The position numbers and the translations under genes were made by a program. Under the pieces are notes generated by a model. That model ran no database searches. It was not told the DNA's origin and saw nothing but the letters and a program-made list of their open reading frames with translations. From Bolinopsis microptera (lineage: Eukaryota; Ctenophora; Tentaculata; Lobata; Bolinopsidae), in contig NC_087072.1 in the NCBI RefSeq assembly GCF_026151205.1, positions 8,294,084 through 8,358,083 of the forward strand: a DNA stretch of 64,000 bases, read 5' to 3'. Shown piece after piece: positions 1 to 64,000 of this stretch (positions are counted from its first letter, which is position 1; each line of letters starts with the position of its first letter).

Positions 1-2940
1 AATCTGTTGATTAGTTGCAGATAGCTGTAGACTGTAGAGTGTTGCAGATGATGACTATCAAGCTATGAGCTTATTACATAGAATAAAGTTGACACAATTA
101 CTAATACTAAATTCAGCAATAACAAAGAGTGCGCATATAGCTTATTTATCAACACGTTGCGATATTCACAGCATTTTCGGCGCTGATCGACGTACCACAT
201 ATCTTGATTTATATACTTATAGTGCTTTACTGCTTTGGTGGACACATTTCTATTTCTATATTTGGTAGTGGAAGCAGTAGAGCAGTTTCCACTAAACTTC
301 AGGACTTGGTAAATTATTGTAACACTCACAGCTGACACATCCTCCCACACTTCACAACTCAACAGTAGTACACGTAACAGTAATAACACTATCACTCAAC
401 TCAGTGTTAAACCGCTCAATAAAAACTTAAGATATCCCCGACTGAACAAGTTAAAGCAGCTCACAACAGCTTTTATATATTATATTATATTTACAGTAAT
501 CGATCAGCAGTTTAATGACGCTCAAACCACTCAATCCAAGGAACAGCAAGATCGAATTACTCCTCAAAATATCAGAGAAGAACGTAGGTAGTCATGTACA
601 GTGCCTTGACCAGCTTAGCACTTAATAAAGTACATATATTCAATAAAGAGTGGCACGAGAAATGAAAGCATATCAAGATATTGGGAAGTATAACATGGGG
701 AAGCTAAATGGATTATTAGCGGGGTGTAGCAGTAATAGTACCCAAGATTCGAGAACCCCCGCGAACAAAAGTATCTGGCAACACAATAGTAAGCTGTAGC
801 GTGTGATGTGGTGCCAGTTTGCAGAGTTGTGAGCTCAGTATAAATCTCCGTGTCGAATAGCGCAAAGTCAATTTATGAGTGCCTTAAAGCCGCTTGGAAT
901 TGAGGGTACTGGGCAGGTGCTAGTTTCTACCGTTACAGAAACTGTGCGGGTCGTGATGGAAATTAGATAAACGGTGCATGGCTAAGATAGAAATCTGAAA
1001 CTGCTCGAGTGGCTGAAATTAGATAAACAGTGCGTGGTTAAGATAGAAATCATGAAAATGGATACCCTTGATGGAAAAATTAGTAAAACCTGCACCACAT
1101 TAGATGGGTCCACAGAGACTGAAACATACATTAGTCTGGAATTCTACCTACAGATCCTAAAATCTCGGGTACTAAATCTCGAGTAGCTGAGAAATCTTCC
1201 GAACGAGAAAACAATCGTTTAAAAATGTTCATTTAAATCTTTCTTATCATTTAAATCTTTCGTCGATGAAAAAAGGAAAAATTTATCGAATTTTGTCCAT
1301 GATTCGAATTCACGAGAATTGAATGCTTATAGAACATTTACTGCAAAAAAATACTCAGTATAACTATAACCACCATCAAATCAGAATATGAGTCTTCAGA
1401 GTTAAAATCTTTGTTTCCAATGTTGGGATTGAATTATAAATTTCCAGCTCATCTAATGTTTAAGCAATAGTGCTGGTAGTGGTTATTATTATCAATTGTG
1501 AGCCAGAATGTTTTTACGAAATCAATTACACTAATAGTAATATTCTTCATTACCTCCAGCCAAACACTTCTAACATATTCCAACTTTTTCGGAATTAAAG
1601 TATTTATAAAGGTTAAATAATTGTCAAAATAATCAAAAAAGCACGATAATTGAAAAGCTGTTCGTGGATCACGAGAAGCAGCTCTCACTCCAACAACAGC
1701 TAATGAATATAAAGAGCTTTTAATCTATAATTTCCAAAGGGAGAAAGGGCTCTGCAGCTGCAAACTCCAGGTGCAATTATCCTTCATTAGGAGGACAAGT
1801 TGCCATGCAATTGCACATATTATATGATATTTATGATTACCTAGTTAACAGTCAGCTCTAATGTCAAAGAAAGGGAAACAGGTCCTTTTCGATTTGAAAG
1901 AAGGCTAAAAATGCATGAGTTAAACCAAATTTAACCCTGGGGCTAGAGCTTTCAAGGCAAATATATTAATAGACCAGAGAAACGCCAATCCTGGACGTGA
2001 AGAGGGTTTAGGCTAATGGAACCCACATTAAACTGTTGTAAACTTATATGTTTAATATGCTGTGGAATTAATTTGATACTTAACGGTTTGTTCCAAACTA
2101 ATTAATGTTGAAGAACAATGTCATCAAATAAAGCACTGAGACTGCATTATTTTCTCACAACAGAGAGTTAGAGTGTTATTATACAAAATGACTACGGAGT
2201 TAAAACGAATGTGCAATTAAAAATTCTACAACTTTTGCAACTGATTATGGACATTCAATTTGGCCACTGAAAGCGTGTAAAACAGCAAAAATCTCGTAGG
2301 ATGGGCTATGATGTGGACATGAAGCATAATTCAGCAAAGGCTTCACCAAGAAACCTTAATTGAAAATTTTCCAAATTTATCTACAACGACGACCGACGAG
2401 AGAATCCATTCATGTGTAAGTTTTTACGTGGTCAGTGTAGACCAAGTATAGCTCATTCTGTAAAAAATCGTCACGTACAAATTGTAGTACAAAGCTTTGT
2501 CACACTAGCTGTTAACGTTAATTTGAACTGTCTAAAAATGCAACATATTCCGTCAGTAGGTAACATTCTTCACGGATCGATAGAATTGGAATGCAAGTTA
2601 TTCAAGGGACAAACACTGAGAAATATAGATTATAGACACGTAGAGGCAGTCAACCGTAATAACCACAACAAATGTAAACTAATTCCACTTAAAAGCAATA
2701 GCTCGAGTATTATAATTGCGAGATTTAATGACAAAACAGTAAATATATTGCTGTAGTTACAGCAAACTTGAAGAAAGGGAGAGAGTCCAGTTAACGATGG
2801 CCCAACCTTTTATTATACAAAATATGTTTCGGTGTGACGGAAACACGGGCTATGGTATATTAACAAGCCTTGCTAATGGCCGGGAGCTAGGCTATTATGA
2901 ATAATTGGAGCTAGGAGATGTGATGTAAATACCACAACTT
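1..2940. other. Unassigned AT-rich DNA, no gene recognised
   Basis: No reading frame here shows a recognisable domain. The longest one, 2412-2756 (+), encodes 114 residues of unbiased composition and cannot be told from chance. The only local structure is an imperfect tandem duplication of about 56 bases (about 955-1060), in which an AAATTAGATAAAC..GTGC..GG.TAAGATAGAAATC block occurs twice. Confidence 0.6.
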
Positions 2941-2989
2941 TTACACTGACCGAGTGTATTGGTCACATCAAGCGAAGGCCGATGGTCGC

Positions 2990-3095
2990 ATTACCCGGGG
3001 ACCTCAGGTAAGCTGGTAAGGTATTAGTAAGGTATGGCGGAATGACTAAGGTATGGCGGAATGACAGGCTGAGCACCGCCCAGTATAACGGGCAC
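2990..3095. repeat. Copy of a dispersed repeat (GGCGGAATGACAGGCTGAGC motif)
   Basis: The 20-base motif GGCGGAATGACAGGCTGAGC, followed by a cCCAGTa block, occurs here. It recurs in the same orientation near 62782-62812 and as its reverse complement near 40646-40675. A GGGG(A/T)CCTCAGGTAA motif lies close to it in all three places. The core AAGGTATGGCGGAATGAC is duplicated within this copy. It is most likely the end region of a repetitive element. Confidence 0.55.
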
Positions 3096-3099
3096 ACAA

Positions 3100-3855
3100 T
3101 GAGGATGACTGATCGTTGCCTTTATTCAGCAGATGTAATTGTATATCTAACTGGTACTTCCTGGAATGTTACTGGCTGCGATCTTACTTCAGGAGATTTG
3201 TGTCAACCCATTTTCTCATTAAAAGGTCGATAAACCTAAGTAAAATCCACTGCAGCACGCTCTCTTATTCGTTACAAGGGATCCCAAGTCCAATATAGCT
3301 ATATAATATATAAGGGAGCTAAGTACGTGACAATTGCTGATTGTCATATACTCACAATCATCACCCATTAAGGTTCTTCAAGTTCAATAAGCCCATAATG
3401 GCATTGGTAGCGCCCATAGCTATAACTGATCTCATTACCCCCACATAATTAAGAGCCATCCAACAACTCTCGAGTCCTGCATAGGACACTCAGTTAGTTC
3501 ATAAAGTCGTAGTCGTTATTCATGAAACCAATCAAGATGAAGTTGGCGTTAATAGAATAAATGGTTCCACGGCTCATGGCGACAAATTTGGTGTTAGTTA
3601 AAAAAGAAGTTTTAAAAATTGAGTTCATCTTAACTTGACTATAAGCCCCATGAAAACCTCACAGAACCTCCACGCGGTGTGGGGTGGGTGGCTCGAACGG
3701 GAGGTGCATGGGTGTTTCTATTTTCTAACCTATACAAAGGAAGGGATTAGCCATCTCTACAACAAAGGAAAGGCTTTAAGAGCCTCTACTAACCTAAGAA
3801 CCGCAGCATAACCGCTCTTAGTCTTCCGACAGGCAAAAAACACCTTCTGCAGGAA
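3100..3855. other. No gene recognised
   Basis: Short overlapping frames only. TAAGAGCCTCTACTA at 3777-3791 matches the terminal repeat of the satellite-carrying element at 47179-58991, so this may be an end of a related copy. A clear partner end was not found nearby. Confidence 0.4.
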
Positions 3856-3859
3856 ACTA

Positions 3860-4285
3860 ACACGCTCACAGGCTCCCACGTCTCGTGTAACCCCAGGATT
3901 TGGTCTTGGATCGGAAACTCAAAACAACGATAGAGGAGTGGTCTACATGCTCAGAGGCTACCACGTCTCGTGCAACCCCAGGACTCTAACACGCTCACAG
4001 GCTACAACGTCGATCGTGTTACCCCAGGATTTGGTCTTGGATCAGACACTCAAAACAACAATAGAGGAGCGGTCTACACGCTCACATGCTACCATGTCTC
4101 GTGTAACCTCAGGATTTGGTTTTGGATCGCGATAACCCCAGGATTTGACACGTTCACAGGCTACTGCGTCTCGTGTGACACCTGGATTTGACACGCTCAC
4201 AAGCTTCCGTGTCTCGTGTAACTCCAGGATTTGGTTTTGGATCGGCCACTCAAAAAACCGATAGAGGAGCGGTCTACAGTGACAT
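3860..4285. repeat. Degenerate minisatellite
   Basis: Blocks such as CCAGGATTTGGT(C/T)TTGGATC, ACTCAAAACAAC.ATAGAGGAG and ACACGCTCACAGGCTAC recur three to five times in shuffled order with point differences. The arrangement suggests an older tandem repeat with a long composite unit of about 85-130 bases that has decayed. The short frames crossing it are products of the repeat. Confidence 0.7.
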
Positions 4286-4389
4286 TACTGGAAGATTGCA
4301 TACTCCTACGAGTTGCACGTAGCAGGCCATGACCTCCCCTGGAAGTCCCTGTCTCTCCGTTGTTAACCCGGCGGGGTCGCACCAGGGGC

Positions 4390-4910
4390 GGTGGTAACAG
4401 AACTTTAAGACTCTCGAAGTCTGTTGGCTGTTAATTACGTAATTAACATTTTAATTTTGACCCTCTAAAATAATACCAATTTGACAATTTTTCCCCGATC
4501 CATGACTCAAGTGCCGTAGGCACAAAAGAGGCAAGGACAAGTGTTAAGATACATGGTTTTTTGGATACTGACTAAAATTTTTACTAATAATCTTATGATT
4601 ATTGATTATGCTTCACTTCAAACAAGGATGCGAGATGTTAGTTCACTTTATTTTTGATAGTTACGGTATCTTTATAGTTTGGTTGGAATTGGATGACAGA
4701 GACCTGAATCTCGCTTTAACACTCTTTACTTTGATTTAAACTTATGGAGAGGATTTTAATTATTTACTGAACACCAGTAAAACGAATATATTGGGGTGTA
4801 CCGTGTGAAGTAGTAAGCATGCTTTTAAAATGATAAAAGAGACAAATAATATATAAATCACAATGAAATAAAATTACGAAAATACGATACAGGGTTTTAT
4901 TCGTTTCAAA
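4390..4910. other. No gene recognised
   Basis: AT-rich sequence with no open frame or repeat that I can support. Confidence 0.5.
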
Positions 4911-4913
4911 TTA

Positions 4914-5527
4914 CTAAAATGAATAGCAGCTGAAGAACTGCACTCGTCGTGCGGTCGTCTGTGTTCCTATTGTTCTTGTAGTAGTAGCTATTGGAGTGGA
5001 TCCAGTCACTGGAGGAGGCGGAGGAGTCCCCTGAGCACATTGGCGCTCCACATTCTTGTGATCGAATGGGCTGAGGCCAGCCCATACGTAGTTCTGTTCC
5101 ATAACCGGCTCATGATCTCCATAAGCTCGTCAATCTCTGCATCAGCCCCTTCTGTCTCGATAGGCTCCTCTGAAAATTCTGTGTTGCTTCCGTTAGCTGG
5201 CTCCTCCTCGTCCAGTTCTCCACTCCAAACGATGGTAGAGCCCCCCCAACGAACTCCCATCAGCAGGAGGATTGCAGATCTGGTCATCGTCACTATTATT
5301 CCACTTGTGGGACGAAAAGCTAAGATCGGCGTTCCGATATGATTCATGATAACGATGAGAAAATGTTGATTGTAGTAAAGAATGGTTGTAAACGAAGTAA
5401 GTAAACGAACGAAGCTGATTTTATTTAATCCACTCCCTGTATTTAATCCACTCCCTGTCCGAATACTCCTGCAGGAGTAAAGGTGTGGAAAACTCCGTTT
5501 TTGGGAACACATTCTGAACCACCACAA
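4914..5527 (-). CDS. Hypothetical open region, possibly spliced; function unknown
   Basis: Two overlapping minus-strand frames are open. One covers 5527-5006 (173 codons) and has an acidic stretch, GELDEEEPANGSNTEFSEEP. The other covers 5102-4914 (62 codons) and runs through NYVWAGLSPFDHKN into a proline/threonine-rich tail. They could be parts of one spliced gene, but no junction is convincing. No family was recognised. The first frame's length is above the local background, which is the only reason for listing it. Confidence 0.22.
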
Positions 5528-5805
5528 ACTGGGTCTAATTGTGGGTCTTCTTCAGAATCCTTAAGATCACTTCCGTTGACAACCCTCCTCTGTCGCTGGT
5601 AAGCGAATTTTAACACTAGACATGAAACACAGATTCCATCATCTGAAGTACCTAGTACCCTGGATTCTATCCTTCACTCTACTATGCCCTATAACTGTAA
5701 GTGTAATAAATTATATTATTATTATTTGCGGCTGACGGACAAATAGGAACCTGTCAATTTTACCTAGTTAACTAACTAACATACTTACTAAACTGTCATG
5801 TGAAC

Positions 5806-5914
5806 CAGTGGCGTAACGTTGCCTGTTGGCGCCCCCCCCCCCCCCCCTCGCCGCCGAAAATGCGCCCCCCTGTTGGCGCTCCCTCCCCTTTTGGTTACCT
5901 TTGTTACGCCACTG
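5806..5914. mobile_element. hAT-type MITE, 109 bp, with 8-base target duplication
   Basis: The left end CAGTGGCGTAAC and the right end GTTACGCCACTG are perfect inverted repeats of 12 bases. The 8 bases ATGTGAAC lie immediately outside both ends (5798-5805 and 5915-5922). An 8-base duplication together with CAGTGGCG-type ends is typical of the hAT superfamily. The interior is a C-tract with GCGCCCCCC blocks and cannot encode a protein, so the element is non-autonomous. Reading frames across this site are spurious. Confidence 0.93.
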
Positions 5915-5924
5915 ATGTGAACCC

Positions 5925-6570
5925 TACCCACTCCCAGGTTTTTGGTTGTTCGGTTAATAGGATTGTTAGAATATGGATCACATCACTGATTGGGCCATGT
6001 GATGTGATACCTGTGGGAGCCCGGAATGAGAGGTTCTTAGTTGTCGGTCACCGTTATTTGCTATTCTTTATAGCCTTTGATAAAATGTTATTTCAAAATT
6101 TTTCAAACGCTCCTGTTGTTAATTTCAGCATGTTTACTGGTACTATAATATTGAAACCATAAAAACTGCAGTTAACATGTTTAAGATGTTTCAAATTTGG
6201 CCTAAAAATTAATTAATTAATTCTTATTTCAGATCATATATGTTCTACATGTTCATATATGAGGTCAAGATGCAGAGATGATGTGTATTGTGTGTGTACT
6301 TGGAGTTGGACTGCATTCATTTGTGGTGGGTCACGTCGGTTAACACTTCTCAGTGTATGACGTTCCATATTCTATTCAGTATTTATAATACCCGTCCAAG
6401 CTGCTAGCATCCGATCTATGGGTTACAAAAACAAAAAATTAATTTCTTTACTTCGTAACTTCTGAACATGCTCAGTTAATCGATACCAAAATTATGCATA
6501 CAATGTCGAAAACACTTTTTTTTGTGTGTACCAATATCCTCATCTTCAAGTTCAAATGAACATGTCCTTA
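5925..6570. other. No gene recognised
   Basis: Unremarkable intergenic DNA ending in the (AGG)n tract. Confidence 0.5.
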
Positions 6571-6571
6571 T

Positions 6572-6610
6572 TTAGGAGGAGGAGGAGGAGGAGGAGGAGG
6601 AGGAGGAGTA
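6572..6610. repeat. (AGG)n microsatellite
   Basis: About 12 uninterrupted AGG triplets. Confidence 0.95.
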
Positions 6611-6689
6611 TTCATTAAAGTTTCCGTAGTACCATTATTAAACTGAGGTCAGTTGCTCTTAGTGAATCGAATTTGGAACTTAATTGTAT

Positions 6690-6972
6690 TATTTGGAGCA
6701 ATTTATGTCAATGACATCGCGTCTCTCAGCAACTAATATACAAAGGACAAATGAAGTAAAGATTATAGTAATATATCAACGTTTCGGCCTTTGACTGAGC
6801 ACATGATCAATCGTTATTCGTAGCTCAGTTTTTATCAAAGGCCAATACTTGCCGCAAAAACGTCTGTTTATTACTGTACTGCTCTTTTTATTTGTCCTTC
6901 GTACTTTAGAGTTTAGTTGCTGAGAGATGTAAACTATTATCTAGGTCAATGGTTTATATCGCTCCAAATATG
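6690..6972. repeat. Foldback repeat with nested hairpin
   Basis: The left arm (about 6690-6780) contains ATTTGGAGC.ATTTA, GTCAATG, CATC.CGTCTCTCAGCAACTAA and AAGGACAAAT. All of these recur as reverse complements in the same order in the right arm (about 6868-6971). The centre forms a second stem: GGCCTTTGACTGAGC at 6786-6800 pairs with GCTCAG...ATCAAAGGCC at 6823-6843. The whole unit of about 280 bases would form one long imperfect hairpin. It is most simply a foldback/MITE-like element. Confidence 0.75.
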
Positions 6973-6974
6973 GT

Positions 6975-9330
6975 ACTTAACTCACAGTCAGCCCTTACCT
7001 ACGCACTACGGTCAATGTGAATCTTTAAGAATTTAACTTTAAATTTGCTTTTTATGTGGTCGTTTCATTCGATAATATTCTGATCGAAACTAGTCACAGT
7101 TTTTTTTTGCGCTAGCCTCTGAGCAACCTCATCTTGATTCAAATAGGTTTGTAATTTTCATATTAAAGTTGACAGTTCTGCCGCCAGATGAAGTGCATTT
7201 TTTTCTTCAGCATTTGGCCAAGATGTCATATTTAAAGGTAAGATGTTAAGCTGATAAGTCGTTATGAAACGCTAGCCTCAGCAGTCAGCATACACTCATT
7301 GCCAATTTTGGCCATAAATACGCCTCAACATGACATCTGGTATGGATTATCGACCATCGTTCATGACACATATAGGTTGTCAGAAATTCTCATACATACT
7401 TATTCTACTCGCCCTAAGAAATTTTCTCAGGAATTTCTTTACCACTTTTCGAAAACGCTGAATTCAAATTTTACCCACGAACTTTCCTAACGAGTAAAGT
7501 CTCTAATACATTAAGTAGAACATGCGGGTCACTGACGCGTGCCTATTGTGCATATAATCAAAGTAAGACAAATTGGCCTAAATTCTGAATTGATAAACAA
7601 TGTTGCTGGTTTGTCCTACTCCTTATAGTCCGAGACGAAACGTGAATTCGTTAGCTTTTCGTTTTAAAAGTGATTTTTCAACAGTTATCACCTTTCTAGA
7701 TGATGCTTTGAAAAGTTGGCATTCATCATTCTTTGCATTTTTGTACCAAATGCGATGAGGGCGTTTTGGGCCACACCCTTTTCCAGGGTTGCAGTCACTC
7801 GAATGTTTGCAGTTTAATTTCGATATTCTGATACGCATAAATGTACCTAAGAGCCATATTTATATACAGTGTATAAACTATGAAGCAACATATACCTTAA
7901 AATGTTTATTTTCCGTTTCGGAAATGTGACTGGAAAATGGATTTTTGCAAGTGGTTAGCAGATAGCAGTCGAACGTGTATATGTTCCCAAATAAGGGCAG
8001 AATAATAAAATTCATAAGTTTTTACTAGTTTCTTTATTCTTTTATTTATTTTATTTGGCACTTCTGTCCAAAGTGCATGTATATTGTATACAATATCTGC
8101 ACGAAAAGCTAACGAATTTGCGTTTTAGATCGTTTGGGCTCTGAATATTACTTATATCATACACATGTCGTAAGTCGTTGTAAGTAATGCATTTCTGTAT
8201 AGTGCATCACAAAATTGAACTTGTACTTTATTATTATACATCTGTAGATCAATTCAGCAAACAATTTTTTGCAGGTCAACATTTTTTTCAGGTCTTGCAC
8301 TACTGAAAGACTTCTTTTATGACTGCTTTTACATTTTGCAGAAATTAGTTCATGTTTGTGGTTCATTTCTAAAATGCTGATTAAATACAAGGATAGCAGT
8401 GATTTTTAAGATTATGGGGTGCTACGAAAAAGCTGATTTGGAGAGCGGAAGGATTTTAGAACTTTAACTGACAGTGACAGTGTTTTAAGTGCGAACACTT
8501 ATTTTTAAGTAGTTTACTGATTGGACTTTTGGTTTTAGTTTATCCTCTCTCTTATTGTACAAGTAAGACAGCTATATGAAATCTGGTAATTAAAATAGCG
8601 TCTCATAATAAAAGTGATTCTAACATCATCGATCATCTCCTTATGAAAGCACGTCTTCTTTACTGTTTGTCTCTCTCTTTTATTCTTGATCGTCACAACA
8701 TACGTCCTCGTCAAAACATCCATTTTAAACTTTCTGCCGTCACTCCTGTCCACGGATTAAACTGTAGTCTCTTGTTACCTGTATGAGACTTGAATGTGAA
8801 AGTGGTACCACGTGACTATGAGATTTGGTTGATCTCTGATCACGTGGTATTGGAGTAATGAGATTATGTATCTCTAGTCATAGATTCCTATAGCTTAGAA
8901 TTCGGCTTGAATCCTAGACTACTGGATTGAACCTTGATATAACGACGAGTAACGAGTAACGAGTAAGATTAGATATTACTCTCTGGACACGAAATCCTGT
9001 GGATTCGTGGTTACAACAACAGGTTGACGGGCGTATTTCTTTTAGTCTTTCTTATAGACGTCGTGGTTTTTGAAGCCGTGGTTTTTGAAGATCGACAAAC
9101 ATCGTTTGATTGCCAATGCCCATATTTTTAGATTCGTTGTTATTTGTCCCTTCATAATTTTCCAAGATGTAACCCTGCTCATAAGTTAGCCATAGAAATA
9201 ATAATCACTAATTTATTTGAGTAAATATAAAACGTGAAATAAGGAATCAGTTTATTGTCAATTTAACAGATAAATGCTTATAAAATTGTAAACTTTTTGA
9301 TGGTAACCGAGGTGCCTTACGGTAGGTGGA
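6975..9330. other. No gene recognised
   Basis: Frames of 60-77 codons occur on both strands, but none has a recognisable motif. Small direct repeats are present: GTCGTGGTTTTTGAAG-like at about 9058-9090, and AACGAGTAACGAGTAA at about 8944-8965. Confidence 0.5.
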
Positions 9331-9332
9331 GC

Positions 9333-9533
9333 AGAGCGTGCTAAAATTGCGAAATGGCCAACGTTACATGACGTAAATGTCTTTGATATCAAATTGGAAT
9401 ATCCAGGAAACTTAGCTGTGACTGTTTGTGCAGAGAACGCCGGAAAAAGTAAAGGAACCAGAAATTGTTCGCTAACAGCTGTCAGGGAGGAACTCTGTCA
9501 AGTACTTAACAGTGCCAAATATATAAATTGCTG
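9333..9533 (+). CDS. Possible last exon of a host gene, PKD/Ig-like beta-sandwich fragment
   Basis: An acceptor-like ACGGTAG at 9326-9332 is followed by an open frame of 66 codons ending in TGA at 9531-9533. The reading includes LEYPGNLAVTVCAENAGKSK and then NCSLTAVREELC. The pattern YPG-x-x-x-V-T-V-x-A-x-N-x-x followed by a V-x-E element resembles the end of a PKD or Ig-like extracellular domain and its linker. No upstream exon of the same gene was identified, so this is an inference from composition and pattern only. It ends about 70 bases from the left end of the large transposon. Confidence 0.3.
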
Positions 9534-9602
9534 ATGAGGTTCTCTATTCAGTGAAGAGAAAGGTTCTGTAAAGTGATCAAATAATGAAGAGAATTGTAAA
9601 AT

Positions 9603-10926
9603 AAAAAATTGACCAATATAATAGATGTGGATACTGGCGGGGAGGTGATCATTGTTTGTTTACATTAATAGGGAACACATGTTCAGGAGGCTGAGGAGGT
9701 GATCATTGTTTGTTTACATTTTAGGTGGAACACATGTTCAGGAGGCTGAGGAGGTGTTACATATTTTGTATTATAGAAGGCTTGTAACACATGTAACGCC
9801 TTCTTGTTACCCCCCTTTGAGGACCCCGAATTATTTTCTGAACGAAAGCTCAAAAATAACCGAGAAATCGACCTTCTTATTAACTCATTTTGATGACCGT
9901 TTCTAACCTAAAATTGCACGAAAAATCGATTTAGCTAGGTTTCAGAACCTATAAACACTTCCTTATCCCTCAAAATCGATGTTTTATAGGTTAGAATGCA
10001 AGCAACAAGCAACATATATTTTGATCCTTCGGTTCTACAGCTCTTGACCTAGGGCTGAAACCGAAAGATCGAGGCAATCCTAACCTTAACTGATCGAACT
10101 TGAGCGAAGAGCAGAGTACGAAAAAACACAGCAGGTAAGCATCTCATTTTTGTGACTGTTCCTCACCTGTACAACGTTGCACGAGAAATCGATTAAAGTT
10201 GGTTTTACAGCCCAATAACGCTTCCTTTTTCCTCAAAATTGTTGTGTTACTCAAACAAAGAACATGTTGATTCTGCAACGAAAGAACAAGGAGATCGTCT
10301 CATTAACAACTCAAACAGGTTCAACAGGAAGAGTGAGCACTGAGCAGAGGGACATTATATCGTATGTTTACATTTCTTATCTGTATTTGACCCTTTGTTC
10401 ACATTGTTATCTCTGCCACAGGTTGGCAATTTCAAGGTGCTCTTATCTGCAGACTGCACCTCGGTACACACGCCATGATTACGTCATACAGAACTAGAAA
10501 TTGTGTGAACCGTGACCATTACAACCGTGCCCAGTGCCCATGTACAATGCTAACTGTTGGGGGGGGGGGGGGGGGGGTTGGGGGTTGTTTACGATAGTCA
10601 AACAATCTTGATAGTGTATCAAGGTCTCTCCTCCAACTGACTGCTGTGCTTATCGTCCAGTCAGGAACAGAATAATAACATGATTTTTTAGTTATAGTAT
10701 GTCTCGGCTGAACTGCGGAGATAAGTACAGTTTGCTGTAATATGTACAGTTTGCTGTAATATGTGGTCGCGATTATCAACTCAGTGGAATTTCAAATGAT
10801 GAACTGTGCTTTAAGTTTACACCAACTGGAACCAAAGGAATATACCCATGAGTGCTCCCTAACTTAACTTGGACGGTAAGTGTTTGACAATAAAAACTAG
10901 GACACGAATTCTCTGACAAGAAATGT
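9603..10926 (+). repeat. Left terminal inverted repeat of the 15.3 kb transposon
   Basis: 1,324 bases, matching the reverse complement of 23613-24930. The 66- and 77-codon frames inside it are identical in both arms. The differences I could find are a 6-base length difference in a G-tract (10559-10580) and a substitution close to the outer tip (GACCAAT against GGCCAAT). Frames within the arm are non-coding by-products. Confidence 0.95.
9641..9751 (+). repeat. Two 54-base subterminal direct repeats
   Basis: GGAGGTGATCATTGTTTGTT begins at 9641 and again at 9695. Each copy continues to AACACATGTTCAGGAGGCTGA. The inner part differs (ATTAATAGG against ATTTTAGGT). The pair is present in inverted form near the right tip (about 24780-24893). 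Paired subterminal repeats of this kind are plausible binding sites for transposase or accessory DNA-binding proteins. Confidence 0.9.
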
Positions 10927-11425
10927 ATGTTACAGGAGCAGGCACTTGCGGTGTACACAAGGACGAGCATGGTTGTACCCATAATTGAAGTACCAGTTCA
11001 ACATGGTCCAGTTTATTTTCAACAGGTTAGACAAATAAATCAAAATATCAATTTGTGTGGTAAATTAGTTATATTGACGTTTTAAATATGTAAACTTGGA
11101 ATCAGTTTTAGAATGGTAATAAGAGTTTGTGTAACTTTAAATGTTGCACTTGCCCTCAAAGGCAAGTATGCGTTTATTTTGTGTGTGGGGTGTTTATTTA
11201 AGATGAGATAACACGGAAGTATTGGTAAAATTGATAACGGGTAATGAGTGCGCTGTTGGTATGGTTCGAGTTCAATGGACCTCTCTTTAGTTCGTTAACC
11301 AGCTACATTTTATTTCGGTTCATGGGTCAGATCTTTGCTGTACGCTATTAAAATTTCTATTTAAAATCTACTTGTACTGAATGAAACAGGCAGATATTTT
11401 AGCTTGTACCGTACAATTTTGTGTC
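10927..11425. promoter_or_regulatory. Internal non-coding segment upstream of gene A
   Basis: Unique sequence between the left arm and the pyrimidine tract, with no frame of interest. Because the first gene starts at 12148 on the + strand, this segment and the tract following it must contain its promoter, unless transcription begins inside the arm. No specific promoter motif was identified. Confidence 0.35.
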
Positions 11426-11429
11426 GTTT

Positions 11430-12045
11430 TTCCTCCTCAGTCCCCCTCCTCCTCCGTGTTCTCTTCTGTCCTCCTCCTCCCTCCTCCTCCTCCTCCCCCA
11501 GTCCTCCTCCTTCTCCTCATTCTCCCCCTCTTCCTTGTCCTGATGTCCTCTTCAGTCCTCCTCCTCTCCCGTGTTCCTCCCCCTTCTCCTCCTCCTTCTG
11601 CTCCTCCTCCTCCGTGTTTTCTTCAGTTCTCCTCCTCCTCCTCCTCCTCCTCCTCCTCCTCCTCCTCAGTACTCCTCATCCTCCTCATCCTCCTCCTCTT
11701 CCTCCTCCTCCTCAGTCCTCCTCATCCTCCTCTTCATCCTCCTGCTCCTCTTCCTCCCCAGTCCTCCTCCTCCTCCTCCTCCCCCTCCTCCTCCTCCTCC
11801 TCCTCCTCCTCCTCCTCCTCCTCCTCCTCCTCCTCCTCCTCCTCCTCCTCCTCCTCCTCCTCCTCCTCCTCCTCCTCCTCCTCCTCCTCCTCCTCCTCCT
11901 CCTCCTCCCCCTCCTCCTCCTCTTCCTCCTTGTTCTCTTCAGTCATCCTCCTCCCCAGTTCTCCTCCCCCTCCTTATTTTCCTCCTCCTTAGTCCTCCTC
12001 CTCCCCAGTCCTCTTCAGTCCTCCTCAGTCCTCCTCCTCTGTTTG
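11430..12045. repeat. Long TCC/CTC polypyrimidine tract
   Basis: About 600 bases of almost pure pyrimidine on the + strand, with the (TCC)n core nearly uninterrupted from about 11760 to 11910 and impure CTC/CCTCAGT variants on both sides. The long Leu/Ser/Pro and Glu frames that cross it in every phase are artefacts of the repeat. Such tracts can adopt triplex structures. It lies within the transposon, immediately upstream of gene A. Confidence 0.95.
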
Positions 12046-12147
12046 TCCGCTTGTATCCATGCTACCATGATACTATGTTCGTGCTTAAAAATTAACTGTG
12101 TATGTATCGACATGAATTTAATTTCCTCAAAGTCTTAGAATCTAAAT

Positions 12148-14627
12148 ATGCCGTTTTGGTGCACAAAGTGCGAGATCCCCGTCCAGTTCCTTGATAACAA
12201 TTGTTACAAAGGTCACTTGGCTTCTAAGCACGGGTTGAAAAACCTATTCAGTTGCGGTGGGTAAATACATAATCACCATTTTTTTCGTGCAAATCTTATT
12301 GCCGCACATCTATGCTGGCAACAGTGCAAAATGCACTTCATAAAGTTTTGGAACCTTCCCAACAGTTGAAAGTTATCTCTTGATGGATGTCCATGTCGCG
12401 TGGTGTTCCTTTCTAAAAACAGCAACAGATATATTTTTCAGTCAAGTGTGAAGCATCTTTCAACTCCTGTGCTTCTTTGACCAGGCACAGAAGCGGGTGC
12501 AAGTGCAACCAAGACCCTGTTCCCTGCACCTACAACGGCTGCCAATACAAGGGTGCCAACAAATACCTGGTGAGCTATTTTTATTAGTTGAGCTGCAGAT
12601 AAGAACAGTACGGTTTTGCTGTTGATTTAATACGTGCAGGTTTACGATTCTCCTGATAAGCACTACCTTTTTCAGCTCAAACAGCATTTCCAGAAAGTGC
12701 ACATGAGGGCGGAGGAGGTTAAGTGTCCCCGTTGTTGGAAGCTCTTTACCGGCAACTACAATCTTGTGAGGTACGTATACTGGGTTGAGCTAAAAAACAA
12801 TCAGAGTTCCTAGTACGTATGTTAACAATTTGGATAAAATTATTAACCATTTTACACCTTTGAAATCCCCTGTCTGACCGACTTAGCAAAATTCACCAGG
12901 AATACTGTTTCAGGCACCAGACGTTTGCCTGCACATGGGCGTTTCAGTTAGTGCCACAGTCATCGCAGGAATCGCAGGACCCGTACGACTTCGGAATTGT
13001 AGTCCACAGTTCTCCTCCGCCTCGATCACCAAAAACAGTAAGTTTCTCCACCTATTACGTGCTGGATTGTTCCTTTAGCACAGGGATTATTAGTACTTTG
13101 TTTTAAAGTTATGAGTGCAAAAAAACATTGTTCAATTTAAGATTGTCTGGTATATTTAAACATTCAGGTTGATATGACAGAAGATATGCCCTCTTCTGTC
13201 GACAGGATCCGGATAGAGGTCGATGACCATATGGACTTCGAAGACAGCAACGTAAGTTTGACTCCGCCATTGTATTCCAATCCAAATTTAGAAATATGTA
13301 CAGAAAGACTGAACTTAGTACTTAGTAAAATGTAATGATGGCAAAAACTTGCTAATTAAAGTATGTGTGTAATCTTCTTCAGGAAATCTGTATATCACAT
13401 AATTTAAATATTCTATGTCATCCAGGTTGCTACAATAGAGAAGCGGTTGTTAGGTGGGGTTGAGCTGCAGTCTGGGGATCTCCTGACGCTTGGTCCGAGG
13501 CAACTACTCAATGACGTCATCGTCTCTGGGTGGCTGCAAGTCCTGGTCGCCCAGTATGAGAACTCTTCCGAGTCCTTCCATGTACCGGTGCAGGGGCCAC
13601 TCCTTTACTTGCATATGAAGGATTTAACGCAGACAGAGGTAATTTTGATCATTCACTTACAATAATTTGTGCAATCCTAGGGTGAACCGTACTATATTAA
13701 TATACTGTACCAAACACTGTATTAGCACACTACAACATAATGTGGCGTTATCAGAGCTATTTACCTGTAATACGTACTGCAATATGTTTTTGACAGGTGA
13801 ACAACGACGCGTGGTGCCAAAGGGTAGCTCACACACTACTCTGTGGGCTCACCCTGCTAATCCCAGTCTGTGACGCCGGACATTGGCTCCTGATAGCCGT
13901 CACCACTTCCTCCATGAGGATTTATGACAGTTTGACGTCTTATGGACAGCAGTCATACACAAGACTCAGGAGGGCTTTCAGCATGCTCACACATGGCCGT
14001 AAGTCAAATTTGTATTATCAAAAATTTAATGTTTGAAGCAGGGCCCGGTATGGTAAGAGAATATGATTTAAAATGATTTAATTTTTGGTAACTGCAACTG
14101 GGAGTATATATAATGTTGTAGAATGGGTGCAGTGTGAATATTCCGTGAAGTATCTGGAAGAAAATAACAGTATCCGTAAAATGTTAAAAAACTAACATAT
14201 TCAGCACTGCTGGAGGTTCAGAAGATCCCCGTCCCCCAACAGACAAACGGAGTGGACTGCGGTGTATACATGCTTCTGTTTGCCGAGCGACTCATGCAGG
14301 TATGTTATTTTTTAAAATTGACATTGGCATAGAGTAATGTGGAAATATAAAATTGTATGGTGTGCATATGTAAGTTTTTCAATGATTCACATTACGGTAC
14401 AACCTTGATGTACGTTTCTGTGGACTACATTTGTACACAAGTTCTTCCCCTATCCATTGTCCATCACATGTAAGTTAAACCCGGAACGTTTATTAAGCTG
14501 AAGGACGAAGGTTCACGTAAAACTGAATTTAGTCTTCACCCAGGATATGAACATGGACTTGGAAACGTCTGTCAATCTGCGCGCACATCTTAGAGTGCGC
14601 ATCGAAGAGCAGGTTGAAGAGCATTGA
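12148..14627 (+). CDS. Gene A: C2H2 zinc-finger/Ulp1-like (C48) cysteine protease, 9 exons, 364 aa
   Basis: Exons: 12148-12260, 12485-12569, 12676-12770, 12914-13037, 13168-13251, 13426-13638, 13797-13998, 14205-14299, 14544-14627. All join in phase at GT-AG sites (1,095 nt). The start is the ATG of MPFWCTKCEIP. Residues about 5-30 form a C-x2-C...H-x4-H finger, and a second C2H2 unit follows at about 55-80 (CQYKG...LKQHFQKVH) with a CPRCWKLF unit after it. Residues about 168-337 are an Ulp1/SENP-type fold with catalytic H267 (AGHWLL), D282 (IYDS), Q318 and C324 (NGVDCGVYM), so the triad is complete. Ulp1 proteases process or remove SUMO-like proteins. Related domains occur in several eukaryotic transposon groups (KDZ, some Helitrons). 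Within this element it could modify host SUMO-dependent silencing or the element's own proteins; that role is inference. First gene of the transposon, about 500 bases before gene B. Confidence 0.88.
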
Positions 14628-14639
14628 AGACTAGCTTAC

Positions 14640-14945
14640 AGCAGATGTACTTACTTGTACTTGAAAAGGTCTCCTCCTAGTCGTTGGAGTAGCCTGCACC
14701 ACATAGTAACTCCTTTCTCCGGTGTATTAGACCTCTCCAGTGAACCCTGTCTGTAGCTTGTTGTTCTGCATCTTCTATCGTGATGTTATCGACACCTGTG
14801 GAGATTGCTGCATCCTCCCGGACACAAGACAACCAGTTTTTCCGAGGTCTACCTCTTGATCTTTTACCATGCTTTGGGATCCAGTGCAGAAGATAGTTGG
14901 GTATTCTTTCTTCTGGCATCCTCACCACCAGCAGATGACATTATA
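14640..14945 (-). mobile_element. 5'-truncated LINE 3' tail inserted between genes A and B
   Basis: The minus-strand frame 14928-14677 reads RMPEERIPNYLLHWIPKHG then KRSRGRPRKNWLSCVRED, with a DRVHWRGLI motif near the end. That is the characteristic C-terminus of a non-LTR reverse transcriptase ORF, just after the RT domain. Only the last 83 codons remain, so it is a 5'-truncated copy. A TACAAGTAAGTACA tail lies beyond its stop. The insertion sits in an intergenic gap of the transposon and does not disrupt its genes. Confidence 0.85.
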
Positions 14946-15145
14946 ATAATATATAAAATAAAAAAATAAAATAACTGTTCTTTAGAAGAACTCTTCTGAG
15001 TTTTTTTCCCCTATTCGTAGACAACTGGTCAGCTAACTTCGTTGAAATAATATTTTTGAAATGTTTCTTTGTACGTCCTGTGCCAATTGCCCAACACACC
15101 CACCCGTTCCCCTCATTTACACTAATATTCTCTCTCTCTCTTAGT

Positions 15146-17974
15146 ATGAGCCTATCAGCAGTCTACCTCATGACATTTTTCAGTCCGTCCCTTAAAAATG
15201 TTGTTCTGAAGGGACAGAGGGTATGCAGTTACTTTTTTGTATTACTTATATTTGCTCGGATCCATTCTGTAAGGTTTCCAAACCATACCTGGTCATAACT
15301 GTTTGGTGAATATTGTAGAGAGTAAACTGTGGCTGAACATTTTAATTTCAGGCGTACGATGGTAACAAAATTCTGTTCTTTGAGTACCGTGATGCAACTC
15401 TGAGAGCCGTCGTCCAGTCCTCTCACAAGGATCAATCTTACCAGCTTTCGGTTTGTTTAACCCAGAATTGTGAACTTGGTACTGAAGCCTTGAAATATCT
15501 GTTTACCGTCATTTGAAAGACTAGTTTATGTAACATCATGATACAGGAAAAGTAGAAATTAGTTTGAACGATGTCCAATTTAAGTAGTTCTAACCTCTAT
15601 GTGATTTGTTGGCAATGAAAGTTTTGTTCAGCGATTGCTGTCGACGTGATTTGTGCCAAATAGGAAAATTATTTCATAGTCTACAATTAAGAAATTATGT
15701 TCATATCCGTAGATGGAGTTGAACACGAAGGAAAAAACTGTACAGAAATACCACTGTGCCTGCAAAGTGGGTACGACACCTTGTTCACACATGGCAGCAA
15801 CTTTGATCTACGCTTCGAAAAATCTCTCGAAAACATCAGGTATTGCATAATTCACCAACTAGACATGAATCTTAATAATAACGGTTCCACAGAACGGTCA
15901 TAAAAAAATTTCATGCTCACCCTAATGCTGACTTAATACTTAGTTCCAGTGAGTTGGCTCAAGAAGCCTAAAACCGCCAAGAAAAAGCTTGAATCGATCC
16001 AGACACTGGATGCTTTGCTCCGACAGCCTTCTGCGAAGAAGATGTGAGTATGCATCGCGGTGTGAATTTACAATACTTTTTAAGGCGTAGCTCATAGGCT
16101 GCAAATTCAGTTAATCTAAAATGGCCTCCAACCTGACTTATTATACTGTACATTTGCAGGAGATTGGAGGAAAATGATGGTAATCCTGATCAACCGTGTG
16201 CTGTAGCGGACTTCTCCGCAGGGAGTAAACAATTCTATGACGACATGGACTCCATAATCCCTAACTTTGGATTGAAACTTGTGCTGTCAGAGGAGCCGGC
16301 GCCCGAAACTGTCCCCTTGATCAAGTGGGCAGGTATACTTGTGTACAATCTGCTACAGAAAGGTATGGTGATTTGTATATTGAACTACATGTAACTAATA
16401 TATACATGAAATCATCAAGTCATGTAAGACGGAACGTGTAATGTCGAGTACATTTGTAATACTGTTAAAATGACTAACTTAAGGAAACAGCTTCAAACAG
16501 AATATTCTGTTGTAATCCAAACATTTCTAATTTGTGCAGGGCAAACGGTCGACAGTGCACGTGAGTCTTTACGTGAGATTCAGCTTCCCGACGGGGACAT
16601 AGTACAGCTGGCAGAGGACACTACAGGCCAGTTCTCAAACATACTGTACTGTGCGGTGAAAAAGTTCAGGCTGACGAGCACAAAGTTCCATCAGGTGCTG
16701 ACTCTCCTGTCTGGTAGATCTAAACCTGGAAAAAAGTCAGAAAAGGGTAAATATGAAGGATCTTCTCAATGCTGTGCATAAGTGAAATGTTTTCAAGGAT
16801 ATTTCCATTACCTGTGAAGAGTGGTCCGCGACTTCACAATTTTCCTCACTAACCGATATAACATTTTGATGACCAATTTCCAGTTAAAACAAGAGAGGAA
16901 AGGATGACTGACCTGTTCTACGCTGCTAACCGTCTCGAGGGTCACTCTGCTCTAGAGTGGGGCACTACTCACGAGGACGAGGCTAGAAGGGAGTTTGCAG
17001 CTTTAACAGGTCTGCAGGTCAGTGCAGGTTGTAACTTGTAAACTGTTTGCGAAACTGCATACCTATCACAATGCCACAAATATGCATACCTTTCCAAACA
17101 ATCACTGCTACATCTCATAACATATTATACTAGGCTGCTACCGGTATATGACCTTATGGATTATTTTATAGTACCTTTTCCTAACTGTGGCACAATTTAA
17201 GGTAACTGAAACAGGGATATTTCTGGATAAGGAAACTTCCTGCCTTGGTGCATCACCTGACGGGTTGGTTGGACAGGACGGAACATTAGAGATTAAATGT
17301 ATTTTCTCTCTAAAAGACAAGTCTGTGGCAGAATGGGTAAGAAAGTGTCAGGCTCAGACAACAAAGGTTAGGAACGTGCCCAACATGCCGTATCTGCGAG
17401 CTGGACCGGATTCGGTTGAATTTAACTCCAACCACGCCTACTATGACCAGATACAGGGACAGTTGCATTTTACTGGTTTGTACTTTCAGGTTTCCAGATT
17501 GTAGAGTTAGAATAGCGATAATTTGGGGTGGACGACAATTGCCCAGTGTAATTACATTGCATAGGTACCATAATTTGTTACCATGGCAAAATCTCAAAAT
17601 TTAGAACATCAAATATTTGCTCAACAGTCCCTCAATGCCCTCAGGAAGGAAGGTGTGCTATTTCTTCCCCTGGACACCAAAAAAACCATATTTCTACATC
17701 ACAGTCCAGAAGGACCACTCCTACGTTCATAAGATTGTGCAACTCCAGACATTCTACTTCAATGAATTCATACCCCACATCCTCAACCAAGGTGAGCGGC
17801 ACTAATTTTGACCTGTACATTAAATTTTTTCCTGTACAATTCAGCAGTGCATGCAAATTACACAAGAGTTTCTCTGAACCACCACTTAGTCCCATATCAG
17901 CCAGCTAATTGAAACCTCTTTCAGCCGAGCACGATCTTGCAGAGCCATGCGTATCGGACTCCGATGACGAATAA
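15146..17974 (+). CDS. Gene B: SWIM zinc finger + YqaJ/lambda-exonuclease-type nuclease, 10 exons, 461 aa
   Basis: Exons: 15146-15220, 15352-15450, 15713-15839, 15944-16043, 16160-16332, 16540-16746, 16884-17017, 17202-17475, 17645-17791, 17925-17974. All are in phase (1,386 nt). A SWIM finger is at residues 73-84 (C73-x-C75...C82-x-H84, with PCSHMAATLIYAS after it). The YqaJ domain spans about 210-445: WGTTHEDEA at 286-294, then LGASPDGLVG with D325, then LEIKC with E335 and K337 (the D...E-x-K metal-binding core), then YDQIQGQLHFTGRK with Q388/Q390. All expected catalytic residues are present. YqaJ enzymes are 5'-3' exonucleases related to lambda Exo, and lambda Exo makes single-stranded tails for annealing. 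SWIM-YqaJ proteins occur in cnidarians, sponges and other animals and are associated with ISL2EU-type transposons. The start codon is the least certain part; an upstream exon is possible. The acidic ending is VSDSDDE. Confidence 0.9.
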
Positions 17975-18441
17975 TGTTTGCACCAGACTCTGCCACGGAC
18001 TTTAATACTTTAATTTGTGAACATTTGGTGGGGGGAGGGGGGTCGAGAAAACTGTCACAAACGTCAAACCAGTTTGCGTACAAACGACCACTGCTCGAGG
18101 AGGATATTCCTTTCAGTGCGATTCTAATTTCAACGAGGCCTGCACGACATCAACTTTCTAACTGATATATTGAAATCCCGGCCACAGATTACCTGTGCAC
18201 ACAAGTACACACAATCGCTTTCACACCACACTGGAGGCCCCGCATTGTTTTTGTGCGCAAAACTTACAAGGAAGGGTGCTATTTCTAATATATGTACAGT
18301 TGCCACTGCACTGGTCACATCGTTTGGTGAGGATATCACATAGCACTATAATTGTAAAAGTCAAAAATTGCATTAACCAACTTTTAATCCTAACTGATCT
18401 TTTAACGTTCAACTAAACCAAGTTTGTTATATTTAGAACAT
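17975..18441. other. Spacer between genes B and C
   Basis: 467 bases with no supported gene. It must hold the 3' end of gene B and the promoter of gene C. A G-rich stretch (GGTGGGGGGAGGGGGG) lies at about 18028-18045. Confidence 0.4.
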
Positions 18442-20928
18442 ATGTCACTGTGGAAGGTGTTTGAAGGGGCCAGGTACTGTGGAGGTGTGCGTGAGCACAG
18501 TCTCAGAAGATACAAGAGAATAAGAGACAACAGAGATAAGTTAGTGGAACTGGGTTTGATGACAGTAGATGAACCACTGGAAGGTTACCGGACTGAAGAA
18601 TGGGAGGAACACGCCACAGCTTACTCACAATGTAGGTCTAAACTATACTAATAATGCCCATAAATGTGTTTGTGTTTATGTGTGTGACTGACGCAGCCAA
18701 TAAGAATATTCTCTGGAAGTCGGTGAGTGGTAAAGAGTGCAAGTGTGTCCATTAAATCAAGGTTTTGAAAATCTTGTTCTGGTATCTTAACCATTAGCTC
18801 ACAATTCAGATGAGATGTTGCTGAATCGGTATTCAGATGGAGCGATAAAGCTGGAGGAATTTGTTAAGGCTGATCCCAGATACCCCTCTGACAGTGATAC
18901 GGACAGTGCTCCTGAAACGAGGAACAAGAATGTAAATGGTGAATCGGATTTTGCAGAATGTACAGACGAACGAAAAGTTAACCAGTACTCTGCTAACGAA
19001 GAAGCTGAAGGTCCTAAAGTAGAGGATCTAGAGATGTTCCTACACTCAGAACCTGAGTCTGTACCAGCATTGAAAGATCTATTTGTCAACAAGAATTTAA
19101 CTTCTCATCTCGGAGAAGGTCCTGTAGATGTGTGTAAATTGATCGCAGAAAACCCTGAGTTTACACATGAAATATGTGAGGCTAACATAGACTCTCTTAT
19201 GCCGGATGAGGAGTTCTATAAAATTACTTGTGAGACTTATCCTGGTGGCTGGGAGAAGTTCGTGGAGGACATGTTAGTAACACTGTATACTGGATAACTT
19301 TCAACTTGACCATAATCGCGTTTTGGAGCTTTAACTTGTGTTCCTTATTTGCATAAATATTTGTCAGAGTCCAAATTCTATTTAAATTTTGAACTTAGCA
19401 ATATGTTATGATATGTTCAATGGGTACTCCTTTTCAGGGAAAACGGAGAGTCCTCAGATGAGGAGATCGAGAGAATTGAGCTGCCCCCTGATCTCTACAA
19501 TGAACTTATATCAGACAAGAGTAATGATGTACCTGACGATGATGAGGAACGGTTTAAGTTTGGTGGAATAAACAAGGATCAAACAGATACTTGTCTTGAT
19601 CGAGTACTTGAGTTGTATGATAACTATCATAACATGACGCATGACGAGTGAGTTTTGATACTGTGTTGTCCTAGTTCGTATTAAAAGTTTCCTTTAAACA
19701 TACTGTAATGGCTTCACTTAACCGATAGTTTTCAGCATATGTTTCGCAATTGTAGTTGATCGCGTGGTGCTAACTGTACTTTTAAGATTGCTAACATGAC
19801 AATTCTTCATCTCGCAGGTATAACAAAAAGGTGAAGACGGTTCTCAAAGACAGGGATAGGATTGTTGTTCTAGATGATGATGGCGACAACACCAGACGAA
19901 GTACTAACAAAAGTAACATACTGCAAACCAAAGACTGTGTCAGAAAACCTGAATCTGATGACAACTTACCTTCTTGTAGCGGTGTACAGCACGATCTAGA
20001 ACATGGTGAGAACAATCTCTAGTAGCATTTAAGGAAGAAGGAGTCGTAAATGGTCAGTTAACACAAATGTATACCTTTATGCACGAGGCTGTGCAATATC
20101 ATTAAATAGTTCGTAACTTTATTCAAACTTACAGGTCAACAACATCATTGCACTGCAACCGGTTGTCTGAAGCTGTTCAAGACGCAGCTAGAGCTGGAGA
20201 CACACAAATGTGGGACGACTCGAGAAGTATCAAGGAAGGGGAAAGAGAAACTACACAAGTGTGAGACGTGCGGGAACATGTTTGGTTGGAGAAAGAGTCT
20301 AACAAGACACATTAGAACAGTACACGATGAAGTAGCGAGACTTACCTGTCCTTACTGTCAATATAGGACTGATCATCAGCACCACCTCACCCAGCATATT
20401 TTAACACACACGGGGGATAAGCAGTACAGGTGTACACATTGTGACTATACCACTGTTCAGAAAAATACCCTCACTACTCACATCTACCGTAACCACACAA
20501 ACAAGACACACAATTGTCAGTATCATGAGTGTGGTGTTAAGAAATCCTCTGAACAGGAACTGTATGATCATATCAGTTCAGAGCATGCACTACAACAATA
20601 CAGATGTGATGTGTGTCCTATGTCTTTCAAAAAACTTGATGGCCTTAAGAAACACAAGCTGACACACGACGATGATGAGTTCAAGTGTAGGTATTGTGGG
20701 AGACGGTTTCTGCGAGCAGACAACCTAAAAAGACATACTGTGATACACACCGGTAAGAGATCACACGAGTGTGATGTGTGTGGTAAGCGGTTTACTAGAA
20801 ACAGTAATCTCACAGTGCATATAAGAGTTCACACAGGAGCAAAACCCTACTCCTGCACTTACTGTGGTATGGAATTTAATGTAAGTAGTGCAAAAAACAG
20901 ACATGAAAGTAGCTGTAAATATAAATAA
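18442..20928 (+). CDS. Gene C: acidic protein with about nine C2H2 zinc fingers, 5 exons, about 622 aa
   Basis: Exons: 18442-18631, 18798-about 19284, 19438-19647, 19818-20005, 20135-20928. The second exon's donor is uncertain: a CT|GTATAC site at 19285 keeps phase and reads into the acidic next exon, but the site is weak, and the frame would otherwise stop at 19297. The first about 360 residues are rich in D/E with no recognised domain. Fingers then run from about residue 363 to the end, including CETCGNMF...RHIRTVH, CPYCQYRT...QHILTH, CTHCDYTT...HIYRNH, CDVCPMSF...KHKLTH, CRYCGRRF...RHTVIH and CDVCGKRF...VHIRVH. The linkers TGDKQY, TGKRSH and TGAKPY are of the TGEKP type, which suggests sequence-specific DNA binding. 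Target and role are unknown. Within a transposon, binding to the arms or to its own promoters is a reasonable inference. A polyadenylation signal AATAAA lies at 20987-20992. Confidence 0.8.
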
Positions 20929-20986
20929 CATTATAATATAATATTGTTTGTCTCAAACTTTATTTGTTTGAAAATAACATTTGCTG

Positions 20987-20992
20987 AATAAA
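20987..20992 (+). terminator. Probable polyadenylation signal of gene C
   Basis: AATAAA 58 bases after the stop codon of the C2H2 gene, at a usual distance for an animal mRNA 3' end. Confidence 0.6.
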
Positions 20993-21171
20993 GAAAGTGT
21001 AGATGCCGATTGCCGACTCATTTTTAAATTTTCCGAACTGCCCAGTTTTATCAATTGTAACAGCTTTGATACAGAACCGCTGCTCCTCAATCTAATTGTA
21101 TGCACGTGCAGCACTTCTATGTCAACTTGTTACAAGTTTTATATACTAACTTTTACATTAACAAGATTAAC

Positions 21172-23494
21172 ATGAAATGTTCAATTCCTGGATGTGGTAC
21201 GTTTGGAAGACGGCGTATACCAAAAAGAGCCCTTGAATCAGTGAAGCTCACGTACCCCACGTTAGTTGATTGATCCTAACAGCTTTCATATTCGTACATC
21301 CTTGGACACCTGCAATCATCATAAATACCATTATATAGAACACCACTCAAACTGTAACCTCTTTCAGGGCTTGGATTACCAATGACTCGAGAGTATGCGA
21401 CACCCACCAACAGCGGTACAAGAACTCTCTTTTGGAGGGAATCAGATTCGCCACCATAAAGAATTCTGCGCGAATGGTTTGTGCTCTTTGTCATCGTAAT
21501 TGTGTCAAACTGTTGTATCCAATTTTAGAACTATCCCAGACTCCTACATTTCATTATTATTCTATAATAAATGTCATTACTTAAACAAATCACTAAGTTT
21601 TCAACTTAACCGGTCCATAATTATTACTTCTCACGTCACGCCATCTTAGGTAACGTTGCCCCAACCGTAACCGCATATGAAATATTTACACAGGTTCACC
21701 AATACACTGGATTACCTAATGGAGAGGTATTTCTTGCCTTGCTGAAGTTCCTCCGGTCTTATCGCACCCAAACCTCCCTCACCTACGCTGTTACTGGCAA
21801 CCATCATTCGACCCTCCTGTACGAGGACCAACTGCTCATCACGTTGAAGAAACTGCGAGTTAATCTTCCTGATGATATTTTAGCTGTCGATTTTCAGGTA
21901 AGCTTTTTAGTAGCAACAGCGGTAGTTTGGGTAACAGCAGTTGACCTTTCAAATGTTGATTTTCGACTTCTTACATTTCAAAAGAGATTTAAAAATAGAT
22001 GCAGCTGTTCTAGGGACTGCTTCAAAACTTTTTTCCTATTATATTGCAACGGAACTAAGTTCAGGTAAATTCAGGTATCGAGATCACAGATAACATCGAT
22101 ATGGAGGTCCTGGCTGGATATCATGGTCAACAAATTCAAGACCCTGGTTGGCGACGAACTACCGTCACTAGCGAAGTGCCAGAAAGCCATGCCTGCATGC
22201 TTCGCTTCCCATCCCAACACTAGGATCGTGATTGACTGTACCGAGGTATGATTTGAGTCCATTACCAGAATCGAATGAGCGGCTCTTACTTTAGAGCTCA
22301 GACAGAATTATAACAGTCACAATAGATAAATTGACACAACATTTCACTTTAAACGTGACCAGTGAATTGGTGTTCTCTACAGCAGTACAATTACGGCGGG
22401 GTGCGAATTGTGATGTTCAAAATTTCATTTTGTTATTGCAGTTGTAGCAATTGAAAGTTCCTACAATCCACAGGTCCCAATTGAAGCTCCGTCCAACATT
22501 GAGTCGAGCGCCAAATGTTACAGCCATTATAAGTGTAAGTTCAGAAGATCATACCTTTCAGTAATGCTGAACTTGCAACGTAAATTACAGATCTTCTGCT
22601 TTCGTACCTCATACAATTTCCCCTGCATAATCATTCTGTTCCATCTCCAGCTACGCACACAGCCAAGTTACTAATCGGAATTGCGCCCAGTGGGGTAATC
22701 ACATATGTCAGCCGCTGTTACCCTGGTGGCACAACCGATAAGGAAATTGTAGTGGATAGTGCCATACTGCAGAAGGTGACTGTTGGTGACAACGTGATGG
22801 CTGACAAGGGGTTCCTCATTCACGACATTTTGCCCGAAGGTTAGTTCCAACCGTGCTACACTCGAAATATGAGATTTTTCTGAACGGGCCCCTATAACAC
22901 TAACAGTTAAAACCAACTTAAATCGTAGTATTTATATTTTGTATGCTGATTGCGAATCACCCAAATGATGCTCCTCTCGCGAGATAACGTGCTATGACTT
23001 ATGGTTTCTAATTTCTCGTTAAGGTTTCAGCATACGCTTAAGTTAGAAATCGGGTTTGTGTTAGGGTTAGGGTCATTCTGGGTGGTTAAGGTTTCAGAGC
23101 CAGCTAGAAAACGTGTTGAAACGTCACGTAACAGTCTAGTTGAGTAGTTGAGTGTAGAGTGATTAATCATCGTCCGGTTAGTTAAGAATAAGCGGAATAA
23201 AAAGCGAATTAAATTTCAGGAGTTACACTAAACATCCCAGCGGGGATGTGGGGCAAGACTCAGTTCACGCCGGAAGAAGTAGCAGCCAGCAGGAAAGTCA
23301 GCATCGCCCGCATCCACGTGGAACGCTCTATTGGCTATCTGAAGCGGTACAAGATTTTGGGAAACAAAGTTGTGGCGAAGATGTTGCCTTATCTGAGCGA
23401 CATCGCATTCGTGTGTGCCCAACTGGTCAATTTGAACCCTGTTTTTTTAAGGGAGGTGGACAACGATTTTTTTAAAATGACCAGGGCTACTTGA
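21172..23494 (+). CDS. Gene D: DDE_Tnp_4 transposase (HARBI1/ISL2EU-like) with N-terminal C2CH finger, 7 exons, 383 aa
   Basis: Exons: 21172-21251, 21368-21495, 21650-21897, 22075-22245, 22474-22534, 22651-22839, 23220-23494. All joins keep phase (1,152 nt). The N-terminus has C3-x4-C8...W29...C37-x2-H40, a THAP-like C2CH arrangement slightly shorter than usual, then C65-x2-C68. A helical segment (LPNGEVFLALLKFLRS) and a helix-turn-helix-like VSRSQITSIWRSWLDIM follow. The catalytic domain has D206 (RIVIDCTE), D281 (VMADKGF) and E327 (RIHVERSIG), plus GIAPSGVITYVS and TTDKEI, all hallmarks of DDE_Tnp_4. The complete triad and intact splicing argue for an active or recently active enzyme. The expected function is cut-and-paste transposition through the flanking arms. 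Intron 6 (380 bases) carries a dispersed repeat. AATAAA overlaps the stop region (23496-23501). Confidence 0.93.
22930..23190 (-). repeat. Dispersed telomere-like repeat copy inside intron 6 of the transposase
   Basis: On the reverse strand this reads like 62330-62520: a GATTAATCA(T/C)(T/C)..ACTC block, a GTCACGTGAC-like block, CTAGCTGGC(C/T)CTGA, AACCCTAACCCTAACAC and a TAACGAGAAATTAGA block, in the same order. A related, more diverged copy lies at about 40035-40420. It shortens or removes no exon, because it lies wholly within the intron. Confidence 0.7.
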
Positions 23495-23499
23495 ATAAA

Positions 23500-23612
23500 T
23501 AAAAAATTATGTTATTATTCTGTTCCTGACTGGACGATAAGCACCACAGTCAGTTGGAGGTATATTTTATTTAAACCTGCTAACTGCAGGTATATTTTAT
23601 TTAAACCTGCTA
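23500..23612 (+). repeat. Partial duplication of arm sequence at the inner edge of the right arm
   Basis: ATGTTATTATTCTGTTCCTG...GGACGATAAGCAC...CAGTCAGTTGGAGG occurs here and again inside the right arm (23859-23910). It is followed by a 30-base unit containing TATATTTTATTTAAACCTGC, present twice (from about 23561 and from 23591). This forms the 3' untranslated region of the transposase and suggests a replication slippage or template-switch event at the junction. Confidence 0.85.
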
Positions 23613-24930
23613 ACATTTCTTGTCAGAGAATTCGTGTCCTAGTTTTTATTGTCAAACACTTACCGTCCAAGTTAAGTTAGGGAGCACTCATGGGTATATT
23701 CCTTTGGTTCCAGTTGGTGTAAACTTAAAGCACAGTTCATCATTTGAAATTCCACTGAGTTGATAATCGCGACCACATATTACAGCAAACTGTACATATT
23801 ACAGCAAACTGTACTTATCTCCGCAGTTCAGCCGAGACATACTATAACTAAAAAATCATGTTATTATTCTGTTCCTGACTGGACGATAAGCACAGCAGTC
23901 AGTTGGAGGAGAGACCTTGATACACTATCAAGATTGTTTGACTATCGTAAACAACCCACCCCCCCCCCCCCCCCAACAGTTAGCATTGTACATGGGCACT
24001 GGGCACGGTTGTAATGGTCACGGTTCACACAATTTCTAGTTCTGTATGACGTAATCATGGCGTGTGTACCGAGGTGCAGTCTGCAGATAAGAGCACCTTG
24101 AAATTGCCAACCTGTGGCAGAGATAACAATGTGAACAAAGGGTCAAATACAGATAAGAAATGTAAACATACGATATAATGTCCCTCTGCTCAGTGCTCAC
24201 TCTTCCTGTTGAACCTGTTTGAGTTGTTAATGAGACGATCTCCTTGTTCTTTCGTTGCAGAATCAACATGTTCTTTGTTTGAGTAACACAACAATTTTGA
24301 GGAAAAAGGAAGCGTTATTGGGCTGTAAAACCAACTTTAATCGATTTCTCGTGCAACGTTGTACAGGTGAGGAACAGTCACAAAAATGAGATGCTTACCT
24401 GCTGTGTTTTTTCGTACTCTGCTCTTCGCTCAAGTTCGATCAGTTAAGGTTAGGATTGCCTCGATCTTTCGGTTTCAGCCCTAGGTCAAGAGCTGTAGAA
24501 CCGAAGGATCAAAATATATGTTGCTTGTTGCTTGCATTCTAACCTATAAAACATCGATTTTGAGGGATAAGGAAGTGTTTATAGGTTCTGAAACCTAGCT
24601 AAATCGATTTTTCGTGCAATTTTAGGTTAGAAACGGTCATCAAAATGAGTTAATAAGAAGGTCGATTTCTCGGTTATTTTTGAGCTTTCGTTCAGAAAAT
24701 AATTCGGGGTCCTCAAAGGGGGGTAACAAGAAGGCGTTACATGTGTTACAAGCCTTCTATAATACAAAATATGTAACACCTCCTCAGCCTCCTGAACATG
24801 TGTTCCACCTAAAATGTAAACAAACAATGATCACCTCCTCAGCCTCCTGAACATGTGTTCCCTATTAATGTAAACAAACAATGATCACCTCCCCGCCAGT
24901 ATCCACATCTATTATATTGGCCAATTTTTT
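23613..24930 (-). repeat. Right terminal inverted repeat of the 15.3 kb transposon
   Basis: 1,318 bases, the reverse complement of 9603-10926. It is shorter by six bases in the C-tract (about 23957-23974). Its outer tip ends ...ATATTGGCCAATTTTTT at 24930. Confidence 0.95.
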
Positions 24931-26293
24931 GTGTACGAATAATTTTCCCCACATAATTTTTCAACATTCTCCATTGTATTGGGACGCGAACAAATTTGGT
25001 GAGTAAGAATCCTCAAAAGTTTTTGTGTAAGGTCCTAGTTTAGAGGGAAAAACTTAAAGTTGGAAAAATATTCAATTTCCTGTTTTTTGACGTAAATTAT
25101 TTTCCAATTTCAAGCCTTGCTCCAAATGGCCAGGTTATATTATAGCTCTATTACGCTAATGCCAATGCCTACTTTCCCTACTATGCTCTCAATACCGATT
25201 ACCGATTTTAACCGTTTTTTATAGAAAATCATGGCGCATCTGGCTGCACTATATTATGTGGGTTATAGTATTAGTATGGTCTTTATGATATATAAATATT
25301 TTTATTGGTTACGTATGTCTTATTTGTTTAACAATACATTATTTGTTATTTTGTTAACATAATATGTCTTTATTGGTTAACAATACATCGTCACGGTGGT
25401 TACACACGTGCAACTCATCACCGGAATTCGGAGCTCTCAGTTAATTTCCTCTCATTATCACGTCTTACTTAGCAATCTGGGGAGTTCGGGTTATTAGTCC
25501 ATTTTAACCGTGTAATCATGGTACTAACGCTCTTGAAAATATAGTAGATCCCAGATATTGAAGTCCCAGACCCTAAAATACATGAAGTTAAACTATGCCT
25601 GTTGGGATGGGATCGATTTTGAGTATTTTACAGCACTGGCATTGGTTATTGACTGTTAGCATTCCTAATCAATGCTAATGCAGGGTGTACGATTTCTGGG
25701 GTTAGTTAAATATGGCTATTGTCATTGATCGGAGGCAAATGAGCGATCACCATATATAAACCCTGAAGGACCTTGCCGGGAATTGGTTCGATCCATCTAG
25801 TGCATTGTGCTGTAGCTTGTACATATCAGGCTTCTACATTTAGCGTCTATTCAACAACAGACAGCTGATATCCGACTGCTCTATGGACGTTTTTGATCGG
25901 TTATTCATACTTAATGACTTTGTTTATTATAATGACTTTCATCGTGGACGTTTCATGCAAAATGTGATTGATTTTAACCATATGCATGTCGAACCTTCAG
26001 CCCTCCAGCATATCAATCGCTGTCTTTAATCCAACCAAGGTTGACAATTCAGTTTTTCAAGCGTCCTTTTTATCCGATAATATTAGAAAGCAGCTCGTTC
26101 TGTTTTCCTCTTGTAAGTTATAAGCGAGTAAGTGCATAGTTAATCTTACATAATATCTATTTGTGTCTTCGAGTTTCCATGAAAATTTCTATTCTCTGCA
26201 TTGCCCAAAAGGGTCTAATAAGCTTTAAGTCTAACGTCAGAAGTGGTGATTGACTCTCGGGGAATCTGGGGATTAAATTAAATTCTTTTGCAG

Positions 26294-26295
<2 letters not shown>
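24931..26295. other. No gene recognised
   Basis: The right flank of the transposon. It carries no continuation of the exon-like reading seen on the left side at 9333-9533. Confidence 0.5.

Positions 26296-26296
<1 letters not shown>

Positions 26297-26346
<50 letters not shown>
26297..26346. repeat. (GT)n microsatellite
   Basis: About 25 uninterrupted GT dinucleotides. Confidence 0.97.
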
Positions 26347-26347
<1 letters not shown>

Positions 26348-29300
26348 CCTTCGAACGTTGAATTAGGTTGTTTCATTTCAGGTAGATGGATCAAATATTA
26401 CATATTGAATTTTAAATAGAGCTCAGAGTGTTCTCACCTGTCAGTGTCATAAACATAAACCTTGAAGTTGAAGTTATTGCTTTGGGAATTGGGAGAGTCA
26501 TACATAACTTAGATATGGCTTATTGCTTCACCGTCACAGTCAATTGCATTGGCTTCTTTATGCGTCGTAGACGGAAAAGAATCGGCCCTGTGTTTTGCGG
26601 GCATAAGTATTTTTTCTACCTAGCCCAAGTTGTGTTCCCACTCTAAATATCTGCTTAATTTTACATATAACCCGTCAAACCTTGTTTAATTTAGCATAGA
26701 ACCAATCAATTTCCAGACTTTAATTTACAATATAAAACAGCAAACATTGGGCTTTTAACAGTTTTGACAAACATCAGATGCAATTTCATGTTAAAAACCA
26801 GATTAAAGTTAAATCCCAAGTTCATTCGGTCGTTACTGTTTCCTTCCAAGAGGAAAACGGAAAAAGCTGAAGGGATAAATGATATTTCGCTATTATTCAT
26901 CCCTTCGTGTTTTTACAGTCGTTATTTGTACAAATACAGTACTCAGGTCTCAGGCATGTGTACTACAATTGTAAACACGTGTTATCATGGAACTTAATTA
27001 GTACCAAGAATTGAAGCATAGTATTGCATTAATGCACGACTACGTAATTCAGCTTACAACTAACCGTTTGTTGGCTGAATTCCAAGGAACCAAACCACTA
27101 AGAGGGTAATGAGGTACGGGAGCTCACAAAATTATCGATCATTAATCCAATGCCCTGAACTCTTAATAACTATTGGACCACGCGGCACGCACACCGTCTG
27201 CATTGCTCTTTGAAACTTCTAGTTTACTTCTATGCCACTATGTCACTACCACACCATGATAAGCTGGCTTCTCATCAATTTCAAGCTTTTAAGATAATTA
27301 AATTGCAATCTCGAACTTCTAGCAGCCTGCTTTTCACGGCCGTGCTAATGCTATAATAGCCACACATCACATCGCTGAACTCTGAACACTTACCGCTACG
27401 TCTTATTTGCATGGCAATTTCCTGTAGTTGAACTGAACAGTACTGCGAGTTAATCGTTCACGAGGAGCTTATCGCAGCGTGCGTTTTGAAGCCTTGATAT
27501 TTTAGGTTTGCACAACATTTTAAAAGGATGTCGACAAACAAGTTAGTTCTTCAGTATAAATGAACACAGTTGCTCTTTGAATAATTATCATTTACAAACC
27601 ATCGCTGACTTATTGCGATCAAGAATGGAGCGGTTATACTGTTTTGACTGCGATTATGTATTAGTTTAACCCAGCTTCCGTTGAAACACACTGATTGGTT
27701 AATATGTTATAGTTGTCACGCGTAAAATTAAAAACAGCCTTGAATCGTATCACCGCCCATAGTTGATTGTTAGTCTAGGATAAAATTAAAGATGCGACAT
27801 TCCTCAGTCACGAGAATAAATATAAGTACATATTTACCAGGGCTAAGTCTATGAGCTGTATTTAAACGCTCTGAAAGTGATTACTCAACCGAACAGATGG
27901 TTTACTATGGGCTTCATTAATTTTAGAATTTTTGATCTCTTAAAGTTAAACGCACTATTCACGTGTCTGGAGTTTGGATTTCCAGCTTTTCTCACGTTAT
28001 TCATTAAACGGAGGATGGGCATTTTGATGTGGTTACACATCCTCAGCTTTAAAGACATGATATTTTCAGTTTCTCTTGCGACTCTGCTATTCCGTAACAG
28101 CGGTTCAACCTAGGATATCCAACCACATGGTCCGACCACATGGTACAACGGTTACAACTGCTACCACTTACTATACAAGTGGTATGTTACATCAACATGT
28201 ATCGTATTTGAAGGATAAACATTGTGTTGTTATGAATAAATGCATCAGTAAAGAGAGCCCTATGTATACCGCCGTGCATACGTTCTGCCCTCGCACCGGC
28301 TCACGTAACGGCTCTGTTACCGTTAGTTTGGGGCAAATTTGAATGATAATTATGTATGGTTGTTCCAAGGCACGACGGATTGGGTTTCGGTTAGTATTGT
28401 TTCTTTTTAGTTGGACACATATTTTTATTGTTACACCCGTTTTGTTAATCACTGCAGAGTAATATGTTCTCTTTTATCGAGGTAACAATAATACACTTAA
28501 TAGCAATTTATGGGTACCAAACTTGGGCTGCCCTGTCCAATAAGATTTCTATGGTTATTGAGTATTGACCCATCCCTGATTCCGTCTGATACTAGAAATT
28601 GTTCTAGATCTTTTTCAAACACCATTGTTCTGGAGTTCTAGCTTGGAGTTGTGGTGTGAATCCTGAACCGGCAGCATTAAAGCTAAGCTAGCAATGTTAC
28701 CTGTTTTAATACACATATGATATGGGGATGATATAGTCTGACTTGCCGTGAGTCTTAGAAATCTAGCACACGACTCCAATTTCAGCGGCACAGGTGCAGT
28801 ATTGCTATCTCACCTAGATACGCTTATAATCAGCTCATCAGCTCATCAGACAGGTTCATGCAGAGTACATACAACGATACAATTAGATACTGATGAGTTG
28901 ACACCTGTCGTTCTTTGGACATTTGTTACGCATAAATTTCAATTTCGTTCCTTTATTTCAATTTGTTCCATTGGGTGGCTTTAATGGAATAACCATAGGT
29001 CATTTATGGGCCCATTCCAGTGGATACATCGTGGTCAGGCAGTGGTACTTCTACTGCCGTTATAACTAAAATGTTGTAGGCAGCAGTAATATGTCTTTGC
29101 GGTGATAGTTACACTGGATGCAGGTGGATTCATCATTTGTACAATTAATAATCAATTATTAACATCAATACTCAATAGTGGCGTTATAAAGATAATACTG
29201 CCATTGATGACACTATCGGCATTGGTTAATTTTATCACAGTAATTGAGAAAGTGGCGTCACCAAGGAAGGTACCGCTGCATATGGTTCCAATGTAGGTAT

Positions 29301-29500
29301 GGAGAATCTAGCCATTGGAGATGCACCAAATTGGCGCAAACAATTTGTAAACATGTCGTGGTCACATCATGTCCGTCATACGGCATCCAGAGCTAGAAAC
29401 GTTGCAACCTGGGTGCTCAGTGTATTGAGATGCAGAAATATACTCTCAATGATAATACTTTATTAGTCACTTGTACTAGCAGTGATGACTTATTTTAGGT
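26347..29500. other. No gene recognised
   Basis: Several 60-90 codon frames (for example 27877-28113 and 28076-28342 on +) without a family signature, splice continuity or strong composition bias. A small inverted motif, ACCAC..ACTATACAAGTGGT, lies near 28163-28182. Confidence 0.45.
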
Positions 29501-29507
29501 ATACTAA

Positions 29508-29650
29508 TGGGGTCACGTTTATGGAACACTATTCCCTCATATCATCACCCCATTAATTTTAGAGACCCACTGCTGTTTAAAGCAAAGCTATTATCATTAT
29601 CAAAGCTATATCAGCATTAATTCTTAAATCGTGTCCAGATAACCCATATG
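29508..29650 (+). mobile_element. LINE 3' tail fragment (copy 1)
   Basis: A + frame reads MGSRLWNTIPSYHHPINFRD followed by PLLFKAKL. It matches the generic end of CR1/jockey-type LINE ORF2 proteins, where a G-x-x-LWN-x-(I/L)P...FK..L motif precedes the stop. A stop interrupts it shortly after. It is a decayed fragment. Confidence 0.65.
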
Positions 29651-29723
29651 CGAGCAACTACGGCTGGAAGTCAACCAATACTCAAAGTCAACAGTCATTA
29701 TATGATGGTTCATTTGCGGTAAT

Positions 29724-29960
29724 GGGGTCACGTTTATGGAGCATTATCCTGTCATATCTCCACACCATCGAAGATCCACTACTGTTTAAAGCAGAGCTAT
29801 CAACATTTCTTAAATCGTTTCCCGATAAACCAATCTGTAAGCAACTACGGCTGCCTTAATGGAAACTCTTTGCTGGACTGAAGTATGAACAAGGCTGCAG
29901 CGATGACCGATGACCCAGTAGAGGAATCTAGCAATCTCTCCTAAGTAAATAAGTAATCCA
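29724..29960 (+). mobile_element. LINE 3' tail fragment (copy 2) with 3' tail
   Basis: A second copy of the same region reads MGSRLWSIILSYLHTIEDP then LLFKAELSTFLKSFPDKP and a stop at about 29858. After the untranslated stretch there is TAAGTAAATAAGTAA (29943-29957), a short A/T-rich repeat as found at LINE 3' ends. The two copies are about 215 bases apart and differ by about 15-20% by eye. Confidence 0.65.
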
Positions 29961-30091
29961 TCACCCTCATCCATAATGATCAGTGATCACAGTTAAAGAA
30001 ATAGGCTACAAAGATTTAATGAACTACAGTGCCTGGAGAGTTGAGATTAGTTTAAATCTTCCTGGAGGTGCGGGCAGAAGGAAAGTGCTAC

Positions 30092-30886
30092 TGTAGTACT
30101 TCCCTCCTGTAGCACTTCCCTCTTGTAGCACTTCCCTCCTGCAGCACTTCCCTCTTGTAGCACTTCCCTCCTGTAGTACTTCCCTCCTGTAGCACTTCCC
30201 TCTTATAGCACTTCCCTCCTGTAGCACTTCCCTCCTGTAGCACTTCCCTCCTGTAGCACTTCCCTCCTGTAGCACTTCCCTCCTGTAGCACTTCCCTCCT
30301 GTAGCACTTCCTTCTAGTAGTACTTCACTCCTTTAGCACTTCCTTCCAGTAGTACTTCCCTCCTGTAGCACTTCCCTCTTGTAGCACTTCCCTCCTGTAG
30401 TACTTCCCTCCTGTAGCACTTCCCTCTTATAGCACTTCCCTCCTGTAGCACTTCCCTCCTGTAGCACTTCCCTCCTGTAGCACTTCCTTCCAGTAGTACT
30501 TCACTCCTTTAGCACTTCCTTCCAGTAGTACTTCCTTCCTGTAGTACTTCCCTCCTGTAGTACTTCCCTCCTGTAGCATTTCCCTCCTGTATCACTTCCC
30601 TCCTGTAGCACTTCCCTCCTGTATCACTTCCCTCCTGTAGCATTTCCCTCCTGTAGCACTTCCCTCCTGTAGCACTTCCCTCCTGTAGCACTTCCTTCCA
30701 GTAGTACTTCCCTCCTGTAGCACTTCCCTCCTGTAGCATTTCCCTCCAGTAGCACTTCCCTCCTGTAGCACTTCCCTCCTGTAGCACTTCCGCTTCCCTC
30801 CTGTAGCACATCCCTCCTGTAGCACTTCCTTCCTGTAGTACTTCCCTCCTGTAGCACTTCCCTCCTATAGCACTTCTCTTCTGTAC
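30092..30886. repeat. Minisatellite of a 16-base unit, about 50 copies
   Basis: The unit is GTAGCACTTCCCTCCT with common variants (TAGTACTTCC, TCCAGTAG, TTATAGC). Because 3 x 16 = 48, every reverse frame encodes the same 16-residue peptide period (LQEGSATGGKCYRREV), which explains the long open frames on the minus strand. These are not genes. A higher-order repeat is visible: blocks around 30130-30330 and 30370-30530 share the same succession of variants. Confidence 0.95.
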
Positions 30887-31066
30887 CTGACCTCTTGCGG
30901 CCCACAACACAGCTCGCCCCTCGGGACTAATATTAATAATAAAACGTTTTAACATTTAAAGCAGCACCTGGAACCCAAACCCTCCACTCACTGCACGTCA
31001 CTTAGTTAAATTGTTACAAGGGAGCTCTGGCATGTGTTGCTCAAAGTCATGAGCGCCTCCAGATAC

Positions 31067-31070
<4 letters not shown>

Positions 31071-31127
<57 letters not shown>
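31071..31127. repeat. (CT)n microsatellite
   Basis: About 28 CT dinucleotides without interruption. Confidence 0.97.
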
Positions 31128-31129
<2 letters not shown>

Positions 31130-31130
<1 letters not shown>

Positions 31131-34100
31131 ACTGTCAAGGAATTCATAGTCGTTATGTTTTGTGCATGTGTTTTAAATTTCTTGGTCCTTAATTGGTTAT
31201 TTTTGAGTCTTTCAATAAATTTGGGCGACAAATGGCGACAAATAGCGACAAATGATTTTAAAGATTTCTTCACCACTAAATGAAAATTTGCACACAATGT
31301 GAGCGGAAATATGGGCGGTGACAAACCCAAGTTTTAAAGAACCAATCGTGTCAACAGTATTTAAACCTTGCAACCGAATTGTTTTTATTCCGTTTCTAGG
31401 CGATCAATCTTTGAACCGGTATTTTACAAGTTCTCTACTGAAGTTGATTATCGCTATAAAACAAAAGAATGAACCTGTATAAGAAAATTTTCATGTTGAC
31501 CATTAAATTCAATACACTTGTTTTAATCACCAGCTGTAGACATTATAATATTCGACGTTGCGGTTTATTTGTAATACGGTAGTAATGTGTATACATTACC
31601 TTTATTTACCTGCCTAAAATCTGATAGTGCTCTTGATTTTTATTATACAGGGCCCTTATCGGTGATAATGGGGCCTAAGTGTGCTGTTATGTGGAGAGAA
31701 AATCAAATGGCTCTCTCTCTTTTTACAATTAATTAGTTTGCCTAGCGTATTTTCAGCAGGATGAAAAGTAATCACAGCATGAGCGGTTTTACATGGAACA
31801 TTTTGATCTCTCACTAATTTTTTACCCGTCCAAATGAATATTAAATATCATTGCGATGTAACGTGCTGTTGGTATTATATTTCTTGTGAATTCGAGGAAT
31901 CGAGGAAGGTAATTTTATATATCTGCTCGTGATAGTGGTTAGCTGTTTAAACATAACACCTTGGTACCGCTACCACTCGTACCCGAACTTATTAACAGTA
32001 TTATACTTTTAATTGTAATAATGCCTCAATTTAGTTGTAATAATGCCTCAACAGTCAACATCAGATTTAAAATAGCTTGAGACTGGCAACTCGTGTTTCT
32101 CTACTGGGTATTCAAACGCTTTTCTGTAATAACGAAGTATACTTAAAGCTGGGGCATATGTTGATTTTTGGTCTTTATTTCCATTATTACTATCAGTATC
32201 AGGTGTATGGTGCATTGATTTGATTGGGTGGCCAGACTGCCAGGACAACATACACTGTTATATATCCTGTGCTCACTTTTATGTTTGTGGATCGCAGGAG
32301 CTGCGCTTTGATTAATCTGACCCTTTATTTGATTGCATTTCTACCTACCATTTCGATTGTAGTACTGTTAGAGCTGCCCGATCTTTCGACTTGATCTTAG
32401 ATTGACTTGACGTAAGCCGTATAGGGTGGTCAGCTCGATCAATTCACAAGGGAAATTAGCCCCTCTTAGTTGTTTGTACACTACGAGAGGTGTGTATTAG
32501 TTTTGTGGGTGGTGGGGATGTTTGCACAACACACTGTCGTGGTTTGTTAGCGTTTGTGGTTTATATCCTGAAGAGTGATTTGTGATTATATCAGTATTGT
32601 TGGCTGGTATAAAAGTTTGTATAATTCACGCCTGACAGTATTCTCACTCCAACGGAGTAAGAGTGAACACTGTGTCTTATCTAGCTCTTAGTCTTATCTA
32701 GCTCTATTGTTAATACGAAGTATATTCAAGCTTCGTGCTTCGTACGAAGATTGGGGATGGCTCCTCCCATGATCTTTGTGTAATCTGTAATGTGTAGCAA
32801 GCAGTGGCAGGACCGCGGCACTTCAATAAATCCGCCTTATATTTGGGACATCTTTAATCAAGAAATTACTGATAGTTTGAATCAGCCCAGCTCCCCTCCA
32901 ACAGATTCAATGCCATTTATACTGCACATGTCATGTTAATTACAGTTGACGGGTTGCCCCTGGAAAACGGAGCGTCCTGCTCTCCCACTAATCGTGTGTC
33001 TAGTGCGAGCACACGAGATACCAGGTGCTCTCCGATCTCAGCATCATGTAACATTGACTGGTTAATACAATCTTCCTCTCTTCATTTCGTCACTGTGCTA
33101 TTGATTTTGTCGGGGCTTGTAGAAGGAGTTGAACGTGCTCAGTGTTATATAGATGTATACTGTATATGCTGGGAGCGGATATCATGTTTATTCTGATATT
33201 TTTGTTGTGAATTTCATTCTCCTTCTGAAATCTTTCTTGCGTGATTAGTGGAGCTGAAGGTGTGTCAGTGACACACCTTATTAAGTTATTACAAATTATT
33301 TATACCTAGTTTTAATTTGCTGTCTCTTTAACTTTAAGTAGTCATCCCGTAAAGGACCCTCCCTATTTCTATAAATATATTTTACCTAGCACAAGCCACT
33401 TATTCGGTCGACAATTTAATTATCATGGTTTCATAAAAATTAGGAACAGGAAATTCGGTCGATTTGTATTTTATATTGAGTGTAGGCATTTTATTTAATC
33501 GTAAAGATAGTCTACAAATGTACCGCAGCATGTTATAAAATATATTGTTAAACTAACGCACAATTTATTACACCAACATAATTACCCATTATAATGCACA
33601 GATTTACCAAAATATGATCTACTTCGTTGTTCATCTGATTGAAATACCAATAGCAAGTGTTGTTTGTTTTTGTGGTGCACTGGGGAGGAAAACTATTTGA
33701 CTAAAACTTTAAAAAGATTTTTGTTCGATAGTTTTGGGTCGATTTGAGATAAGTTGACCTACGTAGTTCAGTTACTAATATTAGTTTGAACTTCTCCGTT
33801 TCTGGTGTTCAGGAACCATGCATTACAGCCTAGGACCGGGACCGATGATTTTTGTTTGTAAGATCTCGTCCATATATTAATTATTAAATCGGATATGAAC
33901 CTTCAGCGACTATTAGAGGCATGATCCAGCAAACTTTGGCATGATGCTAAATTGAAGTAAAATTGTTAGTAATTCTAGTCTAGCGATATAACTCTAAAAA
34001 TAATCAGCTTGGCGAGACGAAACCAAAAACGTTTAAGATTGGTTTAAAAAAATTTTAAATTCAAAAATGGCATAAAATGGTATAAGTTTCTTTGGATAAA

Positions 34101-34780
34101 ATGGAAAAACCTTAGGGTAAATTGATAAGTATGCCATTTTAATTTTATGCCATTGGCCCCACCCTTCAAAGTGATCAGCTATTTGTAGATCGATAATTTT
34201 CATTTATTGTAACACATCAATTAAGTTCTTATGGCTCACATTATAGAGTTCTTGTCGCTAAAAATAAACCAGTTCGAGTCTATAATTATAATTAGTGACG
34301 CACTGACATCTGTCTGACAATAAACTCGTATAGAGACACATTCCGCTGAATATCATCTTTGTTACAAATGGTGAATATGATAAATCAAATATAGCGAAGT
34401 AAACTACAATATGTTTGTATAGTTGTATACCAGCCGCCATAGCCGGAAATGAGCGGCTTTGTCTCACAGTCAATGCATTATTATATCAGAAAAGAAAAAG
34501 CTTGTTGTCAACTGTAACACGGCGGTAGCTTAAATTGCTTTTAATGAAAGATGACGGCCCGATAATTTGGTTGGCGAGAGAGTCGTAATGATCTTGTCAA
34601 CCTGTCCTGACTGTCGGTACAATCATTGACATTATAATGTGCTCCTAGATCGGAACCGCCGGTGAATTTGGGCTCTTCTCGGCAACTTCCCGTCTTTTGT
34701 CGTGGTCTTTGTTGTCAGATCTTCGTAAGAACTGACTGTTCGAACAGCAAATGTATTTAATGAATTAATGCGGCCGAATG
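31130..34780. other. No gene recognised
   Basis: No frame above 87 codons and none with a recognisable motif on either strand. Confidence 0.45.
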
Positions 34781-34784
34781 TAGA

Positions 34785-35035
34785 TATTGTTCCTTGCAAT
34801 TAAATATAGATATTGTCCCTTATATGATTGAATCTAGGGATTCAATCATATATTGATATTGTCCCTTACAATTAAATCTAGACACCGTTCCGTACAATTA
34901 AATCTATTTATTTATCCTTACAATATTAAATCTATATATTGTTCCTTACTGTTACATCTATTAATATTTTTCCTTACAAATCTAAATATTGTTCTAAAAT
35001 CCGTACAATATTAAATCTAGATATTATTCTTTGCA
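34785..35035. repeat. Degenerate short tandem repeat with a 14-base-stem palindrome
   Basis: About eight imperfect copies of an AAATCTA(G/T)ATATTGTTCCTTACAAT-like unit of roughly 30 bases. At 34821-34852 TATATGATTGAATC and GATTCAATCATATA are perfect reverse complements around TAGG. Confidence 0.75.
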
Positions 35036-35987
35036 TTTAAGATGTCTTTAACTGCTTAACCGTTGCAACATGAGAGCTACATCGCACAAAACGTAGAGTT
35101 CTTGTGGTCGTTAATTGCAATTTGCAGCACAGCTCAGAACGCGATATTTCATGAGGCGGTTCGTTCTATAGAAAACTATCCGTTTTCGTTTTGAATTATA
35201 AACCGTTTCTTTGTTAGTTCCATCGAGTTAAGTACTGGAGTGTGATTATTTGTTTGCTGGTCAATTACATTTACTGTCCTGACCTTTATAAGTTCGGTAT
35301 AGACAAATCCTCTATATACCATGGTTCCATTAACCGAGTATATCTTCTCTGTTTGCTGGTCCTCTTTCATTTCTTCATTAGCCCGGGATGAACTCGATAC
35401 CTTCGGCCCATTTTATCCCGATATACGAAAAATAAACGATCTAAAACGACCAAAAGAAGCTGTAGTAAAAGAGACGAGTCCTAGTTCACTAAATAGCGCT
35501 GTCATTATCCAGTACAGCTGGTGCACTATATAGTGACAGATCTCATTTGTCACTAAATTTCCCTTGTTACTACATAGTGCTGTCACTAAATAGCCCGGTT
35601 ACAATATGTTTGTAGGCTAAAAGGGCCCCGTGACGTCAATCGTCTGCAAACAAAGATCCTTTTTTGTTGACTCCAAACCAGGGTATCGTCTCTTAAAGTG
35701 CTTTGCTTGATTGTTTGATTCGAAATATAATTATAGTGCCCGAGTGGTGTCGCAATAAAGAGATGTCGTTATATAGTGCGATTACCGATCGAGTATTTTC
35801 GTTGGGAATTTGCTTACAATGTTTATAATGCCAAATGTTAATCTTTAATTTACCGAAATATCCTCAGAAGGTGGTATGTTTGTTGAAGTGTAGCACTTTA
35901 GAATTTAGATAAACAAGTTTAGAGTGTCGATCAGATACCAAAGTCAGCTTGCCAGCTAGATTTAAGAAATAACATGGGGGACCAGAG

Positions 35988-37693
35988 ATGATAATTTGTG
36001 GACGAGATGAGCTGTCCTATCAACCCGCAAACTACACGCTCTCGGAGTCGATGTTGTGTGCTATTGACAGAAACATCGCCGAATCTGTCGGTGAGTTTTT
36101 AGTTACATCACTTTTAATTCGTATCTTGGGATATATTCGTTAACTGCAGCTGTCTTCCTATCTTGACACTTGACAGTTAAACGATTCGGGAGCCAATCTA
36201 TTTAAAGTCAAGTTGGTAGATTTATTTTGATATTTAAAGCGCGTTACGTGATAGAACCCCAAACGTTTACTCAAAATTGTTCATTTTAAGGGAGTATTTG
36301 AGCTCCAGAACGGTGGCATAGTATGCACCAGATACATGATAACCGAGGGGCCTTATTGCCTGTAATTCTAGTTGACCGGTTAATACGTGTCAGACCGATC
36401 AGCCACTGATTGGTCTTGGTTAATCGTCTATAGGTAGCTAAATCTCAGGGGGCCTTATTGTGTGGCAACCCTCCAGAATACCCATTTTCAACTTCAAACA
36501 ATCACAGAGCAAATCATAACTAGACTTACATTTCAGTGCTGTGTATCGTGTACCTGGGACTGACGATACTTTCCTTCGTTTCAAATGGATGTGTTATCTT
36601 GTTGGCTATCTGGGAGAGGTGCCCTGAGCTCGATAGTTTGACTTTTGTCCTTGTAACTTCATTAAGTTTCAACCAACTGTTCATCAGTTTCTTTATTTAC
36701 CCACGTTAGTGTTACTTTTTTATCATAACTTTTTGTGAATGAACAATACATTTTCTATGAATGAACCTATGGTTAATTTTTCCACATTAATCCTATCAAT
36801 TCCACAATAATTTAATGGGGATCAAGAAGAAGAAAGTTTTTAGCAAGTTGCTCAATACAAAATTTCTAAATATCCCAATACTTACAACATGATAAAACAA
36901 AAGTATATAGTCTAAACTGAACACAATCTCAGTTGTGAGCTACTCGGTGATAGCTCGAGTATGGGACCTTCAGAGTCTGTGGTGCTGGTTCTGTGCCCTG
37001 GTTTCCTCCTACCTCTACACCGTCTACTTCCTGCACATTCTTATCCTTGCTCTTGATATGCTGGTCGTCAAGTTAGTATATTGTCATAAGTTGTATCATT
37101 GTGTAAAGTAATAAGTGTCATATAATGTAACGTAATCTTTAGATTATAAATTAGTGTGTAATTTGTGAACAAAGAATATTAAATATTAGAAGAGATCAAA
37201 TGTATCCAGGTGTAAGATATTTAAGTCTTTTGTGTCTTTTTTTACGTTATGTGTATTTTTACATTATATTACTGTAATTGTGAAGAAAGAATATCATATA
37301 TTAGAATAGATGTGTCCAGATGTGAGCAAAAAAGTCTATTGTTCAAGTTAATAATATATAGATGTAATATTCAGCCGTGTTACTTCTGAGGCTTATAACA
37401 GTACATTCAGCATTAATATTATGATTAAGTAACCCAGATGTTCGCAAGGGCTGGCTCATGACATTAAAACTTTAGAACAACGACTCAAATATGGTGTCTG
37501 GACGGACAATGTTGAACTACTATGTTAATTTCGAGCTCCTGTTCAGAGATTAAGTGAAGTCAATGTGGTGCAATTATTCCAGTAAATTCAGACATTAATC
37601 TCCCTCAGGCACTGTGATGTGAGGACCCTGATGTCAGTTTCGGTCAGTAAAACTGTCGCACTTACCACCTGGGTAATAGCTCTCGCTCCTCAG
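35988..37693 (+). CDS. 5' part of a rhodopsin-like (class A) GPCR, four exons, 165 aa seen
   Basis: Exons: 35988-36090, 36537-36704, 36933-37071, 37609-37693. All phases fit (495 nt). The N-terminus is short (about 34 residues) with an NYT glycosylation-type site. TM1 is VYLGLTILSFVSNGCVILLA, with the conserved Asn in SNG. TM2 is TFVLVTSLSFNQLFISFFIY with a Pro next. TM3 runs from a WCWFCALVSS stretch to HILILALDMLVV, where the usual DRY is replaced by LDM. TM4 is KTVALTTWVIALAP, with the conserved Trp. No exon for TM5-7 is visible before the inserted retroelements at 37.85 kb, so the gene is either broken or continues across a TE-filled intron. Ligand unknown. The plasma-membrane receptor role follows from the family only. 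Confidence 0.62.
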
Positions 37694-37849
37694 GTAAATC
37701 TAGTATTTCACGAAGATCAGAGATCATCATTAACAATTAGTAGCTAGACATATTGACACTGTCGAAACTCTTTACCTAGAGTCTAGACCGTAACTATTAC
37801 CCAAAAGTGTGGCAAATATAAAATGTACAGCATTACCCGGCCATTTTAT

Positions 37850-38545
37850 GAGGGCGTGTCTAGTAAGCCTTCATTAAGGTTTCCCACCCCTCCGCATCAC
37901 CACCATCATGGACGAAGTTCACCGCAAGTTCACCAACCCTCCCCGACATCAGTCCTTAGCCTCATTCAACCGACAGACCAGAGATCACGCAATCAGCGTT
38001 TCCCTTCCTTTCCATCCCTCACTCTCCAAACCTATCTCCAAGATACTCGGACAACACGACATCAAAGTGACCCACTCATCAGCCACTACTCTCCGCAACC
38101 TTCTCACCAAGACGAAGACCACACCCCCCACTCAACTCACCCCAACACCATCTACGAGATATCCTGCTCACAATGTCCCTCCAAGTACACTGGACAGACC
38201 TACAGACCCCTCATCCAACGAATGAAAGAACACGAACGATGCTACAGACTCAACAATGCCTTCGACGAAACCACAGACAGGATCTAATCCGCCCCCGCCC
38301 ATCATGCCCTAACCACTGGACATTCCATCTCCTGGAACAACATAGAAGTCCTTAAATCACTCACCACACGATCTCAACTTGACCTGACAGAACATGCTGC
38401 TATCCAGATAAGACAACCCTCCATGAACCGTACTGATCGTGCCCCTAAATGTAGCTCACTATGGGACCCCATCCTTCCAAAGATCGCTTCATCCCTCAAG
38501 ACCAGGCCATCTGGCATTTCCTTTTCATCTACCTCACAAGCCTAG
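37850..38545 (+). pseudogene. Penelope-like element 3' fragment with GIY-YIG endonuclease domain, broken
   Basis: One frame (37908 on) reads VSLPFHPSLSKPISKIL and TLRNLLTKTKTTPP, which is the region after the RT domain of Penelope-like proteins. The reading then has to shift frame near 38140-38150 into TIYEISCSQCPSKYTGQTYR and IQRMKEHER, the GIY-YIG core (IYEI, KYTG, and the catalytic-region Arg). An in-frame TAA at 38288-38290 interrupts it before HHALTTGHSISWNN...LTEHAAIQIRQP, and it ends at 38545. One frameshift and one stop mean this copy cannot produce an active protein. Only the 3' part of the element is present. Confidence 0.85.
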
Positions 38546-38789
38546 TTTTTTAATGTTATTGTAATGTAATCTGAACACCCTCACCACTCCACCCTTTCAC
38601 GTCACACACCACTCATCATTGACACCACTACATCATATATAATCACCCTTCACAACATCATCCTCAGTTGAAAACGATTTACACAAGTATTTTGAAAGCT
38701 CCTGCTAATACAATCTTTCGTATCACTTATATGTTTTAAATATCCCCCTTCAGGCACAATACATAGTATATATACTAACACAACATAAA

Positions 38790-39646
38790 ACCACTCCTTG
38801 AACTAGATGAAATTTACAAACTATATCACGTAACTGCGCACCGAATTCTCAATACAAATGCAGCTAACAAAGCCGCGCCCAACCCTGTAAGTGATCACAA
38901 ATTATTAAAAGACTCCCTCATAAATCAGTCAAATTTTAGTCAATCCATCAAACCACTATGCAGCAAAAAGTATAGAATTCCTAAAATCATCGAAGCTCTA
39001 ACCAATCAATTCAAAAAATGTTGGCAATACCAAAAATCTACTTCTTCTAAACTCTCATTCTATCACTCAATCAAACACACCTTCAACCGAGAGCCCTACT
39101 TATACTATGCATATATATATACTATACTTATGCAAAGGCTTTTCTCGTCGTTACAGCACCACAAAACTTAGAATCAGCGCCCATGATCTCCATATTGAAA
39201 GAGGCAGATACTCCAACACACCCCGTGAGCAAAGACTATGTGGTTGGTGCCAATCAAGTATGGGCGTTGAGACCATCGAAGACGAGTCGCATGTTCTTTA
39301 CATATGTGACTTGTATTCAAAACAGAGGTCGAAATTAGTCAAAAATCTTTCTCAAATGCCAATCATTGAAATAAGCAATGAAATCACCGACTCCAGCAAT
39401 ATCAATGAAACAAATCTCAAAGATCATCTAATGGAAATTTTGTCTCCTTACTCAACTGTAATTCCTCAAAATCACCAGAGCCTCCATATTCACTGCCACC
39501 GCTCACTTGATATTCAACCAAACACCCCACAGTATATTCAATTTCAAGAAAGGCGCTCCTATGCTGTCAACTGTGTGTGCACTTATTTCCTTCGCTGCTC
39601 CGAAGAGCGAAATAGCTTCACCGAGGCACTATCCGTCGCGGAGTAG
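38790..39646 (+). pseudogene. LINE 3' fragment (C-terminal region of a non-LTR reverse transcriptase ORF)
   Basis: The open part 39107-39646 includes STTKLRISAHDLHIERGRY and NTPREQRLCGWC, then DESHVLYICDLY. This T-K-x-R-x-S-x-H-x-L-x-I-E-x-G-R-x-x-x-x-P-R-x-x-R-x-C-x-x-C...H-x-L-x-x-C module is typical of the C-terminal end of many animal LINE proteins. Just upstream, out of the same frame, are CWQYQKSTSSKLSFYHSIKH and FNREPYL, the segment expected before it, so a frameshift near 39100 is likely. The RT domain is missing. Confidence 0.75.
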
Positions 39647-40010
39647 AGTCCGCGGCGGAGCCGCCGGACTCCGAGCGGACTCCGGCGGAGCCGCCGGACT
39701 CCGAGCGGACTCCGGCGGTGCTCCGCCAAAATGTATTTACACTGGACTCGAGTACATTTTGGCGGACTCCGAGCGGAGCCGAGCGGACTCCGAGCGGACT
39801 TTAAAGTCCGCCGCGGACTCCGAGCGGCTCCGCGGCGGAGTGTCCGCCGCGGACTAAGCCACTAGGCGGACTCCGGTCCGCCGCAGACTCCGGCGGAGTG
39901 CTTGGCGGACTCCGCCGGACCTCTCCGCCAGACTTGAATCCGGCGGAGTCCGGCGGAGCTTGGACTCCGCTCGGAGTCCGCCGGACTCCAACAGAGTCCA
40001 CTGAGTTCCG
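39640..40010. repeat. GC-rich minisatellite of GGACTCCG(A/C)GCGG units, self-complementary
   Basis: Near-continuous GGACTCCG, GAGCGG, CCGGCGGAG and CCGCCGGACT words in both orientations, so that each part can pair with many others. Base composition changes abruptly from about 40% G+C on either side to over 65%. It starts at the stop codon of the LINE fragment. Frames through it are low-complexity artefacts. Confidence 0.9.
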
Positions 40011-40034
40011 ACTTCCGACTTCCGACCCTCGGCT

Positions 40035-40420
40035 AAATTTGTCACGTGACATACAACATAGCCAATAGCATTTTGCGATATTGTGGTCAGATGAAAAGGT
40101 CGCTAGTGATAAACCTTAACCATTACCCTCACAATGTCAATAGTGTACAACTCTAGTCCTAACTTTGACCCTATAATGTATAAACGTTGACCCTAACCCT
40201 CCACCAAACCGCCAGCAGCGAAATATCAATGTCATTGACTGGTCACGTGACCAAAACAATTTTTGTCATATTATCTCATATAGGGAAGCGTTTTTAGTTT
40301 TACCCTACACGTTGCATGTGGCGTCATTCGGCCGGATCCCAGCAAGCAAAAATACGTCGACCATCACAGGACGACGCCAGCACTCTCTACGCTCGTCGAG
40401 CTCCGATCGTCCTGTGACGA
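40035..40420 (+). repeat. Dispersed repeat with CCCTAA-like blocks, copy 2
   Basis: It shares TCACGTGAC at the start, scattered ACCCTAACCCT blocks, a GGTCACGTGACC.AAACAATTTTTGTC block, GGGAAGCGTTTTTAG..TTACCCTA and a TTCGG..GGATC...AAAATACGTCGA block with 62365-62635, in the same order and orientation. Confidence 0.6.
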
Positions 40421-40621
40421 AGTAAGGACGAAGCCTGAGGTCCTCAGGTAACATCGACCACCGATTGAAAATTCAGAGATTTTTTGACATAAAGGTCAAA
40501 TGTAAAACTAAAATCTTGATGTTAATTGATTGACGACGCGACGTCAATTTTTGAGCACAGCGCGAGCGCATGCGGAAAAGGACCGCGTAGCTAGTCAAGA
40601 TGTTGATAAATATTTGGCTTG

Positions 40622-40990
40622 TGGCGCGATGTGTTGCTCTTTACTGGGCCGCGCTCAGCCTGTCATTCCGCCTAATCTCTATTAACAACATTAAAGCCTG
40701 GGGTCCTCAGGTAAGCTTGCAGTAGCGCGCGACCGCCGGAGGCGGAAATGACCTGGTTAGCTAGGTAAACGCGATGTGCCTTGTATATAGGATGAAATCC
40801 TACAAGGCACTGGATTTTGGCGAGCGATTTTCTCCAAAAATTTAATGAGGGCGCCGACTTCCACTCTGACTAGGTTTCTTTTTACCCAGCGCGCGTTCCT
40901 TAATGGGATGAGGCAAAATTAGGTAAAAAGAATCCACTGACTTGGCCAGAGTGCTTTCATTAGGGGGTGCACAATATTCACAAACTACGG
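40622..40990 (+). repeat. Left member of a diverged inverted repeat (partner at about 63530-64000)
   Basis: GCGATGTGTTGCTCT, GCAGTAGCG(C/T)GCGACCGCCGG, CCTGGTTAGCTAG(G/A)TAAACG, CGCGATGTGCCTTG, GCGATTTTCTCCAAAAATTT and GACTTCCACTCTG(A/G)CTAGG follow each other here and appear as reverse complements in the same succession from 64000 back to about 63530. Large indels separate the blocks. They may be the arms of a second element or two copies of one repeat. Confidence 0.65.
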
Positions 40991-40999
40991 CGTAGCGAA

Positions 41000-41590
41000 A
41001 TAAAACTTACATCATCTTGTTTGGTTTAATGAGATCTTTCAGAAAAGTATACATTTGCACAAACTTTTTTTCGATTGGTCACGTGACCTCGCTCACGTGA
41101 CCCAATGCTAGTGCGCTCGCAGTTGAAATTATCACGTAACTGTCCTCATGCCCTTCGAAAAAAGAAAAATAAATCGAGCGCTAGAGTGACACGTCACGTC
41201 ACTTGCGCTGCATTTCGGAGCTGCAAGTAGGAATAAGATTTCATATTTTTGTTTGGATTTGTTGCCGTGTTGCAGTTCTTTGTATTTTAATTACTAGATA
41301 AGTTAGTGGATTTTAATTTTATAAGTTTCATCACCGTGTTTTAACTTTCCTGTCATTGTTGCTAAATTAAGTTTTATGTTTAGCATGATTTGAAGTAAAT
41401 GTACTTATTATAGTAGCCTTTTTTATTAGTTTTGCTTTCTGGCCATGGCATTTCTATTGTAAGATATTGACGTTAATTCCTTAGCTTGTGGACCCACATT
41501 AATTATATGCAAGACTAGACAGCCATAATTACATTACTTATAAATTTTTGGTTTGCTTGTAGTTGTAGGCGCTTTGTTGGCTCCTGGATA
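41000..41590. promoter_or_regulatory. Upstream region of the 1,332-aa ORF
   Basis: No gene. It contains several CACGTGAC E-box-type palindromes (GGTCACGTGACC at about 41077-41090, CTCACGTGACCC at about 41094-41103). It is the presumed promoter/leader region of the downstream intronless gene. No specific promoter motif was found. Confidence 0.35.
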
Positions 41591-41595
41591 GTTAT

Positions 41596-44500
41596 ATGTC
41601 TCATCAAGATTTCTCGTTATGGGAAGACGCCAATCAGGAGCTTTTGTCCATTTGTAAGTCTGATAACGCCTTTAATATCGTATACAGTAAGATGCAGGAA
41701 TTGTACCCAGACTTTCACTATATGCACATGTTTTCAAGTCCTCCTCTTTGCTTTGATCAGGCTTTGGCTAAATTTTCTCCTTTACTTAATGATAAAGAGT
41801 ACATATACTACCTTCTGCATTTTCATTTTAAGAGAAGCGCTATTCCTCCTGCTAGTAGAAAGTTTGGTCCATTTGTAGGAAAGTACAAAAGATCTAGCGC
41901 TATACATTTTTCTAGAGATCATTTACTGTCTTTTCTTGCTGTGTTATTTCAATGCAAGGATATTACACGTGCTGTTTTGGATAAGGTGTGGAATAAGATG
42001 CATAAATATCTTCTTAAGTGCCGAACTCCTGAGTCACGGAACTGTTTCTTTTCTCAGTCGTTCGATATAGCCAACTTTGTAGCCTGCACATGCATAAAGG
42101 ATTCAGATAATGCGTCTCCGGCTGTCCGTACCAAAAAGCCTAGATTGAGTCATAGTACCCCGGTTCAAACTCCGCATAGTTCTAAGCGAAAGCGAGTTAG
42201 TAAACCTAGGAGCAGTGTGGTATTCAGAAACGTTGCAGTTCAGACATGGCATTCCTCCTTCAAATACGATCTGGTTCGAAAAAAAGTCGTGTCAAGCAAA
42301 ATTAAGGCCAGGCTCATAACATCTGCACGTTGTCAGCACATTTCATCGACTTTAGAGAAGCATAAGGCCGATAATAAGCAGCTACAGCTAGAAAATGGGA
42401 TGCTTAAGGCTAATATCGACGTTCTATTGCACAAGCAAGAACACTTCCAATCTCAGATAAGCTTTAAAGATAAGAGCATCGCAGAATTGCTGGCAGATTC
42501 TGACAACCTCAAGGCTAGCTTATGTGATATTAAGGCTAAGTTAAGGGATTCCAATAATGAATGCAAAGTGCTCGATGATGAGCTTTGCCAATACCGAGAT
42601 TTAGAAGCCCAAGTAGATAGAATTGCAAATGACCCTGATTTTAAGCTCCGTATTTCTGAGGCCTCTAAATCCTATGATAGAGCAGATGCTGCTGATACGA
42701 AACTTTCGAACCAGATTCCTATGCGAAGTAGTCGCAAATCTATCAATCCTAAGATTGATATTGCGTTGTCCATTTTAAGACACGTTGGTCTTTGTTCGCT
42801 AGAGAAATGTTTTGAAACGTTAGTACTTTTAGGAAATCACGTCTTTGATCAGGAATGGGAGTTAAGTAGCGATGTTTCTAATAAGCGAGCACGTCAGATG
42901 TTGCCTAGTGATAGTACTAAAGGTAATGTATCAGAATCAGATCCTGGCCCCACTTACCCAAATCCAAGCAGCAGCACGAGCAGTATCCCTGCCAAAAGAA
43001 CAATGCATAAGATCACTAAGAATACAGCTCCAACTCAAGGCTATCTGCGTAAGTTTGAGGCCAATGTGTACACGCCCTTAGCTATTCAGTCTGTTGCACA
43101 AGAGCTGAAAAGCCCAAATCTTGTAACATCGACCATCATGTATGATGGGGCTAGTATTAAAAAGGGCAAAGTAATGACAGTTGGCGTGGTTAACGCTGTA
43201 AATGACCCCGTATCAAGCAAAGTTACATCGCATTATCGCCAGCTTGGGCTTATGGAGATGGTTAAGAGTGATACTGATTCTTCATTCAAGGCTGTAACTT
43301 CTACCTTACGTAATGCTGCCGTTCTTGATTCTGATACAGTTAGCCATGAAGACGTCCTCAGTTCGACCAAAGATGTATTTTCTAATATCGATTACATTGT
43401 AACAGACTTAGGTGGCGAGATGAAGCCTGTCAGTGAGAAAGTTTCCGAGCTTAAAGTTTCACTTGGTCATGATAGTCGGCCAACTTACATCCATTGCAAT
43501 GCTCACGTTAGTCCGGCGTTTGATTCTGAAATAGATAAGGAGTTGCATGCGATTGAATCACTCCTTGATATAAAGCGATATGTTGACAAAGGTTTTAATT
43601 CATCTTTCTTTAGTTCAAGCCGCTCATGTACTTACACTATGTTGCACGCTCTTTTTAGTATGCTAGGTTCGTCACTATATAGACAAAAAGAGCAATCATG
43701 GTCGTGCCAAAAGGATTTTACCGAGTTTTTATTTGCTAATAAACAACCTCAAGACACTTTCTTTGATCCTAATAGTTCTAGATTCGGAAAGGAGTCTGAA
43801 ATGTGCTTCATACTTGCATTTAACTTTGATAATGTGCACAATTTCATTTCATCGATACACAAAGATAATAGAATGTTTAAATCTTGCGAGTATTACATCA
43901 AGTGCCCTTGCTTTATAGAGCTTGTTATCTCAGTCGCATTGATATTTTATCACATCTATGCCCCATTTTTGGTTGCCGTCGGTGCAGAAACGTGGCTCGG
44001 TCATACTCTCCTGACGCATAGTCAGCTATTTTCTTACTATCCCAGCCTCAAGCATGACTTAGAACAGCTGACTATTGATCCTAGTTCGTTGTTTACTAAA
44101 TCTCGTCTCCCTCATTTATCTGATTTCCCCCAGCTTACTCGTAGTTCCAAGGTTCTATATACTCGCATGGCTGATAAGATTTTTGATGATTTAGATAGTG
44201 GCATAGTTAACGGCGAGATTGAGAGTAAGATGGTTGAGTGGATGGTCAAACTCCTTTGTGAGCGCTTGCTTATGGTTACAGATAGGCAGGTGGATGAGTA
44301 TTATGGAGGTCCAGATTCAGTGGTTGGTAGAGAGCTGGCAATAAATCCAGAGAAGATTGATATGGCTGCCACGACCCAGCTGCCTTGTGAGCACAGTGTT
44401 GGGACGCTAAGACAAAGCTATCGCCGAGGACCTACTGCTAACATTGAAACATTTTCCCAGCACCAGGTAATCAAGAAGAGTCCTTTGTACGAGAAGCTTC

Positions 44501-45594
44501 TCTCAGGTGTTATTACAGCTGATCAGTTTGGCAAAATGATAAAACTGATTAAGAAATCTGCGTCACTTAAGTTGTATATCCAGCACAGAGACGATGATCG
44601 CAAGAAGCTTAAACAGGAAAAGGTTCTCCACCTGTACGAGCAGAAAAAGAAGCGAATGAAGGAAGTTCGTGATAAGGCTGGGTTGGTTAGTGTGGTAAAG
44701 GATCATGGAGGCCCCTGCCAAACAGAGGAGGATGTAGAGATCATGGTGGGTAGGTATGAAGGTAGGTCTGAGGCTCTGATGAAGGATCTTTGGAACGAGA
44801 TCAAGTATCAGAAGAAGGTCATTCTCTGCATTGGTTCAGCTGATCAGAGTCATGGTGACTTGTTTAAGCAGAGGATTTGGAATCGAGCTACCAGAAAGTA
44901 TGACCCTGTGCCGTTAGAGCAGCGTATCAGTAACCTAAAGAGTATTCTCAGGTTACAGTCTGTAGATGGAGATGGGAGTGGTTTAGTGCCTGCACCGGTG
45001 ATTTCGGTGGATCAGTTCGTCGAGAAGGCTTCTGCTAGGCACGCAGAGTTGAAGGGGTTTAAGCATCGTGCAAGTGTTACTTCGGGTAGTGATGATGCGG
45101 GTGAGCATGATATAGTTGATTTGACGGGTTCCTTTTATGATGGGTTGGTCGATGAGAAGTTCATAGCAGTGTTCTACAGTGATGACCCCTCTACACCATG
45201 GTACCTTGGTGTGGTTGAAACGGTGAGAAGCAACGATGGGTGCGAACAGTGTGAAGAGTTCTCGTTGACTGTTTTGAACTCATTTGGGCATTGCTTTGTT
45301 GTCAGGTTCTGTGAAGCCAAGAGAGGGCCCTGTGCAACGGATCAGTCCAACTCAGAATGGGAGTTGGATACAAAGGCGCAGCTTTATCACGTCAATGCTT
45401 GTCAAATTGTACCATGCAAGGTCAAGCTGGCTGATTCAGGCGCAGCGATGGTAATCGGTAGTAGAAGCGGTAAACATCCTAAAAAGGGAGCATCTGCTAG
45501 GTTATTGTCGTACACTGTGAGCAATACAAAGGAGATCGATAGATATCTACATTGTAACATTCTTTACTCTCTAATCAATGCCGAGCATAGTTAG
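41596..45594 (+). CDS. Intronless 1,332-aa protein, candidate DDE-type transposase of unassigned family
   Basis: A single open frame of 3,999 nt. Regions seen: a basic, NLS-like stretch (KKPRL...SSKRKRVSKPR) at about 179-201; a coiled coil at about 248-341; and a probable RNase-H-like core. That core has MYDGAS with D517 before a beta-strand-like KVMTVGVV, IVTDLGGE with D604 about 90 residues later, then IHCNAH (C634, H637), a long helical insertion, and QLPCEHSVG with E932, followed by YRRGPTANIETFSQHQ. This D...D...C-x-x-H...long insert...C/N-x-E-x-x-x-G order is reminiscent of hAT- and KDZ-like transposases. From about 1184 to 1275 there is a Tudor/SH3-like unit (FIAVFYSDD...WYLGVVE). I do not recognise the family. 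Codon composition is normal for the region. A polyadenylation signal AATAAA is at 45679-45684. Intactness over 1,332 codons indicates recent activity or selection. Confidence 0.7.
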   Translation: MSHQDFSLWEDANQELLSICKSDNAFNIVYSKMQELYPDFHYMHMFSSPPLCFDQALAKFSPLLNDKEYIYYLLHFHFKRSAIPPASRKFGPFVGKYKRSSAIHFSRDHLLSFLAVLFQCKDITRAVLDKVWNKMHKYLLKCRTPESRNCFFSQSFDIANFVACTCIKDSDNASPAVRTKKPRLSHSTPVQTPHSSKRKRVSKPRSSVVFRNVAVQTWHSSFKYDLVRKKVVSSKIKARLITSARCQHISSTLEKHKADNKQLQLENGMLKANIDVLLHKQEHFQSQISFKDKSIAELLADSDNLKASLCDIKAKLRDSNNECKVLDDELCQYRDLEAQVDRIANDPDFKLRISEASKSYDRADAADTKLSNQIPMRSSRKSINPKIDIALSILRHVGLCSLEKCFETLVLLGNHVFDQEWELSSDVSNKRARQMLPSDSTKGNVSESDPGPTYPNPSSSTSSIPAKRTMHKITKNTAPTQGYLRKFEANVYTPLAIQSVAQELKSPNLVTSTIMYDGASIKKGKVMTVGVVNAVNDPVSSKVTSHYRQLGLMEMVKSDTDSSFKAVTSTLRNAAVLDSDTVSHEDVLSSTKDVFSNIDYIVTDLGGEMKPVSEKVSELKVSLGHDSRPTYIHCNAHVSPAFDSEIDKELHAIESLLDIKRYVDKGFNSSFFSSSRSCTYTMLHALFSMLGSSLYRQKEQSWSCQKDFTEFLFANKQPQDTFFDPNSSRFGKESEMCFILAFNFDNVHNFISSIHKDNRMFKSCEYYIKCPCFIELVISVALIFYHIYAPFLVAVGAETWLGHTLLTHSQLFSYYPSLKHDLEQLTIDPSSLFTKSRLPHLSDFPQLTRSSKVLYTRMADKIFDDLDSGIVNGEIESKMVEWMVKLLCERLLMVTDRQVDEYYGGPDSVVGRELAINPEKIDMAATTQLPCEHSVGTLRQSYRRGPTANIETFSQHQVIKKSPLYEKLLSGVITADQFGKMIKLIKKSASLKLYIQHRDDDRKKLKQEKVLHLYEQKKKRMKEVRDKAGLVSVVKDHGGPCQTEEDVEIMVGRYEGRSEALMKDLWNEIKYQKKVILCIGSADQSHGDLFKQRIWNRATRKYDPVPLEQRISNLKSILRLQSVDGDGSGLVPAPVISVDQFVEKASARHAELKGFKHRASVTSGSDDAGEHDIVDLTGSFYDGLVDEKFIAVFYSDDPSTPWYLGVVETVRSNDGCEQCEEFSLTVLNSFGHCFVVRFCEAKRGPCATDQSNSEWELDTKAQLYHVNACQIVPCKVKLADSGAAMVIGSRSGKHPKKGASARLLSYTVSNTKEIDRYLHCNILYSLINAEHS

Positions 45595-45819
45595 TAATTA
45601 GGTCTCATAGTCTTACTTAGGTATTCATGTAACTACGTTATTGATTTATCTGTGCCTTTTCGGAAAATGTTAAATGGTAATAAAGCCAGGATGTAATGAA
45701 TAGCATTTAAAGATATATGTATGCATGATCTCGATAAAATGCATGCCTTAAAAACAAAAAAACTAAAAATATTTTAAAATATCAAAAAAATATTTAAAAC
45801 TTTAAAAAAATTAGGTATC

Positions 45820-46236
45820 ATGAATCATGAGACAGTTGACAATGACATGGATAGCCTGAACGAGAGACTGGAACTTAGAGGCAGCACCCGACACGCAGGT
45901 ATAAAACTTGGTACATTTGTTTTGTCGATATTTCGAGACGTTTTTGTAACAAAGCATGTCTTATTCAGGTGGAGATTGCTGGAGGATAGTGTACTGATGT
46001 GTGATGAGGACTTCGCTGTAACTTTGACGATAGGACAAACTCGAGGTACGTTGTTGGTTTTGCTTAAAACTGCTCTGGATGAAATTTTCATCAAAAATAA
46101 ATTTTCTCGTCACGATGTGATCCATTTTACTATCGAAACATTTCCTTACCATCACATGAGTCATGACGTACTGTTAGGTTCACTGTTGAGCAACTTGAAA
46201 TTGGAGGCAGCCATATTTTTAAAATGGGGTGTTTAA
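45820..46236 (+). CDS. Hypothetical 138-aa ORF downstream of the large ORF
   Basis: Open frame beginning MNHETVDNDMDSLNERLELR, with mixed hydrophobic and charged composition and no recognised domain. It lies 226 bases after the 1,332-aa ORF, on the same strand and with no intron, so it may be a small second gene of the same unit. It may also be chance, since one or two frames of this length are expected in the window. Confidence 0.3.
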   Translation: MNHETVDNDMDSLNERLELRGSTRHAGIKLGTFVLSIFRDVFVTKHVLFRWRLLEDSVLMCDEDFAVTLTIGQTRGTLLVLLKTALDEIFIKNKFSRHDVIHFTIETFPYHHMSHDVLLGSLLSNLKLEAAIFLKWGV

Positions 46237-46239
46237 CAC

Positions 46240-47175
46240 GGTCGGGTCCTAGCACACTTTCGCCCATTTTTTTCTAAAACAAGGTCGGGCAAGGGCCCGG
46301 GTGAACTCCTGTTCAGAGTATCTTGCTGTATTAATGTACGTATCAAGTTTTGGATTAAAGAATTAAAGTCAAACTACATCTTTCAGTTGGTAATCGGAGA
46401 TAAACCCCAGGAGATCACATAGGAACCGTGTGCTAAACGGAGCATAGGGAGTTTATAGTTGCAGAAACCTTCTTCAGTATTAGCAGCGTAACTTCTAGGT
46501 CAGTGTGCGCCCCTTTTTACAAGTCCAAACGTTTTGATACTTTAGAATTAATTATGGAATCTGCAAGATTTGTTCAGTTTCACCATGCTGCCTGAATTAA
46601 ATATGATAGGTAATATTTAACTCTCCCAGGATTTGGTAGGCGAGAGTTTTAAGACGGACCGGCCGCTATAAAATAGGTAAAGCTCAAATTTATCATGATT
46701 TCTTCTCTATTGACAATTATCCCGTTCACATTTTCGTTCAATTTTGGTCAAAGTAATCAATTCGCCTGTTGCAGTATGTAATAGACGTAATCGTAAGATA
46801 AAATGTTTCCAATATAATAAGATCACGAATCATCTAATTTGGATTTGGGAATTTGTGGGCCCCGAGAAGTCTACTAAAATTCAGCTAAATAAATATCAGT
46901 AAATTTTCACCTCCTAGTCACCCGATCAGTGCTTGCCAATAGACTGGGCCCGACAATTAGAACTATCACACCCTCCCCACAAATTTTTTGAGTAGAGCCA
47001 ATCTCTACTCTGAACCGTAATCACGTGACAATTTCCATCCAATCCGCTTCTAGGCATTAGGTATTTATAGGCAACTGCCCAACTCCTTCACAACGTGTAT
47101 TTCCCGCTATAAATCGCAGAGTTAGATAAACAATGAGTGACACGTCATTAATTGTGACAAGCGGATTGCAGACTT
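46240..47175. other. No gene recognised
   Basis: Intergenic sequence between the 138-codon frame and the satellite-carrying unit. A (G)GTCGGG motif occurs twice at 46240-46290. Confidence 0.45.
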
Positions 47176-47199
47176 ATATAGTAGAGGCTCTTACGGGCA

Positions 47200-48454
47200 T
47201 TGTCTGCTCGATACGTTAGGGACCCCAGATACACCTTACTAGACGTATTTTTGACCGTAGAATCGATTGAAAGTGGTTTCAAGATGATTGGACTGATTGT
47301 TCTGGGGTAAAATCGCAAAAAACCGATTTTTGGGCCAAAAATAGGCCAAAAAAAACCATGTTTTTTGATATTTTGAGCAAGTTAATTTTGTTGGCATGTC
47401 GGCAAAACTTGCATAAAGATAGCTAAAAGACAGCCGCACAAGATTGTATAAAAATAAAACAAATCCCTCTATTTGTTCTGAGGTAAAAATCCAAAAAAGT
47501 GGTAAAAATTTTGACTTTTTTGCTTAAGTTTGAATAATTTTTTGCAGTTGTATTAAATCAACCCAAAAATAGTCACATCGTGTTTGCCTAAATTTTTCCT
47601 TTCCGAGAAGTACCCACTTCATATACTTGTTTGTTTGTTTGTTTGTTTATAGAACCCGTCCCCGATCTCGTATCGGAAAATGACTAAACTCAGGTCTGAG
47701 TGTGAATACGGGTGGTACCTGCAAGAGTGTTCATTAAGCATTTAGAGTTCTGTAAAACTGCAGTTACAATTGTGCTAGAGTATTTTAGTATATACGATTG
47801 GTATCAGAAATATATCCCTACATGCTTCCAAAATTTGTAAAGCCGTAGTACATACATATCACACTACACCGGAGCCTACACAGTGCAATCTCCTCCATAC
47901 CAGTCGATCTGCGCCGCGTATGTTTATATAAGCGCGCGGCGCAGACTGGAGGAAACCACACTCTGCAAGTTCGATCCAGTGCAATGCTACATGTACGTAC
48001 TACGGCTTCATCTCCAACTTTCTGCACAATGTACTGGAATGTTTTGAAGGAAAAGAATGAACAAAAAAAAGTGATATATAAATAAAATCAGCGATTTAAT
48101 GTTAGCCTTAGGAGGGTAACTTTAATTCCCTGGTTTCTAAAATCAGCTTTTTAATAAAATAAAATATAGTATGTAACGTCGATACCAAACCGATTATTGA
48201 GCGATAATAACTGAGTAGTTTATTCCTGGGTTGCGGAGTCATTCAGATGTTCCAGTTTTCAAATGTGGTTCTTGTTCAGTTCTTGACCAGAAGTGTCTAA
48301 TGAAGTAAGTCAGACAAGCAAACTCTTCCTTTAATGCTGATATAAGTCGTCTCAATCCCAGAAATTATGAATGATGACCCAGTGTAAAAGTGCAGAAATC
48401 GACCGAAAATAACAAAAACTAAAACAGTTAAAAAGTGACAAGATTCAAACACAA
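47200..48454. other. Unique left segment of the satellite-carrying element; no gene
   Basis: AT-rich, with short homopolymer-rich stretches and a (GTTT)n tract at 47626-47650. The minus-strand frame of 69 codons at 47818-48027 has no recognisable feature. Confidence 0.45.
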
Positions 48455-51400
48455 GGAAAATTAATAACTTAGAGCGTAATAAGCAATATCTCCAAACGGG
48501 AGTTTTCTGAGAGGGTGAGAGGTTCTTTAATTAGAGCTAATGATTAAATGAGACCCACTAAAGGTACTAAATTAACCGGACTGCTAGCAAGGAATCGAGA
48601 GTGGAAATAAAAATAAAAGCGGAATAAATTTTAAGATAATGAAACAGAAACTGAAAGCTAAAATATATACCGTTCTAGAATGCCTCCGCAAACTATTGCT
48701 CCTTTGTAAAGCACGTGTTAGTAAGTGTAGTAAAAAGATAAAAATAATAAAGCTATAAAAATGAACGGAGCGTTGAAAATCTGAGAGGGTGAGACTGAGA
48801 GGTTCTTTAATTAATAACTTAGAGCGTAATAAGGAATATGAATATCTCCAAACGGAGTTTTCTGAGAGGGTGAGAGGTTCTTTAATTAGAGCTAATGATT
48901 AAATGAGACCCACTAAAGGTACTAAATTAACCGGACTGCTAGCAAGGAATCGAGAGTGGAAATAAAAATAAAAGCGGAATAAATTTTAAGATAATGAAAC
49001 AGAAACTGAAAGCTAAAATATATACCGTTCTAGAATGCCTCCGCAAACTATTGCTCCTTTGTAAAGCACGTGTTAGTAAGTGTAGTAAAAAGATAAAAAT
49101 AATAAAGCTATAAAAATGAACGGAGCGTTGAAAATCTGAGAGGGTGAGACTGAGAGGTTCTTTAATTAATAACTTAGAGCGTAATAAGGAATATGAATAT
49201 CTCCAAACGGAGTTTTCTGAGAGGGTGAGAGGTTCTTTAATTAGAGCTAATGATTAAATGAGACCCACTAAAGGTACTAAATTAACCGGACTGCTAGCAA
49301 GGAATCGAGAGTGGAAAAAAAATAAAAGCGGAATAAATTTTAAGATAATGAAACAGAAACTGAAAGCTAAAATATATACCGTTCTAGAATGCCTCCGCAA
49401 ACTATTGCTCCTTTGTAAAGCACGTGTTAGTAAGTGTAGTAAAAAGATAAAAATAATAAAGCTATAAAAATGAACGGAGCGTTGAAAATCTGAGAGGGTG
49501 AGACTGAGAGGTTCTTTAATTAATAACTTAGAGCGTAATAAGGAATATGAATATCTCCAAACGGAGTTTTCTGAGAGGGTGAGAGGTTCTTTAATTAGAG
49601 CTAATGATTAAATGAGACCCACTAAAGGTACTAAATTAACCGGACTGCTAGCAAGGAATCGAGAGTGGAAATAAAAATAAAAGCGGAATAAATTTTAAGA
49701 TAATGAAACAGAAACTGAAAGCTAAATATATACCGTTCTAGAATGCCTCCGCAAACTATTGCTCCTTTGTAAAGCACGTGTTAGTAAGTGTAGTAAAAGA
49801 TAAAAATAATAAAGCTATAAAAATGAACGGAGCGTTGAAAATCTGAGAGGGTGAGACTGAGAGGTTCTTTAATTAATAACTTAGAGCGTAATAAGGAATA
49901 TGAATATCTCCAAACGGAGTTTTCTGAGAGGGTGAGAGGTTCTTTAATTAGAGCTAATGATTAAATGAGACCCACTAAAGGTACTAAATTAACCGGACTG
50001 CTAGCAAGGAATCGAGAGTGGAAATAAAAATAAAAGCGGAATAAATTTTAAGATAATGAAACAGAAACTGAAAGCTAAAATATATACCGTTCTAGAATGC
50101 CTCCGCAAACTATTGCTCCTTTGTAAAGCACGTGTTAGTAAGTGTAGTAAAAAGATAAAAATAATAAAGCTATAAAAATGAACGGAGCGTTGAAAATCTG
50201 AGAGGGTGAGACTGAGAGGTTCTTTAATTAATAACTTAGAGCGTAATAAGGAATATGAATATCTCCAAACGGAGTTTTCTGAGAGGGTGAGAGGTTCTTT
50301 AATTAGAGCTAATGATTAAATGAGACCCACTAAAGGTACTAAATTAACCGGACTGCTAGCAAGGAATCGAGAGTGGAAATAAAAATAAAAAGCGGAATAA
50401 ATTTTAAGATAATGAAACAGAAACTGAAAGCTAAAATATATACCGTTCTAGAATGCCTCCGCAAACTATTGCTCCTTTGTAAAGCACGTGTTAGTAAGTG
50501 TAGTAAAAAGATAAAAATAATAAAGCTATAAAAATGAACGGAGCGTTGAAAATCTGAGAGGGTGAGACTGAGAGGTTCTTTAATTAATAACTTAGAGCGT
50601 AATAAGGAATATGAATATCTCCAAACGGAGTTTTCTGAGAGGGTGAGAGGTTCTTTAATTAGAGCTAATGATTAAATGAGACCCACTAAAGGTACTAAAT
50701 TAACCGGACTGCTAGCAAGGAATCGAGAGTGGAAATAAAAATAAAAGCGGAATAAATTTTAAGATAATGAAACAGAAACTGAAAGCTAAAATATATACCG
50801 TTCTAGAATGCCTCCGCAAACTATTGCTCCTTTGTAAAGCACGTGTTAGTAAGTGTAGTAAAAAGATAAAAATAATAAAGCTATAAAAATGACGGAGCGT
50901 TGAAAATCTGAGAGGGTGAGACTGAGAGGTTCTTTAATTAATAACTTAGAGCGTAATAAGGAATATGAATATCTCCAAACGGAGTTTTCTGAGAGGGTGA
51001 GAGGTTCTTTAATTAGAGCTAATGATTAAATGAGACCCACTAAAGGTACTAAATTAACCGGACTGCTAGCAAGGAATCGAGAGTGGAAATAAAAATAAAA
51101 GCGGAATAAATTTTAAGATAATGAAACAGAAACTGAAAGCTAAAATATATACCGTTCTAGAATGCCTCCGCAAACTATTGCTCCTTTGTAAAGCACGTGT
51201 TAGTAAGTGTAGTAAAAAGATAAAAATAATAAAGCTATAAAAATGAACGGAGCGTTGAAAATCTGAGAGGGTGAGACTGAGAGGTTCTTTAATTAATAAC
51301 TTAGAGCGTAATAAGGAATATGAATATCTCCAAACGGAGTTTTCTGAGAGGGTGAGAGGTTCTTTAATTAGAGCTAATGATTAAATGAGACCCACTAAAG

Positions 51401-54400
51401 GTACTAATTAACCGGACTGCTAGCAAGGAATCGAGAGTGGAAATAAAAATAAAAGCGGAATAAATTTTAAGATAATGAAACAGAAACTGAAAGCTAAAAT
51501 ATATACCGTTCTAGAATGCCTCCGCAAAACTATTGCTCCTTTGTAAAGCACGTGTTAGTAAGTGTAGTAAAAAGATAAAAATAATAAAGCTATAAAAATG
51601 AACGGAGCGTGAAAATCTGAGAGGGTTGAGACTGAGAGGTTCTTTAATTAATAACTTAGAGCGTAATAAGGAATATGAATATCTCCAAACGGAGTTTTCT
51701 GAGAGGGTGAGAGGTTCTTTAATTAGAGCTAATGATTAAATGAGACCCACTAAAGGTACTAAATTAACCGGACTGCTAGCAAGGAATCGAGAGTGGAAAT
51801 AAAAATAAAAGCGGAATAAATTTTAAGATAATGAAACAGAAACTGAAAGCTAAAATATATACCGTTCTAGAATGCCTCCGCAAACTATTGCTCCTTTGTA
51901 AAGCACGTGTTAGTAAGTGTAGTAAAAAGATAAAAATAATAAAGCTATAAAAATGAACGGAGCGTTGAAATCTGAGAGGGTGAGACTGAGAGGTTCTTTA
52001 ATTAATAACTTAGAGCGTAATAAGGAATATGAATATCTCCAAACGGAGTTTTCTGAGAAGGGTGAGAGGTTCTTTAATTAGAGCTAATGATAAATTGAGA
52101 CCCACTAAAGGTATAAATTAACCGGACCTGCTAGCAAGGAATCGAGAGTGGAAATAAAAATAAAAGCGGAATAAATTTTAAGATAATGAAACAAGAACCT
52201 GAAGCTAAAATATATACCGTTCTAGAATGGCCTCCGCAAACTTTTGCTCCTTTGTAAAGCACGTGTTAGTAAGTGTAGTAAAAAGATAAAAATAATAAAG
52301 CTATAAAAATGAACGGAGCGTTGAAAATCTGAGAGGGTGAGACTGAGAGGTTCTTTCATTAAATAACTTAGAGCGTAATAAGGAATATGAATAGTCTCCA
52401 AAGGGAGTTTTTGAGAGGGTGAGAGGTTTTTTAAAATTAGGCTAATGATTAAATAACCCCCAAAGGACAAAATTTAAAACGGCGCAGAAAGGAATCGAGA
52501 GTGGAAAAAAAAAATAAAAGGGAATAAATTTTAAGATAATGAAACAAAAATGAAGCAAAAAAAAAAACCCGTTCAAGAATCCCCCCCAAAATATTCCCTT
52601 TTTTAAAAAAGACGTTTTGAAAGTGTGAAAAAAGTTTTAAAAATAATAAACTAAAAAAATAAACGGCGTTGAAATTGAGAGGGTGAGATGAGAGTTTTTT
52701 AAATTTAAAAACTTGAGCGTAAAAAGGAATGAATATCCCCCAAACGGGTTTTTTTGAGAGGGTGAGATTTTTTTTTAAATTTAGAGCTAAGATTAAAGGG
52801 CCCCACTAAAGTACTAAAATTAACCCGGATGAGAAGGGAATGAAGGGGAAAAATAAAAAAAAAAGCGAAAAATTTTAAGAAAAGAAACAGAAACGAAACT
52901 AAAATATATACCGTTCTAGAATGCCTCCGCAAACTATTGCTCCTTTGTAAAGCACGTGTTAGTAAGTGTAGTAAAAAGATAAAAATAATAAAGCTATAAA
53001 AATGAACGGAGCGTTGAAAATCTGAGAGGGTGAGACTGAGAGGTTCTTTAATTAATAACTTAGAGCGTAATAAGGAATATGAATATCTCCAAACGGAGTT
53101 TTTCTGAGAGGGTGAGAGGTTCTTTAATTAGAGCTAATGATTAAATGAGACCCACTAAAGGTACTAAAATTAACCGGACTGCTAGCAAGGAATCGAGAGT
53201 TGGAAATAAAAATAAAAGCGGAATAAATTTTAAGATAATGAAACAGAAACTGAAAGCTAAAATATATACCGTTCTAGAATGCCTCCGCAAACTATTGCTC
53301 CTTTGTAAAGCACGTGTTAGTAAGTGTAGTAAAAAGATAAAAATAATAAAGCTATAACAATGAACGGAGCGTTGAAAATCTGAGAGGGTGAGACTGAGAG
53401 GTTCTTTAATTAATACTTAGAGCGAATAAGGAATATGAATATCTCCAAACGGAGTTTTCTGAGAGGGTGAGAGGTTTCTTTAATTAGAGCTAATGATTAA
53501 ATGAGACCACCTAAAGGTACTAAATTAACCGGACTGCTAGCAAGGAATCGTGAGTGGAAATAAAAATAAAAGCGGAATAAATTTTAAGATAATGAAACAG
53601 AAACTGAAAGCTAAAATATATACCGTTCTAGAATGCCTCCGCAAACTATTGCTCCTTTGTAAAGCACGTGTTAGTAAGTGTAGTAAAAAGTAAAATAATA
53701 AAGCTATAAAAATGACGGAGCGTTGAAAATCTGAGAGGGTGAGACCTGAGAGGTTCTTTAATTAATAAACTTAGAGCGTAATAAGGAATATGAATATCTC
53801 CAAACGGAGTTTTCTGAGAGGGTGAGAGGTTCTTTAATTAGAGCTAATGTATTAATGAGACCCAACTAAAGGTACTAAATTAACCGGACTGCTAGCAAGG
53901 AATCGAGAGTGGAAATAAAAATAAAAAGCGGAATAAATTTTAAGATAATGAAACAGAAACTGAAAGCTAAAATATATACCGATTCTAGAATGCCTCCGCA
54001 AACTATTGCTCCTTTGTAAAGCACGTGTTAGTAAGTGTAGTAAAAAGATAAAAATAATAAAGCTATAAAAATGAACGGAGCGTTGAAAATCTGAGAGGGT
54101 GAGACCTGAGAGGTTCTTTAATTAATAACTAGAGCGAAATAGGAATATGAATATCTCCAACGGAGTTTTCTGAGAGGGTGAGAGGTTCTTTAATTAGAGC
54201 TAATGATTAAATGAGACCCACTAAAGGTACTAAATCTAACCGGACTGCTAGCAAGGAATCGAGAGTGGAAATAAAAAAAAAGCGGAATAAAATTTAAAGA
54301 TCAATGAAACAGAAACTGAAAGCTAAAATATATACCGTTCTCGAATGCCTCCGCAAACTATTGCTCTTTGTAAAGCACGTGTAGTAAGTGTAGTAAAAAG

Positions 54401-57400
54401 ATAAAAATAATAAAGGCTATAAAAATGACGGAGCGTTGAAAATCTGAGAGGGGTGAGACTGAGAGGTTCTTTAATAATAACTTAGAGCGTAATAAGGAAT
54501 ATGAATATCTCCAACGGAGTTTTCCTGAGAGGGTGAGAGGTTCTTTTAATTAGAGCTAATGATTAAATGAGACCCACTAAAGGTACTAAAATTAACCGGA
54601 CTGCTAGCAAGGAATCGAGAGTGGAAATAAAAATAAAAGCGGAATAAATTTTAAGATAATGAAACAGAAACTGAAAGCTAAAATATATACCGTTCTAGAA
54701 TGCCTCCGCAAACTATTGCTCCTTTGTAAAGCACGTGTTAGTAAGTGTAGTAAAAAGATAAAAATAATAAAGCTATAAAAATGAACGGAGCGTTGAAAAA
54801 TCTGGAGGTGAGACTGAGAGGTTCTTTAATTAATAACTTAGAGCGTAATAAGGAATATGAATAACTCCAAACGGAGTTTTCTGAGAGGGTGAGAGGTTCT
54901 TTAATTAGAGCCTAATGGATTAAATGAGACCCACTAAAGGTACTAAATTAAACCGGACTGCTAGCAAGGAATCGAGAGTGGAAATAAAAATAAAAGCGGA
55001 ATAAATTTTAAGATAATGAAACAGAAACTGAAAGCTAAAATATATACCGTTCTAGAATGCCTCCGCAAACTATTGCTCCTTTGTAAAGCACGTGTTAGTA
55101 AGTGTAGTAAAAGATAAAAATAATAGAGCTATAAAAATGAAACGGAGCGTTGAAAATCTGAGAGGGTGAGACTGAGAGGTTCTTTAATTAATAACTTAGA
55201 GCGTAATAAGGAATATGAATATCTCCAAACGGAGTTTTCTGACGAGGGGAGCGAGGTTCTTTAATTAGAGCTAATGATTAATGAGACCACTAAAGGTACT
55301 AAATTAACCGGACCTGCTAGCAAGGAATCGAGAGTGGAAATAAAAATAAAAGCGGAATAAATTTTAAGATAATGAAACAGAAACTGAAAGCTAAAATATA
55401 TACCGTTCTAGAATGCCTCCGCAAACTATTGCTCCTTTGTAAAGCACGTGTTAGTAAGTGTAGTAAAAAGCTAAAAATATAAAGCTATAAAAAGAACGGA
55501 GCGTTGAAAATCTGAGAGGGTGAGACTGAGAGGTTCTTAATTAATAACTTAGAGCGTAATAAGGAATATGAATATCTCCAACGGAGTTTTCTGAGAGGGT
55601 GAGAGTTCTTACATTAGAGCTAATGATTAACCACTGCGACCCACTAAAGGTACTAAATTAACCGGACTGCTAGCAAGGAATCGAGAGTGGAAATAAAAAT
55701 AAAAGCGGAATAAATTTTAAGATAATGAACAGAACTGAAAGCTAAAATATATACCGTTCTAGAATGCCTCCGCAAACTATTGCTCCCTTTGTAAAGCACG
55801 TGTTAGTAAGTGTAGTAAAAAGATACAAATAATAAAGCTATAAAAATGAACGGAGCGTAGAAAATCTGAGAGGGTGAGACTGAGAGGTTCTTTTAATTAA
55901 TAACTTAGAGCGTAATAAGGAATATGAAATCTCCAAACGGAGTAGTTTTCTGAGAGGGTGAGAGGTTCTTTAATTAGAGCTATGATTAAATGAGACCCAC
56001 TAAAGGTACTAAATTAACCGGACTGCTAGCAAGGAATCGAGAGTGGAAATAAAAATAAAAGCGGAATAAATTTTAAGATAATGAAACAGAAACTGAAAGC
56101 TAAAATATTACCGTTCTAGAATGCCTCCGCAAACTATTGCTCCTTTGTAAAGCACGTGTTAGTAGTGTAGTAAAAGATAAAAGAATAATAAAGCTATAAA
56201 AATGAACGGAGCGTTGAAAATCTGAGAGGGTGAGACTGAGAGGTTCTTTAATTAATAACTTAGAGCGTAATAAGGAATATGAATATCTCCAACGGAGTTT
56301 TCTGAGAGGGTGAGAGGTTCTTTAATTAGAGCTAATGATAAAGAGACCCACTAAAGGTACTAAATTAACCGGACTGCTAGCAAGGAATCGAGAGTGGAAA
56401 TAAAAATAAAAGCGGAATAAATTTTAAGATAATGAAACAGAAACTGAAAGCTAAAATATATACCGTTCTAGAATGCCTCCGCAAACTATTGCTCCTTTGT
56501 AAGAGCACGTGTTAGTAAGTGTAGTAAAAAGATAAAAATAATAAAGCTATAAAAATGAACGGAGCGTTGAAATCAGAGAGGGTGAGACTGAGAGGTTCTT
56601 TAATTAATAACTTAGAGCGTAATAAGGAATATGAATATCTCCAAACGGAGTTTTCTGAGAGGGTGAGAGGTTCTTTAATTAGAGCTAATGATTAAATGAG
56701 ACCCACTAAGGTGACTAAATTAACCGGACTGCTAGCAAGGAATCGAGAGTGGAAATAAAAAATAAAGCGGAATAAATTTTAAGATAATGAAACAGAAACT
56801 GAAAGCTAAAATATATACCGTTCTAGAATGCCTCCGCAAACTATTGCTCCTTTGTAAAGCACGTGTTAGTAAGTGTAGTAAAAAGATAAAAATAATAAAG
56901 CTAATAAAAATGAACGGAGCGTTGAAAATCTGAGAGGGTGAGACTGAGAGGTTCTTTAATTAAAAACTTAGAGCGTAATAAGGAATATGAATATCTCCAA
57001 ACGGAGTTTTCTGAGAGGGTGAGAGGTTCTTTAATTAGAGCTAATGATTAAATGAGACCCACTAAAGGGTACTAAATTAACCGGACTGCTAGCAAGGAAT
57101 CGAGAGTGGAAATAAAAATAAAGCGGAAAAAATTTTAAGATAATGAAACAGAAACTGAAAGCTAAAATTATATACCGTTCTAGAATGCCTCCGCAAACTA
57201 TTGCTCCTTTGTAAAGCACGTGTTAGTAAGTGTAGTAAAAAGATAAAAATAATAAAGCTATAAAAATGAACGGAGCGTTGAAAATCTGAGAGGGTGAGAC
57301 TGAGAGGTTCTTTAATTAATAACTTAGAGCGTAATAAGGAATTGAATATCTCCAAACGGAGTTTTCTGAGAGGGTGAGAGGTTCTTAATTAGAGCTAATG

Positions 57401-58564
57401 ATTAAATGAGACCCACTAAAGGTACTAAATTAACCGGACTGCTAGCAAGGAATCGAGAGTGGAAATAAAAATAAAAGCGGAATAAAATTTTAAGATAATG
57501 AAACAGAAACTGAAAGCTAAAATATATACCGTTCTAGAATGCCTCCGCAAACTATTGCTCCTTTGTAAAGCACGTGTTAGTAAGTGTAGTAAAAAGATAA
57601 AATAATAAAGCTATAAAAATGAACGGAGCGTTGAAAATCTGAGAGGGTGAGACTGAGAGGTTCTTTAATTAATAACTTAGAGCGTAATAAGGAATATGAA
57701 TATCTCCAAACGGAGTTTTCTGAGGAGGGTGAGAGGTTCTTTAATTAGAGCTAATGATTAAATGAGACCCACTAAAGGTACTAAATTAACCGGACTGCTA
57801 GCAAGGAATCGAGAGTGGAAATAAAAATAAAAGCGGAATAAAATTTTAAGATAATGAAACAGAAACTGAAAGCTAAAATATATACCGTTCTAGAATGCCT
57901 CCGCAAACTATTGCTCCTTTGTAAAGCACGTGTTAGTAAGTGTAGTAAAAAGATAAAAATAATAAAGCTATAAAAATGAACGGAGCGTTGAAAATCTGAG
58001 AGGGTGAGACTGAGAGGTTCTTTAATTAATAACTTAGAGCGTAATAAGGAATATGAATATCTCCAAACGGGAGTTTTCTGAGAGGGTGAGAGGTTCTTTA
58101 ATTAGAGCTAATGATTAAATGAGACCCACTAAAGGTACTAAATTAACCGGGACTGCTAGCAAGGAATCGAGAGTGGAAATAAAAATAAAAGCGGAATAAA
58201 TTTTAAGATAATGAAACAGAAACTGAAAGCTAAAATATATACCGTTCTAGAATGCCTCCGCAAACTATTGCTCCTTTGTAAAGCCACGAGTTAGTAAGTG
58301 TAGTAAAAGATAAAAATAATAAAGCTATAAAAAATGAACGGAGCGTTGAAAATCTGAGAGGGTGAGACTGAGAGGTTCTTTAATTAATAACTTAGAGCGT
58401 AATAAGGAATATGAATATCTCAAACGGAGTTTTCTGAGAGGGTGAGAGGTTCTTTAATTAGAGCTAATGATTAAATGAGACCCACTAAAGGTACTAAATT
58501 AACCGGACTGCTAGCAAGGAATCGAGAGTGGAAATAAAAATAAAAGCGGAATAAATTTTAAGAT
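48455..58564 (+). repeat. Satellite array: about 28 head-to-tail copies of a 355-base unit
   Basis: The marker TTAGAGCGTAATAAGGAATATG recurs at spacings of 353-355 bases from 48469 to beyond 58390. Each unit contains two forms of an internal duplication, CTGAGAGGGTGAGA(CTGAGA)GGTTCTTTAATTA, one followed by GAGCTAATGATTAAA and one by ATAACTTAGAGCG. Units at 48.5-51.4 kb and 57.6-58.5 kb are nearly identical, while those at 51.4-57.4 kb carry scattered single-base indels. The first unit is slightly shorter, and the last is cut after ATAAATTTTAAGAT at 58564. Frames of about 69 codons in single units are interrupted by TAA in nearly all others and are not genes. Confidence 0.98.
52380..52910 (+). 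repeat. Degraded satellite units, probably poor consensus sequence
   Basis: About 1.5 units in which dozens of bases are missing or merged into homopolymers (runs such as AAAAAAAAAACCCG and CCCCCCCC), flanked on both sides by clean units. The loss pattern is unlike ordinary mutation and looks like low-quality read consensus at the middle of a long array. Confidence 0.75.
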
Positions 58565-59990
58565 CCTTCATATACTTAATCGAAGTTTGAATATTGTCAC
58601 TCCGCAAGCGTTTTTGCCAAATTTTCGACGCGCACTACGCGCAAAAGCATTTAGTTGTTATCAATTGGCACCCCGCGCGTTCATCATAAATTTCAAACAG
58701 CTATAACTCAGCGAGATTATGTCCGTTCTAGCTCATATTTTCACACTAAAATAGAAAATAATGTGATCTTATTGCTGACAAAATATGGATATAATTACTT
58801 TATTTGCCTTAGAGTAATAGACTGTCAAAGTTTAAAACGCGCATTGGTATAGCACGTGACTAATAAGGCCAAATTTATACTTCTTAACATATTATCGATC
58901 CTTAGACATCATACTATTGTGTCCAATTAGCGGTTAGGTCTCTAAACTCGTAGCAGAAAACACGTCTTTTTGCCCGTAAGAGCCTCTACTAATATCCGGG
59001 TTGATCGATTTGTTCCAAAGTTCAGCGTAATAGAGATTGAATTAGTAATCCATTTACCTGGAAGTTAATACGTTACACGAACCGTGCTCACCTTGTAGTT
59101 TAACATCGAGAACACTGGAAAAAGGGAAAATAAATAACTCAAATCCAACACCTCAGCTATATACCAGCCCTATGACGATTCACCGAAACAGTCAGGCACC
59201 CCCAGCTTCCATTGAGCCCCCAATTTTATACCGAGCCCCCACCTCTTACAAAAGTTTCAGTATTTGATCAGGAATCGTCTCAATCCGGGACACTGACCCA
59301 GACTCTTAGAGAAATAGCAATTTTTGCATCTCGTCAATTGTCATTAAGAGAGAGTGGGCGGGAAGCGTAGAAATTTTAGTGACAAATTATGCTGCTATTG
59401 GGAGTGTCAATCACAATCTATATTAAGTGTGTACTGACATCGAGTTCTTTGGAGTAGGTATCAGCCGCTTAAAGTTAATGATATCACGAGCTTTATGAGT
59501 AGGTATCCGCCACAATTGACTAATTTCAAGGCTTTAGAGCCTTCAGTCACTATTTACTTAGGTATATTCAGAGTGTTGGAGGTGTCGGTCACTGTCTGTA
59601 GGTGTAAGTATCTTTATATTAGATGTGTTGGCCGCTAAGGACTGATATTAGTAGCTTTGGAACTTGGAAGAGACGACTTTTTGCTAACTAATCAGTACTG
59701 AAGATATAGTCAAACCTGGGTTGTGCCTATTCAATGGTAGTGTCTGCAGCCACTTTGCAGCCAACTTCTAGAGCTAGAAATTTTGGGCTTATACTTTGGT
59801 TTTGATCGGATTGGGCCAATTTTCCGTTGTTTCGTGCATGTGATTTAAGCACTTAAGGGGACGCCCATTAATATTCTAGTCCGCCGTCCATGCAGAGTCA
59901 GACGCTATGTTATATGTTAGAGTTCCACATAACTAAGATTGGGAAGAAATAAGAGACTCGATTGACCCGCACTTTCCAATCATCTTATCA
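58565..59990. other. No gene recognised
   Basis: Right unique segment of the satellite-carrying element up to 58991, then unassigned DNA. Small frames only. Confidence 0.45.
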
Positions 59991-60048
59991 TGGCCTCCAT
60001 AAAGTGGGTTACAAATTTTAAGCCTTTTTTAGGCCTTAAAGTTCCCAT

Positions 60049-60087
60049 TTCACATTTATGATTTTAATTTAAAATCATAAATGTGAA
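60049..60087. repeat. 39-base palindrome with 18-base perfect stem
   Basis: TTCACATTTATGATTTTA and TAAAATCATAAATGTGAA are exact reverse complements separated by ATT. It could act as a transcript hairpin or be a remnant of a foldback element. No adjacent gene requires it. Confidence 0.9.
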
Positions 60088-60089
60088 TA

Positions 60090-61775
60090 TATTTATTTTG
60101 CGAGCTGCAGCAAGACGGCTATTACCCGTTAAATCATTGATTGATATGCAAGTCGAGAATAACGGTTTAATTTAAGAATGCACCCGTTTGGGTATCACTA
60201 TTTTATCGTCGATGATTGTGTAATACTAATAACAACTTTTTCAGATGGTAAAACTGGAGAGGTAGCCGATTTACACGGGGAGCAGGAGTAAGAAGAATAC
60301 GATCTAAAGAGGACTCTGAAGGACGAGAAGGCCTCGACATCGCGTACGACTCTGTACGACTGAGGCAGGATAAAGACTTTTGGACGTATAGACAGGACTT
60401 TGAATATTGTTTTGAAATAATGGGTATTAAAATTATGATACAGACTAGAGATTAAGTTTTGGGATAAAGTTTTGAACGAATAATCTTGTGCTTATGAGTT
60501 TTCAAGAATCCGATTTAGCAGAAGTTTAGATCATGAAATGTTAAATTATCATTACTAGAGAAATTGTGTAATACTGTTGTTATGTTTTGAGTATTAAATG
60601 TTTTTAAAATGAGATGTTTTTTCGACTTAAAGCCACCTATAACTAAAAATAAAACGTGATCAATAAAACGTTTGATTAAAACTAAAATAAGCGATAAATT
60701 TCTACTTGAACTTGATCTGTACTAGCGAGCCTTTGAGCGCGCAAAAACATGCGCGTCTAATTCTATCACAAACGATCACGGTTACAATTTGTAGATTTAA
60801 GCGCCTGATCCACATGATGCATGATGCAAACATTGCCATTTTCGGTCACACAGTAACTGCAAAACAACTATAATACTCTTACAAAGTCCTGCTTGAAAGG
60901 GTCTTCAGAATGAAGAGGATTCCTATACAGAGAAGAAGTTGTCAGCACTTCAATGTCATGTTAGTCACATGACAGTGAAAATCTGATCACATGTCCGTTA
61001 CTTTGAGCTTTATATACTGCGTTACTTCGTGTTGCACTTTGCAGCTCACCTAGAATGTTTAAATTGGCAGTGAAATGATGAAATCGATATATCTTGCACT
61101 TTTCAGCCTCCGTGATTTCCTAGTTCTGCTTCTTTGTTTCTGTCGTCATAATGTGTGCTCCCGTCATCAAATCTAAACACCGTGTCCCTATTCAACGACG
61201 TGCGTTAACTTAATTTAGATTTGAGGCAATTTGAATCAAGATGTCCGAGGTTTCTTCATCATTATAGAATTAAGTGCTTCAGTTACTGCCTTGCATTGTG
61301 ATTTGTTTTGTCTTGTGCCTTAGAAGCTGTAATACTACCTCGGAGTTAGAGGGACCAGAACACCGTGGAAGAGGACATCTTCATTCCACACTGACGATTT
61401 TGGCCTCCTAGCAGTAGCACACGACGCCGGGATAGACACGAGACAATAAACATTAAATTTTAAACAACATGATATGCACATTGGACTAATGATGCTGTTT
61501 TTCCCACTTTATGGAGAGAATGCTTATGATTATAGTTTCAATTAACACATTTTGAAGATGACTGGATTTATTGTTCATTTGCATGCTATGTATTGTATTT
61601 CGGTTTATCTTCACCCATAAAGGGTTTGACCGTTGGGAGCGGTATCAAAAAAAGTTACAGTTCAAGACTAGATACATGAGACGGCTCAGGTATTATAATT
61701 CATGCACGCGCACGAATTTATTTGGATATTGGCTGGCGTAAATTGCTGACAATTGTGTCATATATAGACAGGGAT
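60090..61775. other. No gene recognised
   Basis: AT-rich, with no frame of 60 codons or more in most of the stretch and no motif. Confidence 0.45.
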
Positions 61776-61780
61776 TTTAC

Positions 61781-62069
61781 AAGTCGCTTTATTTGGTCAA
61801 CTAAGGTCAAAATCGTTTCAAATTTTCAAAATCTTTAGGAAATATGCCCTTCTGCTACGCATCACTTGGATTTTTTCCGCACTTGAAAGGCAAAAACGCC
61901 AGAGTCGAAAATGTACTTAAATTTCGTGAAACGTAGGTTTTTGATGATTAAGACCTGTTCCAGTGGCCCAATTGCTTATATATTGTGCTGCCAATCAGAG
62001 GGACATATTTCCTATAGACTAGGAAAAGTTGAAACAATTTCGACTTTAATTGACCAAATAAAGCTACTT
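61781..62069. repeat. Foldback repeat with 66-base arms
   Basis: The left arm 61781-61846 (from GCTTTATTTGGTCAA to TAGGAAATATG) is the approximate reverse complement of 62004-62069, with about ten mismatches. The spacer is about 157 bases. It is a MITE-like foldback. The 67-codon frame across it is not supported as a gene. Confidence 0.75.
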
Positions 62070-62329
62070 CTAATTGATTTTATACTTCCGGCCCAATTCG
62101 AGGGGGTCTACTAGACGCAAAACGACAGCATTTAGGGCGCGCATACGATTGTACACCCCCTACTTTCATAAAACTTTATTACTAGCTTGGCGTTGTAGGA
62201 TTATATACTTTAATTTCGGATCGAGTGAAGCGAGTGATACACATTACTTTGATTAAACTCATGCTGATCACAATACAGTACAGGGAAATGGGTAACACGG
62301 CTTGCAGTCGCAGCTGCGACTCCTCGCTG

Positions 62330-62650
62330 GGGATGATGATTAATCACTCTACACTCGACTGTCACGTGACTTTTTCAACCCGTTCTCTAGCTGGCCCTGA
62401 AAGACTATTCGAAACCCTAACCCTCTAGTCTGATTCCAACCCTGACCCTAACCCAATCCATAACAAAAGCATATGCTGAAACCCTAACCCTAACGAGAAA
62501 TTAGACTAACTTCCTTATACGGTCATATCACGTGATCGAGACAGTTTTTCGCCAATATCTCGTCAGGGGAGCATTTTAACCCTATGTCATGGGGGGTGAT
62601 TCGGAATCAGCGTCCGAAAATACATCGATTGAAGTTGGTTTCAACTGTCG
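62330..62650 (+). repeat. Dispersed repeat with CCCTAA-like blocks, copy 3
   Basis: Same family as 40035-40420 (same orientation) and 22930-23190 (opposite). It has TCACGTGAC, CTAGCTGGCCCTGA, AACCCTAACCCT, TAACGAGAAATTAGA, ATCACGTGATCGAGACAGTTT and TTTTAACCCTATG blocks. Confidence 0.65.
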
Positions 62651-62689
62651 TGAGCCCTTTTAGAACAATCTCGAAGATCGACTGTAAAG

Positions 62690-62830
62690 TGATTTAGCAC
62701 GCTCGCCTCGCTGGCGTTACCTGAGGACCCCAGGCTATTATGTTCATTAACAATTAACCCCAAATCCGCCGAATAAAGATTTGGCGGAATGACAGGCTGA
62801 GCGCGGCCCAGTAACGCTGGCGGTAATATT
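62690..62830 (-). repeat. Dispersed repeat (GGCGGAATGACAGGCTGAGC family), inverted relative to 40640-40720
   Basis: The reverse complement gives ACTGGGCCGCGCTCAGCCTG, TCATTCCGCC, a variable part and CCTGGGGTCCTCAGGTAA, as at 40640-40720. Confidence 0.75.
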
Positions 62831-63099
62831 TCAATGAACAAGAATTAAGAAAAAGCTTTTTCTCTAGAGAATTTAAGAAAAAGAGAATTTTATTTGCCAC
62901 AGAATAATCAATACATATAATATACTTCAAAAAAAAACTTCAAAATATATTGTTAGTTCATCTATCGTTCATAAGATGGGGTACTCTCAATAATCAAGTA
63001 CATGAGTACCCGACCCGCCGCGCCACGCAAGCACCACACTGCAATTGAAATTGGAGATGTAAGCATAATGGGCGCGGGGGCGCCGCGCACGTGGACGCA

Positions 63100-63525
63100 C
63101 CAAATTTTTCGGACAGTTGTGAAAGCCCAATTGGAAGGTCTTCGCCAATTTCCAGAATGATCTCATTTAAGGAACTGAAGATAAATCCGATTTATACGAC
63201 AAAAATGGTCAAATTTGGACGAATTTGGTCAAATTACGCGACTTTTACAGCTACTTTTGCTCCAAAAGCCGCGCACCATCAAATATGGCACCTAGGCGAA
63301 ACTTGACCATTGTTAATGGTCTGACCCGGCGCGCGCTACTTCGTAGCACTTGTGACTTGCCATCGGGCCATTACATAACATTTCGAGAAGAAAGCGGCGC
63401 GCGCTACTTCGAAGAAATTTAGACGAGTAACATCCGTCAAGGCGAAACTCACTGATCTTTCCAAAAAGGTATAACAAATTTGGTATTGTGAAAATTCTCA
63501 CAGTCTCTAGAAAACAGTGGTACAA
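63100..63525. other. No gene recognised
   Basis: Contains two CGGCGCGCGCTACTTCG-type blocks (about 63328-63345 and 63396-63412) and short frames only. Confidence 0.4.
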
Positions 63526-63529
63526 AATT

Positions 63530-64000
63530 TTTTAAAATCCAAGCAACTTTATTTTTATCGTGCACCCCCTATAAAAAGAAACCTAGCCAGAGTGGAAGTC
63601 GGTGCCCTCATTAAATTTTTGGAGAAAATCGCTCGCGCTCGCCAAAATTTGTTGGACCAGGACGATGTCCTAGCCTGGCAGCTCATTGCGCGTCGCAACG
63701 AGCTTCGTTGTTCGTCGACGTGCGACGAGCAACGAGAAAAATTGCGTGGCGCGTCGGGTGGCACATCTTAACGGGTGATACGCGTATAAATTTCGGTCGC
63801 TGACGTACAGCGAACATCACAGCTGCGAGTGGCGTCAGCTAGTAGGATTTAATCCTACAATGCAAGGCACATCGCGTTTATCTAGCTAACCAGGTGCTTT
63901 CGCGCCGCTGCGGGCGCGCTTGTTCCACAAGTCATTTCCGGCGGTCGCACGCTACTGCAAGCGAGAGGGCTATACCATATACTTAGAGCAACACATCGCG
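63530..64000 (-). repeat. Right member of the diverged inverted repeat (partner 40622-40990), cut by the window edge
   Basis: See 40622-40990. This copy has an extra segment between the GGATTAAATCCTAC and GCGATTTTCTCC blocks. The similarity runs to the last base of the window, so it continues beyond it. The 84-codon + frame and the 69-codon - frame here are repeat by-products. Confidence 0.65.

Follow-up and report, generated by a model that had tools for sequence, protein, structure and literature searches.

In the ctenophore Bolinopsis microptera, we find a transposon of 15,288 bp at positions 9623-24910 of the 64,000-nucleotide stretch analysed here (the window), with AT on both flanks. 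It is quite probably a recently active and likely autonomous ISL2EU-like element with four genes: a transposase (D), a YqaJ nuclease (B), a finger-bearing SUMO-type protease (A) and a finger protein captured from a host PRDM9-like gene (C), with the roles for A-D that we propose below. The initial annotation had placed such an element at 9603-24930; the element is real, but those limits overshoot it by 20 bp on either side. The arms of about 1.3 kb and the four spliced genes on one strand that it had described are borne out. The features are as follows.

9623..24910, + strand: whole element, 15,288 bp, AGATGTGG...CCACATCT, delimited by the terminal motif, the ends and empty sites
9621..9622, no strand: left AT target-site duplication, flanking the element
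24911..24912, no strand: right AT target-site duplication, flanking the element
9623..10926, + strand: left arm, a 1.30-kb terminal inverted repeat that is 99% complementary to its right counterpart
23613..24910, - strand: right arm, a 1.30-kb terminal inverted repeat
9641..9756, + strand: subterminal 55-bp direct repeat in two copies, with a mirror pair at 24777-24892
11431..12039, + strand: TCC-rich tract between the left arm and gene A
12148..14627, + strand: gene A, 386 aa, C2H2/C2HC-type fingers and a predicted Ulp1/C48 protease; 9 exons (12148-12256, 12442-12569, 12676-12770, 12887-13037, 13168-13251, 13426-13638, 13797-13998, 14205-14299, 14544-14627)
15713..17974, + strand: gene B, 413 aa, CxC...CxH motif and YqaJ nuclease; 8 exons (15713-15839, 15944-16043, 16160-16362, 16540-16746, 16884-17017, 17202-17475, 17645-17791, 17925-17974), with more upstream exons possible
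18442..20928, + strand: gene C, 614 aa, host-type N-terminal region and eight C2H2-type fingers, PR/SET absent; 5 exons (18442-18631, 18810-19272, 19438-19647, 19818-20005, 20135-20928), the end of exon 2 set to 19272 after host homologues
20006..20134, + strand: intron of gene C, 129 bp, at the same point as about 2.1 kb with knuckle and PR/SET exons in the first gene of host locus L047
21172..23494, + strand: gene D, 386 aa, THAP-like C-C-C-H residues, HTH_Tnp_4 and DDE_Tnp_4; 7 exons (21172-21260, 21368-21495, 21650-21897, 22075-22245, 22474-22534, 22651-22839, 23220-23494)

The mobility of this unit is evident from its copies. The inverted stretches (9586-10926 and 23613-24947) are 99% complementary, and the left arm has at least 110 matches across the B. 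microptera genome. Three further full-length copies lie on other chromosomes (C4, C5 and C12) and carry the four genes in the same order as in the window, which takes the arrangement beyond chance and agrees with the earlier proposal that the genes form one mobile unit. The four full-length copies occupy unrelated sites and fall into two subfamilies, and three of them are 99.2-99.8% identical to one another. The arms also occur with parts of A or C at three partial loci: on C7, a copy whose arms accompany D and the greater part of the last C exon; on C3, a locus with exons 2-5 of C and one arm within the stretch fetched; and on C5, a copy with arms and the start of A. Two findings named beforehand as refuting that proposal, arms that elsewhere never accompany A or C and A-C being single-copy host genes, are both contradicted. 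Four deletion derivatives (L018, L019, L021 and L022) share a single structure that lacks A, B and C, and they sit at different sites with AT duplications.

The element inserts at AT with a 2-bp duplication. The terminal motif is present at both ends in 21 of the 24 sequences examined; the other three lack a readable end (L025, and L013 and L014, which both belong to a single copy in two pieces). Identical dinucleotides flank 19 of the 21 copies with both ends readable (18 AT and one AG, with two unequal), whereas AT occurs in the flanks at a frequency of 0.088. The base next to AT is A or T at 35 of 36 places in the 18 AT copies. Paralogous empty sites, which had been suggested as a check, were found: when 18 of the 21 sites were used as queries (L009, L018 and L023 left out) and six of the 41 matches were fetched and aligned, five alignments ran ungapped across the junction and showed a single copy of the dinucleotide. 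The full-length C5 copy accounts for two of the five; the sixth alignment, for the C12 copy, has a gap at that point.

The recurrence of near-identical copies bears on two other accounts of these loci. The four loci could be segmental duplications of a single locus, as the >99% identity of three copies might suggest, but the flanks differ although the termini are shared, and together with the 2-bp duplications and the matched empty sites this makes the account exceedingly improbable; for the C5 copy it is refuted by the empty sites. We give hardly any more credence to a chance juxtaposition, in which a two-gene ISL2EU element surrounds, or was invaded by, two unrelated genes. Divergence is much higher in the finger exons of A and in the left arm than in the core, which indicates parts with different histories, but the same four genes recur in one order in every full-length copy of both subfamilies, and the other copies thereby refute this account.

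Selection has kept the reading frames of the four genes. In our hand-built models, all 25 introns in the window have GT-AG boundaries with consistent phases, and all 25 splice-site pairs are GT-AG in the C12 copy as well. Internal stops are absent from A-D in the window, C5 and C12 copies, leaving the four frames open in three of the four full-length copies. In the C4 copy, the final residues of A and exons 1 and 2 of B have been lost, and in the C5 copy the acceptor of D intron 2 reads TTAT instead of the TTAG of the others, such that only two of the four (window and C12) look wholly intact in frames and splice sites. Between the subfamilies, exons show one indel, of 3 bp, in 5,409 columns, whereas the 7,618 non-exon columns hold 49 indels, and 40 of the 49 are not multiples of three. 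Whole-gene dN/dS is 0.22 for A (0.14-0.34), 0.18 for B (0.07-0.40), 0.45 for C (0.31-0.65) and 0.21 for D (0.10-0.40), with similar values in a separate estimate, although these values average blocks of different age, and the upper bound for the N-terminal part of C is 1.05. Divergence is greater in the arms, the fingers of A and the THAP-like exon, also at synonymous sites and in nearby introns, and the subfamilies are therefore mosaics. Synonymous divergence in the fingers of C versus its N-terminal part gives p = 0.056, and we claim no difference. As purifying selection maintains all four genes, the benefit that a transposon draws from a SUMO-type protease and from a captured chromatin DNA-binding protein is open to direct test.

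The transposase, nuclease and protease each retain a full set of catalytic residues. For all three, the spacings in the initial annotation are correct while the numbering was shifted: D206/D281/E327 of the transposase are D209/D284/E330, D325/E335/K337 of the nuclease are D277/E287/K289, and H267/D282/C324 of the protease are H289/D304/C346. Gene D matches DDE_Tnp_4 (5.1e-40) and HTH_Tnp_4 (5.6e-12) in Pfam. Its C-C-C-H residues align with the THAP region of relatives, with no Pfam match to THAP in D itself; PF05485 occurs in 29 of the 120 best listed relatives (counted by eye, from 623 in all). These 120 are 32-46% identical to D and mostly unnamed, with insects, fish, molluscs, a tick and a sponge among the named ones. 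Gene B matches YqaJ (9.9e-17), and its CxC...CxH motif, which has no Pfam match, we take to be SWIM-like. Outside the elements, B is represented by degraded fragments on C9, and C3 and C2 hold two remote YqaJ matches.

Gene A is a predicted Ulp1/C48 SUMO-type protease, judged from its Peptidase_C48 domain (5.1e-11, 43.2 bits against a cut-off of 20.7) and the residues H289, D304, Q339-340 and C346, which align with the catalytic residues of SENP1. Its N-terminus has C2H2/C2HC-type fingers, four by eye, which score 18.1 bits in Pfam, below the cut-off of 25.2, and match solved finger proteins at 1.4e-4. None of 2,060 candidates from a search of 5.8 billion proteins was a relative of A at E 0.001, in a search by shared short words and length that can miss remote relatives. 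In its own genome, whole-length matches to A fall only within the four full-length elements. Related Ulp1-only copies form a tandem array outside the element (C12:12.717-12.745 Mb), and a distant match (23%) at C11:532867 may be a host Ulp1-type gene.

Gene C most likely derives from a host PRDM9-like gene that the element captured without its PR/SET region, with some doubt from one host locus, L053. C matches zf-H2C2_2 in Pfam (8e-31, in a 618-aa form) and lacks a Pfam SET/PR match. Residues 1-354 have two database relatives at E 0.001, both from B. microptera, one of them annotated as PRDM9-like. In the host PRDM9-like protein P0121, residues 1-372 and 732-997 match the element (72% identity in the N-terminal region and 64% in the finger array), whereas residues 373-731, which hold the knuckle and PR/SET, have no match there; C thus shares the N-terminal region and fingers and lacks the rest. 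Among solved structures, the PR/SET of P0121 with its knuckle aligns best to PRDM9 (1.5e-19), ahead of PRDM12 (1.9e-15) and PRDM11 (2.1e-15). Pfam gives no KRAB or SSXRD match for P0121 (at 0.1) or for gene C, and for P0121 we therefore use the name PRDM9-like only. The host family is tandem-amplified, and we read five of its loci (L047 and L051-L054) among more DNA matches in the genome. SET exons are present in the four that were followed from N-terminal exons to fingers (the first gene of L047, L051, L052 and L054). Two host paralogues differ at half of the predicted DNA-contact finger residues and few other finger residues, a concentration that is also seen in PRDM9. Among element C genes, 7 of the 32 contact residues differ, against 12 of the 130 remaining finger residues (p = 0.052), and we do not claim positive selection.

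The capture could also have run the other way, with the host array descending from the transposon or from a SET-less ancestor and the host later gaining PR/SET between its N-terminal part and its fingers. In favor of this, relatives of the C N-terminal region at E 0.001 come only from B. microptera, and L053 matches in the fingers alone, the 2 kb retrieved upstream of it showing neither a SET nor an N-terminal match, such that SET-less relatives exist outside the element. The finger tree places L053 with the element (0.89), yet the two are only 74-76% identical, and the element C genes form one clade with support of 1.0 in both trees. Since these trees are unrooted, the direction of capture depends on taking PR/SET as ancestral. 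PR/SET upstream of the finger array is the PRDM architecture, the host PR/SET and knuckle align to PRDM9, and even the diverged host locus L051 carries PR/SET, which makes an origin of C before the host genes rather improbable. Less remote, though still unlikely, is that movement needs only D, with B, and that A and C are passenger host genes, as in plant transduplication. Gene C does belong to a host family, A-like Ulp1 copies exist in the C12 array, and the mobile derivatives lacking A, B and C indicate that none of the three is needed in cis. Supply in trans would account for these derivatives, however, and passengers would be expected to decay, while in two subfamilies A and C keep their frames and splice phases, with dN/dS far below 1.

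A captured C within a working four-gene transposon remains the reading we favor, and the domain content suggests how its proteins might cooperate. Transposase D would use its THAP-like and HTH parts to bind the long inverted arms, its DDE site would cut, and the element would be rejoined at AT dinucleotides. Nuclease B may trim or resect DNA ends around excision. Protein A may use its own zinc fingers to bring the SUMO-type protease to the element, where SUMO could be taken off transposition or silencing complexes; with these fingers, A could also be an arm-bound factor, and the 55-bp subterminal repeats are candidate binding sites; the arms also have 107-bp repeats. Protein C, as a captured finger protein, would bind DNA without writing a histone mark, and might steer the element to chromatin sites or compete there with host PRDM9-like proteins. 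More speculatively, the transposon could have taken the fast-evolving DNA-recognition half of a PRDM9-like system from an early-branching animal, dropped the methyltransferase and, together with a finger-tethered SUMO protease, put the remainder to use either against the amplified PRDM9-like proteins of the host or in concert with them. C would then be a SET-less decoy or targeting factor in an arms race of the transposon with the PRDM9-like family of a comb jelly; we regard this as possible, if doubtful.

Among known systems, transposase architecture, the YqaJ gene and the AT duplications support an ISL2EU-like assignment, as previously suggested. Published ISL2EU elements (PHIS superfamily), as described in excerpts of Han et al. 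2015 (PMC4482050), likewise pair a DDE transposase with HTH and THAP-type regions and a YqaJ second gene of stated unknown role, duplicate 5'-AT-3' and reside in animals. They mostly have two ORFs, average about 4.8 kb, and have TIRs of 6-259 bp usually starting GG and an A|AT|T target; the present element has four genes, 15.3 kb and 1.3-kb TIRs starting AGATGT, and only 5 of its 18 AT copies have A before and T after AT (by eye). The finger-Ulp1 fusion and gene C are additions to the two-ORF set. Harbinger, Pangu, Nuwa and Spy have related DDE domains and differ, in the same excerpts, in their duplications (TWA, ANT, CWG, C|TNA|G or none) and second ORF (Myb/SANT or none). As had been noted, Ulp1 occurs in other transposon groups: plant MULE (Kaonashi) and CACTA elements and oomycete Cryptons encode Ulp1/C48 and move by other transposases or recombinases, and the excerpts of PMC2528002 and PMC3212892 describe no finger fusion, YqaJ or PRDM-like gene for them. 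Some fungal TET/JBP DNA transposons, including Harbinger-type ones, also place a chromatin-modifier gene beside the transposase, in their case a dioxygenase (PMC12730594, in part), whereas this element carries a chromatin-factor relative without the enzyme domain. No open-licence PMC paper was found with YqaJ, a transposase and Ulp1 together, and by title and abstract the open-licence literature joining PRDM9 and ctenophores has nothing on such a gene. These observations bear on the age of rapidly evolving PRDM9-like genes, and on whether recombination, argued as the driver for vertebrates (PMC5519329, in part), or transposons drive their evolution. The fingers of A, the CxC...CxH motif of B, the THAP-like motif of D and the PRDM9-like kinship of C are all additions to the initial annotation.

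Inverted arms of the kind described in the initial annotation are evident in a self-comparison of the window, in which 9586-10926 and 23613-24947 are 99% complementary. The four-gene element placed there at 9603..24930 is present, and its ends move to 9623-24910 (15,288 bp) when termini are compared across copies; it opens with AGATGTGG and closes with CCACATCT, with an AT dinucleotide on either side. Manual exon models, based on open frames and GT-AG splice sites, bear out four spliced genes on one strand between the arms, and all 25 introns of this copy are GT-AG with consistent phases.

Genes of the transposon, window copy
Gene A: 9 exons, 386 aa; C2H2/C2HC-type fingers (four by eye, with weak Pfam support), then Ulp1/C48 protease
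Gene B: 8 exons, 413 aa; CxC...CxH motif, which we take to be SWIM-like, and YqaJ nuclease
Gene C: 5 exons, 614 aa; N-terminal region of 350 residues and eight C2H2-type fingers
Gene D: 7 exons, 386 aa; DDE_Tnp_4 transposase, HTH_Tnp_4 and THAP-like C-C-C-H motif

The expectation that these genes travel together is upheld by searches of the genome with each gene region, which recovered all four in unchanged order at three further loci.

Further full-length copies; all carry the terminal motif at either end and are flanked left and right by AT
C5:5699183-5716012, 16,830 bp
C12:8665187-8680721, 15,535 bp
C4:14226636-14241301, 14,666 bp

These three are 99.2-99.8% identical to one another but 90-91% identical to the window copy, and the transposon thus comprises two subfamilies. 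The window, C5 and C12 copies have no internal stops across the four frames, and splice sites are GT-AG throughout in the window and C12 copies. Because the C5 copy has one altered splice acceptor, in gene D, and a deletion in the C4 copy has cost A its last residues and B its first two exons, two of the four full-length copies look fully intact. Where both ends could be read, the flanking dinucleotides are equal in 19 of 21 copies (18 AT, one AG), against a background AT frequency in the flanks of 0.088 of dinucleotides. The joined flanks of 18 sites, used as a single query for empty sites, gave 41 matches, many spanning the junction. Five of six fetched alignments cross it ungapped with a single copy of the dinucleotide, two of them for the full-length C5 element, and the sixth, for the C12 copy, has a gap there. 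The transposon has inserted at AT with a 2-bp duplication, has moved recently, and has kept its four genes.

Arm matches number at least 110 in the genome, a lower bound, and the first 19 additional arm-bearing copies retrieved are shorter, most through internal deletion. Several retain only the end of D. A derivative at C5:5610 kb retains the start of A, one on C7 retains D together with the greater part of C's final exon (99-100% identity), and a C3 locus, whose fetched stretch contains one arm, retains exons 2-5 of C; the arms have therefore enclosed A and C at other loci, contrary to the condition under which the initial annotation would have been refuted. Decayed remnants of B and A at C9:9112804-9125381 possibly represent an older element of this type.

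Aligned with the C5 copy, the window copy shows one indel (3 bp) in 5,409 exon columns, against 49 in the 7,618 non-exon columns from first to last gene, of which 40 have lengths not divisible by 3. Estimates of dN/dS (NG86, codon bootstrap) are 0.22 (0.14-0.34) for A, 0.18 (0.07-0.40) for B, 0.45 (0.31-0.65) for C and 0.21 (0.10-0.40) for D, with an upper bound of 1.05 for the N-terminal part of C taken by domain. These patterns indicate that selection acts on all four genes. Divergence is uneven, with dS of 1.22 in the finger region of A versus 0.06 in its protease domain (Fisher p 2e-17), 0.245 in the THAP-like part of D versus 0.067 (p 0.003), and 0.156 in the fingers of C versus 0.080 (p 0.056). 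Arms and introns near the diverged parts are likewise more diverged, and on these grounds the predicted DNA-recognition parts of A and D have a history distinct from the catalytic parts. This fits an exchange of recognition modules as blocks together with the arms. Window positions 12148-13251 (A fingers), 21172-21260 (THAP-like exon) and both arms are far more diverged from the C5 copy than the catalytic parts are.

According to excerpts of Han et al. 2015 (PMC4482050), ISL2EU elements have AT duplications, a DDE+HTH+THAP transposase and a YqaJ gene, all of which the Bolinopsis element shares. It does not match them in TIRs, which in ISL2EU measure 6-259 bp and mostly begin with GG, in the A|AT|T target or in the size of about 4.8 kb. 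The ISL2EU-type association first proposed thus holds for duplications, transposase architecture and nuclease, and fails for TIRs, target and size; for this reason we call the element ISL2EU-like, a placement by features rather than by a tree of reference transposases. Ulp1 genes are already described, in the portions of the sources consulted, from plant MULE and CACTA elements and oomycete Cryptons (PMC2528002, PMC3212892). Among the open-licence papers searched, we found none that brings together YqaJ, transposase and Ulp1, and none of those listed concerns a PRDM9-like gene inside a transposon.

The Pfam C48 match of gene A exceeds its cut-off, with H, D, Q and C residues aligned to SENP1; none of 2,060 candidates from a 5.8-billion-protein database is related at E 0.001. 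Within the genome, whole-length matches are confined to the four elements, and relatives of the protease domain form a tandem Ulp1-like array on C12 (12717288-12745308 and 12992384-12994261). One array unit (L046) has a stop and is split by a 601-bp transposase gene piece (94% identical), and adjacent A/D matches of this type repeat along the array. The A-B spacer (window 14677-14940, minus strand) holds a frame resembling, by eye, the end of a non-LTR retrotransposon reverse transcriptase, and 14639-14928 has a 70% copy between two host PRDM9-like genes (L047, 6162-6449).

Residues 1-354 of gene C have two hits among 1,825 candidates from 5.8 billion proteins, both in Bolinopsis microptera. 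Its relative P0122 is apparently the C3 locus (L048); P0121, of 999 aa, is named PRDM9-like by NCBI. Residues 1-372 and 732-997 of P0121 match the element, and residues 373-731, where the CxxC knuckle and the PR/SET domain lie, find no counterpart in it. Among solved structures, this PR/SET is nearest to PRDM9 (1.5e-19), then PRDM12 (1.9e-15) and PRDM11 (2.1e-15). Gene C is thus, by its predicted product, a SET-less PRDM9-like protein. P0121 belongs to a ctenophore PRDM9-like (PR/SET and C2H2) family, partly tandem-amplified.

Host PRDM9-like family loci (L047, L051, L052 and L054 were read)
C10:349-393 kb, 857-893 kb, 13.125 Mb and 18.25 Mb
C13:14.486 Mb
C5:22.43 Mb
C3:12.25 Mb

In the one pair of paralogues tested, P0121 and the first gene of L047, the fingers differ mainly at DNA-contact residues: 16 of 32 predicted contact residues in the finger region differ versus 13 of 236 others (p 8e-10). 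In vertebrates, as extracts of PMC5519329 describe, such a pattern marks PRDM9s thought to direct recombination, for which KRAB and SSXRD are inferred to be necessary. A Pfam search recognised neither domain in P0121, so a recombination role is a possibility only.

The simplest reading is that gene C is a captured host gene that has lost PR/SET. Of five host loci fetched, the four traced from N-terminal exons to fingers (the first gene of L047, L051, L052 and L054) contain SET exons. The fifth, L053 (C2:13343500-13348500), matches by its finger array alone, at 71% to P0121; the 2 kb fetched upstream of it matches neither SET nor the N-terminal region, and this locus leaves some room for other readings. 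Element C genes form a single clade (support 1.0) in unrooted trees of two regions; in the central region they share 83-85% identity with the C10/C5 host group, compared with 76-77% for the diverged host gene L051, and in the unrooted finger-region tree they group with L053 (0.89; 74-76% identity). That the host genes derive instead from the element seems improbable to us, if less so given L053 and the altered C5 acceptor. The same two observations temper our view that this is a recently active ISL2EU-like four-gene transposon with a captured SET-less PRDM9-like gene, which we still hold to be very probable.

In such an element, transposase D would cut and join DNA, as its family does, and nuclease B would process DNA ends. 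Protein A may carry a predicted deSUMOylating activity to DNA, and protein C may bind DNA without methyltransferase activity, as a targeting factor or a competitor of host PRDM9-like proteins. That the transposon turns a stolen SET-less gene and a finger-tethered SUMO protease against, or alongside, host PRDM9-like proteins is a tentative idea that we rather doubt, the more so for L053 and the C5 acceptor.

Elsewhere, the window contains a 10 kb satellite array (48459-58564; 355-bp unit, 28.5 copies, 95% matches) and a tandem repeat of CTGTAGCACTTCCCTC (30091-30885; 16-bp unit, 49 copies).
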